From assembly GCA_949358305.1 (NCBI GenBank), contig OX442314.1, positions 27,575,118-27,639,117 of the forward strand: a stretch of DNA of 64,000 nucleotides, in the 5' to 3' direction. A program made the translations under genes and the position numbers. The first letter of the stretch is position 1; each line of letters opens with the position of its first letter. The notes under the pieces were generated by a model. The model saw nothing but the letters and a program-made list of their open reading frames with translations. It searched no databases and had not been told where the DNA came from. This stretch comes from Strigamia acuminata. Lineage: Eukaryota > Arthropoda > Chilopoda > Geophilomorpha > Linotaeniidae. Shown piece after piece: positions 1 to 64,000 of the stretch.

Positions 1-3000
1 GTGTTCAGACGGCCCCACGTTATTTTCGGGTTCCAAGTTGGGTTTCACAAATGTACCGTATTGCCTCGAATAAACGCCGGGACGTTTATTAAACTTCTCG
101 TGTGTGTTTAATTTTGATCCGCATTTAACTGTTTTTTTTTTCACCGAAAGTTACTTCATTTTTTATTAACATGGAAAAAAAATGAACCTTTACAAAATAC
201 TAATAATAACGTTATAATAAGCAGTTACAATTGAAATTAAAACAACATTTTTTTTTTAATTAGAAACCAAAGCAGAATCATCCCTAAATTCTGACACGGC
301 GTTGTCAAACAAACAGTTGGCGCCAAAACGAGAAATTAGGCAACAAAACATTTTGAATGCTACAAAAACACATTAAATAACCATAAAACAAATAAAAATA
401 AATACAACAGCTAAACCAAATTGTAATAAACAAGACAGCAAAGTGCGGGAGTGAGTGACAACGCCAAAAAAACGCCCGAAAACGCCCCAAGAACGCACCA
501 AAACGCCCCAAGAACGCACCAAAACGCCAGATAACCGTGCAACTTGAGGCAAAAAACATGCAAACATAATTTTTTGCTTTGAGTGGCACGATTTTCAGGC
601 TTTTTGGAGCATTTTGAAGCGTTTTGGGGCGTTTTAGAACGTTTTTGCTTATTTTTTAGCATTCTCATGCGAGCTCGCGCGTGCAGGCGAGAAAAAAACA
701 AACTTATTTCTTCAAGAGTTAAAAAAAAAATAACCCTAACCAGGAAATTACTGTAAAAACAACGGCTTGCCTCGAATAAACGCCGGGGCGTTTACTAATT
801 TTCAAGACTGGAAGTGAGGCGAGATGTTGTTTGCTTTATTTGTTGAAACAAATTAGGCGTCACTAATTCACCTGTATTAGGGTTTCGGTTCTGAGAAACC
901 GGACGAGGAGTCACAATAACGGGACACGGGAAATTTCAAAACTTACCGGTTTCGTCAAAACGCCATTGAAACGTTACATTTTTATAGCGTGTCAATGATA
1001 AAAATGGTCATTTTGGATGAAAAACGGCCATTTTGGATGAAAAATGGCCACTTTTACTATAAAAAATGGCTGAAAATGGCCATTTTTACTATGACAAATG
1101 GCTGAAAATGGCCATTTTAATAAAAAAAGGCCATTTTTACTTCGAAAATTGGCTAAAAATGGCCACTTGAGTGAGTGACAATGCCAAAAAACGCGTGCAA
1201 ACGCCTGCGAACGCCCCAAAACGCCCCAAAACGCCAGATGACAATGCAACTTGAGGCATAAAACTTGAAAACACAATTTTAAACGTCACAAAAGTTGAAA
1301 CAAAGATGAAAAATTAATTTTTTGCCTCAAGTTGCGCGATTTTCAGGCCTTTTGGAGTGTTTTTGAGCATTTTTTGGCGTTCTCAGCGGCGTGTTTGCCT
1401 CAAATAAACGCCGGTTTAAACAAAAAATGACGTCATTTTTGGTTTAAAATTGAAGTAAAACACAAAATATTTTAGTTTTTAAATGCAACTGGTCTAAATT
1501 TTGTCAAATGTTGTCATACTTCTTGAAAGTCATCATTTATTGATAAAAAATTTGAAAATTTACCTAATTGTAGCATGTATTTGTGGTTAGTTTTGATTTG
1601 AATTCAAACTGTAATTTTTTGCTTCGAGTTGCGCGATTTTCAGGCGTTTTGGGGCGTTTTTGAGCTTTTTTTGGCGTCCTCGGGCGAGCTCGCGCGTGCA
1701 CGTCACAAGTAACCCTAATCAGGAAAGAACCTACAAAAACTATGGCTTGCCTCGCATAAACGCCGGGGCGTTTATTCATTTTCAAAAAGACAAATGAAAT
1801 GGATAAATAAAGAAATTAGCGGGGAAATCCAGCATGGCGCCCACTTCAAATCCGCTAGAGCGGCAAAACACGACATTTGAATTTCAACACAAGAATAAAA
1901 TCAAGAATACACACTGTATTGAATAAAATAACATTAGGAAATGTAATTTCCTACAACAAAAGCACTATTTATTAAAAGAACACTTGAAAATAATCGTTTG
2001 CCGAACGGAATGAACTCGGTCAGCAGCGCACAAGTGCGTACCGACAACGAACGCTCGAAACGACAAAACGACCGTTCCGGGACAAAAATAAAGCAAACCA
2101 ATCGACAGATCACCCCCAAATTAGTCTAAATCAATTCTAAAACCTATCCATAACACAAGAATAAGGTCCAAACAAAAGGTTAGAAGTTTGAACACAACCG
2201 AACTAGATTAAGAAATATGACGTCACGCGTCTTACGCAAGTGATCTGTAAATCGACGAATGCACTAAAAATCATCCAAAATCACACAAAATGAGCAAGAA
2301 TTAAAGAAATAAGACACAGAGAAGTAATAAAACTTTAAATAGCAATGAATAAAGATAATATCAATATCATAGACACTAAAATTCATGAAAACACTGTAAC
2401 TTTTAATAAATCACAAAAAATGAAAGTTTAATATGTAAAAATATCTAAAAAGCTGAAATTCAAGAAAAGCAAAAATTAAAGACACTTTGTTAACTTTAAT
2501 TAAGACAATAAATGACATAAAATCCGGACACAACAATTATTCCATTTTGGATGAAAAACGGCCCTTTTGGATGAAAAACGGCCATTTTGGATGAAAAACG
2601 GCTAAAAATGACCATTTTTCTATGAAAAATGGCTAAAAATGGCTAAAAATGGCCATTTGATTGAATGACAACGCCAAAAAACGCCCAAGAACGCCCGCAA
2701 ATGCCTAAAAATGCCTAAAAACGCCCCAAAACGCAAAATGACAATGCAACTTGAGGCAAAAAACATGAGAACACAATTGTAAACGTTACAAAAGTTGAAA
2801 CAAAAATAAACAATTAATGTTTTGCCTCGAGTTGCACGATTTTCAGGCGTTTTGGAGTATTTTTTGGCGTTCTCAGGCGTACTCGCGCGTACACGTCACT
2901 GCCGAGTAAAAAAAACATACTTATTTCTTCAAGAGTTAAAAAGGAAGTAACCCTAATCAGGAAAAAAAATGCAAAAACAATGGCTTGCCTCGAACAAACG

Positions 3001-4270
3001 CCAGAAGTGAGGCGAGATGTTGTTTGCTTTATTTATTAAATCAAATTAGGCGTTGCTAATTCACCTGTATCTCTTAGTTCGACGTAAGAACACGCGCTTT
3101 TTTTAAAATGAAAGCCCAAGTTGGGTTTCATAAACGTACCGTATTGCCTTGAATAAAAGCCGGGGTGTTTATTAATTTTTAAGACCAGAAACGAGGCGAG
3201 ATCACGACTCAAGATTAAACGAGAAGAAATAAACGTGTTTCTTCTAAAGGAAGTAACCCTAATCAGGAAAAACTTACATAAACAATGGTTTGCCTTGAAT
3301 AAACGCCGGGGCGTTTATAAATTTTCAAGACGGGAGGCAAGGTGAGATGATGATGCGGTGCGACGCGAATAAAAGCCCAAGTTGGGTATTGCCTCGAATA
3401 AACGCCGGGGCGTTTATTAATTTTCAAAACCGGAAATGAGGCGAGATCAAAACGCCATTGAAACGTTACATTTTAATAACGTTTCAACGATAAAAACGGC
3501 CATTTTTGATTAAAAAAACGACTAAAAATGGCCATTTTACTATAAAAACGGTGAAAAAAAAACATTTTTACTCTGAAAAATGGCTAAAAATGGCCATTTT
3601 GACGAAAAACGGCCATTTTTACTACGGAAAATGCTAAAAATGGCCACTTGAGTGAGTGACAACGCCAAAAAACGCCTGCGAACGCCTGCGAACACATAAA
3701 AACACTCCAAAACGCCAGATGACAATGCAACTTGAGGCAAAAAACATGAGAACACAATTTTAAACGTCACAAAAGTTGAAATAAAGATGAAAAATTAATG
3801 TTTTGCCTCGAGTTGCGCGATTTTCAGGCGTTTTTGAGCGTTTTTTAGCATTTTTTGGCGTTCTCAGGCGTGCTCGTGTGTACACGTCACTGCCGAAGAA
3901 AAAAACAAACTTATTTCTTTTAGTTAAAATGTATTTCAAGCTTTAACAGGGGTTTAAACAGGAAATGACATCATTTTTAGTTTAAAATTGAAGTAAAACA
4001 CAAAATATTTTAGTTTTTGAATGCAACTGATCCACGTTATGTCAAATGTTTCCATTACTTCTTGAAAGCCAAAAAATTTGAAAATTTAGCTAATTTCAGC
4101 ATGTATTTGTAGCTAGTTTTGATTTGAATACACACTGTAATGTTTTGCCTCGAGTTGCGCGATTTTCAGGCGTTTTGGGACGTTTTGGAGCAAAAAAAAC
4201 AAACTTAATTCTTCAAGAGTTAAAAAGGAAGTAATCCTAATCAGGAAAAGCCCACAAAAAACAATGCAAG
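1..4270. repeat. Mosaic of degenerate interspersed repeats
   Basis: No gene is visible. Four sequence themes recur in the same order in several blocks. (1) A 22-base palindrome with arms AATAAACGCC and GGCGTTTATT, preceded by TTGCCTCG and often followed by AATTTTCAAGACCGGAAGTGAG; copies lie near 62, 769, 1389, 1747, 2983, 3145, 3292 and 3389. (2) Runs of GGCCATTTTGGATGAAAAAC near 1003-1170, 2540-2660 and 3490-3640. (3) Runs of AACGCC-type hexamers ending in ATGACAATGCAACTTGAGGC near 430-560, 1168-1260, 2660-2760 and 3655-3735. (4) AGTAACCCTAATCAGGAAA near 727, 1708, 2946, 3250 and 4230. The pattern suggests several decayed copies of one compound repeat. Open frames here are by-products of the repeats. 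Confidence 0.75.
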
Positions 4271-5881
4271 ATCACGCGGTACGACGCACGGACTCCCAGC
4301 GCACGGAATGCACGGACTTTCTGTGGACTTTCCGTGCACGGAAGACCGGCGCGGACATTTCCATTGGAGACCAGCGCAGAATTACCTACAGGCAATTCCG
4401 AATCAAAGGCTTCTTTATGGTTTATACATTACTTTGCAGTAGGTATGCCTGGCCTTGATTTGAAAGTGCAGTAAATTCTGCTGAATGCAGTGTTTTAAAC
4501 TCGCAGCAATTGCGATGGTGCCAACTATTGGAAAATAAATTTAAAATGTAAAACCAAAGAATTTGTAAAAAAAATTTGTTTTAATCAATTGCAATAATGA
4601 TATTCTACTTAATTGTTGGATTATGAAACGTGAAACCAATCCCATGATTAGGAAATATAAATTTTATTAAATTCATCGTGTATCTCACATCTCACATTCA
4701 CTGCCATTTACTTAGTGTCATCCAAAAATCAGGTTTTATCAAATCCTGAGGTTATTCTAGTACGTCTTAACTGCCCGGCAGGTCGCGCAACCTGTGGAGC
4801 AACAATTGATGTAAATAGTGCAAGCAGCACGCACGGGAAAGTGCGCACTGATGGGTCCATGCCAGTGCAAGTACATTGGGTAATGTATTATTGCGAGCGC
4901 GCGTGTTTTCACACGATTACAATGTGCTGATTAAACCAACAGCATTATAGAAGCATTATAGACTGATTATATTGTATAATTTTTATTTTAACAAAACCCT
5001 GAATTTCATTTCTAATCGGTTTTTTTTTTTATTGACGCGCACAGAAGCGTTGTAGCATGTTCACACAATGTGGAATTTGCAAATTTGAGAAAGCGGCTTT
5101 CCCAAGGTTGATAAAACGCGCGCGATCGTGCGGAATATACAAATAAGTGAAATCCGCAAAATCAGCCATGAGACTGCGAACAGGGGGTCAAGGTATAGGC
5201 CGCCGTAATGTTAAAAATAGGGTCCCTTTCGCACTCCGAGAAATCCGCATGCGCGCCATAAGGTTAACTCTTTATTAATTGGATAAACACGAGTCATTAC
5301 ACCGGATTATTTTATGCGAATGCTATAACATGAATTAATTCAGTAATATCAGAACAGCTTAATAACGATTAAAATCTTATGGTAATCAGGTGGTAATCGG
5401 AAAAAAGACCAATTTAAGTTTTCGTGCATTCAAAACAATACTTTGGCTCCGTAAGGAAACATGTGTATTTGTAAGGTGAATAAAAATGCATTCAGATGTA
5501 GTATAAATTTGAATTACAAAGTGGTAAAATGCAAAACTGACCTCAAGTCAAATTGAACAAATAGGGTTAAACAGCAAAAGTAAAGGTTTTTTTTGTAAAT
5601 AATTGTTTTGTTGATGTAATAAACGTGATCAAGGTTTAATTGCAAGTACTGGATGCAGCAAAATATAAAAATAGGTGAAAAAATTATTATCTTTGTGCAT
5701 GAATTAATTGCTCGTGATTTTCGTTAGAATTGTATGTTTGGGAATTTAGTTGCATCGCTCAATTACAGAAATTGCTTTAAAATGTCAGTGTACAAATTTT
5801 ACTTATTTGAAAATTTGAAGTAACACATTATTATATTACATATTACATATTGCACATCTGAATGATATTATTACAAAATAA
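4271..5881. other. Intergenic, no supported gene
   Basis: AT-rich sequence with only short open frames that resemble nothing I recognise. It lies downstream of the 3' end of the tandem DEG/ENaC gene. I could not find a convincing minus-strand AATAAA signal close to the stop codon at 5882. Confidence 0.5.
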
Positions 5882-6257
5882 TTAATTCGGTTTTTGTAGA
5901 TGTTGGAAAACCAGTTTTTCCATTTTTCTTGCAACACTCAATATTGACAGACCTAGTGATAAACTTAATATGTTTCCGATGTCACATATGAATGAGATAA
6001 GGTCGTATTGAAGCTGATCAATAAAGATTTGAATTTTGTTTGTAGCGAAATAATGGGCTATTAAACTGTACTCAGTATCAGTGGAGTATGTAGTATATTC
6101 CATGCTAGAGTACTTAGATTCTATGCAGGGAATGTGACATTGACATTCATCTTTTACATTTGTGTTGAGAAATGTCTTTTTGTAGATAGAATCAGCTGTT
6201 TTTGCCGATTGCGATGTGTTGCACATGGGATGTTGCAGTTGATCTATGTACAGTAAA
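5882..6257 (-). CDS. DEG/ENaC tandem gene, exon 11 (domain B C-terminus)
   Basis: Terminal exon, residues 667-791, acceptor TTTTTTTCTCTCCAG, phase 2. It has the ECQCHIPC motif (704-711), TM2 with CDIGNILSLSLGLSILS (GLS 769-771) and a short basic cytoplasmic tail ending at the stop codon. The conserved Cys lies 12 residues into the exon, exactly as in exon 6 and in the 57-kb copy. Confidence 0.9.
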
Positions 6258-9200
6258 CTGGAGAGAAAAAAATCTTGTTAGCCGTGATCCAGCGGGTTTG
6301 ACTGTTTTACAACTTTTTCTTTTTGTTTTTGGGTTAAATGTGTGGATAAATTCTTTTCAAAGTGAAGTGTGTGTGTGTGCTCTGTTACCAATACTAAATT
6401 GATCAGCCATTTTACTATTGGGATGGTTTCCTCTATGTGTATCGGTCCACAACATTAAATTAAGAATAGCATGGACCAATATACTTATAAAAAAGTGTTG
6501 GATGATTGTTATGCTTCAATTTGCAGATGATAAACTGCCTTTGACATAGATATTTCAGCAGAAAAATGATTCTAAACATAAAGTCAAGTCAATTGCTCAG
6601 TGTTCCAAACCCATCACATGTAGGTTTTGACTTGGCCGGCACAATCTCATACAAAATTTTGGTTATTGAAATTTGAAATGTATTGTTTAAATAATCAATA
6701 ATTATCTGAAGAAACCGTTTTTTTTTAGTGGTTTTTTGAATGTGGTGCTAAGCTTTTTCTGCCGGCCTAACTCACTTGAGGCAGTTAGCGTGGTGGCCCA
6801 ATTCACTTGTGCCAAGTTTTGCAAATTCAAATGGTCATAACTTTTGGCCCATTTAAGTTAAAATTTCATTTTTTTTTAAAAATAAAGCCCAATGTTTGTT
6901 CTATAACTTGCTTTTATTTATTTTGATTAAAAACATTTTTTAGGGTTCGAATTTTACGATTTTATTTTTTGCAACATCAAAAAATACATGCGGCCTAATA
7001 CACATTGGTTTGGGTAGTACTTATGTTGTTGCACAGTGGGTTTATTTGACTAGTAAAAATCTTAAGAATAAACAAGTAAATATTAAAGCTGGTTTAAGAA
7101 CTTTTATATTTAGAAGAGCATGAGTGTAGATGTGAATACTTGTACAGATATACAATACTACATACCGGCATGTTAATTTTTCATTCAGCTTTTTGCGGTA
7201 ACATTGTTTTTTGCAAACATAGAATTCATTTGATGGCATACATTTTCGTATTGGTGTATTTATGCAGTAAAACTATAAATAATTTTTAAAAAAATATTTG
7301 TCAAGTTATTTTGTAAATAATATGCAAGTAGTTGCATTCAAAAAATGATGTTTTAATCGGAATTTTCGTTTTTATTTTTGTATTTTTTAACATCATAGGA
7401 TTTAAAACTCGCGAAACATCAACACGCAATGAGAGACTGACATGTTCCCTCGTGGTTTTCTCGATTTTTAATGTTCAAATACCAATATTTTTTTGTGCGA
7501 CCCATTCTACCCATAAAAATCCTCGCTTGGCTTTCACTGCATAAAAGCAGTCCGGAAACTTAAAATCAACCAAGCATTATTTTTTTTGTACCACTAAAAT
7601 GCACTCTTTTCTAAGTACTACGCAATAGTTTTTGTTACAAAATTAATCAATTAATACGTTCGACTAAAGTAGTAGATTATTTAAGTTGTCGCACCTTGAT
7701 CATGTTATACGCAACACCTATTACAACTCCATCTTCCATTGGTAGTAATATGTTTGAAGTTAAATCCAAATCTTGGTCTTCTTTTGAAGTTGCGAAAAAC
7801 TTAATGATACATGACAATCAATTAACATACTAAACTAGTTTTATGATTAAAGTGCTCTTTTACCTGGTAGTAATGGTGGCATAAACTCAATGAAATAGTC
7901 GGGTAAATTGTCACAATTTTTGTGGCCAGGCCATTGAATGGTACTTCGTCTAGAAAGCAAAAACGATTCACTCAGATAATTGACATATAAAGAAAGTCGG
8001 GTAAAATTATTTTATATATATCATCAAAAGAAGCCTAATGAAACCGAAAGTCAAATCAGAGATCGGAAAATGTCGAAAGCATTTTTTCTGTAATCAACGA
8101 TACAATAAATGATTATATTGAGGTGTTTGTTTCCTGTCCTGTGTCATTCGATGGCATGAGGTGTAACTGTGTACAGTATCAAACAGCATGAAATTATGGC
8201 AATCATTTGCTGTATAGCATGGGTAGTTAGGTTTAGTGAAAAATTGCTAAACATACCAGTAAAGTATTGTGTACAAACTCCGCTTGAGGTATTTATTTCA
8301 ACCTCTGAATACTCTCCCTACAAAAAAGAGAATATTATTTGTAAATTAATTAGTACAGTAGGTAAAAAAAATTATTCGCCCACCCTGTGAAATTCTGAAA
8401 CCATATAGCCAAAATTATTCAACTTTTAGTACAACAAACTTGCCAATTTAGGTGTTCAAATTTGTCAATTTAGGTGTTGAGTGGGAACAAATAATTGACA
8501 ACAAACCCAATTTTAAGCCTTTAACATTTGCAGAACTCTAGCTATAGTAAACATTTGAATTTGTGTTGCAAAATAATTATTCGCCCCTTTTATAGTGTGA
8601 CTACTTCTTGATCTAATAAAGTCCTGATTCAGGGGGTGAATAATTGATTTGTTGTTCAAATTAAAATTGTTACTATACGGCTGGAGTTCTAGAAATGTTA
8701 GAAATTTTTTTTTACCGTTTATTTGTTTCCAGATTTAACACCTAAATTGGCAAGTTGTTGTCCTAAAAATTAAATCATTATGGCTAATTGTTTTAGAATT
8801 CCATCGTGTATGAATAATGTTTTTACCATTGTAATTTACATAATCCAACTTACTGCAAATACAGTTACACTGTCTGTATTGTAAGATATTTCCCATAGTT
8901 TTTCTATTGTGAGCTTTTTTTCTTTCAGCAGAAGTAGACTTAATATATGGATGGGACAATCACTTTGACTCAGATTATTTTCCCCAGCATATGTCTTCTC
9001 TAACTTCATAATACTCTTATCCAATACACAAGCTGTTATGTTTGGAAAGCTTACATTTGCTTCGTCTAAGATTGCAGTACTGATCCGTATCGGATAGCCC
9101 ACGTAAGTATTAAATTTGAAGTAGATCATAATCAAAAATAGAGAGATGCAACCGAGATGAACAACTTTTTCCAATAAGTTTTGAATACGACTACGGCTGC

Positions 9201-12200
9201 AAATTGGCTCGTTTTGTAGCAGTAGAGATGAGAAATGGCGTTTATTCTTTCGGAGATAACAGCATATTTTGGCGTGAGTTTTTCTACCGTTCCATGATGT
9301 TGCATTACGTTTTTGATAATTGATAATTAATATTATCAAATCCAAAACTGAAAGTATTGACATTCCTAGGTAAAGGTTAACGTTTCCAGCTGCATCAATG
9401 AGAAGATTGAGAAACTCATAAGCAAATCTTTCTTCAACAACATGAATGATATTTGACTCTGCTTCAATCTCGCGTTCAAGCCATGGGGAATCTGATGTCA
9501 TAACTGTGAAGGATTTTAACTCTTCTTCTATTTGAGTACACATTCGGTTACATGAGCAATTTAATTCTGTGTATATGTTAGCTAGTTTGTGAGTAATGCG
9601 CTCGTACAGGTCTCTTGTATCAATTGAAGTATTGCACATGTCGCCTGTTTTTCCACTCATAAATGAAAACCTGTATTTTTAAAGAATTAAAAATTATTTT
9701 GCCAAGTTAATGTGTTTGTCGGTATTTTGCTTGGTCTAACATGCTTGTATTATTTTGGGATTGTTGTTGGGAATTTATGATCAGTCAATGCCACCAGGGC
9801 GACGTATATCACACGATGGATGGTTGATAGTTGGTTTCTAGGTATCACTGGCTGTATAAAACTCAATCAAATGTCGTGCAGAACTGTTTAGCTGCCGAAG
9901 GACAACACATCGACCAACTACTTAAGTAATATCTAAAAACCAACTACCAACCCATTTACCCACACTTCCTCTCACCCAATTATTATCCCGGTGATCAATA
10001 ATATGCGCAATATTTGTACGCGCGACATGTAAGAATAATTCTTACACCCGATGTCGGTGTGTTTACGAAGATCAGTCCTCGTGGAGAACACAACCATTCA
10101 CCGAGCGCGCCCGACATTGATCGCAGAAAGTTGGTCAGTGCTTGTAAACGTCTGGCGAGCGAAACAACCCTTCCTCAGCGCGGAATTTTTGATGATCAAA
10201 GTGCGCTACATCCTGATGGAGCAGAGTTAGTGTCGTTCGGCGAAATTGAGAGTAGTATGTCCTATCGTCGTAAACATTCGCAACCACCAATTCCGCAAAC
10301 GCCTGAAGAATTTGATGAATTGTTGAATCAGCATCCCGTCCAAGCGACAACAATCAACTCACAAATTTTTTATCGTATTACTCTACGCCCAGATAATGGC
10401 GGAATTTTAATTGTGTTTGTTTCTGATGGTTTGTTGCAGGCTTTAGGTGCGTCGAATACTTTGCAGATTGATGGCACGTTCAAAGTTGTGCCCGGCATTT
10501 TTCACCAGCTGTGCACGCTCCATGCACTGGCGCACGACTATGTGTTTCCCGTTGTATACGCGCTAATGTCTCGAAGAAACACAATCGCATACACTGCGCT
10601 GTTTACCTACATCAAACAACTGGTGCCAACATTGAACCCGGAAGTCGTCATGTCGGATTTTGAAACCGCAATTCAAAATGCCGTTGCCTCTTCGTTTCCA
10701 AATGCGAGAATTGCGGGTTGCTTTTTTCATTTTTCGCAAGCTGTTTGGAAGAATATTCAGCAGCTTGGTTTGCGCAACGAATACGAAAATAGCATTCGAT
10801 GCCATAAGGCCATGCAAATGTGCATGGCTTTGGCATTGCTGCCCGTCGACGCAATGGCCGCTGGCTTACTGAGTATTCGGAATTTCTTGAATTTGAACAA
10901 CATTGCCACACCGCCATTCACTCGTCTGCTCCGATACATTGAAACATTTTGGTTAGGAAGAGTCACGGCACAGCGTTTTTCAGTTTTCGGGATGATACGG
11001 CGGACAAATAACGATGTGGAAAGTTTTCACAGCACGTTGCTAAAACGAATTGGGCTTGCTCATCCGAATGTTTGGCAATTTCTTCAGAAGCTGCGACAGG
11101 TCGAGCTGTCTACACGTCAAGATTTCGTTCGTGCCTCTTCGGGTCTCAAGGTGAGTCGGCTTCGAAAGAAAAAATTTGTTCTGAGCAACAAGCACATCAT
11201 TGCTGCGCAGGATAAATTAATTGAACGTCGTATTACCGTGGCGGAATACTTGGAGCAAGTTGCGCATCATGTTCGCGAACCCCCATTAGTAACTCAAGAC
11301 GTAGTTGATAATTCACCGCCGGGTTCGCCGCCCGGTTCGCCGCCCGGTTCGCCGCAGGGTTCGCCGCCCTTTTCGCCGCCCGTTTCGCCGCCAGTTTTGC
11401 CGCCAGTTTCGCCACCCGTTTCGCCGCCCGTTTCACCCATTGGACGTACATTACGGAGTGTCCGAGGTAGGATGGCAGCAGCAAATTCACCACCACCCGC
11501 AAATCCAGCGGTTACGCAGCGTGGACGAGGACGAGGGCGAAGGCGAGGGCGAGGGCGAGGGCGAGCGCGTGGGCGAGGACGAGCTTCGGCAACACTGTAA
11601 AGTTTTTGTGTTCGTTTTTTGTCACATTTTCTTATAAGTTAAATAAATAGTTTCAATTTTTTCAAATTTTTCGATTTTTGTCAATTTTTTAAGTTTTTTC
11701 GATTTTTGTCAATTTTTTAAGTTTTTTCGATTTTTGTCAATTTTTTCGAGTTTTCAATTTTTTTCGATTTTTCTTCAAATTCGCGTTTTCTTAATTTCGC
11801 GTTTTCTTTTTTCTAAATTTTTTTAAAATTTTGCTGCATTTCGATTCGCGATTTCTTTTTTCGCGATTTTATTTTTCGCGATTCCTTTTTTCGCGCCTAC
11901 TTCGATATGAAAAAACAAATCCCGATTTTCGCGATTCATTCTTTTCGCGCTTTCTTTTTTCGCGATACATCCGCCACCCCATGTCGCGCATATGAATAGC
12001 ACTGCCATGCGTTACTGCAATATCGCCCGTTATGAAACATTTAACTTAAGATATCTAAAATAAGTACTAATTTGATGGTGCTCTACAACTTTGTAATTGG
12101 AAAGTTTGCTGTATCTTAAACGGTTTAAAAGTTAGCAAGTGAATGACCTTGAAAATGACCTTCAAGGTCAAATTTGATGATGTCATTGGATTGCTCTCAC

Positions 12201-14888
12201 CCAACTTCCTATACGATCGCTTCATCAAAGTTGGCCTAGATGCAATTGCTCAGGAAATATTTGGAGGGAACCAGACTTTTAGGACACCCTGTATAAAGTG
12301 ATTCCTTACCTGCAAACTTGCTGACTGTAAAAATTTTCAAGGCATTTCTTGTGGCAATTGGTGAAATCCTTTTGATCAATGCATGGATTAGATGGAGTAT
12401 TCAAAAATTTGAACTAAATAATTACATACAATTACATACTTTAGAGACTGTCATTTCACATTTCAGCGAATATTCAAAAAAATAAATGTATTTAATTTTA
12501 ATAATGAAAATTTGAATACATTTATTGAAGAAATTTAGTACTCTTGCAGTAGAAATCTTAGTTTAGCCACAATAGCTGGCTTTGGTTCAGCTTATTTGTT
12601 TTCATTTTAAAAAGAAAACATTTAACTTGAGATGACTTATGCATGGTTCACACTTGAACCACTTATGTAGAAGTGTGACTTTTAGAAAGTCTAATTTCTA
12701 CAAGTGTGAATTTGACTGTTCACACTTATTCATTAGTTATGTAGAAATCAGTGATACAATAATGCAATAATGCTGGTACATTAATTTATTAGGGCTAACT
12801 TACACACTGAAAGGTAGGGGTTTGCATTTCAACTTGCAGCTAATGAACCATTAAAGATAGAAACCTCTGCTTTTTTTTAAAAGAAAGACAGGTGTTTCCA
12901 GACTTTTGACTCACCCTGTATATATATTTTGATAAAGGGGCCCCGAAAAAATCTCAAGCCCTGGGCCCCCAAAAAGCTATATCCGCCCCTGAATACTCCG
13001 TTTACATGCATGGAATATTTTGAATGAGATGAAATATTCCGTGTGCACACTGTCATGTAAACAGGGATGACAAGGATTATTCGAGTCGTGAATAATCACT
13101 CACAGAAGGTCGTTTAATTCGAGTAAACTCGAACTATTTTTATTGCGCATGCGCACATTGCTTCCTGTTTAGTGCCATTTCCTGTTAAAGTCTTAAGTAA
13201 AGTTAATACAATATACACATTCTCCATTTTATTGATGAGGAATAGGTAAATGTGATCTGGTTTCCTTTTTTCACAAAAATATATCACTTCAGGTTTTAGT
13301 TAAACCTGGAACTTCCTGTTGTGATCACAAATTATTTTCTGCAAGTAAACTCAACAATTTGATTTTTTCACCACTGAAATTATTCACCACTCAAAATATT
13401 CGGTGCATGTAAATGTAGTATAAGCGGGACATAAAATATATTTATAGTAGTATTATTTTTGATTATTGTTGTTAGAACTAGCTAATCCAGTTCACAGAAC
13501 TAGATTATTTTATCTAGTTTCAAAACTGACAAGCTAGCTTAGGATAAGCTAGTTGTGTTCGCACTACATTTATACAACTAGTTATAAAGAGTTAAGCTAG
13601 CTTAACTTTGTAGTGCGAACGGGGTATAAAGATGTTTCATAGCAGCTATAGTCTTAGGAGCCTGTTGCCCACGGACGGTTTAGTGATGGCTTTTGTTAGA
13701 TTTTATTGTTGTAAATTGTCATTAGTTCAACGTTTTGTTAGAGGTTATAACGTTTGCGACACGTTACGCGCGTGTCATTTTATTGTTGTAAAAACTGTTT
13801 TCTGAAGAGTAAAGACATGTTATTTTCTGTTCCGTTAACGTGTGGTCTTTCATTTGATTTGGACATTCGAAATACAACAGCTTTCAGGCAGTGTCATGTC
13901 CCTTTCTCCATCGTCCTAGGTTTTACATTGGAAACCACAACTGTAAAATAATGTGATACGGGTAAATACCTTTCGTAAACTAAATTTACTTCTTATTATT
14001 TGATTTGAGGACAAAGGAACTAATTCTGTAGATAAACCTGGAATAGGTGATGACATCTACAAATTTAATAAATTTTAATATTTGAAATTTGTTTTTTCCA
14101 TTATAATTACTATATATTTACGTAAAGGATGCCTGGGTCACAGAATATTGGTTGATTGAACCACATTTTAAATTTACCGAATATGTTTTGTCCCTTAACA
14201 TTTTCTAGGAAATATGAAATGACTCTGTAGTACCACTGAACCATTTAGATATATTTGTATTTATACAGATCATAGCTTACCAACTGTTATCACAACGGAG
14301 GTTCCACAAGTGGACAATTCGTTTTTTATTTGAATATTTGGTTTGTTCGTTGATTTCTGTAAAAACTCTGCTGTTTTATATTTCAGTTGCCAAAATAAAT
14401 TGAGCTTTCTTTACCGAAATAAATTCAGTTTTGTTTAAAACAGAAGAATCGATATCCCATAATGCAGACATGTTGACATTCCCATTTTCAATTAATCTCA
14501 TTATGTTGTTAGCACAATCGCCTGCATTTGCTGGTGTTGAGTTTAAAATATTTTTCCACGCATATCGTGTGTATGTGTTTTCAGACATGCATACCTTCAA
14601 AGCTGGGAATGACATCTCAGTTTCATCACTCGTGTACGCATCAGTAGTGATGGGGTTTGAAAAGAAATATTTGATTTTCTGCCCAGTTTGATAGCAACAG
14701 GTTGCAAGGCAGCTCATTAAAAGTAAGCTCCAAACAAACTTGATTTTAATGCCTTTTGTGGGATCAATTAACGTTTGTATTTCAGGAAATGAATCCTCAA
14801 ATAAGAAAAGGCGTGGCATTTGTTGTTGTATAATTTTACGGAGTTTAGACTTTACCGCAGCTGCATTCCTTTTCCTTGCAATCCTCAT
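5882..14888 (-). CDS. Tandem (concatenated) DEG/ENaC channel gene, 11 exons, 791 residues
   Basis: Exons on the minus strand: 14888-14415, 14356-14281, 14204-14122, 14056-13970, 12413-12310, 9670-8854, 8317-8257, 7949-7864, 7799-7695, 7272-7166, 6257-5882. All introns are GT-AG, the phases agree at every junction, and the total of 2376 bases is 791 codons plus stop. The product has two DEG/ENaC domains. Domain A: TM1 about 50-68, FPALKVC 94-100, Cys-rich ectodomain, TM2 about 369-393 with GMS at 377-379. Domain B: TM1 about 441-461, FPNITAC 483-489, TM2 about 753-776 with GLS at 769-771. The 47-residue linker should be cytoplasmic, as both ends of a normal subunit are. DEG/ENaC subunits normally have one such domain and form trimeric, Na+-permeable channels. 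The N-terminal His-Gly gating motif is not evident in either domain. The ligand is unknown. Exon ends are inferred by eye. Confidence 0.85.
7166..7272 (-). CDS. DEG/ENaC tandem gene, exon 10 (domain B Cys-rich exon)
   Basis: A 107-base exon, acceptor ATTTATAG, donor TGCCG|GTATGT, phase 0 to 2. It reads FYCINTPIRKCMPSNEFYVC..., with C-x3-C then C ten residues later, typical of the ectodomain Cys pattern. Same length and phases as the exon at 57505-57399. Confidence 0.85.
7695..7799 (-). CDS. DEG/ENaC tandem gene, exon 9 (domain B)
   Basis: A 105-base phase 0-0 exon, reading ...DLDLTSNILLPMEDGVVIGV... up to the donor ATCAAG|GTGCGA. The acceptor (ATTAAG) has a weak pyrimidine tract, so the exact start is less certain. 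Counterpart of exon 4. The preceding intron is 64 bases. Confidence 0.7.
7864..7949 (-). CDS. DEG/ENaC tandem gene, exon 8 (domain B)
   Basis: An 86-base exon, acceptor TTGCTTTCTAG, donor TACCAG|GTAAAA. In phase 1 to 0 it reads DEVPFNGLATKIV... A second open frame also crosses this exon. I chose the phase that joins both neighbours and equals the phase pair of exon 3. Confidence 0.65.
8257..8317 (-). CDS. DEG/ENaC tandem gene, exon 7 (domain B)
   Basis: A 61-base exon, acceptor CTTTTTTGTAG, donor TTACTG|GTATGT, phase 0 to 1. It reads GEYSEVEINTSSGVCTQYFT, similar to the family's 'G-x-C-x-x-F' ectodomain motif. It is the counterpart of exon 2. Confidence 0.8.
8361..8827. mobile_element. MITE with ~90-base terminal inverted repeats
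   Basis: The left arm (about 8361-8460, starting GGTAAAAAAAATTATTCG) and the right arm (about 8735-8827, ending GTTTTTACC) are inverted copies with moderate divergence, including the shared segments GCCAATTTAGGTGTT and AACACCTAAATTGGC. No coding capacity is visible. It sits in the intron between exons 6 and 7 of the DEG/ENaC gene, and its right end is 26 bases from exon 6. I could not fix a target duplication. Confidence 0.65.
8854..9670 (-). CDS. DEG/ENaC tandem gene, exon 6: end of domain A fused to start of domain B
   Basis: An 817-base exon, residues 275-547, acceptor AAATACAG (phase 2), donor TTTGCA|GTAAGT (phase 0). In one uninterrupted frame it holds the NCSCNRMC motif (312-319), TM2 of domain A with GMSILS (377-382), a 47-residue linker, TM1 of domain B (441-461) and FPNITAC (483-489). 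The linker contains no methionine, so domain B has no start codon of its own here. The first half matches the terminal exons at 6257-5882 and 57091-56677. The second half matches exon 1, including the phase-0 donor after the 'LW-D/E-I' segment. Confidence 0.9.
10002..11600 (+). CDS. MULE transposase with FLYWCH remnant, about 530 residues
   Basis: Mutator-like (MULE) transposase. Numbering from 10014: the end of a FLYWCH-type zinc finger (GEHNHS, His at 26 and 28); the first catalytic Asp in LQIDGTFK (153); the second in VVMSDFETA (215), followed by GCFFHFSQAVWKNIQ; the catalytic Glu in NNDVESFHS (336). The C-terminus has a Pro-Ser-Gly repeat and an Arg-Gly tail. The frame is open but has no ATG near its start: it opens after a TAA at 9999-10001, so the 5' part of the finger is missing or lies in an upstream exon. 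The element lies inside the DEG/ENaC intron between exons 5 and 6, on the opposite strand. I could not define TIRs or a target duplication with confidence. Confidence 0.85.
   Translation, partial: YAQYLYARHVRIILTPDVGVFTKISPRGEHNHSPSAPDIDRRKLVSACKRLASETTLPQRGIFDDQSALHPDGAELVSFGEIESSMSYRRKHSQPPIPQTPEEFDELLNQHPVQATTINSQIFYRITLRPDNGGILIVFVSDGLLQALGASNTLQIDGTFKVVPGIFHQLCTLHALAHDYVFPVVYALMSRRNTIAYTALFTYIKQLVPTLNPEVVMSDFETAIQNAVASSFPNARIAGCFFHFSQAVWKNIQQLGLRNEYENSIRCHKAMQMCMALALLPVDAMAAGLLSIRNFLNLNNIATPPFTRLLRYIETFWLGRVTAQRFSVFGMIRRTNNDVESFHSTLLKRIGLAHPNVWQFLQKLRQVELSTRQDFVRASSGLKVSRLRKKKFVLSNKHIIAAQDKLIERRITVAEYLEQVAHHVREPPLVTQDVVDNSPPGSPPGSPPGSPQGSPPFSPPVSPPVLPPVSPPVSPPVSPIGRTLRSVRGRMAAANSPPPANPAVTQRGRGRGRRRGRGRGRARGRGRASATL
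11320..11600 (+). repeat. In-frame tandem repeats at the MULE C-terminus
   Basis: Repeats of a 12-base unit (TCGCCGCCCGTT and variants) encode PPGS/PPVS steps at about 11320-11440. From about 11518 GGGCGA-type hexamers encode an RG-rich tail. Both are low-complexity and probably length-variable. Confidence 0.75.
11640..11980. repeat. T-rich simple repeats
   Basis: Repeats of TTTTTCGATTTTTGTCAA (11665-11760), then of TTTTTCGCGATT (about 11840-11970), directly after the transposase gene. No gene is visible. Confidence 0.7.
12310..12413 (-). CDS. DEG/ENaC tandem gene, exon 5 (domain A Cys-rich exon)
   Basis: A 104-base exon, acceptor AATTATTTAG, donor TTTGCAG|GTAAGG, phase 0 to 2. It reads FKFLNTPSNPC...FTNCHKKC...QQVC. 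It aligns with exon 10 (FYCINTPIRKC...YVCKKQC...LTC), differing by one codon. Confidence 0.85.
12640..13640. repeat. Short foldback repeats in the intron between exons 4 and 5
   Basis: The 1556-base intron contains small palindromic elements. One is around 12645-12730, where TTCACACTT and AAGTGTGAA alternate. Another is at 13555-13620, with arms TTCGCACTACA and TGTAGTGCGAA. Two stretches (near 12258-12300 and 12890-12925) share a mariner-like 'CAGACTTTTGNNTCACCCTGTATA' pattern. No exon is visible here. Confidence 0.5.
13970..14056 (-). CDS. DEG/ENaC tandem gene, exon 4 (domain A)
   Basis: An 87-base phase 0-0 exon, acceptor AAATTTGTAG, donor CGAAAG|GTATTT. It reads ...IPGLSTELVPLSSNQII..., resembling the family's hydrophobic 'GL.L.L' stretch. 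It corresponds to exon 9 of domain B. Confidence 0.7.
14122..14204 (-). CDS. DEG/ENaC tandem gene, exon 3 (domain A)
   Basis: An 83-base exon, acceptor ATTTCCTAG, donor CTTTAC|GTAAAT, phase 1 to 0. It reads ENVKGQNIFGKFKMWF... Its phase pair and near-identical length (83 against 86) match exon 8 of domain B. Confidence 0.7.
14281..14356 (-). CDS. DEG/ENaC tandem gene, exon 2 (domain A)
   Basis: A 76-base exon between the acceptor TTTTTACAG and the donor GTTG|GTAAGC, phase 0 to 1. It reads ...NELSTCGTSVVITV, the region around the first conserved ectodomain Cys. It matches exon 7 of domain B in position and phase. Confidence 0.75.
14415..14888 (-). CDS. DEG/ENaC tandem gene, exon 1 (domain A: N-terminus, TM1)
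   Basis: Residues 1-158: a basic cytoplasmic N-terminus, TM1 at about 50-68 (KFVWSLLLMSCLATCC) and the post-TM1 motif FPALKVC. The ATG at 14888 is the first in-frame Met after an in-frame TAA. An upstream non-coding exon joined at the nearby AAACAG acceptor is possible. The donor is TTTCG|GTAAAG, phase 0. The next intron is only 58 bases. Confidence 0.85.
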
Positions 14889-15613
14889 TGTGTGAACGCA
14901 AGAGACTTGATATTTCTGTTTGAAAAATGTTTAAACCTTCCTGTATGTTGTAGTTTACTGTACAGTACGTGTGTGTGGGTAATATATATTCTTACACGCT
15001 TGTGAATATGTATATATCAACGATTATCACAACCACAATTAATGTTATTCAACAGAACTAATTCAAATTTGATTATACAGTATATAATTTTAATAATTAT
15101 ACACCAGCATTTCATTTTACAAACAAATCAATTGTGCTTATACATAATTTATAAGAAAAATAAATTACAAAATTAATGTAATTCAACGACAATATAATTC
15201 TTACTAGAATCCAATGTGAATGCTTGGTCTTATAAAGTCTGCACCTGATACCAAATTCAAACACTGAATCCATATTTTTGCACTTGACTGAATAGTGTCA
15301 TTACCGGTACCTGTTCTTTTTTTATGAAATTTATGTATTTGTTGCATCTAAGTGTATGCAGCGCAAGAGTGTATGTATGTTCGTGTATGTATGTTCGAAA
15401 TAAAAATCAATTGTGGGAGAAATTATGAATTCAATTTTAAGTGTTAGGTAGCATTTGAAACTTAGTTATTTGTAGCGATAATTATGAGTTGTCTGTGTGA
15501 AGGGAATATCCAATAGCATATATTAAATTTTCTAGAAAAATTTTAAAAATGTAAATTTCTTAAAAAATAATTAAAAATGCAACTCATACAACCATATAAT
15601 TTAAATTATCATA
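14889..15613. other. Upstream of the DEG/ENaC gene, nothing recognised
   Basis: AT-rich, presumably holding the promoter and 5' UTR of the minus-strand gene. No clear TATA box or coding sequence could be assigned. Confidence 0.4.
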
Positions 15614-16186
15614 TACAGTCGAAACTCTTTATAACGAATCGCGATATAACGAATTATCGCTATAACGAATTATTGAAAATGACTTGGTTGGCCAGCCATA
15701 GAACACCATGTTAAATATATTCGTTATAACGAATTTCGATATAACGAATTATTCGTTATAACAAACAAGTTTTCAGGTACACTGTAATACCAACAAGCCC
15801 TCGTTATAACGAATTTTCAAAACTGATCACATGACTCACAACATCTTATGCCCATGTTAGGAACACATTTAGAAAAAATAAAAAATTTTCTGTTTTAAAA
15901 TGGCTGCCAAATGAAAAGAAATTTTGATTTAGAACAAGTTGAACATTTTTAATGCCATTAACAATGGCAAGAAGCTATCAATTGTAGCAGTTGAGTTTAA
16001 TTTGTCCCGTTTTACAATTTCAACAGTTTTTAAGAATCGGGATAAAATTAACATGATTTTAAGAATAAATAATGTTGTTTATGATAAAATTTTATTTTTT
16101 TCAGCTAATTCGTTTTAACGAATTCTCGTTATAACGAATCGATTTGTCCGGTCCCATGCGATTCGTTATAAAGAGTTTCGACTGTA
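15614..16186. mobile_element. pogo/Tigger-type deletion derivative with TA target
   Basis: Perfect terminal inverted repeats: it begins CAGTCGAAACTCTTTATAAC and ends with the reverse complement, flanked by TA on both sides. It is rich in internal CGTTATAACGAATT palindromes. A 90-base stretch encodes a helix-turn-helix remnant, so it is a shortened copy of an autonomous element. Confidence 0.85.
15958..16050 (+). pseudogene. CENP-B/Tigger-type HTH remnant
   Basis: The plus frame reads INNGKKLSIVAVEFNLSRFT followed by ISTVFKNRDKI, the pattern of the N-terminal psq/CENP-B helix-turn-helix of pogo-family transposases. The rest of the transposase is absent. Confidence 0.7.
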
Positions 16187-16216
16187 CTTTGTCATGGGTG
16201 TGTTCTTCTACTACCG

Positions 16217-16257
16217 TACTGCCTCGAATAAACGCCGGGGCGTTTATTAATTTTCCC
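16217..16257. repeat. Isolated copy of the AATAAACGCC palindrome repeat
   Basis: Same palindrome (arms AATAAACGCC and GGCGTTTATT) as in the first 4 kb, here preceded by TACCGTACTGCCTCG. Confidence 0.7.
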
Positions 16258-16646
16258 CACCCGACCCCATGCCCAGCATAGTATTCAAGTAGCCTTGATG
16301 CCCAGCTCCCACTGGGATCAGCAACTTAATTGCTTAGTCTCAGTGCCATTCCTAACCTTGGCTTGTTACGATATTTAATCCATTTAGTGTTATTTCTATG
16401 GCAATTTAACTTAGAATATTTTTCTTCATTTCTCTAAATAACTTAAAATATTTTCTCCATTTGTCTAAATAACTTAGATATTATTTACTTTATATGTTAT
16501 TTACTTTATGATTTTGGATAACTTAATGTTATTTAATTTAGAGTTTTATTTTGTCTGTAATTTGAAACCAAAGGTTAACTGGGTCAAAAAAGACCCATCT
16601 TAGGAGTCTAAAGGACATAGACCCAATGCTGTGTGTTGATGAAATA

Positions 16647-17235
16647 TATATAAAATTGATCTAAATTTATATAAAATTGATCTAAATTTATATAAAATTG
16701 ATCTAAATTTATATAAAATTGATCTAAATTTATATAAAATTGATCTAAATTTATATAAAATTGATCTAAATTTATATAAAATTGATCTAAATTTATATAA
16801 AATTGATCTAAATTTATATAAAATTGATCTAAATTTATATAAAATTGATCTAAATTTATATAAAATTGATCTAAATTTATATAAAATTGATCTAAATTTA
16901 TATAAAATTGATCTAAATTTATATAAAATTGATCTAAATTTATATAAAATTGATCTAAATTTATATAAAATTGATCTAAATTTATATAAAATTGATCTAA
17001 ATTTATATAAAATTGATCTAAATTTATATAAAATTGATCTATATAAAATTGATCTAAATTTATATAAAATTGATCTATATAAAATTGATCTAAATTTATA
17101 TAAAATTGATCTAAATTTATATAAAATTGATCTAAATTTATATAAAATTGATCTAAATTTATATAAAATTGATCTAAATTGTTATAAAATTAATCTAAAT
17201 GTTTATAAAATTAATTTAAATGTTTATAAAATTAA
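16647..17235. repeat. 21-base satellite (about 28 units)
   Basis: Near-perfect head-to-tail copies of ATATAAAATTGATCTAAA(TTT). Two shortened units appear near 17035-17090 and the last copies (17170-17235) degenerate. It has no spacers, so it is not a CRISPR array. Confidence 0.95.
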
Positions 17236-19199
17236 TGTAAATGTTTAAATGCGGCAGCCATCTTTGTTGTGGTCAAAACATGTGTTTGCCAAATTTCATT
17301 GTAATCCAGTAGAGCCCGGATGTTAGGCATGCGCAGAATCTGGGCCATTTTATGCCCATCTTAAGGAGAGAGGGAAAACTAATCCATTCGGGTTGGAAGG
17401 GTTAACCTACAGCCATTAATTTCTAGATTTCCGCTTGCCCCCAAAACCGTCAGTGATGTAAAGTAATGTGTTTATTGCAGTTGCTAGGCACCAAATGCCT
17501 ACAATTGTTACTCTGCAAGGTTAATAGTTTCACGTAGTATTGTTGCATATTAGCAGCACTTAAGCCTAGCTTTAATTTAGATGTTTTTGATATATAACAG
17601 CGCTAAAGACACATTAAAGGTTCAGTATTAATCAAATTTCCCGTACATGTTGACAAAATCATTACAGGTGCTCAGTTAATGCATGTTTGCAGCTAAACCT
17701 GTCAACACCTGCTAGTAAATCTTCTCGAATCAAACTACAGTATTCAATTTTTAAATCCAAATTTATAATTTTCAGAAGTAAATTTTAACAGCCGAAGGTG
17801 ACATTTCACATCTGCTCTTATCTCGACAGCAATTTCTACTTCGACATTTTTCTGGAAGCGGCAATCAATCCAAGGTCAGTTCTTAGGGCACGTGCCAAAA
17901 ATTGCTTTACAAGTTCCTAATGCTTTTATTTCACCCCTGTGGTTGCAAAAGATATTTCATTGATAAGTTTCAAGAAAACAAAAATAAATAAAAATACCGA
18001 TAAATAAATTTTTTAAAAGAAAACTTAAAAAATTTATTTATGTTTGCTGAAACCGGAACTGTAATTTTGTACCAAAAACAAATTAAAATCAATAAAATTA
18101 TTTTATTGACAATGTGGAATTTTGAGCTATAGATGGCGCTACACTCTACTTGCGCAGTGCGCAGTCACGAAATGTGGACCAGATTTTTTTATTTCAATAT
18201 TCTTTTTAAATCATCATCTTTTTGTGTGTGTCTCAGGGTGTTTGTGTGTAGCCAGTGATGTGAAAAGACACAGGTGTCATTCGAGTGCAAGACGCCACAA
18301 CAGTCACGCCAATGTGGCTGAGTAAATGATGGGACGCCGACACCTGTGGATGGAATCAAATGAGCGCCACACCGCTACAGGTTGAAAGAAATCACGATCC
18401 TTGACGTGATACACAGGTGTTGGATTACTTCATGACCCATAATTATTTCGCATTCCATCCTCAGTTTGATTCATTGGACGATGAGGATGATGAGATTGAG
18501 CTCCCTGATATACGCTTAAAAAAATATACAGAGATTGGATATAGAAACAAATATATAATATAACAACAAACTGCGAAAACATGCATTCATTCATTTAAAA
18601 ACAGAAAGAAAAATGCACGTCTTTGACACGTGGTCAGTATTAAAATTTGTGCATTTGGATCACACATGAGGTGAACTTTGACACGGCGTCTGGAAAAAAA
18701 TAAACACAAAAGGGGAGTAAAAAGATACCACCCTTGTCAAGACGCAAGACACATTCTAAGATACGAGACGCATTTTCTTAAGACTGGTTTTGGTGCGTTC
18801 TTGAGTATAGAGGATTGGGTTGAATTCTCCATTCACTTACAACAGGATTTTCGGGGGCCAGGGTCTCAGCCAATGTGTTTTTGCACCTCCCACATCCTCC
18901 TCTTTTTTGCCCTCGAAATCCGGTCAGGGCATGTTGAGACCAGCTCGTGCGAACGATGGCCATCATCAACGTTTTTTAGGCTTAAACATGTGAGCTAATC
19001 AGTTTCAAATGGCAACTTAATAGTTGCAAATTGCTGTGTGCAGTAGAATGCCGATTACCCACATGGTTTTAAAGTGTATAGAATTTGAAGGAATTAAGTG
19101 TGTTATTTGTACAGTAAATAATGCATTTCATATCAAGATTTAAAAAATGCATTTGCAACCAATAGCATGCATTTTTGCAAAATCCAATGCATTTCAAAA
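17236..19199. other. Intergenic, no supported gene
   Basis: No coding sequence is supported. A CTCF-like core lies at 18131. Confidence 0.5.
18131..18139 (+). promoter_or_regulatory. CTCF-like core AGATGGCGC
   Basis: Context CTATAGATGGCGCTACA resembles the core of bilaterian CTCF sites. Sequence match only. Confidence 0.35.
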
Positions 19200-20437
19200 T
19201 ACCGTATTTCACCAAATAAGAGCCGCGGCTCTTATTCAAAGCGGGCACTCTGAGCAACGGCTCTTAATCGAGGGCGGCTCTTATTACCATAATTTGATTG
19301 GAATTTCAATTTTTTCATTGAAATTTCACTTTTTTTTAATAAAATTTCACTTTTTTCCCATTGAAATTTCACTTTTTTCATTAAAAATTCACATTTTTCC
19401 ATTGAAAAATCACATTTTTCCATTGAAAAATCACATTTTTCCATTGAAAAATCACATTTTTCCATTGAAAAATCACATTTTTCCATTGAAAAATCACATT
19501 TTATCATTGAAAAATCACATTTTTCCATTGAAAAATCACATTTTTCCATTGAAAAATCACATTTTTCCATTGAAAAATCACATTTTTCCATTGAAAAATC
19601 ACATTTTTCCATTGAAAAATCACATTTTTCCATTGAAAAATCACATTTTTCCATTGAAAAATCACATTTTTCCATTGAAAAATCACTTTTTTCCATTAAA
19701 ATTTCACTTTTTTTTCATTGAAATTACACTTTTTGTCATTGAAAATTCTCTTTTTTCCCATTGAAATTCACTTTTTTTCATTGAAATTTCACTTTTTTTC
19801 TTTATAAATTTCACTTTTTTTCCATTGAAATTTCACTTTTTTCATTAAAATTTCACTTTTTTCATTAAAATTTCACTTTTTTCATTAAAATTTCACTTTT
19901 TTCATTACAATTTTATTTTTTAGTAAAATTCTAATTTTTTCCATTGAAATTTCATTTTTTTCATTAAAATTTCACTTTTTTTCCTTTGAAATTTCACTTT
20001 TTTTCCATTGAAATTTCACTTTTTTTTCATTGAAATTACACTTTTTGTCATTGAAAATTCTCTTTTTTTCCATTGAAATTCACTTTTTTTCATTGAAATT
20101 TCACTTTTTTTCTTTATAAATTTCACTTTTTTTCCATTGAAATTTCACTTTTTTCATTAAAATTTCACTTTTTTCATTAAAATTTCACTTTTTTCATTAA
20201 AATTTCACTTTTTTCATTAAAATTTTACTTTTTTCATTCTACAATTTTATTTTTTAGTAAAATTCTAATTATTTTCCACTGAAATTTTCCTTTTTTTTAA
20301 AATTTTCTATCTAAATAACCATCATCATCGACGAATTTTTCATTAACCGTTTCCTGTTTGGTTACAAATTATTTCAAACTGCCTCTCTGAGGCGCGGCTA
20401 CTATTCGAGGGCGACTCTTAATTAATAAAATACGGTA
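19200..20437. mobile_element. TIR element (TACCGTATTT...AAATACGGTA) filled by a 21-base array
   Basis: The ends are inverted: TACCGTATTT with AAGAGCCGCGGCTCTTATT near the left, and GGCGCGGCTACTATTCGAG...AAATACGGTA at the right. The interior is a tandem array: 21-base units CATTGAAAAATCACATTT(TTC) at about 19392-19690, then shorter CATTAAAATTTCACTTTT units to about 20280. A smaller relative lies at 26072-26308. Non-autonomous; superfamily not assigned. Confidence 0.75.
19392..19690. repeat. 21-base tandem array inside the TIR element
   Basis: About 14 nearly identical units. Because 21 is divisible by 3, all three frames on both strands can stay open, giving spurious heptapeptide-repeat ORFs. 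Confidence 0.95.
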
Positions 20438-20754
20438 ATTTCAATGTATGTTTTAACCATATGGTACGTACTAAGCGAACGACTGGTTATCCGAGCAGCA
20501 GTGTTCGATACTTATCTATTTTTAACGACTTTTAATTGATTTTTTTTTAATTTTTATAAACCAATTTCCGATAATATGAACATCCATGTCTCCCAATTAG
20601 TTCAGATAATCGGCATTCTCATGTTCGTCCAACCTTCAATGATAATAAATAATAAATGATGCATTAAATAGTTTCAGCGCTTGTGATCGTCGCTTGTGTT
20701 TGTCATGTGGGCTGCAAGGTAGCATCTATCGTTCTTTCCTAATCGAGCTTCGGC

Positions 20755-20961
20755 CTACTCCACCCGAAATGACGTTACACGCAGGTGTTCGCATGCATTA
20801 CGCAGACCGTGGGAACGCGGAGAGTCAACTTGCCACGTGACCCCCCGAGAATGCGAATCATTCGCCAAAGCATGCGCAACTGGATTAAAGAAGAGGGTGC
20901 ATTGAAAAATCCCGCGCAGCTGCGCATTCAAGTATTGTTCATTTTCCCATCTTCCTAACAC
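20755..20961. promoter_or_regulatory. Candidate Notch-responsive enhancer 1
   Basis: A GC-rich island in AT-rich DNA with GCAGGTGT (20781-20788), a perfect CSL/Su(H) site CGTGGGAA (20808-20815) 20 bases later, and CACGTG near 20836. No gene is convincing here. Confidence 0.45.
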
Positions 20962-21399
20962 GGGCCAAAAGGCTAGAGGTGGCCAAACTCCACACAGCTA
21001 ACACTAAATACATTACTTCCTCAATACCGAACAACTAAACAAATAAATAAACAAATATATTTACAAACGTCAATGAAAAAATCAAAATATTTCGACTTTC
21101 AACCTTGAAAACTGTCAAAATAAAACAATCTTTAGTTCTTTACAACCAAACGGCCGTCGGTAGTAAAAATAAAGACGAAATAGCCATAAGGCCACACTTA
21201 GGAGATGTGTAAAGCCCACTTCGGCACGCGCCATAATTGACCTTGAGTTTCCCCTCCAGGACAGCCACTCGTGAGACCTATCAGTTGTAACATCTCCAGT
21301 TCAATTTCGTTTCATTGTTTGTACATTTCCCCCAACCTGCCACAATAAACGAGAATAACAGCGTCCTGGATTGATAATTTGATAACGTCGTTAGAATGT

Positions 21400-21620
21400 G
21401 ATGGTAAATGCGTACACGATCGCTCGTGTGCCTCGCGTGGCATCTCCACGCCACGCGAAGGGCGGGAGGCGTGTGGCTCGCACGGGCAGGTGTGTGCTGG
21501 CCGCGTGGCCGTGGGAAACGACGGCAGTTACACTTCCCAGTACATTCCACTGGTTGGCAACCGCAGATGGGGCGCGCGCGCGCCAGCGCAGCCCACTAAT
21601 CGACGCCACATGTTGCAGGC
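21400..21620. promoter_or_regulatory. Candidate Notch-responsive enhancer 2
   Basis: GC-rich island with GCAGGTGT (21486-21493) and CGTGGGAA (21510-21517). A second CSL site, CGTGGGAA, is at 21897-21904. Overlapping short ORFs reflect base composition. Confidence 0.4.
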
Positions 21621-22571
21621 AACTTCTCACACTACAGAAACTATTAAAAACTCGTAGACACTAACCAGCGTTTCATCATTTTAAAAAAAAAACACAACCG
21701 TGACTCATTTTATGTGATTTTTTCTCTGTTTGTCATCACTGAAGAGAAACCACACACCGTTTGCTCACAGTGAATATTCCAGCCCGCACAGTTGGTCAAT
21801 TGCAACATGAAATGATGTTATTAGAAGTCAATCGGAGCAGCTGTTTCCTGAAAAAGGCGCCTCGATTTCTTTTTGCCCGTAAGCAAAACCAGTCACCGTG
21901 GGAAAGTGACCGGGAGCAGCTTCTTATACCAGTAAGAACTCGCGTGTCCCTGAGGCGTCCATCAACCATCGTAGTATGACAAGTGGGAGCATGTCTGTAC
22001 TTGTATAGTGTGTGTGTTGTGGAAGGCTGGTGACTGAATGAAAATTTAATTGCTGTGTAGATTAATATTGTTGTTGCTGAATAAAATTTTTACAGATTAT
22101 TACAAATTGTTTGAGTTATTTGTAACATGCTAAGTAGGGTTGTTGTTCACGAGTGCGAAATGTCGCACCGCGATTTTTTATTTCCAAAATCGCAAACCGC
22201 AAAAAACCGCAAATCTCATTTTATTTTATTTTATTTAAAAAAATAATAATTATTATTTTATTATTTTTATTATTATCTTGAATTTGAGAGCTTTTAAGGT
22301 TTATTTTCTTGAATTTTGGAGTTTTTAGGGTTTTTTTTCTAGAAATTTGGAGTTTTTAGGTTTATTTTCTTGAATTTTGGAGTTTTTAGGGTTTATTTTC
22401 TTGCGGTATTGCGATATACCGCGTGCACTGCAGAAACCGCACCGCACTTGCTAAAAAAAAAAAGTAACCGCATAACCCTAATGCGGAATTTATTGCTCAT
22501 TTTATCATTCTTCAAAAACTTTGCGATTTGGTCAAACACTTCGAAATGCAAGTGCATTAAGGAAAAGTGTC

Positions 22572-23029
22572 CGCTCGATTTTGCGAGCCACACAAACATT
22601 CTTTACCAAACTCGAGGATTTTATTTAAAAAAGAAATTAATTCGTATATCGTACGGCTCTGACGTAGGAATGGGCACCATAATACGATGAGTAGAATTGA
22701 AGAGGAAACTTCTTCAACGCCTGGATATTTCTTTTGCATCGGATTAAGTGCCGTTGGAATCTCGTTCCTTGTTGTATATTCTACGGAAATTGTTGTAAGG
22801 ACGGACAACGAGGTGCACTTCGTTATCTGTCCTTACAACAATTCGCACAGAATACAACAAGGAACGAAATTCCAACGTTACTTAATCGAATGCAAAAAGA
22901 TTATCCTGTCGTTGGAGAAGTTTACCCTTTCAATTGCACCCATCGTATTAAAAAAAGTCAATTTTATGAATAAATGGTTCGAGGATTTATAAACACGAAG
23001 ATGTTTGTGGTGGCTCGCGAATTCGAGCG
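22572..23029. mobile_element. Foldback element
   Basis: A long imperfect inverted repeat: it begins CGCTCGATTTTGCGAGCC and ends GGCTCGCGAATTCGAGCG. The inner arms are about 22730-22812 and 22815-22900 (CCTTGTTGTATTCT with its inverse around AATACAACAAGGAACGA). The open frames across it come from the palindrome. Confidence 0.75.
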
Positions 23030-24169
23030 AATATTTTTCCTAAGAGCAGTTCAATTTTTAACCCGAGCCGACTTCGATCGATCGAGGTGTTGTCTTTCAG
23101 AGTGCAACCGCCAGTGTGTACTTGTTTGATGTTTTACCGTACATGTATATTTGCATCAACAATGTAACGTCTAGTAGACGCAACATCAATGTAACACCTC
23201 GCAGACGTAACAATGAGCCCACGACTTTAAGTAGTTTCAAAACTTTGATTTTGCTTGACTGTGAATGAGTGTGAGGCTATTTTGTTTTTGGGCCAGTTTT
23301 TGGTTGACACGCTCGGTCTTCTGAATAAATTTCAATGTGAAGTAATCACTAATTTAGAAAAATGAGATTTGTTAATAACTTTAAAAATAAACCGCTCCGT
23401 GTACGAACGGATATGGTGTCATTAAACCCAGATAAATATTACAGGTTTGATTTCCAGGGTGTGAATTTTTGTTTTCGATTTTGGTTACATTTTTCATTTC
23501 ATCCAGAGATAATTGAGGAATGGTGTGACTTATATATAAATATTTAAAATTATAATTGTGTTTTTAATCAGTTAAAAGAGAAGCTGCGCTCAAAAAGTCT
23601 TGTTTCGCAACCACCGCACATACGTAAACAAGTAAGTGTGATTCAAAGATTAAATCCTTTATAAAGAAATATACATAAATGAATATGGCACTATTTTAGT
23701 CTGAAGTAAACAACTAATTAAAGAAGATGCTGTTAAATTCAGGAAATAATGGACCATGACGAAACAGACACCATCATTTTAACTTAATTTTTTTTTTACT
23801 TTATTTCTACACATTAACTTATTTTGCAAAATTTTTGCAAAAATTGGTTTTGCCTGTAACTTGCCAAGGTTTGATGGTTTTTAAAAAGTTCTTGATTAGA
23901 TTGAAATGTTTATTTATTCCGAATGAATTCTCTTTTCCAAAATTCGACCTGAAAACAAATTAAATTTAAAAATAATAATAATAATAATAATGGCAAAAAA
24001 TCATGACAAACTGAATATGAACAAAATCTCGAACGAAGAGAACATTGCCCGGGCTTGCCCGCACTTGCCCGCACTTGCGAGCAATTACCTTGAGACAAAT
24101 CAAAATGTTTAAAAAAAATCTGACAATAATTTGCGAATCAAAAACAATAAAAAAGACTGATTTTTCCAA
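23030..24169. other. Intergenic / MED8 3' side, nothing recognised
   Basis: No supported coding sequence. The distal part probably includes the 3' UTR of MED8. An (AAT)n stretch lies at about 23970-23990. Confidence 0.4.
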
Positions 24170-24916
24170 TCAATTTCTATGGTAAGGATGAACCCTGCCT
24201 GCATATTTTATATTCGTTTTAATAGCACAAGGAGCCTTGCCAATTCCGGACTTTTGAGTTGTCACTTGTTGCGATTGCGTAGGAGGTCCTTGAGGTCGTT
24301 GCATTCCAGTTCCAGGTGTCATTTTAACCTGACTGTCTAGACCTTTCCCGAGATAAACAGCACTAACGAGCAAATTAGTATCCGATAAAGATGACGTTCG
24401 TGCCATACAAGAACTGGCGCCCGATTTACTGTCCCAATCATCTCTAGCGACACGAATAAGCTCCAAAATGGCGTCGCAGATTTCATTTGTTTCTGCGACT
24501 AGTTTGTAACCCGCATCCAGCGGCGTCTGATTACATTTTTGAATTAATTGCTGTTCCTCCGCTTCCACCTCTAGATCAGCTTTGGTTCGTAAATAATCCG
24601 GCACAACTTCGTGGCTAAAAATGTTTATTCGACCCTCGGTGAGATTCATTAGTTCGTCGTCTCTGTTCTGCGTAATGTGAATTGGCAATGCAGTCAAATT
24701 ACGCAGGATTGGCGCTTTTTCGCTTTTCACAATTTTCATCAAGGTCTTCATTTGCCCAGAAAAAAGCATGAAATTGTTCAGTACGGTCGGCCAACTAAGT
24801 GTTTCGTGTTCGTGTTCAAGTTTGTCGAGAAAAGCGAGGATGGAATTTTTCAAATCCGCCACACGCAGGATCAAGTTATCCAAAAAGGTGTCCAAGATTT
24901 TCTCTTCTCTCTGCAT
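24170..24916 (-). CDS. MED8: Mediator complex subunit 8
   Basis: 248 residues. MED8 is part of the Mediator head module, which links transcription factors to RNA polymerase II in the nucleus. Recognised from MQREEK at the start, VADLKNSILAFLDKLE (19-34), SWPTVLNNFMLFSGQM (41-56), FSHEVVPDYLRTK (100-112), the conserved DTNLLVSAVYLGKGL segment and the C-terminal AIKTNIKYAGRVHPYHR. The frame is open further upstream, but the start at 24916 fits the conserved MED8 N-terminus, and the upstream residues look like untranslated sequence. An intron after ATGCAG is possible, because that sequence also forms an acceptor. Single coding exon otherwise. Confidence 0.93.
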   Translation of the reverse strand: MQREEKILDTFLDNLILRVADLKNSILAFLDKLEHEHETLSWPTVLNNFMLFSGQMKTLMKIVKSEKAPILRNLTALPIHITQNRDDELMNLTEGRINIFSHEVVPDYLRTKADLEVEAEEQQLIQKCNQTPLDAGYKLVAETNEICDAILELIRVARDDWDSKSGASSCMARTSSLSDTNLLVSAVYLGKGLDSQVKMTPGTGMQRPQGPPTQSQQVTTQKSGIGKAPCAIKTNIKYAGRVHPYHRN

Positions 24917-25386
24917 TTCAATTTGCACAAATAATAAACACGAAATTATAATAAAACCCTCTTTCAGTCTCTCCAGATTGAAAATGAATGATTGTACTTT
25001 ACAATATACATATATATATACGAGACAAAAAGTGGCACGCATTTAATACGGGACAAAAAGTGGCACGTATTTAATACGTGCCCGAAAATCACTAAAAACT
25101 CTTTAAACTCATAAATCGAACTTCTGATAGTTTCTCAGATTTATTTTCTATAGTAAAAACGCTTATTTAGCATTATTTCTTAATATTTTCCTTATTTTTC
25201 TGGTTTTTCCAACCTGTTTGCATTGTCACGTGGCAACAAGTGTGTTCAATCGCATACCGGGTGTGTATTGTGTATACAGCGCCCAACCATAACGACAACA
25301 AGTGACTTTAAGAGTTAAATTGACATACGGCGAGGCAAGGGGTCAGTTTCCTCGCTAACCCCCTCCCCAGGTAACTTTCCAACAGG

Positions 25387-25395
25387 TATAAAAAG
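25387..25395 (+). promoter_or_regulatory. Orphan TATA box
   Basis: TATAAAAAG in a GC-rich island 470 bases upstream of MED8, on the opposite strand. The open frame downstream (from 25412) has no ATG at its start. It could drive a non-coding or enhancer RNA. Confidence 0.3.
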
Positions 25396-25539
25396 AGCAC
25401 ATACTGGGGGTTTGAAATTCCAACTAATATATATCATCTCTCGACCCTACCCTTTCTCACTGACCTGGTTTTTACCCCTCCCTGTGGAAACCATACGGTC
25501 ATCCATCGTGTGGTCACCTTTTCTTTTTCCCAAGTCCAG

Positions 25540-25950
25540 CGTGCTTATCAGCACGCGTGGCCGACTTCGGTTCGCGGTTGATTGCGCAGAGGACTTGACC
25601 AACGCCCAGTTGTGTTTCTCAACGGTTTTCACAGTCGCACGGACTTGTAAAGAAAAACGTTGGTGACCAATGTCCACCTTATCTCTTACAACAAGTCTAT
25701 TTATCTCGATCCCTCAAACTTATGAGGCGTGGAAAGGGATTTATTCGGAAAAAGGGTGGAGAGGAAAATGCACGGACGATTAATTTACAAATTAATGGAC
25801 AAATCGCGACGGTTCGGTCTGGAATTTGGAGTGTGGTCGAGGCACGTGTCCGTTTGGGTGTGGCGTTCGCCTGTTCCCACGCTCCACCTGTTTTTATAAT
25901 GAGGGAGGAAACACTGTTCACTTCATTCAGTCCCAGAACGTGACTCAGTG
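25540..25950. promoter_or_regulatory. Candidate Notch-responsive enhancer 3
   Basis: Contains CACGCG (about 25552), CACGTG (about 25842), a perfect CSL site on the minus strand (TTCCCACG, 25874-25881) and CACCTG at 25885-25890, four bases away. CACGCG and CACGTG are the kinds of site bound by Hes proteins, so feedback is possible. Confidence 0.45.
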
Positions 25951-26071
25951 GCATCACTCACCACATGTTGCCTGTGTCCCCCCCCCCCCGTGATTGACCC
26001 ATTAATGGCTCAGTGGCCACAAACAACAGGTGGGAATGACTCATCCCACTTCTTAAAAATAAATTAATAAA

Positions 26072-26308
26072 TACCGTATTTTATCGATTAAGAGCCGCGG
26101 CTGACATTTTTGTCAGCAATTACAATTTCGGTTTGTTAAATTTGTTTAATGTAACAAACGAAGTCTGAACGTCAGGAACGAAGCGTACTATCATCGTTCG
26201 TGAGGTTAAATACGGAAACAATAGCGTACTTTTGCAAAAATACGCTATTCTTGGTGTCTGAGCCGCGGCTACCATTCGAGAGCGACTCTTAATCGGTAAA
26301 ATACGGTA
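26072..26308. mobile_element. 237-base MITE, TACCGTATTTTA...TAAAATACGGTA
   Basis: Perfect 12-base terminal inverted repeats. Inside them AAGAGCCGCGGCT (left) and GAGCCGCGGCTACCATTCGAG (right, near 26260) match the ends of the element at 19200-20437, so they belong to one family. Confidence 0.85.
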
Positions 26309-26482
26309 GATTGTGTTCTATCAATTGATATTTAACGTGGTTGATATTTCTACAAGTTTTAAAAATAATTGAATAAAATATGACGACTTTGATTCTGTTA
26401 TAATTCAATAAATTTGCTTTTTTATTTTTCACATTTTTTTAAAGAAAATATTTCAATTTTTTGTTTTCAAATTCAAAAAATA

Positions 26483-26551
26483 ATCACATCGAGTATAAAA
26501 AATATCTTTGGAAAGACTTTGCAAGTCTCTTGAGAGTCTCTGTTTATCACA
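26483..26551 (-). promoter_or_regulatory. Two K-box motifs in the Hes 3' UTR
   Basis: The minus strand carries TGTGATA (26551-26545) and TGTGATT (26488-26482) within 100 bases of the stop codon. K boxes (TGTGAT) are negative 3' UTR elements of insect E(spl) genes, recognised by miR-2/miR-11-type seeds. A minus-strand AATAAA lies at 26426-26421. Confidence 0.5.
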
Positions 26552-26576
26552 GTCGAGCTTTGAGCAGACCTGGACA

Positions 26577-27400
26577 CTACCACGGACGCCAAACAGGTGC
26601 GCGGCTGGTCTGATGGTGAAGTGATTCCTTGTGCGACATGAGGACGGCCAAGGAGGCGTAACCGGTGGGCAGAACGTAGTCCGTCGGCCTGTGCGGCGGC
26701 GTAACGGTGCGTTGTGGTACGGGATGTGTGAGTGTGTGCTCGGGGATGGAGTCGGTATCACAAATGGGGGTCGAGCAGCTCCGCGGTGACGGAGGGGGCG
26801 TCAGGGAGGACGCGTGAATCAAGTCCAGAGACGGTCTCACGGGGTTGACACGTTTCGACAAGTGGGTGAGAAGTCGAGCGCGAACACCCGTGTCGAGTCC
26901 GGGCATGTTGCCCAGACAGGCGGCCACTTCGCCGGCGCATTCGCTGTAGCCGGCGCAGAAGTCGGTGGCGTCGGTTCGTCGCGTGGACACGACGACGCGT
27001 CGTTGTTGGCGCAGTTCTCGCAAGTGTCGGACTGTCAGTTCGAGAATGTCGGCTTTTTCGAGCTTGGACGGCTCGCTGATGTCGTTTTTGTACGTCTCCA
27101 CGAGCAAATCTTTTAATTCGGTCAGGCAGTTGTTGATACGTGCACGACGTCGTTTTTCCAACAGCGGTTTGATTACCTGGAGAAGAAAAATCAAAAATAT
27201 TTAGAAACACGTTCAAAAATCATCGAAATTTAAGTTAAAAAAATTATTTTTTTGGTTTAAATTGTTTAAATTGTTTAAATTTGGAATTAAAAATTTACCT
27301 TTCTGTATTCGGAGGCTTTGGTGACTCCTCGTTCGGCGATAACGGAATTGATTTCGGCTTCGACGTCGTTGTAGACGTGCATGTTGTTGCAGGTATCCAT
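26577..27400 (-). CDS. Hairy/E(spl)-type bHLH-Orange repressor (Hes), 2 exons, 233 residues
   Basis: Exon 1 is 27400-27299 (34 codons, MDTCNNMHVYNDV...SEYRK, donor AGAAAG|GTAAAT). Exon 2 is 27176-26577 (acceptor TTTCTTCTCCAG), both phase 0, with a 121-base intron. bHLH at about 31-89, with the Pro typical of the family in the basic region (KPLLEKRRRARIN); Orange domain about 107-144 (YSECAGEVAACLGNMPG); terminal WRPW (230-233), which recruits Groucho/TLE. Hes proteins are nuclear DNA-binding repressors and usual direct Notch targets. The promoter has a TATA box and two CSL sites facing each other, and the 3' UTR has two K boxes. Orthology to a particular Hes/E(spl) member cannot be set from the sequence alone. 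The exon order and splice sites are clear. Confidence 0.95.
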
Positions 27401-27474
27401 AGTGAGAGCTGAGCAAGAGACGTGTTGCGTGTGCTGGCAAGTATCGGAATGTCGTGAGACAGGCACGCGCTCCC

Positions 27475-27482
27475 CTTATATA
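27475..27482 (-). promoter_or_regulatory. TATA box of the Hes gene
   Basis: TATATAAG on the minus strand, 75 bases upstream of the ATG. It places the transcription start near 27445. Confidence 0.7.
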
Positions 27483-27489
27483 GCGGTGA

Positions 27490-27560
27490 GCAGGTGCGAG
27501 CAGGTCTCGTGCGCTGGCGTGGGAACTGGCTGGCGCTCGCCTTCCCAACGCGTTCCCACG
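27490..27560. promoter_or_regulatory. Hes promoter: E-box plus convergent pair of CSL sites
   Basis: GCAGGTGC (27490-27497), CGTGGGAAC (27518-27526) and its inverse GTTCCCACG (27552-27560). The two CSL sites face each other, separated by 25 bases. The fly paired site (SPS) has the same orientation but a shorter gap (about 15-17), so this is SPS-like with roughly one extra helical turn. Confidence 0.6.
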
Positions 27561-28400
27561 CAGGGTCTCAGGAAGCGCGCATTGTGCTGCAGGGTCGTTC
27601 GCGCTTGGCTGGCGATGGAATGTCGAGTCCCCTGCGCATCTGGCGCCCGATGCCCCTGGCAACTCAAGAGTCTTTGCTGTTTTTCGAGGGTGGATGGGTG
27701 TCACGTGCAACCGATTTGTGTCATCTCGGATTTCGAGAACCATTTAAGTTTTTCATAAATCGGGCCGAGTTTTACATCAAAATAAACAACGAAAAAGTTT
27801 GTTTTTGTTTTTGTTTTCCGGGATTTGATGAAAGAATTTAAACGTTTTCCTGGAGATTGATTAATTGGTAAATGATTTTGTTTCATTTAATTGGTTTTGT
27901 TTATTTTTTTTTACTAATTTTATTTATTTTGTACTTTTTTTCACTTAATTTCAATTATTTTGTACTTTTTTTTTCACTTGATTCCATTTAGTTTGAACTT
28001 TTTTTCACTTAATTTCATTAATTATGGTAATTATAATTACTTTTCGCAGTTTTATTACTTTTGTTCATTTTTTTAAAATTTAATTTCATAAATTTGATTA
28101 ATTTTTTTCTGTATGACCATAAATCTTAAATTATTTCCCGCAATTTCATAAATTTTAAAACATTTTATTTATTAATTTAATTTTTAATTTTTAATTTTTA
28201 TTTTCTTATCAATATTTTCAGATAGTCGAACACAATTGACATTTCTCCCGCTTTTCGGTCGTTTTCGGTTCCCAACGATCATTCAATTTTAATTTCCCGA
28301 CATATCCCATTGACAAGCCAAGTTATGATCTCCATACGGAACGTCGCGTGCCCTTTACAATGGGCACACGTTGCACATCCCCTCGCTACAGCGACCTGTT
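27561..28400. other. Intergenic, no supported gene
   Basis: A GC-rich stretch followed by AT-rich DNA with many TTTTTTCACTTAATT-like runs (27900-28020). Nothing coding was recognised. Confidence 0.4.
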
Positions 28401-29050
28401 TTGTATCGCGGAGGAAGGGGGAGGACGGGGGAGGGTCGAGCGAGTGTGGCAGCAGGTAGGTGGAAATATGAGGGTCGGCGAGTCGAGCGTGGGAACTCGC
28501 AACCAACAGTCTTCCCAGTAGCGGCATGTGCGTAGCGTGTGTGGGGCAGATCGCAGATGCAGCGCCACCTAGGGCGAGGGTCGGGCGCGAGTCGACCACG
28601 CGCAAGCACGTGGCCAAGTGCAGTAGGCGGAAGAAAGGAAAGGCGCATCCATTTAGCAGCAAATCGACCCAGCCCACATTCGTACCGTGATTTTACCCAA
28701 CAAATAAAAAGACACAACCCGCCATTTTTATTTCCAATTAATTCGTCACGTTCGATGAAAATTGTATTTAAATAAATAATTCCGTAAAAAAAATCAATTT
28801 TCGATTTCGTTGCAGTTTTAATTGCGAAATAAATAAAAATCGCGGATCGATTTGTACAAACACGCTAATCGGCGATTATGTGATGAGGAAACTGCATCTC
28901 ATTCATTCATTCATTCATTGGAATGCTGCCGCGCGCATGACGTCACGTGCCAGGTGTGCGATACCCCGTGGGAACGCGGCGTTCGCGCGTTCTCATCGTC
29001 GACACGACCAGCCGATAGACAGGGGAGAAACTCACCTGCAGAGGGAAGGG
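28401..29050. promoter_or_regulatory. Candidate Notch-responsive enhancer 4
   Basis: GC-rich, with CSL sites CGTGGGAA at 28488-28495 and 28967-28974. The latter lies 10 bases after CAGGTG (28951-28956). CACGTG sites lie near 28607 and 28944. Confidence 0.45.
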
Positions 29051-29188
29051 TGTTGATAACGGTGTGTGCCTGCACCTTTGGGGGCTATTGAGTGGTCATG
29101 TGATCATGACTCATGGCCACCACTGAGGTCCACCAACAAATGTCTCGTTAATTTGATTTTATCACGTTTTATTAAATTTTATAATGTT

Positions 29189-30008
29189 TGTGGTGACCCA
29201 GTTGGATAAGTGTCCCCCCAGGGCGGATGCTTGTCCTCTGAGTCACTGTGATTGAAGAGTCGTTCCCCCCCGAGTTGGCTCCACCTCCCCATGGCAGGTG
29301 TGTGCCCCGAGGGGGAGGAAGCGGCTGATGGTCAGCCCCCATTGGTTGATCGCCGGCCCTTCACCCCACTGCATAAAAGGCTGTGTTTCCCGCCTAAAGT
29401 CAGAACTTACACAAACGACACCAAGAACACAGCAACTACCTCACCGTCAGGCCAACTTCAACTACAAGTTAGGATTGATCGAGGATCGCTGAGTAAAGTG
29501 CAAACTGTAACTCTCACGAAGTCACTTGCGAGCTATTCCTGCGAAAGCACGAGAATAGCCCTTGTGAAATCACCCAGAATAATCGCCCAGACGATTATTC
29601 GCCGAAGTAAGTGTCCGAGTGCTTTGTAGGGAACCCCAAAGTTCCTAGACGAGGCCTCTGCGACGCTAAACAAACCCTAGACAACAGGCACGGATAGAAG
29701 ACTCGAAAGAGCATTCCACCGCGTCCGTGAAGACGAATCCGTGACGAATTAACGACAACTCGAGACGCCGCCTTTGTTCCGCCGACCACGCGGAATCGAC
29801 GACGCCATCTTGAGAAATCCTTTGTTCGACGCTGACCACGTCGACTCTAGAATTATTACTGAGTGTATTTTAAAGGCATAAAGCCTGGTGAATAAATTAC
29901 CTGTTTATTTACATACATTTAGTATTCATTTGGGTATTTGCATAATTGATCACAGGTAAAGTATTACACGTTAGCGCTATTTAAACCTATACAAAGTAGG
30001 ACGCGACA
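29189..30008 (+). repeat. Element 1 5' LTR
   Basis: TGTGGTGACC...GACGCGACA. TATA-like CATAAAAGG at 29372-29380 and AATAAA at 29891-29896. It contains perfect inverted repeats: 29532-29538/29553-29559 (GCTATTC), 29577-29585/29592-29600 (GAATAATCG), 29777-29782/29790-29795 (TTCCGC) and 29826-29831/29839-29844 (TCGACG). Confidence 0.95.
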
Positions 30009-30010
30009 CG

Positions 30011-30028
30011 TGGGGGCCTGGCCGGGAT
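30011..30028 (+). other. Element 1 primer-binding site, tRNA-Pro-like
   Basis: TGGGGGCCTGGCCGGGAT begins two bases after the LTR. Its complement reads as a tRNA 3' end with a C discriminator before CCA and is closest to tRNA-Pro. Confidence 0.6.
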
Positions 30029-30102
30029 TTAGAAATAAATCTCAAATCTGAACTTGTGATCTCTCAATAAGATAACCCAAATCGTAGAATTACCGAAAGA
30101 AA

Positions 30103-33100
30103 ATGTCAGACAAAGACGAGCAATCCACGTCTGAAACCGAGCAGAGAATGCCCGAGAAGGGAAAAAGGACCTCCGACTACCACCTGAGATCGGATGGTCC
30201 CGTCCCTGAAATGTCCGCAAAGGCGAAAGCCCGAGCGAATAAAAGGAGAGCGAAGGCGCAGAAAGAGGAGCAAGCTGCATCGCTCGCGGCCCTAGACGGG
30301 CCAGAGCGAGAGCGGGTTCCCTTGAATATGCAACCCTTCGAGGATACCGATCCGGAAGCCATAGAAAATCGAGAAGAAATTCGCGACGTATCGCCAGGAC
30401 GAGTATCGATATTGATGACCGAGGAGACGAATGAAGCTCCGAAAATAACGGTCACGGTCGGCACGAACCCATCGCCACCCACGGCTCAGACGTCCGTGGA
30501 GCAAACCCCACGAAAAAACGACGGCGGGACCCCGATAACCCCCCGAGTTACGGCGAGTCCTGCGGTTGTTTCCTTCGAGGTATCTCACCTAATTCGGTTG
30601 ACACGGCAAGCTGCCCAACTGAAAGCGATGATAGACATTCCAGTAGGAACGTCAGTCTGGGAATCGATTACTCTACTCACTGACGCTATCTGCGCGGCAC
30701 AAGCCCCGACGCCGGTCGCAAGACCAGCAGCGGAGACGCCCATGCCCCAGGTAACGCCCAGTGACACCGGAGGTTTCGCGCCAGACCCCAACCGGGCACT
30801 TCACCAATCCAGAGAGAAGGCCCGCGAAGAAGCCAGACAAGAAGCGACTAATCGCCAACGAAGACTGAGCGCAGAGCGGCGAGAACTCTGGAAGGAAGAG
30901 GAAGAAAGGGAGCAACGCGAAAGAAGAACCACCGAGAGAACAGAAAAACTGGTCCAAAAAATGAGGGAGGAACGAGAAGCTAAAATTCGAAAAGAATGGA
31001 ACGCCACGGTGGAAGGGCGACATCGAGAAGCTCAAGAGTACGAGGACCAATTTCAAGCGCTCGTAGCTCAAAGAAAAGCAGAAAAGCTACAAATGTTGCG
31101 AGAAGAAGCCATTTTACAACACCAAAAATGGGAAGAACAACATCGCGAGAGGTTGAGAGAAGAGGAAGCCAGAAAAGAAAAGGAACAGTTCCTGAAAGAG
31201 AAAGAGGAATGGGACCGAGTCAGATGGACCGAAGAGTACAAAGCAAAGAAACAAGCCATAATAGATGAGCAAAAAAGATGGGAAGCCGAAAACTGGGAGA
31301 AAGAAACAGAAAAGTTCCAAAAAGAGTACGAACAAGGTGTCTCGGGCAGGAAGAAAAGGGAAGAAAACCCGAAACGGAAGTCAGAACCCCCAAGCGGCTC
31401 TGATACCGACACAGGAGAAGATGCAGCAAAGCCGGCAAAAACGGCAAAAAGGGGGAAATCTCAAAAGAGAGACGGATCGGTCCCAAAAACAAAGGACCGT
31501 CACCCCTCAAAAAGATCCGAGACGGGAGCAGCCATCGACGCGTTACTCGAAAAGAAAAACGCAAATAAAAATCGGGAACGCCCCGAGAGCGAGGAAAACA
31601 GATGGCATTCTTTTTGCGAGAACAACGACGGAGGGGAGCCGCCGCCATCCGAAGGCTCGAAACAGAAGAAGGCTGGCGGAGAGACCCCACCGAGAGGGCC
31701 GAGGTTTCACCCCCAAGGAGATCCCTCCGAGCCCTCCGATTCGTCGGACGACGACCATCCGAGTCGACCGTCTACAGGAAGGAGTCAAGAAGGCAGCGAT
31801 GGGCACCGGTCGAACCGGCCGAATGCTTCAGACCGCTCTTCCCGGAGCTCCAACCCTCGTTCAGAGGAAGGGAACTTTCAGGACTCATCTGGCCGACATT
31901 ACACGATGTCTGAGCTAGGCCGAGCCCTGCTGAACTCTTTCAGAAGAGAAGGAATCGATCTAGGCCATCCAGGCGACGAACATAATCGCGCTGGAGAGAG
32001 GGTTAAGCGCAAATATGGCGTACGAAACGAACCAAGCAGTGAAGCCACGGGTAACATCCGCTGGCAACACTATATTCAAACGCGATTTGACGGTTCGTGG
32101 AAGGCCGGAGACCGCTTCCTGGACGAAGTAATGCGTATCAAGAAAGCGACAAAAGCCACCGTCGCCGACATGCTAACCCACGGGCTAGTGGAGCTAACTA
32201 CGGGGTCAGCTCGAGAATGGTACCAGGGACTGAAAAACCCAACCTGGGACGATTTTCTCGTCCGTTTCGATCTCCGATACGGCGAGACTCCAGACGAGAT
32301 CAGTAACAAATTACGGGGTCTACGACAAGCCCCAGGAGAAACATTAGCCGACTACGACGCCCGAGCGAAACTCCTGTTTGCAAGAGCGCCGTACGAAATA
32401 AACCCCGCTGGTTTTACGATGATCTTTTACGGAGGATTATCGGCCCACTCGCAAAGAATTCTGCTAGACATGCGTGCACCCCGCACTGGCGATTACCAAG
32501 ATGTCAGTAACTATCTTCTAACAAACACGTTAGAAATAGAACAGCGGTATTACGCCACTCTGCCCCCGGAAGAAGCTGACGCGCACGAGAAGCGGTTGCA
32601 GACGAGCGCCGAACGCCACAAGACCTCAGAAAAATTAATGAGGCCAAGTGAATATTTGAGCGGCATAATGAGTCTCACCGAAGCATCCTTCGGACGAATG
32701 CTGACGCCTAAAGCAGGCAGTATTCTTCCAGCCAACCCGATAGCTGCCCCAAAGAAAGCACCGGCAGCGACGGCGATGCAGGTGACCTCGACGGACTCCA
32801 CCCAGATGGAGAAAGTCGAAGAGACAACACCTCTCGCCACGGCTAAAGAAGAGGAGCCAGCATCGAGCGACGAGGAAGCCCTAAATGAGCACCTCGAAAA
32901 CTTATCGACGGGATGCGACGATCAAGGTCCCTATTTGCACCATGCACACCGGGCCTTGGCAATCACACAATTCAGAGCACACGTGCAAGCAACAAAAGCG
33001 AGAGGAGCATTGGGAGGAAAAAGACGATTCCCGACGCCCTTCGTCCCGAAAAAACCGGGATTCACTCCCACAGGGGATAAAAGTAACATCAAATGTTACA

Positions 33101-33243
33101 GCTGTGGAGAATACGGCCACTACTCAGATAAATGTGAGAAAACCGTCAAAGAAAAGGACATCATGCAAACCATGATGAAAATGATGATGGAGTTAAGAAC
33201 TGATCTGGCAAAAAACTTCCAAGCGCAGGCGTCGCCGAAATAA
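30103..33243 (+). CDS. gag: Element 1 Gag
   Basis: 1046 residues; builds the cytoplasmic capsid particle and binds RNA. Unusually long: a Pro/Thr-rich N-terminal part, a highly charged Glu/Lys/Arg region predicted as a long coiled coil (about 235-440), a low-complexity Ser/Pro/Arg region (about 440-620), a Retrotrans_gag-type capsid domain (about 640-830; IRWQHYIQTRFDGSW..., ...FLVRFDLRYGETPDEI) and one CX2CX4HX4C zinc knuckle (998-1011, CYSCGEYGHYSDKC). The ATG at 30103 follows the primer site by about 75 bases. It ends in TAA, overlapped by the pol frame. Confidence 0.93.
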   Translation: MSDKDEQSTSETEQRMPEKGKRTSDYHLRSDGPVPEMSAKAKARANKRRAKAQKEEQAASLAALDGPERERVPLNMQPFEDTDPEAIENREEIRDVSPGRVSILMTEETNEAPKITVTVGTNPSPPTAQTSVEQTPRKNDGGTPITPRVTASPAVVSFEVSHLIRLTRQAAQLKAMIDIPVGTSVWESITLLTDAICAAQAPTPVARPAAETPMPQVTPSDTGGFAPDPNRALHQSREKAREEARQEATNRQRRLSAERRELWKEEEEREQRERRTTERTEKLVQKMREEREAKIRKEWNATVEGRHREAQEYEDQFQALVAQRKAEKLQMLREEAILQHQKWEEQHRERLREEEARKEKEQFLKEKEEWDRVRWTEEYKAKKQAIIDEQKRWEAENWEKETEKFQKEYEQGVSGRKKREENPKRKSEPPSGSDTDTGEDAAKPAKTAKRGKSQKRDGSVPKTKDRHPSKRSETGAAIDALLEKKNANKNRERPESEENRWHSFCENNDGGEPPPSEGSKQKKAGGETPPRGPRFHPQGDPSEPSDSSDDDHPSRPSTGRSQEGSDGHRSNRPNASDRSSRSSNPRSEEGNFQDSSGRHYTMSELGRALLNSFRREGIDLGHPGDEHNRAGERVKRKYGVRNEPSSEATGNIRWQHYIQTRFDGSWKAGDRFLDEVMRIKKATKATVADMLTHGLVELTTGSAREWYQGLKNPTWDDFLVRFDLRYGETPDEISNKLRGLRQAPGETLADYDARAKLLFARAPYEINPAGFTMIFYGGLSAHSQRILLDMRAPRTGDYQDVSNYLLTNTLEIEQRYYATLPPEEADAHEKRLQTSAERHKTSEKLMRPSEYLSGIMSLTEASFGRMLTPKAGSILPANPIAAPKKAPAATAMQVTSTDSTQMEKVEETTPLATAKEEEPASSDEEALNEHLENLSTGCDDQGPYLHHAHRALAITQFRAHVQATKARGALGGKRRFPTPFVPKKPGFTPTGDKSNIKCYSCGEYGHYSDKCEKTVKEKDIMQTMMKMMMELRTDLAKNFQAQASPK

Positions 33244-33261
33244 ATTCAGCTTCGTCTGCGC
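33210..33261 (+). promoter_or_regulatory. Element 1 -1 ribosomal frameshift signal
   Basis: Slippery heptamer A AAA AAC (33210-33216, gag frame GCA AAA AAC), a 6-base spacer, then a 9-bp stem GCGCAGGCG (33223-33231) with CGTCTGCGC (33253-33261), including one G-U pair. The gag stop lies in the loop. Pol is in the -1 frame and is open from the shift onward. Confidence 0.8.
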
Positions 33262-36200
33262 CAGCCGCGGAAATTAAAAAGAAGAAATATCACACTGGAC
33301 CCGCAGGTCATGCCTTGGCAGAGGCACAGATCAAAGACCGCATACAGATCGTTCCGAAGAAGGAGGAAAAAGTGACGTTAACGAGTATGCAAGTGAGAAC
33401 GAAACCGGAGGTCGACATGGATTGGACGGACCTTCCGTTCAATCTGGAGGTTGAGCCCCAGACATTACGCGTATTTCACTGCAATGTCACGAAAGCACAT
33501 TGCGAAACTCTGTGTATGCTGCCAGTGGAGATAGAAAACCAAAAATTGTTCGGTCTACTGGATTCAGGAGCGGATCGTTCATTCATATCCGAAGATATAG
33601 TAAAAGACTTGGATATTGGAAAGAAGGTGGCACAAGTGAACGCGAACGTAGAATTGCTCACCGCCAACGGCTACGTCAAGCCGAAGGGCGTAGTTCGCAT
33701 CATGATCGACTGGACGGGGGGGAACCTGTCCCACCCCTTCATAGTCTTGCCATCCCACGACAAAGTATTCCTCCTAGGGATGGACATCATGGCGAAACTG
33801 AAAATTCAGCCAAACCCGATAACCCGTTCATGGAACTGGATAAGTCCCGAGGGAGAACGGTCAGTCCCCGTAGTTCCCCAAAAATTACTGGACGAAGCCA
33901 AGGACAAAGAGGAATACGGAAGAGGATTGCGAAAATTCGTCCAAGATTACGATTTCGCAGCCTTCACTCTGGAATTACAGAGGAGTAACGTCGTGGACAC
34001 CCTGGTCGGGGAGGCAGCACTGCGTGTTAACGAGGCATCGCTACTAAGGCGAGTGCTTCGAAAGCATGAAAGAATTCTGACCAAGACACCTGGTCGAACG
34101 ACGGAAGCAACACACGAAATAGTCTTAACCACAGACAAGCCGATTCGAGTGCCTTACAAGGGGATGAACCCCCAGAAAAGAGACATCGTGACGCAAATGT
34201 GCCAAGACATGCTCGACAAGGGCATAGTAACGCAAGCCCTGGGCGAATACGCCATGCGGATCGTCCTGGTGATGCGTCCAGGCTCGGAACCTCGACTATG
34301 CATTGATTATCGCCCCCTGAACGCGATAACGGTTATTGACCCGATTCAGATGCCGTCTATAGACTCGATCCTCCGGGAACTGAGCCCGTTCAAGTGGGTA
34401 ACCACCATGGACCTGTCAAAGGGGTATTGGCAAGTGGAGCTAAAACCCGAAGACAAACTGAAAACGGCTTTCTACTCCCCGATAGGAAGACTAATGTTCA
34501 ACGTGATGCCGTTCGGGCTTGTAAACGCCCCGAGCACGTTCCAGAAACTGATCGAAAGCGTGTTGGGAGATATGCTGCACGACTTCGTGTGGGCGTATCT
34601 CGACGACATCATAATAACGTCGGACACATTCGAAGAACATATAGACCACATCGATAGAGTGGTCTCTCGCCTAGCCAAGGCAGGACTCCACATCCATCCA
34701 GGGAAGAGCAAGTTTTGCAGGAAAGAGCTTGCCTTCCTAGGATATCGAATAGGAGTCGAGGGAATCGCGATTGACCCCGAAAAAGTCAAAGCAATAAACG
34801 GATTCCCCGCCCCCGAAGATATAAAAGGTGTCCAGAGATTCATGGGCATGGTCAATTTCTTCGGCCGACTACTCTCTGGTCTGGCTGAAGTGGCCGCGCC
34901 TATAACGGATCTCTTACGAACGGATAAAGAGTTTGAGTGGACGGTCCAGTGCGAGGCCGCATTTAGCACTATCAAGCAAATGCTGGCTGACGTCGAAAAG
35001 ATGCCATTGCCGGACCTAAACCGACCGTTCGTGTTGCACACCGACGCGAGTAAAATCGGACTGGGTGCAGCCCTTCTGCAGACCCACGTGTACAACGGAA
35101 TCTCGCAAGAAGTACCCTGTATGTTTATAAGCAGAAAAATACAGGGCGCGGAGAAAAATTATACGGCAACGGAACTAGAATGCCTAGCCGTAATTTGGGC
35201 AGTTCGGAAATTTCGCGACTATCTGGAGTACACGAACTTCGAGGTTCAGACAGATCACCAGGCACTAAGCTGGTTGATGAAGCTCAAGGAACCCTCCGGC
35301 CGACTCGCACGATGGCAACTGGAGTTAATGGCGTGCGATATAACAATTACGTACCGCCCCGGGAAGTACAATCATGTGGCCGACGCCCTCTCGAGAGCCC
35401 CAGCCTCTGACCCCCAGGGACCAGACGACGACGGCGAGGACGACACCCACCTCTTGTACTGCCCGACTCCACGGAGAATATGGCGTTTGCGAAAGGCGAA
35501 CGAGCTACCAGTGATGGAGCCTGAAGATAGAACGTTTTGTGGTTTTTGGACTCGAACATACCAGCCAGCTGGGACAAACAATTCAACATCCGAAATTCAA
35601 TCTCCGCCCCCCGGAGAAACCCACAAAACACTACTACGCGCCTTCACAGCAAAAATTGAAGAAAAAACACAATACGCTCCACCCACGAGACGTGAGTTCG
35701 TCGAACACCAGGCAGCAGACACAAAATGTCAAATTATAACGCAATATTTGCTGAACGGCGAATTTCCGGAAGGGATGACAAACCCACACCGCCGGAAACA
35801 GTTCGTCAAAGAAGCAACAAGCTACCTCATAGATGATGAACTCCTGGTAAAATACCACCCGACGTTTCAAGATGACCTCAGCGGAGCGGGAAACTCGGTT
35901 AAAGTGGTCGTGCCGGCATCGCTGCACACCCGACTGTTGTGGCTGATGCACGGACACCCGCTCGCCAGCCATTCTGGCGTGGCGAGGACCCTTTATCGAG
36001 TAAAACAACTTTTCTTCTGGCCGGGCGCGCGGCAAAAGATAACGAAATTTATCCGACACTGCCCCCGGTGCCAAGCGTGCAGACCGCGAGATAAAGTGGC
36101 CAGAAACGCCATGTCTCTCGGACCCTACGCACCGTTTGACTGCTTAAGCATAGACTTGATGGGCCCCAAGCCCACAACGGGAAACAAGAACATGTATATT

Positions 36201-37346
36201 CTCGTAATTATGGACGTGGCCACCCGATGGCCGGAGCTGTACGCCCTCGCGAAGCCCTCGGCTGAAAACATAGTCGAGTGCCTTTACGACGTGGCAATGC
36301 GATTTGGGTTTCCCAGAAAACTCATTTCGGATAACGGCCCCCAATTCCGATCGAGAATATATAAGGACTTCTGTAGAAAATTTAAAATGGATGCATCAAA
36401 CACCTCCACGTATAATCCTCAGACAAACCCAGTCGAGAGATTAAATAAAGACATAAAATATGCGCTGACAGTATTCACCGATATTCACAATCGATGGGAC
36501 GAATACCTGCGAGAAATCGCTTTCAGCATTCGCTCAACCGTGTCAAGAACACGCGAATTCTCACCGGCGTACCTCAACTTCGCCCGCGAATTAAGGATGC
36601 CATGGGACCCACGCGTTGCCGAAGCTGTTAACGTATTAGACCCATCGAGCCCACACGAGTACGTGTGCCGGTTGGAACAGACTATATCCGACACATACCA
36701 GCATATGATGGCGCATATTTTCAACATGAGAGAAAGAATCGCAGATAAAGAAGGCGATCTCGCTTTCGCGAACTTTAAAGTGAATGATCTAGTGTGGAAG
36801 GAGGCACACACGTTGTCCAATGCAGCGAGGGGCATCGCCGCAGGTTTAGCCGACAAGAGGGACGGTCCCTATGTAATTGTGGCCGAACACGGCGGCAACG
36901 CATACCAACTACGCCGCTTAGAGGACAACAAAAATTTTCAGTCGATACATGGCCGAGATTTAAGGCCATATCTGCCAGAGTTTCCCCAAGAAATCTGGCT
37001 GGAAGGTCAGACACACAGCGGCCAAGGGGGCACCGTGGTCGACACGTTCCAAAAAACAAATGAAGCTGAAAATATAGCGGAGGACGAGGATGAATTCTTC
37101 GACGCCGAATCTCCGGCCGACGAGGCTCCAGCACAGCCGGAGCAAGCAATTTCGGAGAGGGAGGAAGCAGAAGAAAGTACTTCTGAAATGGAAAATAAAA
37201 AAATTAGTAATGAGAAAAATGCCAACACATCGGAGATGAACGAGCAAGTAGAGTCACGATCTACGAGCACGTCGAAAATCAACCTTCGACCACGACGAAG
37301 CAATAATCCGTTCATTCGGGACGGCAAAGTCGTGGGGAAGAACTAA
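33217..37346 (+). CDS. pol: Element 1 Pol (protease, RT, RNase H, integrase)
   Basis: Translated by -1 frameshift; an independent open frame starts at 33315 (TTG, no ATG). Numbering from 33315: aspartic protease DSGAD (83-87), reverse transcriptase YLDDIIITS (about 427), RNase H HTDASKIGLG (about 575) and DHQALSWL, integrase HHCC finger (HGHPLASHSG...CPRCQAC, about 878-920), DDE core (LSIDLMGP, ISDNGPQF, NPVERLNKD) and a C-terminal GPY-like module (KRDGPYVIV). No chromodomain. All signature residues are present, so it should be active. Confidence 0.95.
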
Positions 37347-37726
37347 AAATAAAAGAAAATGTGATAACATGGAGCGGAGGCCTTGTAAAATAAAAAGATT
37401 TACTTACGAGAGCTGCTGCACATGTTGAAACGCGAAAATTTGGCTAAGTCCAAACTTCGCAACGAATTGTCGCAGTCACCACTAACAGACGAGAAGTTAT
37501 GACGTATCGGGCGACCACGTGACAATGAAACCACGCGGTCGACCCCGTAGCGTCATTGCCAGCACGGCGGATCTCGCAAAATACGAGACGCGTTCGAGAC
37601 CCACAATTCTCAGCGTCGATAGGCCCAGTTTCCGACTGTTTTTAACACGACGAGACGTGTTTTTGCTTCTCCCCCAAAGAGAAAGACAAAGACCTCTCAA
37701 ACAAAACTTCATTTTCCTAAATTGAA

Positions 37727-40700
37727 ATGGCCGATCGACGCAACCCACGATTAGAGCCGAGCGCATCGTCGAGAGACGAGAGCGACGGCCTAATCGTAAA
37801 TGCAGAAGACGATGAGAATTGGGACGAACAACCGCCGTTGCAGGTAAATTAGTGTGATTTCCCCAGAGAAATCACATAATTCTTTGAATCTGTTGCATCC
37901 AACCCAGATTGGAGCGTGACTTGTGACTGATATATTTCTTTCTGTTTTATTGTTGATTTAAGGCTGGCTAAAAACCCGAGAGTGGACCCAGATTCACCTC
38001 GGAGTCAAGGCCGCCAAAAAACTAGAACAAAGGAAGTGTTCGCGGAATGGCGTCGTGGCAAACCAAAACCAAAACTAAAGGTTTTCTTTCTTTTAAATTT
38101 AAACATCGTAATAAATTAAAATACGATTAGAGTTAAAATAAAAAAGTTTAACGTAAGAAATTAAAATTTAACGATCGGTTTTGCCTGCGACCCCTTCCAA
38201 AAAAGCGGATCACCTGAGTTCAAAAGTAGTGTTGGATCAGCGCTACGACGGCGGAGATCATCGCAGAACTGCGAAACAAGAAAATAAGACCGACGGCCGC
38301 AACAAAAGAAAGGAGTTGCTGCCACCGTCGATCTTGAGCATATTTCTGATCCCCATCGTTAACTGGGATTTATTATATTAATCTTGTGATCTAAAATTAT
38401 TCAGGTCGACCCGCTAGAATCGTGGGACGCCCTGCCTCCGACGGCGTCAACCGCCAACAACATCTTTCGCGGAGCCCTGCCGATTTACCTGCGGCAGGCC
38501 TATCCTGCAGAGACCAGCGCCTGGAAAATCCGATTGATGTATTCCAGGACCCTCGAGGAAAAATTCGAGCGATCAAAAACGCTGGTCGAGTGCATGACGA
38601 AGGAGATGAGGGAGCGAGTGGGGCCGCGGATCCCACCCGATGCGGATCCGCCGAGCCCCGTTTACTCCGGGTACCTGGAAGAGGCTTACCCAGGCACGGT
38701 GGCCGAGCTGCACACCTCCCATAGGTGGAGCGAGGCCCCGACCTTGGCAGCCCGCCAGAGAATAGTGGACGACGAGATCAAACGCTTAAAGCGCACCGAG
38801 ACTCACGGAGTAACCCGAGTTCTCGAGAGAAACGGTTTCTCCCCCGAAGAAATCCGTAGATGGCTTCGCGACATCGAAGAAGATCATCTGACACCCAGAT
38901 GGATACCGCCGGCGAATTTTACGGCCACGCAGTCTGAGATGTGGCAGTTATACCACGCTGGTATCCTGGGAAGTCGCCGCCATCACAGAAGATCGAAGCG
39001 TCCGGCGGAGTCCGCCCCACGCGGACCCGCACGAAGAAGACAGGCCGTCTCCCCAATAGAGGCCGGCCCGTCAACGAGCCGCGACTACCGCAGCCGCTCG
39101 AGCAGCTCCAGTTCCCGAACTCGAGTTGTCGTGCGCTCGGAGTGTCGCCGAGTAGTAACGCTCGAGCCTGCCTCGCCAGACGACGCGCGGGCTGAGCGAA
39201 CAGTCGAATCTTCCGCCCACTGGGCTGCGAGGACCGAGACACACCAAGATCGAGGAAAGAAAAGATCCTCGTTGTTCATGGCGATTACCACACAGTCGTC
39301 AGATCAATCCTCGTCGCGACGAACCGTCTCATCACACCAGAGACCGAATTCTCCGACGGACGTCCCCCAGAGGACGGCCCAACGAAGATCCGTCGCAGCC
39401 AGCACCCGGAGGAATCGAAAGCGCAAAGTACGTCAGAAGTTGCGAGCACAATCCCTGATAGCTAAGGGATTAGAGAAGGAGCGAGAGATGGCCGCCGCGA
39501 AACGGTCCGAACCCCAGAGTCTCGGACCCACGGCTGGACCGTCCAGGCGCCAAGCAGAGATTGATTTGGGAGAGTTGACGGAAGAGCAAATGTCCCCAGA
39601 TGAGTCGGACAAAGATGGGCCGGTTACAAAACAGGATCTGGCCGTAGCATTGAAGAACGCCTTCCGAGGATACGCGGCCAACCGGCCGTCGGGCTCAACA
39701 CCGGCTGTGCCCACCGCGCTTGTGCCCCCACAAGTGCAATCGCGATGGCCGCCACTCCTCGAGGGTACAAACCCAGCCGTGACCGCTTGGACTCCTCCCC
39801 GGATGATTCCGGTGGGGGATCCAGCTCCGAAGCGGGTCAGATACGATAATCTACCCGGGCTGGGCCGTCCACCGTCACCCCCAACGCCACGAGTGTGTCG
39901 ACCTTATCGCAACGCCGAATGGTACGCCCAGCGAGAGATGGACGCTCGATGCCGGCGTGAAGCGGCCTATCCCCCACTCAGCGAGCTACAAGAATATCTG
40001 GCCGAATACGAGAACCCCGCGATTGCCGAGTTGGCCATACGACAGGCCGACGCCGCCCAAACCCACCACATCAATTGGGCGATCGAACAGATGCGGACGC
40101 TGTCACAACAATTCAGTGGCAATCCGGACCGCGCTCACCCCTGCCATCGGAGCAGTTTGAATTTGGCAGTGACGAACGTCATGGCCCAGCTGCTGTCCCT
40201 GGGCGTCTTCTTGGACAGTCGGCAGGCTATGGCGGCCTGGACAATCGTCGACCGTGAGGGAGTTCACCTTCCTCGGGCGTTGTACCAGGTATGGGCCGGA
40301 TGGACTCCTGAGCCCGCCTCGCTGCGCTTCGACCTGGCCAGGAATACGGAGAACCCAGGCCTGCAGTTTTCGAAGATGCGTTCGTTGGCATTCCGCTACC
40401 GGAACCCCGGAGTCCACCCTTCCTTGTTGCGAACAATTCGGGAGGCTCCGGAGATACCGGGAACGACAGCGAGCCTCCCACAGGCCATCGAGACCGCCCC
40501 CCCAGAGGCGGCGGTCCAACCATACATACCGACCCCAAAGCCGGTATTCCCAAAGGAGAAGCGGTATGCGAATCGACCCAAATTGATTCCGAAGCGCTCC
40601 AACCGAGGACCGCGAACTCCTCCGCTGCCCTCTCCTTCGCCACCAGCGGCAGAGCTGGCCGCTCTTACAACAGAGCCGGCTACGCCACCGTTGGAGAGTC

Positions 40701-41191
40701 CAATGGAGATTCCACTTCCTCCATCGCCTCCGCCGCCCCCAGCAGCGCAGCTTTATTTGAGGCTGGGAGTGGAATACCCCTTCCTTCAGATGTCGGAGTT
40801 CACGCGACAACGCATCATTGACTCCGATGATCACGGCGAGTCGGTCCTCAAATGGCTGAACAGAGAGGCCCGATCTACCATGGACGCCGTCTTCCATCGC
40901 CGAATCTTGCGAGCCCACCGGAAACCCGGATCGAGCGCCGAGTCGCGAAGGATCCGGCTCGTTCCCGACCGATTCCCGGCATCCACCCGGATTTGGATCC
41001 ACGAACGTACGGGACTGATTGGCGAGCCGGTCGGCGGTCACCCGCAGTACTTCATCAACGAGCGACAGAATCCTGCGGATCTGACAACCTCTCTGCCCCC
41101 GGATTTACCACCGCCGCCCCCGGCAGTGCCACCAGTGATCCTCCGCCCATGCAGAGGAGTGCTGCCGGCTCTTCGCAGAGGAGAGCGATAA
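37727..41191 (+). CDS. Element 1 third gene, spliced, non-envelope, 967 residues
   Basis: Exon 1 is 37727-37843 (MADRRNPRLEP...QPPLQ, donor TTGCAG|GTAAAT). Exon 2 is 38405-41191 (acceptor AATTATTCAG), both phase 0. Exon 2 is an 885-residue open frame from 38534 that extends back in frame to the acceptor. The product is hydrophilic, with no signal peptide or membrane segment: an N-terminal alpha-helical domain, RWIPPANFTATQSEMWQLYHAG, a long Arg-Ser/Pro-rich middle and a C-terminal domain (SVLKWLNRE..., RIRLVPDRFPASTRIWIHER). The gene at 59183-62020 of element 3 is homologous at both ends and has the same two-exon design. It occupies the env position but is not an envelope. Function unknown; RNA binding or particle assembly is a guess. 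Confidence 0.75.
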
Positions 41192-41217
41192 AATTGAGAT
41201 CGCTCCGATCCGAGATC

Positions 41218-41235
41218 GAAGCTGGAGGAGGGACG
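41218..41235 (+). other. Element 1 polypurine tract
   Basis: GAAGCTGGAGGAGGGACG directly before the 3' LTR; the likely plus-strand primer. Confidence 0.6.
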
Positions 41236-42055
41236 TGTGGTGACCCAGTTGGATAAGTGTCCCCCCAGGGCGGATGCTTGTCCTCTGAGTCACTGTGATT
41301 GAAGAGTCGTTCCCCCCCGAGTTGGCTCCACCTCCCCATGGCAGGTGTGTGCCCCGAGGGGGAGGAAGCGGCTGATGGTCAGCCCCCATTGGTTGATCGC
41401 CGGCCCTTCACCCCACTGCATAAAAGGCTGTGTTTCCCGCCTAAAGTCAGAACTTACACAAACGACACCAAGAACACAGCAACTACCTCACCGTCAGGCC
41501 AACTTCAACTACAAGTTAGGATTGATCGAGGATCGCTGAGTAAAGTGCAAACTGTAACTCTCACGAAGTCACTTGCGAGCTATTCCTGCGAAAGCACGAG
41601 AATAGCCCTTGTGAAATCACCCAGAATAATCGCCCAGACGATTATTCGCCGAAGTAAGTGTCCGAGTGCTTTGTAGGGAACCCCAAAGTTCCTAGACGAG
41701 GCCTCTGCGACGCTAAACAAACCCTAGACAACAGGCACGGATAGAAGACTCGAAAGAGCATTCCACCGCGTCCGTGAAGACGAATCCGTGACGAATTAAC
41801 GACAACTCGAGACGCCGCCTTTGTTCCGCCGACCACGCGGAATCGACGACGCCATCTTGAGAAATCCTTTGTTCGACGCTGACCACGTCGACTCTAGAAT
41901 TATTACTGAGTGTATTTTAAAGGCATAAAGCCTGGTGAATAAATTACCTGTTTATTTACATACATTTAGTATTCATTTGGGTATTTGCATAATTGATCAC
42001 AGGTAAAGTATTACACGTTAGCGCTATTTAAACCTATACAAAGTAGGACGCGACA
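41236..42055 (+). repeat. Element 1 3' LTR
   Basis: 820 bases, the same length as the 5' copy and with identical internal open frames. AATAAA at 41938-41943. Confidence 0.95.
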
Positions 42056-43748
42056 TGTTTTATTACATTTTATTGATTTTTATTATATTTTATTGATTTT
42101 TATTATATTTTATTGATTTTTATTGCTTTTAATTACGTTTTATGAAGTTTTGTTGAGTTTTGTTAGATTTTATTAATTTTTGTTATTTGTTTTGCTTTCA
42201 TCTCATCTGATTGCATCAATTGATTAAAAACGTTTACTCCGAGCTCCCAGGCATGTCCTTGGTCGACCAATTAAGTGACCCTCTGGTTCGGTGACGCGTG
42301 AAACCACTGCGAGGAAATTGTAGCAAAGCGAGAAAAAGAACGCGACATGTTTTTTAGCATTGGCGTCCTCCACTCTATAAAATGCAAATCTAAAGAAGTG
42401 TGAGAACTTTGTTTGTTGTTTCCATTCTTTTTTATTTATTTACTTTTTTTTGGGTTTCGAGGTCGTCATTTTAGGTGATATTATAATTGCGTTTTTCTTG
42501 CCGGTCTGATCCTTGATCTTAAAGTTAATATTTTGTTAATACGCGAATTTAGTGTTTTATAAAAGCAAAAAATGTGAGAAAAATATTTTTAAAACATGAT
42601 AAGTTTTCTCTCGGAAGGATGAGTCAGATGGGGCGCCTTTTTTTAGACGTTGTGTCAACTCGTCACCCAATAATCGGATCACAGATACATGCTCGTGACT
42701 CATCCAGGTGTGCTAATAATATCAAAGTATTTGTGTATGCATTGCGATGCGACGAAAGGTAAATATTAAAAAAGGGAACAAAAAGTGGACATAAAATAAG
42801 TTTAATGTGGTTTTTGGTGTATCTTGGGTTCTTCGGGGACCCAGTTAGAGTATTTATGACAAAGGGGCCCATAAATATTTAGAAAATAACAATTTTACAC
42901 CTTTTTCAAGAAAAAAAATGAATTTGCAGGCAAAAACAATTTATAGAGGACCCAGAACTACATTCCTGCAGGAGTTGTTGTCGTTTATTGGTGTGTTTGC
43001 AATCAGTATTGGTCTGTGGTGAGAGAAGTAAGAAATGTGTCTGTGCGCATTGGGTTTTGTTGTATACATTGTTGATTCCCAGGGTTGTTTAAGCGCCGTG
43101 TCTTGATGGGAAATGTTTCCCATCGTGGCATTGTGAAGTTTAATTGTGAGCTTGTGGTTAGGTCGAGGGTTAGGCTAAGGTTTGCCAACAATCGAAGTTG
43201 GCACTTTAGTTGGGTAAAACAACCATAAAAATCTGTAGATGGAATACAAAGAAATGTATATGGCGGGGTAGCAACAATTGTTGGTTAAAAGAAGATGGAA
43301 TTTGACACTTTTGTACTCTGTTCCTTGCTAACAACTACGATGAATTACAGTTTTGAAATATCAATATTTCATTAAAGTTTAATGTCTTTAGTACGTTTCA
43401 CTGCTGTTGAAAAATTGAAAAGAAACATTGCCTTGGAAACAAATTAATTTTTGAAGTTTTACAGCCTATAATCGTACTCAGTTCGTGTGAAAACAAGTTA
43501 AATTAAATTTAAAATTACGTTGCAAACATAAAAGTTAATTGAAAATATAATTTGTTTTCATCATCAGTATCATCGACGTTAAAAGTTACTTAGTTTTTTT
43601 ATTTTTTAAAATTGATTTGTAGACAAAATGACCACTCCTAAGCCTTTGCGTATCCTCTGGACCTGTATCCGTCATTTCATGCGACAATAAATACAAACTT
43701 CACTGTCAGGCAGAGAAAGTTTTCAATTTGTAAACAAAGTAATGAAAA
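42056..43748. other. Intergenic, no supported gene
   Basis: TTTTATTGATTTTTATTATAT repeats at the start (42056-42190), then mixed sequence. ACGCGACATGTTTT recurs at about 42340, the same 14 bases that span the LTR 3' end and target at 42049. No coding sequence recognised. Confidence 0.4.
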
Positions 43749-44640
43749 AATACTGGAATCTTTCGTGTCGTTTATTTGGTGCGACAACTTGGGAAGAATG
43801 ATGCAGATGTTCGATTTAGAATGTCCCAGACATTAGTTATTTATGAACTTTTGGTTGCAGTGCGCATATTCACATCCCAAAAGAAAAACGCAAAAAATTT
43901 GGGCGCAAAGAGCGACAGATTAACTTTTGTGGGATATTGCAATTGCAACACGACAAAATGTTCTCAGATGTTCTCAGATAAATGGAGTGGACTACGAACG
44001 AGACTTTATTTTCTGTAGTCAGATACACTACATTACAACTGCTCTTGGTGATGGCAGTTGCAAATGACTGGGAAATTGACTAAATGGACGCGGTCACCGC
44101 CTTTCTCCATGGACATGTAAAGAAAGAAATATTTTAGAAGCAGCCTGAAGGACTCGAGCTGACGACCAACTACTGGACCAACTATATTGTCATTTGAAAA
44201 AGGTGCTTTATGAGTTGAAGCAAACAGGACTAGCGTGGTATGGACTTCTCGACAAAGGCCTGTTGGACGTAGGACTTACACGTTCCGATTTTGTCTGCTG
44301 TGTTTATTTCCTACGAGAAAAAGGAGGACTGATCATCGGAGCACTTTACGTTGACGATTTGCTTATCTTCTCTAGCGTTTAGGAGTTAAAAATTCGAATT
44401 AAAAATGCGCTTTCATCAAAGTTTCAGATGAAAGATTTCGAAGAAGTGCATTACTGTCTTGGAATTAAATTTTTGCGAGACCGGACCAAGAGGACCATCA
44501 TTTTGGTTCAGTCAGGAAACATTAAGAAAATGCTGCAACGGTTTGGAAACACAATTGGTGTAGTAGTAAAATGGGATTGTTCATTTTATAATGTTTTTAT
44601 GTACACCTTTTAAAACCATTTTATTGCGTTTTTGTGTGTA
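43749..44640 (+). pseudogene. Ty1/copia pol relic
   Basis: Broken frames of a copia-type polyprotein. At 43860-43990 the integrase C-terminal region is recognisable (...AKSDRLTFVGYCN). At 44194-44382 the reverse transcriptase reads KVLYELKQTGLAWYG... and ALYVDDLLIFSS, matching 'KALYGLKQ..RAWY' and 'YVDD'. At 44428-44560 comes MKDFEEVHYCLGIKF. Stops and frameshifts separate the pieces, and no LTRs were found. Confidence 0.85.
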
Positions 44641-45854
44641 TCATCAGAGAGTTGGAGTGTTGTGATGTGATATTTCATGATGATACTTTTGTAATAGCGC
44701 CACCTTATGCTCAGCAACTTTAACGTTAAATAAAATTGTAACGGCCTAACGGGACTTTTGTAGTAACCCTTACACGGCATGGTTTGATTTCGAGTCCCTC
44801 CCTACTTCATCCTACAATCTATGAAACTACATCAATTACGCTTCTACTAGTATATGCCTGGACCTTTTAAAATTGACATTGAATATGTTCCATACGAGAA
44901 AGTGGACATCCTGAAGTAATGCCAATGACCCTATAGATTGATGTCAAAATACTAGGACAAAACACCAGTCCTAATACGCTTTTTATGATGCACAAGAGAA
45001 AATGTGAATTTGCCGATAATTTGCCAATAATTTTTTTAGGGCAAAACTGTATTACTTGAGATTAGGATGAAAATTGGCAATTATACAAATACAAGAAGAG
45101 TTAATCTTTTTTGCTATATGTTTTTATATTTTTTAGATTTAAAGTCCGTCCAAAAAAGAAATATTCACACCCTCTTTCAACACGAGCGAATCTAGAAAAT
45201 GTTCAGGGGAAGAAGAGCCATTGCTGGAACCAAAATCGGGTGGAACTCCGGTGGAAAAACCAATATTGTTTTCAGTTTAAGCTTGTTGCCATTAACATTC
45301 CTATCTGTTTAGATGGCACAGGTGACCGGATAAAAGGTGCGGCAGGAAATATTATTTCGAAATTGAGCCCGAAATTGTGTTTTGCAAGCTGGAAATGAGT
45401 TAATAGTTTTTTAAATTCTTCACTTCTTTTCTGCGTGTGCTTTTTGCAACTTCCAATTAGTTGCCGAAATTTCATGAAAAATTGTTTACCATTCTCTTAA
45501 ATTCTTCCTATAATCTTAAACTAAAAAAACTGAATAAATTTTTCAAAATCTATTCATCTATTCTACTTAAAACGAAAATTATTGCCCATTTTTTTGTACC
45601 GTTTTCCAAATTGCGTTTAAATTTTTTATTTTGATTTTCAGTCGACATTGAAAGTCAAATCTAATTAAATGTTTATTTATTGCGGTGCAAACATTTAAAA
45701 AAAATATTTATCCATCGTTTTAATTTCCTCTTTAATATCCTGTCTCGTTTTTTTGTAAGTGATTTCATCTCCTCCTTAACAATTATTAATTCATTTCGAA
45801 GCCTCTGGCTTACTCCTCACAGAAATCTTAAATAGTTTCCCACACTCGCTAGTC
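44641..45854. other. Intergenic, no supported gene
   Basis: AT-rich sequence up to the element 2 target site. No coding sequence recognised. Confidence 0.4.
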
Positions 45855-45858
45855 AGTG

Positions 45859-47446
45859 TGTGACGGTTACACTGTCATACACTTGTTAGTTAGGACGTTT
45901 ATTTTGTCAATAGATGGCGCTGATACGTTTTAGCGGCAATTTCAAATTTCGACAATTTTTGAGTGAATAAAATATAAATTACTATTTATATTTTATTCCA
46001 CTGCAACTTTATACACTTTTAAATACTTTTGGATGTTTAAATACTAGTTGATTTATTTGTCACATAATTCTATTGAATTATGTGCAAACTCTACACCTGG
46101 TGAAGTCACCCCCCATCACCCACTGTGAGTTGGACTCCTTTTGGATTATAGTCAAAGGGACTTAATCCAAAATGTGTCCTGCGTATCCAGTTCCTGTAGT
46201 GGACCTAGTAGAAGACTATGTCCTGAGTATCCACTTCCTATGATCTGGGATTGGATGGATTTGACTGCCCAGTGATCCCATTGGATCACTGAACAGCTAT
46301 TCTCCTCACCGAGTATATATCCCCCTGCAAAACGGATATAGCTCGCTCTTGTTCTGTTTTTGTTTGATACTGATATTACTTGAGCACATATTATACTTCT
46401 CTGCGTTCCGACAATCCGTTGTAGAAATACCTTGTATTTAGTGTAAGTATCTAGAGTGGGTAGAAGACTCACAGACACACTGCCCGCCTCTTCATGCCAA
46501 CATTCCGTTGTAGAAATGTAGTAACTAGAGTGAGTAATTCACAGACACATTTAAGTGTAGTATCTAGAGTGGGGTACAACCCACAGACGCACTCCCTCCA
46601 GCTTCATGCCAACATTCCGTTGTAGAGTGCAGAATCTAGAGTGGAGTAAAATTCACAGACGCATTGGTAATGTAGAATCTAGAGTGGAGTATTTATATTT
46701 CACAGACGCATTATCAGAGTGATCGACGCGGAGTAATTTCCCGGTTACTCTCCCGCCAGCCAGGACCGAGTGGAGTAATTTCCCGGCGATGGATAACCTT
46801 TCCTGCGAGATATTTCGATTCAATTCGTTATTGGTTTGACGGAACATTTAAGTCTAACTTAGATGTTGATTGCACTCGGGGCAAAAAATAGCTCGGCGCT
46901 ATTTTAATATATTTTACTTATTTTCATAGTTTTAGTTAAGTTTGTGACTCTAAAATATCATGATTAATTCCATAGAATTAATATGAATATTTATTCTCAC
47001 ATTGTTACATCTCGCGGTAATTATTGATTACAACAATTATCTGCGATGCGATGTGTGTGACGATACAGAAAAGTCAACCGCACCTCTCGGATATAACCCA
47101 CCCAGCCTAACCATTTACACGCCTTTTAGAACCAAACCCCGGACCATTTAGAAGCCAAAGCCATTCATAGATGACATCTTTTACGTCACAGCAATAAGAC
47201 CGTTACAAATTCTTATTGCATGACTGAAGCCTTCAAATGATATTATTTCAGGGCTTTTGCCAAATAACTGTATAGTTTAACTTATCGTCATTTTAGCCAC
47301 TTGTAGGCATAGTATTTATATAAGGTTCAAACCGGAATAAATGTTATATGTTTTGAGAAAACATCAGGTTTGCATATTTTACACTTTCACACAGATAGTT
47401 CACACTTTAGTTTAGCAATTGCTATCTCCAGAAGGTAATCGTCACA
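45859..47446 (+). repeat. Element 2 5' LTR
   Basis: TATA (TATATA) near 46313-46318 and AATAAA at 47336-47341. At 46451-46710 it has five copies of a CTAGAGTG...CACAGACRCA unit, each enclosing a small hairpin. It contains AGATGGCGC at 45912-45920. Confidence 0.95.
46451..46710 (+). repeat. Five hairpin units in the element 2 LTR
   Basis: Stems: GTGGG/CTCAC (46456-46460, 46468-46472); GTGA/TCAC (46530-46533, 46539-46542); GTGGG/CCCAC (46569-46573, 46580-46584); GTGGA/TTCAC (46641-46645, 46652-46656); GTGGA/TTCAC (46684-46688, 46699-46703). Flanks are conserved while the inner stem bases vary in a compensating way. Repeated in the 3' LTR. Confidence 0.7.
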
Positions 47447-47448
47447 CG

Positions 47449-47466
47449 TGGAGGTTCCACCGAGAT
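47449..47466 (+). other. Element 2 primer-binding site, tRNA-Gln
   Basis: TGGAGGTTCCACCGAGAT begins two bases after the LTR and is complementary over 18 bases to the 3' end of animal tRNA-Gln, as I recall that sequence. Confidence 0.8.
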
Positions 47467-48316
47467 AGGTTGCATTTTATTGAAGTGAACTCTGTGATCA
47501 AGTGTAAAATTGAAAAATGAATTTTCTTGATTATTTTATATAGATATTATAATTAGAAAATTTCCGATTTTTCTCTATAAATTTACTGTGAAATATTCAT
47601 TTGTTTTCAAAAAATTCTCATTATCTTTTGGAAATATTTGAAGTCGAATTTTTGGATTATTTTGAAAACTCATTATAATTCCGAATTTCGTACAAAAAAT
47701 CTATTTTGATTTTGTTGAGTTTCCCAGAATATTCGGCTATATTCTGGAAAATTTTGAAACCCTAAATTTCGATCAAAAAACGATTTTGACCAGAATTTCT
47801 GCTAACGAAGGATAAAAAGTTAAAATATTTTATTTTACTGGTTGAAAACTTGACTAGTTTTCTATTGTTCTGTCAATGTTAGGAATTATGATTTTTAATC
47901 CCTGACAAGGTAAAGAATGTGCCAAAGAGAGCCACTCACGATGCAGCTCGGAGTAGGTCATCCAGATGTGACATTGTTGAGAATTTCGGATTAGAAATTA
48001 TCAGAAATTTTTCAACATCGCCAATCACAGCAGACTGTCTTGACAAAGGAGATTTTCCGGAAGCTAGTTTGACAACCAATATTCAGCCACACTTGCTTTT
48101 CGACAGTGCGACCATCCAGTTGTGCCTTTGTGACCAGTGCCCGTTTGGACCATTCTTGACCACGCAATAGGACAGTTTTTCCGAAGCCACTTCAGTTTCA
48201 GCAGCTAAGGTTGTATTTTTTCAAATTATTTCTTAGTTTAATATTAAGCGTGTTACATTTACGCTAGTTCAGTTAAAGTTTATTTTTTCTTTTGTACGTG
48301 TATTTCTTTGAGTATT
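47467..48316 (+). other. Element 2 leader
   Basis: AT-rich, 850-base untranslated leader between primer site and gag; likely packaging region. No supported gene. Confidence 0.5.
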
Positions 48317-50365
48317 ATGGCCCGTAGACCTGTAAGAGTTCGTGGAACACGAGGAAATCGTGGAGCACGACGACGTGGTGGTATGTGTGAAACACCAAGA
48401 GGAATTGTGGAGTCTGATTTAGAAAGCCAGGGGGAAGAAAATGTTCCTAGAGACGTTTCCAACCCAGGTAGTTCTCAAACGGATCCACTATCCGTCCCGC
48501 ATGATTTAGAGGTTTACTGTCGCCATTACCAATTGGAAGTGACGCAGTTTTCCTCTTTGTGTGAAGCTCAACAATACACGGCGAATAATCATCACGAGAG
48601 AAATCGTGCAATTACTCCCGATGTAGTTGTAACCAACGAACAAAGTGTTTCTGTAGATCGAACTGGCCCTCGTTCACCGGCCACATATCGCTACCAGCAA
48701 TTACCTGGATGGCGAATGAATGTTGCTCGTGACGGCCATGGACAGTTAAATTCTTCACTATCTGTTCAACCTTCGATTCAGTTACCAGCTAGTTCTTGGC
48801 GATCGAATTCGGCCGAAAGAATGGGAAATTCCGGACAAGGAAATATTTCTGCGCCAATTTCCCGAAATTTGCCAAGTGCGACGGCAGTAAATAATAATTT
48901 ACCCGCTCCCACTGGGAATTTGAATGATTCTTTCCGAGTTCCACAGCCTCGAACTAATCTGTCGGTCCTACCAAGGGGGAGAAATGAAAATTATCAAAAT
49001 TTTCAATCTCACACCCAAGCTGATGGAGATTTTAGGAATTATAGAAATTCCCGCTCTCAAGGTGGACGAGCTCCGCCGAGAAATCAACGATTTCCCGGAG
49101 CTCCTGGTGACCCTCGTGACTCCGATCCTAACTCGAGTAGTGACGAATCTCACGCTGGTGGAGGGGGAAATTATAACAATAATTTCCACCGACGTAATAA
49201 TTCTCGTTCTCCTCCGCCACCTGATAGACGCCAAAATTTTCAAGGAGAGCCAAATCCGCCACCCAGAGACCAAGAAAGTCGGTCTATACCCAATTCGAAC
49301 TCTGCTTCTAGTTTGTCAGACGAAAATGTAAAACAAATTATTCAGGGTTTAGTTGGTCAAATCCGAAGCCCGAGTAATCCCAGTCAGAATTTTGGAAAAG
49401 GAATCGAGATTCCTATTTTTGACGGGAAACAGACAGAGGTTGCGCGATTCCTTGAAATCGTCAAAGCTGTCGCACTCGGGAAAGGCATCCCTTTAGACGA
49501 CATGGTACACACTGCTGTACCTGGACGACTATTAGGCCATGCACAACGTTGGTTCCATAAGCAACGCCATACTTTTAACAGTTGGCGAACTTTCGAAGCC
49601 TCTTTTCTCGATTGTTTCGACCTCGTTCCACTTACAAGAGAAAGGCGACTTCTTAATGTAAAACAACGAGCCGACGAGTCACTTTATAGTTTTCTTCTGC
49701 GTTATACGCAAGAACAAGGTGAAGTGCCGCCAGGTGATAAAACTGGACGCGCGCAATTATTCGACAATCTAACTCAAGAAAGTTTCACGGCGTTATGTAC
49801 ACAAGGAATGTATGGTAACTTTACAGTAGATGACATTCTACAATATGTAGGAGCAAATCGCTCTAAGTTTGAAAGTTCTCAACTTGCAGCCAAATTGGAG
49901 TACGATAATCGAGAGAATCATCCTACTCCCAAGCTTCACGAAAAATCTAAGATTTTTCCATCCAAAACTTCACTACGTTTAACGCAAACACAAGATGAAG
50001 TTGAAGATGAAGACGAGTCGGAAAATGACGACTCAACTGACGATGGTTCAATGGAGCGATTATTTGCCGCCCAGTATGAAAAGACTACTGGAAAATGCTT
50101 TTTCTGTCACGAGCCTGGACATTTTAAAAGAGAATGTCCCGCTCTTGCCAAAAAATTAGCAGGGAAATCAGACTCGTTAAATACAAATAAAAGATTTAAC
50201 CACTCTGCTCCCAACCCCGAGTTTAAACGACCCAAACAAAATTGGGTTACGTCAGAAACTTTAGACTCCAAATTTACTGACTTCCAGAAAAACATGGTTG
50301 ACCTGTTAATTAAGCATTTACCAGCAGCCACTGAGTCAGTCACTCCCGACGAGACAAAAAACTGA
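48317..50365 (+). CDS. gag: Element 2 Gag
   Basis: 682 residues from the ATG at 48317. Basic N-terminus (MARRPVRVRGTRGNRGARRRGG), a long Asn/Ser/Pro-rich low-complexity region (about 60-350), a Retrotrans_gag capsid domain (about 370-530; GRLLGHAQRWFHKQRHTF...) and a CX2CX4HX4C zinc knuckle (594-607, CFFCHEPGHFKREC). Forms the RNA-packaging particle in the cytoplasm. The stop TGA immediately follows a slippery heptamer. Confidence 0.93.
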   Translation: MARRPVRVRGTRGNRGARRRGGMCETPRGIVESDLESQGEENVPRDVSNPGSSQTDPLSVPHDLEVYCRHYQLEVTQFSSLCEAQQYTANNHHERNRAITPDVVVTNEQSVSVDRTGPRSPATYRYQQLPGWRMNVARDGHGQLNSSLSVQPSIQLPASSWRSNSAERMGNSGQGNISAPISRNLPSATAVNNNLPAPTGNLNDSFRVPQPRTNLSVLPRGRNENYQNFQSHTQADGDFRNYRNSRSQGGRAPPRNQRFPGAPGDPRDSDPNSSSDESHAGGGGNYNNNFHRRNNSRSPPPPDRRQNFQGEPNPPPRDQESRSIPNSNSASSLSDENVKQIIQGLVGQIRSPSNPSQNFGKGIEIPIFDGKQTEVARFLEIVKAVALGKGIPLDDMVHTAVPGRLLGHAQRWFHKQRHTFNSWRTFEASFLDCFDLVPLTRERRLLNVKQRADESLYSFLLRYTQEQGEVPPGDKTGRAQLFDNLTQESFTALCTQGMYGNFTVDDILQYVGANRSKFESSQLAAKLEYDNRENHPTPKLHEKSKIFPSKTSLRLTQTQDEVEDEDESENDDSTDDGSMERLFAAQYEKTTGKCFFCHEPGHFKRECPALAKKLAGKSDSLNTNKRFNHSAPNPEFKRPKQNWVTSETLDSKFTDFQKNMVDLLIKHLPAATESVTPDETKN

Positions 50366-50396
50366 TTCAGGGGGTTGTTCAAGTTGCCCAACCCCC
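50356..50396 (+). promoter_or_regulatory. Element 2 -1 ribosomal frameshift signal
   Basis: A AAA AAC (50356-50362), then the gag stop TGA. After a 7-base spacer comes a perfect 8-bp stem GGGGGTTG (50370-50377) with CAACCCCC (50389-50396) and an 11-base loop. Pol continues in the -1 frame without interruption. This is the classic retroviral arrangement. Confidence 0.85.
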
Positions 50397-53022
50397 GCTT
50401 AAAGAGTTGTTTCCTCTCTCGGAATTGTCAAATGATTTATTTTCACGAAAAGATGAATTTAAATTAAGACATAAGCCTAGTCATCTCACAGTACCTTATG
50501 TCGATGATTCAAAGAATAAACCACCATCGTTGGTCATTTCTTACGAAGCAGTACCTGTCTGTCGAAAGTCTAGCAGCTCTACTGGCGGTGTCGATGAAAA
50601 TTTAAAAGTCATGACAGACCAACTAGAAAATTTGAGTATTTTCAGTGGACGCTGGAATGCACCGAAAAAACCGCTTGTACCCAAAGTTTTCAAGTTAAGG
50701 AAAATCCTTAAACTTGAAAAATGGAACAATAAAGATCGAAAAGAGTTTCTTGGCAAACTTTGCAATAGCAAATTAATTAATGGTGGCAAAGATGATCCGC
50801 GTATGAATGTCCAAATTGGAGGTTTAGATTACAACGCACTAATGGACTCTGGAGCCACCCAATGTTTTATTGGAGTACAACTCCTTTCAAACACCGAAAT
50901 TCCGGTGGAATTCATACAAGAATGTCCCCGCGGAATGCGTGTCTGCGCAGTCGGAATAGATCACCGACCTATCGGTCAAGTTTGTCTTTGTGTCAAATGG
51001 GCCGATAAAAAGAGAGTTACACCTATGACCTTCATAATTCTACACAAGAATGTATGTGGGTTGATTTTGGGTCACAATTTTATGCGTAGAACGGGGATAA
51101 ACCCTAATCCCCGACGGGCTGTGTTCACCTGTGATGACATGCCCGGATGGACAGCACCATACGAGACCACTGAACTTAACTGTTGTTTAGCAAGCATTAG
51201 GACTTTGGGTCTCCAAGGTGAAGGAACTCCCACTTCACCTGACTGGGCAGAAAAACTCGTCGAAGGCTGCAACAGCTCGGCGGAAGAAAAACAGTTACTC
51301 GTAAACGTTCTTTTGCAATTAAAAAACGTATTTCGAGATCAATTGGGCTGTACGAAGGTGGCCAAGCACAGCATCAAGTTTAAACCTGGTGCTACTTGGA
51401 AACACCAGCCGTATAGAATGTACAATCCGGCCAAGAAGGCGATTATGACGGAATTGGTCGAGGAACTAGAGGCCGATGGGTTAATCGAACCTGCCACTGG
51501 CCCTTATATAAGTCACCCCGTCATAGTGGCTAAACCCGGCGGGAAGTATCGATTATGTATCGACTACCGCTGGTTGAATGCGATCACAGAAGTTGATGCA
51601 ATTCAAATGCCAAGTATTGACCTATTAATTCACCATACTAATCAGGCCAAGTACTTTACATCCATTGATTTAACTAAAGGTTATCATCAAATGGAAATGG
51701 AGGAGGAGGATAAGAGCAAAACTGCTTTTTACACTCCAAAAGGCAAATTTCAATTCAAGAGATTGCCATTTGGTCTTTGTAATGCACCTAGTTCTTTTCA
51801 ACACCTCATGACTACCGTATTGGGTGACTCTCTATATAAACATGCTCTAGTTTATTTAGACGATATAATTATTTTTTCCGACACTTGGGAAAATCATTTA
51901 TTACATATTAAAGACGTACTTGAGAAGTTAGATGCCGCAAATCTAACTATCAATAAAGACAAGTCAAAATTTGGTCGAACATCATTACGATTTTTAGGCC
52001 ATTTAATTTCCGAGGGATCTCTTCTTCCAGACCCGGACAAAGTCTCGGCTGTAAGGAATTTTCCCAAACCGACTTGTTCTAAAGACATTCAGAGATTTGT
52101 AGGACTTGCGAATTTTTTCCGAAAATTCATTCCTAACATCGCAAATATTGCTCGTCCATTGACCAATATTATGCATGATCAAGCAAAGTTTGTGTGGGAT
52201 GATCCACAAACAACTGCATTCGAAACTATCAAAGATATTTTGTGTGACAAGGACCAAGCCCTTCTCCACATGCCAGATATGAATAAGCCTTTTGTCATTT
52301 TGACAGATGCTTCTCATTCAGGCTTAGGTGCAGTACTCTGCCAAGATGTCGAGTTATTCTGTGAAAAGAAACAGAAATTAATTATGGTCCCAAAAGCAGT
52401 CGCGTACGCCAGTCGAGTGTTACACGGGGCCGAAGTAAGGTATTCTACGCCGGAATTGGAGTGTTTGGCCGTTGTATGGGCAATCGAGAGATTTCGCCCA
52501 TATATAGAATACACGACTTTCACTCTCGAGTCCGATGCTAAGGCCCTTAGCTGGTTGATGAGTACGCCGGAACCTTCGGGAAGGTTTGGTCGTTGGGCCG
52601 TCAAAATACAATGTGGCGCGTTTAAAATTATTTTTAGACGCGGTGCAATGAACCAAGTAGCGGACGCATTATCACGCGCTCCACTGTCTGCACTAGACAC
52701 TCCGGATTACGATTATATCGAACCAGAGGAAATCACCCATTTCTATCCAACTTGGAATGGAAACAGGTGTGCATCTTTACAAGTGACGGAAACTGAGCAC
52801 AAACATTTTCTTACAAATGTTGGCCTTAGTTTAGACTTTTTCTCAGAATCATATAATCCAGTTAGATTTCATGATTCTGGAGAAAAGGGGGAGGAAGAAG
52901 GATGTACAAGAGAAAATTGCAGACATATAGATGTCCACAATTGTAATCACGAAAATGTACACACGGCACTAACAGATATCCTAAAAGTAGTTCCGCCGAC
53001 GCGAGATGAAATTAAGAGTTAG
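50363..53022 (+). CDS. pol: Element 2 Pol, protease-RT-RNase H only
   Basis: Open in the -1 frame from the slippery site; numbering from 50407. Aspartic protease DSGAT (about 146), reverse transcriptase YLDDIIIFS (about 481), RNase H TDASHSGLGAVL (about 632) and DALSRAP. The frame stops after PPTRDEIKS, the point at which element 1's Pol enters its integrase (PPTRREFVEH...). No integrase is seen in any frame up to the 3' LTR. The protease, RT and RNase H signatures are intact, so the protein may still copy RNA but would need integrase supplied in trans. Confidence 0.9.
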
Positions 53023-53555
53023 TCAGGTTCAGGTGTATTTTATGCCGTTTTTGTGAATAATTCAAAGATCTTTAATAGTTAATTTAACAATTCTGTTAAA
53101 ATTTGATTACGAGTCAATGTGAGTTTGTTTATATGAATACTAATTTTAATACTTGAATTTTAACGTGTAAAGTGTTATTTTGCAAATCATTATATTTCCA
53201 GTGAGAAGTTAAGTTTTGTGAAAATAATTGTTAAATTTTATTAATCATTTGTTTGGTACAAGAGTTTGATGTTAGTTTAAGTTATCGCCTTTTCTTGATG
53301 CAGTTGTAAGTCCACCTGTAAAGAGAGATGGAAGTTATTATTGATAATTGAAAGTTTTATAACCCTAATAAATATTTTTTGAAGCATTTGATTAAGAAAT
53401 ACTCTTTATTTATACTATTAAGATATAAAATAAAGGTTTTTACTTACCAAGGATTACAGCTCCAGTTCCATAGATGACAGTGTGGTCTTGATCCTCAAGA
53501 TATTCGGAATAAATAGTATGTTAATACAGGTATTAACATATATTTAAGGGGGACT
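53023..53555 (+). other. Element 2 non-coding tail and polypurine tract
   Basis: AT-rich, no coding content. It ends with TTTAAGGGGGACT, a likely polypurine tract, directly before the LTR. Confidence 0.6.
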
Positions 53556-55143
53556 TGTGACGGTTACACTGTCATACACTTGTTAGTTAGGACGTTTATT
53601 TTGTCAATAGATGGCGCTGATACGTTTTAGCGGCAATTTCAAATTTCGACAATTTTTGAGTGAATAAAATATAAATTACTATTTATATTTTATTCCACTG
53701 CAACTTTATACACTTTTAAATACTTTTGGATGTTTAAATACTAGTTGATTTATTTGTCACATAATTCTATTGAATTATGTGCAAACTCTACACCTGGTGA
53801 AGTCACCCCCCATCACCCACTGTGAGTTGGACTCCTTTTGGATTATAGTCAAAGGGACTTAATCCAAAATGTGTCCTGCGTATCCAGTTCCTGTAGTGGA
53901 CCTAGTAGAAGACTATGTCCTGAGTATCCACTTCCTATGATCTGGGATTGGATGGATTTGACTGCCCAGTGATCCCATTGGATCACTGAACAGCTATTCT
54001 CCTCACCGAGTATATATCCCCCTGCAAAACGGATATAGCTCGCTCTTGTTCTGTTTTTGTTTGATACTGATATTACTTGAGCACATATTATACTTCTCTG
54101 CGTTCCGACAATCCGTTGTAGAAATACCTTGTATTTAGTGTAAGTATCTAGAGTGGGTAGAAGACTCACAGACACACTGCCCGCCTCTTCATGCCAACAT
54201 TCCGTTGTAGAAATGTAGTAACTAGAGTGAGTAATTCACAGACACATTTAAGTGTAGTATCTAGAGTGGGGTACAACCCACAGACGCACTCCCTCCAGCT
54301 TCATGCCAACATTCCGTTGTAGAGTGCAGAATCTAGAGTGGAGTAAAATTCACAGACGCATTGGTAATGTAGAATCTAGAGTGGAGTATTTATATTTCAC
54401 AGACGCATTATCAGAGTGATCGACGCGGAGTAATTTCCCGGTTACTCTCCCGCCAGCCAGGACCGAGTGGAGTAATTTCCCGGCGATGGATAACCTTTCC
54501 TGCGAGATATTTCGATTCAATTCGTTATTGGTTTGACGGAACATTTAAGTCTAACTTAGATGTTGATTGCACTCGGGGCAAAAAATAGCTCGGCGCTATT
54601 TTAATATATTTTACTTATTTTCATAGTTTTAGTTAAGTTTGTGACTCTAAAATATCATGATTAATTCCATAGAATTAATATGAATATTTATTCTCACATT
54701 GTTACATCTCGCGGTAATTATTGATTACAACAATTATCTGCGATGCGATGTGTGTGACGATACAGAAAAGTCAACCGCACCTCTCGGATATAACCCACCC
54801 AGCCTAACCATTTACACGCCTTTTAGAACCAAACCCCGGACCATTTAGAAGCCAAAGCCATTCATAGATGACATCTTTTACGTCACAGCAATAAGACCGT
54901 TACAAATTCTTATTGCATGACTGAAGCCTTCAAATGATATTATTTCAGGGCTTTTGCCAAATAACTGTATAGTTTAACTTATCGTCATTTTAGCCACTTG
55001 TAGGCATAGTATTTATATAAGGTTCAAACCGGAATAAATGTTATATGTTTTGAGAAAACATCAGGTTTGCATATTTTACACTTTCACACAGATAGTTCAC
55101 ACTTTAGTTTAGCAATTGCTATCTCCAGAAGGTAATCGTCACA
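53556..55143 (+). repeat. Element 2 3' LTR
   Basis: 1588 bases, a duplicate of the 5' copy with the same hairpin units, TATA and AATAAA. Confidence 0.95.
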
Positions 55144-55409
55144 AGTGAAATGTCAAACACTAGTTGCATTCGAAAGTTTTGTTTCACTGCAATAAATTTA
55201 TAAATGACTAGAAAGAGAATTTTTCAGTTTGATTTTGGCATCAGGCGACAGAGCGCAGCAAATTTATAAACAATAATAGTTACCGTATGCAGACTGTACT
55301 TTAATAATTTAGTTTTTATTTAAAATGTTTTTGAAGAATTTGTAATAATTAAATTTTCAGGGTTTTCATCAATTCAGTGAAGCAGGTAAAATGCACATTC
55401 TAGATGATA

Positions 55410-55418
55410 GCGCCATCT
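55410..55418 (-). promoter_or_regulatory. CTCF-like site
   Basis: The minus strand reads CACTAGATGGCGCTATC, the closest of the four independent matches in the window to a bilaterian CTCF core. Confidence 0.45.
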
Positions 55419-56192
55419 AGTGTTTAAAAACGCAGTTAGTTACGAGATGTCCTGCAATTTTCAAATCCCTACCGTAGTTTTTCAAAACCCTTTGTGGTGA
55501 TGTACCATGTTTGTCAGTGGTGATTTCTGGCTGTGATGTAGCAAAGGTCGGTGGCTGAAGACAAACTGAATGATTGATGATTGTAAGTTCAAAAATAGGA
55601 GTACCATATTTAATTTACCGGTATATTGAATTTTTATTTTATGGCGGGAGTCGAAAGAAGAAAAACACCATCGTCGGGATCTTGAAAAACTAATTAATTA
55701 TGCGCAAAACTGCTGAAAACAAAGACTCGCTAATTATAATGCAAGTAGAGTATTAAACACAAATAATTTCCAATTTGGCGAATGAAATATGAGATAGTTG
55801 TTGATATCCATTTTATTTCGTGCAGCCACAGCATCAGATTGCAAACCAGCCATGTTTTCGTGTTCTTCGTTGGCTCACCCAATGGGCAGAGTCACTTGCA
55901 TGCACAACGGACATGTTTTGTCATCATCAACAGATTCCGCGCCACGTGTGGCCATTTGGAATGAATGTAGAGAAGGAGGATCGGGGTATGTATCAAGGAA
56001 AATTCAGAGGAAATGATTCAAGGAACTGCACCAACGGCTGAGAGGTAAACGCCGATAATGGGTTTTCTTTTCTTCTTTTTCTTTCTTCATTTTTTTCCAG
56101 TTTCCAGTTTCCATTTTCCATTTCATTTTTTAGCTCATCTCATTTCTCGGGTCATCAGAAGTGCTTGCACGAATGTGAGGTAATACGGTAGT

Positions 56193-56281
56193 GACAAATT
56201 GACATTTAAACGATGTCACTCAATCACCTTTACATTGTTTTAGATGATTGTATGACGTCATTTAAATGTCAATTTGTCACA
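56193..56281. repeat. Small foldback repeat
   Basis: Arms GTGACAAATTGACATTTAAA (near 56193) and TTTAAATGTCAATTTGTCAC (ending near 56281) surround a short centre. Confidence 0.8.
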
Positions 56282-56676
56282 ACGTATCAGTGAGTTTTTG
56301 CACTACCTGGTAGATTCAGCAGAAAATTCTCATTCTGTGAAGTGTTTCTGCTAATGGTTTTCTTGATGTAGATGGATGTAGAAATAAGTGGACTACGAAA
56401 CGACCATTCTATTCGAGCTTATTTGCATAAGTATTTATTCATCAGTTTTACATAGGTAGCGCTGCAATCGTGCGGCGTCAAAAATTAACTTAAGTGCGGT
56501 TATACGAAATTGGAATGTGGAACACTCCATTCATAAGTGTAGCTACAGTATATTTATCTATGGATTGTTTTAATCAATGCAACTAGACCAATACAGTAAT
56601 GTGCACATAATTGAAAATTAATAATTAGAGGGCTAGACATTTTAAGCGATTTCAGATTTGATGCTTTTGCTTTGAA

Positions 56677-57091
56677 TTAATATCTGGCATTTTTAACTCG
56701 AGCATATAATGAAAGGTTTGCACGAATGGTTATAAACTGATGAAGTATCTTTTGCAATAGTTCTGGAATTGCAAGAATAGAAAGGCCAAGCATTAGTGCG
56801 AAAGAATTTCCAATATCACAGCACAATGCAACTGTAGTGTAGGATAAAATTTGGGTAATCTCTTCAATTATGTTATTCGTTGGAAATATACCAAGAATTC
56901 TGACTGGGAGTGCGTCTGGATGTTGAAAGAAAACGTAAGTGTCAAATATTTGTTCTTCGCAAGGTGGATCACAACCACAATCTTTCGTCACATCAACTTT
57001 TAAAGAATTCTTCATAAATAGTTGTACCGAAGAAATTGCTTCTTCAGCATTTGCACAGGTGTTATTTGTTACATTGGGCAGAAATGGTAAC
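56677..57091 (-). CDS. Third DEG/ENaC subunit, terminal exon
   Basis: Acceptor TATAATTTTAG, phase 2, as in the tandem gene. It contains DCGCDPPC, and TM2 with CCDIGNSFALMLGLSILA, then a short basic tail and a stop codon. The conserved Cys is the 12th residue of the exon, as in both domains of the tandem gene. With the two exons just upstream it forms the 3' end of a separate DEG/ENaC gene. Confidence 0.9.
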
Positions 57092-57398
57092 CTAAAATTA
57101 TAAACTTTCATAATGACCTACTTGTATGTTGAATTATTACTGTTCAATAGTATCTCTAGAAATGATGTCACCCCCTTCGATTTCCCCCGTGGACCTCTTT
57201 CAAGTGCTCTTGTACCAAACCACACAGAATCCTTAGTAGTGTTTGTAAATTTAGACAAATTTAGATTCTAAATTTACAAAAAACAATCTTATTTTTTGTG
57301 GTAGTTTTGTTCAGTTTTTTTGTTTCTAACTCTTCTGAATTTTGAAGGACCAAGCAGTAACATGCTCACATTAAATTTTATGAAAAATTACTACTCAC

Positions 57399-57505
57399 TT
57401 GCATTGAACAAAATTATAAACCTTTTTTTCATAGCAATCATCTTGGCATCGTTTGTATTTGTTAGGGGCAAGGCAATGTTGAGCTCGCAAGTTTAATCGA
57501 ATGGT
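57399..57505 (-). CDS. Third DEG/ENaC subunit, Cys-rich exon
   Basis: A 107-base exon, acceptor TCTAATTTAG, donor TGCAA|GTGAGT, phase 0 to 2. It reads TIRLNLRAQHC...KRCQDDC...FVQC. Same length, phases and Cys spacing as exon 10 of the tandem gene. Confidence 0.85.
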
Positions 57506-57563
57506 CTAAATTAGAGCAATCGTTAGAAGAGGTTGTATTGTATGTAATCATCTGATATATTAC

Positions 57564-57665
57564 TTTGAGCATTTTAAATGTAATAATGATGAAAGTGTTA
57601 TCTAAAACAGTTCTTCTACTTCTGAGAATTGATGGTATTGGAGCTTTATTTTGTTGAAAGTATAC
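57564..57665 (-). CDS. Third DEG/ENaC subunit, preceding exon (probable)
   Basis: A 102-base phase 0-0 frame, acceptor TTACAATTTAG, donor CTCAAA|GTAATA. It reads VYFQQNKAPIPSIL...TFKMLK, corresponding to exons 4 and 9 (87 and 105 bases). The exons that should precede it were not found between here and element 3. Confidence 0.55.
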
Positions 57666-57857
57666 CTAAATTGTAAGAATTACGATTTACCACAATTTCT
57701 ACTTTTCTGCTTATACCTAAACTTGTAAGTTTACCATATGAATGACTTCTACAAAAAATTACATTACTTTACCTATTCCAAATACTCAGGGATTAAGACT
57801 TGGAATTCCAGATTTTAGCAGTTACTTCTCCACTAAACTGTGTGTTAGTACAGTACC

Positions 57858-57890
57858 TACAGGGTGGGCCAAAAGTCACGAATCGGTATG
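57858..57890. mobile_element. Mariner-like terminal sequence
   Basis: ACAGGGTGGGCCAAAAGTCA resembles mariner/Tc1-type ends. Only one end was found. Confidence 0.35.
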
Positions 57891-58118
57891 AAGGCTAAAT
57901 AACTTTTTTTTAAAATAATTTTTATAAAATTGCGGCGATCCGGGTTTTTACTTATTAAATTATATAAATTTAATAAGCAATCGTCGGTGAGATGCCGTAC
58001 AGGACTTCTACTCTGTGGCCAAATGGTTGTCTAGGGGAATGATTTTACACAGAGTAAAGGAAAAATTAGATTGTTTTAATCGTTTTAAATACACCCGAAT
58101 ATAATGCGAAATAATAAG

Positions 58119-59008
58119 TGTAATGACTGGGTCGATCTGGTTTCTCTTCGTACTTGGACACTCACAGTTGACCGTTGGCTCCAAAATGGCGTCGATGGCG
58201 TCGTGTGAGCGCGGGATTTTAGCGGAGTAAACTCGACGCTAAAATACTTTGCTAAAATATACTAAAAATCCTCGCGGAGCAAGCTCAACACGAGAATACG
58301 TCTTGCACACAGCGATTTGATTATTACGGAGCAAGCTCGACGTAACAATCCGTCTTAACACAATTCGCCTTGTGGAGTTAAACTCGACACAAAGCCTTCA
58401 AACTAACAGAGTAAACTCGATGTTAGTTTCACACACAGAAATGGCTTAAATTACTCGTAGTAATTCAAGCTAGAAAGTTGCTATTCCGTACAGTGGGTAC
58501 AGACCAGCGATGAAACTCAATTCGTCCAAGAATCACAGATCACACTTTGCAGTTTTGGCAGAAGTTTGACACGGTTGTGAACAGTTTGGAGGTGGAATCA
58601 AGAGTGCGGGAAGAGTGGGCCAAAACCGTTTGGCTCACTTCTAAATCTGCTCAGAAAAGCTGCGCAGATGACGAGTTGCATGAAGATCACACACGGCCGC
58701 CTTCGGGTCGTGTGCAACAATCGAGCCGGGCACGCGCGAGGGGAAGGGATGCTCCGCCCAGGCACACGCCTAGCAGCATCATCAAAGCAATGCACGCTGC
58801 AGCGCGATTGGTTGACGCTGTTGCTGGGCCAAAACTTGCTGCAAAACACAATATTATTTGGGTAATATTGTGTCTTGTTTTATATTTTATTAATGTATGT
58901 TTTATTTCAATTTACATTGAAACAAAACATATAAGTTTGTTGAATATGTTTATAAGACAATTTGGAAATATGGTGCGCACTCAAATAGGAATATTTGAGG
59001 TCACCACA
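58119..59008 (-). repeat. Element 3 3' LTR (probable limits)
   Basis: On the minus strand it starts TGTGGTGACCTC right after the purine tract AAAAGGGGGGGGAAG and probably ends GTCATTACA, giving imperfect inverted ends TGTGGTGAC/GTCATTACA. About 890 bases. It carries a tandem array of six hairpins. Confidence 0.7.
58216..58470 (-). repeat. Array of six hairpins with conserved apex and variable stems
   Basis: Five copies have an apex GAG-loop-CTC (plus-strand loops TAAA, CAAG, CAAG, TTAAA, TAAA) followed by GA or AA, inside stems of different sequence: 58216-58224/58237-58245 (9 bp perfect), 58271-58276/58289-58294, 58319-58328/58341-58350, 58367-58374/58388-58395 and 58400-58408/58421-58429 (9 bp perfect). 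A sixth hairpin at 58444-58454/58460-58470 has a different loop. The single imperfect pair in each of the other four is A-C or C-A on the plus strand, which is G-U in element-sense RNA. Confidence 0.8.
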
Positions 59009-59182
59009 CTTCCCCCCCCTTTTAAGAAAGAATCTTATTCTTTTCCAAAAAGAGACAGGTAAGTATAGGAATAAATACACAAGGTTTCAAAGTAAAATGG
59101 AACAGGATATATATTTATTCTTTTTTATTACAATATAAAAATAAAAAAGGAATCATTTTTAATAAACGGGCGTGTTCCCTAA

Positions 59183-62020
59183 TTATTTCGGCAACATGTC
59201 CGTCGAATGATCGTTTGGATCTTTGTGCTCGGTGACGGTGCACAAAGGTCGGCCGGCGTTTGGTCCTGACCGGAAGCCAGGGTTGATGTGGAGCCACACT
59301 TGCTTGATGCGGTCCACACCATCCCTTCGTCCAAAACCCATCTCGAAGTACTCCTGCGGGTCTTGAGGCGTAATTCGAGCGAACACCAGGCGTTGATGCA
59401 GGATCCACGGCTGCTGTTCCTTGATGTGGTTTTCCAGCCACGCGAGGACTCGGTTGCATAAATCCTCGCTGTTCTGGAGAATCGTTTTCGTTGCGCTCGT
59501 TATGTAGCAAAAGGCGTATAATGAGCGCAAACGTTGATAGGCGGTGAGGTGGGTGGCCATACTCGATCCCCTATCTCTTGGCGGCGAATCCTTTGGAGGA
59601 GGCGGCGGTGGCGGCGACTTCTTGCAGATCGAGAGGGATCTGGATCTGCGTAAAGCCGGGGTGCGCGTCTTTGGTCTGGCACCGCAGGCCACAGGCACGA
59701 CGAACTCGCGATCGTCGCTGTCGAGCCATTCCATCGGAGACGAGATGTTGCAACTCGGTGCCTCGGTCGCACGGGAAACACTCGACGTTGCCGTGATGGC
59801 AGCGTGGAGTGGAGCTGCGGATGACGGTGGTGCGCCAGCGGGACGGGCGGTGGCTCGTTCTGCTGTGCGTCGCTGCTTCAGCGCAGCCCATTCCTGCCGT
59901 AGTCGAATGGCGGATCCAGCCGGAGTTTCGCCAGTCGCCTCGGCTTGTTGCGTCAATTCGGCGAGCATCGTTGGAGGATCGGGGCGAACTGACTCCCAAT
60001 CGTCCAGCAAGGCTCGTGGAAGCCCTAGCGGCACGGTCCACAATCGAGTGGCGGCGGCCAGAGCAATCTGTGGGTCGGGAAAGACTCCTTGGAACAGGAT
60101 TCGAAGAAGTCCCTCCGACAACTTCCTGTTCATCTTCTGCAGCGTCCGTTGCAGTTGCTTGTCGGACTTGCACGACGTAAGCTCTCGCGCAAGCCATTGC
60201 CATTCCTTCTCACCTTCGCGGATCTGAGCGAGTTGGTATTCGTCCAGATGCGCGAGGTACATCGTTTGGGCTGTCTCGGGAAACGATGAGAATCGCCTCC
60301 AGAGATCAGCGCACTCCTGTGCGGGAAATGGTTCGTGAGAGACGTATCCCTCAAAACGGATGACCGATGTCACTTGTGGCACGGGCACCGATGGATCTGG
60401 TCGCATGTCGCTGGTGACTGGACGGCAAGCGAACGGCAAAGAGGTGTTAACGTCTCCCTGACCGGCTTGCAATGCGGCGATGCGTTGATCTTCCTTCGCT
60501 ATCTCGTCCGACCAGTCAATCCGGCCGGAGGAGGAAGCGGTAAGCTGTGAAGCGTTGGATCGTTCTTCACGCGACGAGAGTGAACTCCTCGTGGAAGATT
60601 GACGCGATTGCACTCGAGGTCGGCTTCGGGATGTGGGTCTCGATACGGACTTCGAATGTCTTTTCGGCGGCGTCGGCTCGCGTCGGTGATGTGAGCGATG
60701 ACGAGCCTTCTGGAGTGGAGGTAACCCTCCAATGGCGCCTTCCCCCGACGACTGTGTTGGGGAGGAGCGACGGCCACTGTAGGGCGACCTCGATGATCGT
60801 GACCTCGACGTGGAGCGCGGTGGCACCACGTGGATGGTGGAAGCGACCTGTACCCGGGGCTCAGGCTCTGGATACGGGTTCGGCACGAAATCTGCATGGA
60901 AACATCCGCCCATGGCTAGTTGATGCATCTCCGACTGGCATGTCGGCACCCAACGTTTCTTTCCGTCCGTTGTTACACGGAAAGATTCGTTGTAGAGGCG
61001 TACAACCTCGGCCTTGGTTTGATCCAAGCGTTGGAAAATGTCCTCCAAAATCTGTCGACGCTCCCACGCAGGAGCGTTGAAGTAACGGCGATGGTCTCGC
61101 GTTTCTTGTGCGATCACTGTGAAGGCGAAGTCGAGCAACACGTTTCGCAGTGGTCCGAAGGTGTCGCGCTTCATTGCCCACTCGAGGGCGTCGCGATGAC
61201 CGAATCCATCGATTAAATAGGCGATCCGAAACTTCGTTCCCCATCGCTTGTTTAAGACCTTGGAGAATTTGTGTCGGGCCGCCCAAAACGTCAGTCGTCC
61301 TTTCGACTTTATGATTTCTGGCGGCAATGCGTGTCGCCAGACACCAGGAGCGGTCGGAACATCGGGGTGTAGTTCGAGATGCGTCTCCCGAAGCTGGATA
61401 ATCTGTAAAAATATTCGAAGAAATAATTAAAATCCATTTTTTCGTGTAAAATAATTATTTCCGAATTTTCAGTGAATAAAATCACGGGTGAGATTTCATT
61501 CGACAGTTTAGATTCATTAAATTTTTTCAAAATATTTGAAAAATCGTAAAAAACGTTGTTTCCGACGGCTATGTTTCAGTGTTTGGAGCGTTACCCTAGC
61601 AACGCCTCAAAAATGAGACACAGCGCCATCTGATGATAATAATGGCGGCGTCTTCTTGCGAAGGCGTTACCAACGAACTTTTTGCTTTTTCGGAGTGAAA
61701 ATGCACTTTTAATTACTTTTCATGACTGAAAGGTAATTTTATTTTAAATTATTTACCCGGTCGTGTCTCTGTGCACGAGTTTCGCCGTTTGGATCGGCGA
61801 ATAGGCCTCCTCGAAGTCGGGGCTGAGACGGCGTGACTGGCAAACGGGCAGCAGCGTCGGCTAGAGCGGCTTGAGCTTCAGCGGACGCTTCGGCGGACTC
61901 TTCGGTGACATCCACGGATGCATTCGAAGTGTTTGCGGAACCAAGCAGCGTCGAATTTGTTTCTAATTCGAGGCTGTTGGCGCCGGCTTCGCTTCCTTCT
62001 TTCGGTTCCTCTCCTTCCAT
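59183..62020 (-). CDS. Element 3 third gene, spliced, 827 residues
   Basis: Exon 1 is 62020-61757 (88 codons, MEGEEPKEGSEAG...; donor GACCGG|GTAAAT). Exon 2 is 61402-59183 (acceptor TTTTTACAG); both phase 0, intron 354 bases. Shared with element 1's third gene: a 'P-T-A...R-ALP' N-terminal block with a nearby W..R motif; RWVP...QSEMHQL against RWIP...QSEMWQL; an Arg-Ser/Pro-rich middle; and a C-terminal block (RVLAWLENH..., RIKQVWLHINPGF...) matching SVLKWLNRE and RIWIHER. Hydrophilic, without signal peptide or membrane segment. Function unknown. Confidence 0.75.
61623..61631 (-). promoter_or_regulatory. CTCF-like core inside the element 3 intron
   Basis: The minus strand reads CAGATGGCGCTG. 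Sequence match only. Confidence 0.3.
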
Positions 62021-62230
62021 TTGAACGACTAATCCAAATGGAAAAGAAAAACGAAAATTAATTTATTAGTTTTTCCTTGGAAAATTCCAAAGAAAAAACT
62101 ACTTACAATTGAAGAATCCCGTTGAAATAATCCAGTTGTTTCGCTTTTGGTTTTTTGGGGATGAGCACTTAGCACACGTGTGAGATCGAAGTGAACTCAG
62201 ACGCGAAGTGATCAGTTCAAATACCGGAAG

Positions 62231-64000
62231 TTACGTTTGGGTAACGTCGCTGTTAGTGACGTCATCCAATCTTACTGTTTGATTGGTTTGAGTATGGCTT
62301 GAGGAATTGCTCCTTACGTCATACGGCTGATCCCTGGATCTCGAGGTTATCGAGGGGAGAAGACACATGTTGTTTTTTCCTCTCGGTTTACGAGTCCGAA
62401 GATTATATCTCTTTGTCGGCGAGGGATTTATTGTATTTAAATCGCCGTCTTCATTGTCATCGGAGACTGAGTCAGATGAGTCTTTTATTTCAGATGTTTT
62501 TTGTTTCTTTTCTAAAAACACCTTTTTATTTATTTTTTTAGCAATTTCAAGCTTTTTGAAACTGTCACGAAGTTCAACGTCGTTATTCACGAGGTCTGAC
62601 TCCATTTGTGGTTTGGATGAATTATCGACAGGTATTTTCTTTAATTCATCGTCATCTAACGTATTAATTATATTTTCAGTCTTTTGACCGACTTCTTCGC
62701 CTTCTAACCATACTTCCTGGTCGAAACTCGGGAAATACGGAGTTAATTCAGACGAATGGACAGCTGGAAATATTTCGTTATTTTCTAGCTTTCTCAATTC
62801 TACTGAACCTCCCTGTAATACTTTGGTTATTACATAAGGTCCTGTTCTTTTATCAGCGATGCCAGCTGCAATGCCGCGGGCAGCGCTCGACAAAACATGA
62901 GAATCTCTCCAAACTAAATCGTTTAATTTAAAATTGGAGAACTTCTCACCTTCTTTTTTAAGATTAACTCGTCTACGCAAATCTAACACGTGCGACATCA
63001 TGTGCTGATATGTTTCGGCGATAACGGCTTCTAATTTTTGCACGTATAAATGTGGGTTTTTTGGATCTACGACCAAAATTCCTTCAGGTATTCTTGGATC
63101 CCAAGGTACTCTGAGTTCGCGAAAAAAGTTAAGAAATGCGGGAGAGAAGTCTCTTCCTCTCGTCACCGTAGTTCTCAAACTAAATGCAAATTCACGCAAA
63201 TATTCGTCCCATTTGGAATGAACAGATGAATAAATTGCAACCAAATATTTGATGTCACGGTTAACCCTTTCAACCGGGTTAGCTTGTGGGTGATACGTTG
63301 AAGTTGGTGTTGGAACCATCTTGAACTTTTCACAAAATTTTTTAAAGACTTGGGCACGAAATTGCGGGCCGTTGTCAGAAATAATTTTACGAGGGAATCC
63401 CATGCTCATGGAAAGGTGATAAATGCAATTTGCTACTTTTCCAGCAGTGGGGTTACACATTGGATATAATTCTGGCCAATGAGTTGCCACATCAAGTATG
63501 ACTAAAATATGTGTGTTGTTTTTGCGCGTCCGAGGTTTTGGGCCGGTCAAATCAACACTTAGACAGTCAAATGGGCTGTAAGGACCCATTTGCGCTGCTT
63601 CAATTTGTCCTTTCGTTCGAGGTTTGCAAGCTTGACAACGCTCACAATGTCGAATGAATCTCGTAATGTCCGATTTCATGCCTTTCCAGGTATAAATTCG
63701 GCGTGCTCGATAAAGAGTCCTTGCAATTCCTGGGTGGCCAGAAAGTGGGTGGCCATGCATCAGCCAAATAATTTTATACTTCAATGTCTGAGGTACAAAA
63801 ACTTTGAGTGCTCTCCCATCCTCCCCCAATTCATCAGACATTGTGGGATGAAATTGCATTAATAAGTCATCTTCAATTAAGAAGGTGGTTGCGTGTTTTC
63901 TATATTGTTTCCTCTGGAGTCGCGTTGTGACGTCAGGCGGAAATTGATTACAATTTAAAAAATTACGCATCAATTGGCAAACTTTATCTTCTTTTTGGGC
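62231..64000 (-). CDS. pol: Element 3 Pol, integrase part (5' end outside the window)
   Basis: The frame is open to the window edge. It begins before the integrase and contains the HHCC finger (HGHPLSGHPGIARTLYR...CERCQAC), the DDE core (LSVDLTGP, ISDNGPQFRA, NPVERVNRD), DKRTGPYVITK and an acidic C-terminal tail. Closely similar in order to the integrase of element 1. No stops or frameshifts are visible. Confidence 0.93.
   Translation of the reverse strand, partial: AQKEDKVCQLMRNFLNCNQFPPDVTTRLQRKQYRKHATTFLIEDDLLMQFHPTMSDELGEDGRALKVFVPQTLKYKIIWLMHGHPLSGHPGIARTLYRARRIYTWKGMKSDITRFIRHCERCQACKPRTKGQIEAAQMGPYSPFDCLSVDLTGPKPRTRKNNTHILVILDVATHWPELYPMCNPTAGKVANCIYHLSMSMGFPRKIISDNGPQFRAQVFKKFCEKFKMVPTPTSTYHPQANPVERVNRDIKYLVAIYSSVHSKWDEYLREFAFSLRTTVTRGRDFSPAFLNFFRELRVPWDPRIPEGILVVDPKNPHLYVQKLEAVIAETYQHMMSHVLDLRRRVNLKKEGEKFSNFKLNDLVWRDSHVLSSAARGIAAGIADKRTGPYVITKVLQGGSVELRKLENNEIFPAVHSSELTPYFPSFDQEVWLEGEEVGQKTENIINTLDDDELKKIPVDNSSKPQMESDLVNNDVELRDSFKKLEIAKKINKKVFLEKKQKTSEIKDSSDSVSDDNEDGDLNTINPSPTKRYNLRTRKPRGKNNMCLLPSITSRSRDQPYDVRSNSSSHTQTNQTVRLDDVTNSDVTQT

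Follow-up and report, generated by a model that had tools for sequence, protein, structure and literature searches.

The 64,000 nt stretch of Strigamia acuminata DNA analysed here (the window; C1:27575118-27639117) carries on its minus strand, from 14888 to 5882, a gene of 11 exons that encodes two DEG/ENaC units. All ten introns are GT-AG with matching phases, and the coding length of 2376 nt corresponds to 791 aa followed by TAA. We built the gene model from open frames, splice sites and family motifs, independently of the original prediction, which had described 11 exons, 791 codons, two units, both gene ends and an exon 6 at 8854-9670; our model reproduced all of these, the comparison covering exon 6, both ends, exon number and length. 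The features of this gene, and of the fragment of a second DEG/ENaC gene in the same window, are as follows.

14415..14888, minus strand: exon 1, with the start Met, N-tail, TM1 of unit 1 and the start of ectodomain 1 with FPALKVC; Pfam ASC 1.7e-9
14750-14694, minus strand: TM1 of unit 1, hydropathy peak at aa 47-65
14281..14356, minus strand: exon 2, ectodomain 1; phase 0 in, 1 out
14122..14204, minus strand: exon 3, ectodomain 1; phase 1 in, 0 out; weak donor
13970..14056, minus strand: exon 4, ectodomain 1; phase 0 in, 0 out
12310..12413, minus strand: exon 5, Cys-rich part of ectodomain 1 (PCIDQKDFTNCHKKC); phase 0 in, 2 out
8854..9670, minus strand: exon 6, the fused exon, with TM2 of unit 1, linker, TM1 of unit 2 and the start of ectodomain 2
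9322..9378, minus strand: TM2 of unit 1, filter GMS, hydropathy peak at aa 373-391
9181..9321, minus strand: linker, aa 392-438, 47 residues; 11 K/R, 1 D/E, no stop, no Met
9121..9177, minus strand: TM1 of unit 2, hydropathy peak at aa 440-458
8257..8317, minus strand: exon 7, ectodomain 2; phase 0 in, 1 out, like exon 2
7864..7949, minus strand: exon 8, ectodomain 2; phase 1 in, 0 out, like exon 3
7695..7799, minus strand: exon 9, ectodomain 2; phase 0 in, 0 out, like exon 4; weak acceptor
7166..7272, minus strand: exon 10, Cys-rich part of ectodomain 2; phase 0 in, 2 out, like exon 5
5882..6257, minus strand: exon 11, with the end of ectodomain 2 (CQCHIPC), TM2 of unit 2, a short C-tail and TAA; Pfam ASC 1.5e-9
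5989-5933, minus strand: TM2 of unit 2, in exon 11, filter GLS, hydropathy peak at aa 757-775
57399..57505, minus strand: Cys-rich exon of the second gene; phase 2 out; borders tentative
56677..57091, minus strand: last exon of the second gene, unit-2 type; Pfam ASC 8.1e-8

A generic splice matrix scores several of the sites poorly (donors down to -2.6, acceptors down to -3.7), and support for the small exons therefore comes from phase, homology and the matching layout of the two units. Inside intron 5, on the opposite strand, a 532-residue open frame (10002-11600, plus strand) contains a MULE transposase domain (4.2e-15).

Each unit exceeds the Pfam ASC (PF00858) cut-off of 23.6 bits (47.1 and 53.5 bits), and the four hydropathy peaks give each unit a TM1, a large Cys-rich ectodomain and a TM2. 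An FPxxxxC motif follows TM1 (FPALKVC in unit 1, FPNITAC in unit 2), a CxCxxxC motif precedes TM2 (CSCNRMC and CQCHIPC, respectively), and a GxS motif lies within TM2 (GMS and GLS). These three motifs are usual for the DEG/ENaC family. The HG motif before TM1 is absent from both units, which have TKG (unit 1) and HLG (unit 2) in its place; we do not take HG as defining the family because PDPNaC1, a proven member, is likewise reported to be without a canonical HG (PMC12714832). The gene also departs from the usual DEG/ENaC trait of one unit per chain, since it has two. One unit per chain is usual rather than defining, and the gene is a variant of DEG/ENaC.

The two units are only 18.8% identical to each other (66/351 positions), no closer than each is to PDPNaC1 (23.2% and 22.6%); among unit 1, unit 2, PDPNaC1 and BRTNaC1, identities range from 18.8 to 25%. 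Judged by sequence, the two halves are thus old, unlike paralogue types and not a fresh duplicate. BRTNaC1 and PDPNaC1 (centipede; PDB 8ymr series, 9jf7) are the best PDB matches for both units: unit 1 aligns to PDPNaC1 from before TM1 to the end of TM2 (query 44-390, E 2.3e-14), and the best match of unit 2 is BRTNaC1, in the C-terminal part (E 4.1e-12). Searches of the full chain and of unit 1 against 5.8 billion protein sequences gave no match, nor did a search of exon 6 against prokaryote genomes and viral contigs. The exon structures of the units correspond closely. In an alignment made without regard to introns, four of the five intron positions in each unit fall in the same column and the fifth is off by one, and the phases (0, 1, 0, 0, 2) are identical in both units, such that exon 6 looks like the last exon of one copy joined to the first exon of another. 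The known gene differs in this respect: that of PDPNaC1 is reported to have nine exons and one unit, whereas here there are six exons per unit, one of them shared.

Exon 6 stays open in one frame from 9678 to 8839, confirming the original claim that TM2 of unit 1 and TM1 of unit 2 share this exon with no stop between them; the claimed absence of a Met between the units also stands, there being none from residue 378 (in TM2) to residue 456 (inside TM1 of unit 2). No other 47-residue window of the gene's protein exceeds the linker in basic charge, as expected of a cytoplasmic loop. An open linker of 47 codons is by itself weak evidence, since in the gene's introns 464 of 5528 windows of this length are open and 122 of these are without ATG. 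Codon statistics do not single out the linker as coding: its score is low, undercut by just four of the 186 windows from CDS and by 15 of the 65 open windows from introns, in a test that hardly separates the two classes. We considered the charge of the linker as proof of coding and dropped it, since open non-coding windows also reach +10 (105 of 464 in introns, 89 of 3219 in intergenic sequence). The linker shows no resemblance beyond chance to the unit-1 N-tail (333 of 1000 shuffles were equally good), and an AlphaFold2 prediction of exon 6 with two relatives was discarded (mean pLDDT 38.7). Two sites in exon 6 could shorten transcripts: an AATAAA at 9246, in the linker, and an internal donor at 9055 (GCAAAT/GTAAGC, score 3.1), in the unit-2 part of the exon.

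Our search for further fused exons used the window's own genome (237.5 Mb, 157 contigs), and its results weigh most in the case for the fusion. A Pfam search of this genome gave 93 scored matches of 2096 candidates, and one of 14 control genomes, Thermotoga maritima, also matched. The fused TM2-linker-TM1 exon is found in at least 258 places in the genome, including that of the window gene, on nine contigs (C1, C3, C4, C5, C6, C8, C9, C11 and C50). This number is the union of searches with three queries, namely exon 6 (at least 142 matches), L062 near the window (at least 150) and L045 on contig C4 (at least 146), of which 134/142, 149/150 and 144/146 matches, respectively, entered the union, partial matches being left out; it counts places, some being identical copies, and the best ~150 candidates were scored per search. 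Among the 142 matches listed for exon 6 are exon 6 itself, 33 with 61-84% identity over nearly the whole exon, two with 46-49%, 96 with 22-32%, and 10 fragments or broken copies. We fetched 20 of the distant fused exons, and by eye every one of them carries TM2, linker and TM1 in a single frame. The distance from GxS to FPxxC is 91-118 residues (median 99) and the net charge of the linker is +1 to +14 (median +7) in the 49 of 57 loci readable by a motif script; these 49 include L091, which is the same place as L055, and an open stretch from L032, a locus with a stop at another position, and the eight misses are L014 and L025 (stops), L016-L018 (identical copies) and L042, L046 and L060 (motif not fitted).

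No in-frame stop interrupts the matched stretch in 247 of the 258 places. Stops are present in the other 11, and some copies of the family are thus decaying. Fused exons with in-frame stops lie at C11:3666494-3727953 and C8:3387588, three of them ~18 kb apart; they are decayed and perhaps part of a larger repeat. On C4, three identical fused exons ~13.4 kb apart (L016-L018; C4:3023084, 3036449 and 3049798) may be recent tandem copies or an assembly repeat.

The closest relatives of exon 6 indicate how the fused exon has been maintained. From the 30 best matches we took the 25 intact, non-identical exons, leaving out three with stops and two identical ones. Their linkers are 40 to 49 residues long and all open, with length changing by whole codons, and five of the 25 have a Met in the linker. 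A phase 2 acceptor is present in 24 of the 25 and a phase 0 donor in all 25, with a lenient donor search; 21 of the donors are GTAAGT. The window gene likewise has a fused exon open in one frame, with a phase 2 acceptor and a phase 0 donor. Across 12 disjoint closest paralogue pairs, dN/dS is 0.63 in the linker (95% 0.41-0.96, the upper bound being near 1), 0.59 in the TM2 part of the exon (0.44-0.78) and 0.42 in the TM1 part (0.31-0.59). That the lowest value is in the unit-2 part makes it unlikely that the second unit goes unused as a general rule, a possibility that the original prediction had raised.

To count the units per gene, we ordered matches to the first and last exons of the window gene (at least 150 each) together with the fused exons on each strand, using 135/142 fused, 148/150 first and 145/150 last exons. 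Among the matches listed, complete first-fused-last triplets surround 85 of the 135 fused exons, with runs such as FXEFXEFXEFXE; of the other 50, a scored last exon is missing for 20, a scored first exon for 11, and both for 19. The matches listed also include four first-last pairs with no fused exon between them and a single fused-fused adjacency (C6:5297473/5287123), which could equally well reflect a missed exon or a third unit. Direct reading of 10 kb of C11 showed the order fused, last, first, fused, last. Where the listings are complete, the first-fused-last order thus indicates two units per gene. One-unit genes seem to exist too: at L002 and at L005, first and last exon are no more than ~2 kb apart, and the open frames listed for the interval include no fused exon.

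The DEG/ENaC fragment at 57 kb in the window is probably the end of a second two-unit gene. The fused exon nearest to it lies ~22 kb upstream, outside the window (C1:27653489-27654040), with Gypsy-like sequence between. We had considered this gene, together with L063, L064 and L078-L084, as one-unit genes, and rejected this reading on finding a fused exon upstream on the same strand (at most ~22 kb away) in nine of the ten, the tenth being L084, which may be of either kind; the upstream fused exon was read directly for L063 and L064, and the remaining cases are by position alone. The idea that unit 2 is the sister of a one-unit gene was dropped along with the one-unit reading of the 57 kb gene.

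The two halves of the fused exon appear to share a history. TM2-half and TM1-half distances of the same 47 exons are strongly correlated (Mantel r 0.978; reached by 0/300 permutations), indicating that the halves evolved together. In a tree of TM2 pieces, from which two shortened pieces were left out, all 22 unit-2-type last exons form one clade (support 0.979) that excludes 31 unit-1 and six other pieces, although these 22, which include two identical pieces and L084, were chosen by similarity to the unit-2 last exon, which favours clustering. On the unit-1 side, 28 of the 31 pieces fall in one split, with support of 0.39. We infer that the simplest reading, which the sequence comparisons favour, is a single ancient fusion that joined two unlike subunits and preceded the expansion of the family.

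The pore motifs of the two units also differ. In PDPNaC1 the pore reads D-I-G-G-S376-L-G378, then G382-A-S, and it is G378, not the GAS tract, that is reported to set selectivity (PMC12714832). At the place of G378, with positions counted from the alignment with unit 1, the window gene has Asn in unit 1 and Ser in unit 2; a G378S change in PDPNaC1 is reported to make the channel more sodium-selective (PMC12714832). The second Gly of the pore Gly-Gly is replaced in all 22 unit-2-type TM2s compared (Asn in 20/22, Ser in 2/22), such that none of them keeps Gly-Gly. By contrast, unit-1 TM2s have Gly-Gly in 16/26 and Ala-Gly in 10/26, in a comparison that omits nine loci lacking a TM2 piece. These differences suggest two seats of different kind.

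We propose that the gene encodes a 791-residue chain of two unlike DEG/ENaC subunits, derived from an old fusion, that fills two of the three seats of one channel, and we put the probability of this reading at roughly 60%. A unit-1-type gene would have been fused to a unit-2-type gene, last exon to first exon, and the product would then have multiplied and diverged. One mRNA would yield the 791-residue chain, unit 1 followed by unit 2, with a basic cytoplasmic linker of ~45 residues joining the two. Four TM segments would span the membrane, probably with both chain ends inside, and the two units, side by side, would occupy two of the three positions in one channel. Either a one-unit subunit or a unit from another chain could fill the third seat. 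Linkage would fix a 1:1 pairing of the two unlike subunits. At the level of gene and family, the idea of a natural concatemer put forward in the original prediction is supported by the 258 or more fused places, the kept splice phases, the constraint on the linker and the co-diverging halves.

The stoichiometry question raised in the original prediction is real: DEG/ENaC channels are known to assemble from three separate subunits, a number that linked pairs do not fill evenly. A rather unlikely alternative to our proposal is therefore that the two units of one protein sit in different channels, either because three chains bridge two trimers or because one unit stays outside the pore in a spare or regulatory capacity. 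A linker of ~45 residues would be long enough for either arrangement, and the difference in pore motif (Gly-Gly in 0/22 unit-2 versus 16/26 unit-1 TM2s) would fit unequal roles; however, purifying selection acts on both parts of the fused exon among close paralogues, and the window gene has intact unit-2 exons. It is scarcely credible that the gene is an assembly or gene-model artefact or a lone decaying pseudogene: the short exons with weak splice scores, the MULE element inside intron 5 and the stops in 11 of 258 fused exons could be read in that way, but fused exons lie on nine contigs with the same phases and a constrained linker, and the window gene has no stop.

Two further alternatives would separate the units at the level of the mRNA or of the protein. 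Processing of the mRNA, by splicing inside the linker, early polyadenylation or an internal promoter, is quite unlikely. The AATAAA at 9246 is compatible with it, as is the finding that 14 of 19 conceivable GT-AG pairs at least 50 nt apart in the TM2-TM1 interval would introduce a stop; weak linker sites could be used, since donors and acceptors in use elsewhere in the gene score down to -2.6 and -3.7, respectively, and in Drosophila llz and CheB42a a DEG/ENaC gene is reported to share a transcript with its neighbour (PMC2827562). Nonetheless, the linker has no positive-scoring donor, and the window gene has no Met from the pore motif to the middle of TM1, although five of 25 copies have one in the linker. 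Separated units, moreover, would need neither the linker frame kept in the 25 close copies, nor length changes by whole codons, nor dN/dS below 1. Cleavage of the linker by a protease, giving equal amounts of two subunits from a polyprotein, is highly improbable: the basic linker is probably exposed in the cytoplasm, and equal dosage of unlike subunits would explain why the fusion has been kept for so long, but the nearly fixed length of the linker is not demanded by a cut site alone. We favour a single chain with both units in one channel.

Known channels offer partial parallels to such a chain. BRTNaC1 and PDPNaC1 resemble the units of the gene in length per unit, Cys pattern and TM2 filter, but are described as having one unit per chain, PDPNaC1 assembling as a homotrimer (PMC12714832, PMC12804983). 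Engineered ASIC concatemers also place DEG/ENaC subunits in one chain (PMC4529235, PMC10329638, PMC12617345); those described are man-made and mostly of three or four subunits, whereas here the chain is natural, with two unlike units and a basic linker of ~45 residues. An engineered two-subunit ASIC1a chain is reported to have given currents with a pH0.5 (PMC4529235, Table 2), and engineered ASIC trimers are reported with 19-residue synthetic linkers (PMC10329638). By these reports, the length of the linker in our gene is no obstacle. ASIC1a tetramers have been claimed (PMC4529235), which would let two chains fill a pore; PDPNaC1 and crystallized chicken ASIC1 are described as trimers (PMC12714832, PMC4529235). 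Linked DEG/ENaC subunits have so far been a laboratory tool; here the linkage is natural, old and much multiplied, and a natural two-unit chain makes DEG/ENaC stoichiometry directly testable. In K2P and TPC channels, fusion or duplication fixes two subunits per chain, and two such chains complete a fourfold pore. Two DEG/ENaC units, by contrast, do not divide a trimer, making this a rule-breaking case of how fused subunits evolve where the seats are not a multiple of the units linked. Among the papers listed in our search of the open-access full-text literature, which covered linked or tandem DEG/ENaC proteins, myriapod members and expanded families, none describes a natural two-unit DEG/ENaC/ASC family; public databases may contain predicted proteins with two ASC domains.

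Spider mites have a large lineage-specific DEG/ENaC expansion, which we liken to the two-unit family by description; its proteins are not known to carry two units. For insects and mites, a chemoreceptor role of family members is reported as shown or suggested (PMC7738191), and arthropod DEG/ENaC members are reported to serve chemoreception (PMC7067487). From this literature and the size of the family, we guess at a sensory role. It is possible, if doubtful, that the family forms a repertoire of some hundreds of sensory channels, each with an obligate heterodimer chain that brings a variable pair, a pore-typical unit 1 and a pore-altered unit 2, together with a shared one-unit third partner or a few such partners. 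The shared third-seat partner would then be like a common co-receptor serving many tuning receptors, and expression in sense organs would make this a new kind of receptor repertoire.

The remainder of the window contains other genes and repeats. On the minus strand are MED8, in a single frame (24170-25042; Pfam 9.2e-66), and a gene for a Hairy/E(spl)-type bHLH protein ending in WRPW (26577-27200). Gypsy-type retroelements lie at 30088-37346 and 48248-53022 (gag-like and RT/RNaseH/integrase by Pfam) and, by eye, at 62231-64000. A 128-residue frame and a 112-nt repeat each occur twice, at 46152-46691 and 53849-54388, flanking the second Gypsy element; these are perhaps its LTRs. Lastly, minisatellites with units of 20-21 nt are found at 16642-17242 (29 copies) and 19293-20306 (45 + 30 copies, in overlapping rows).
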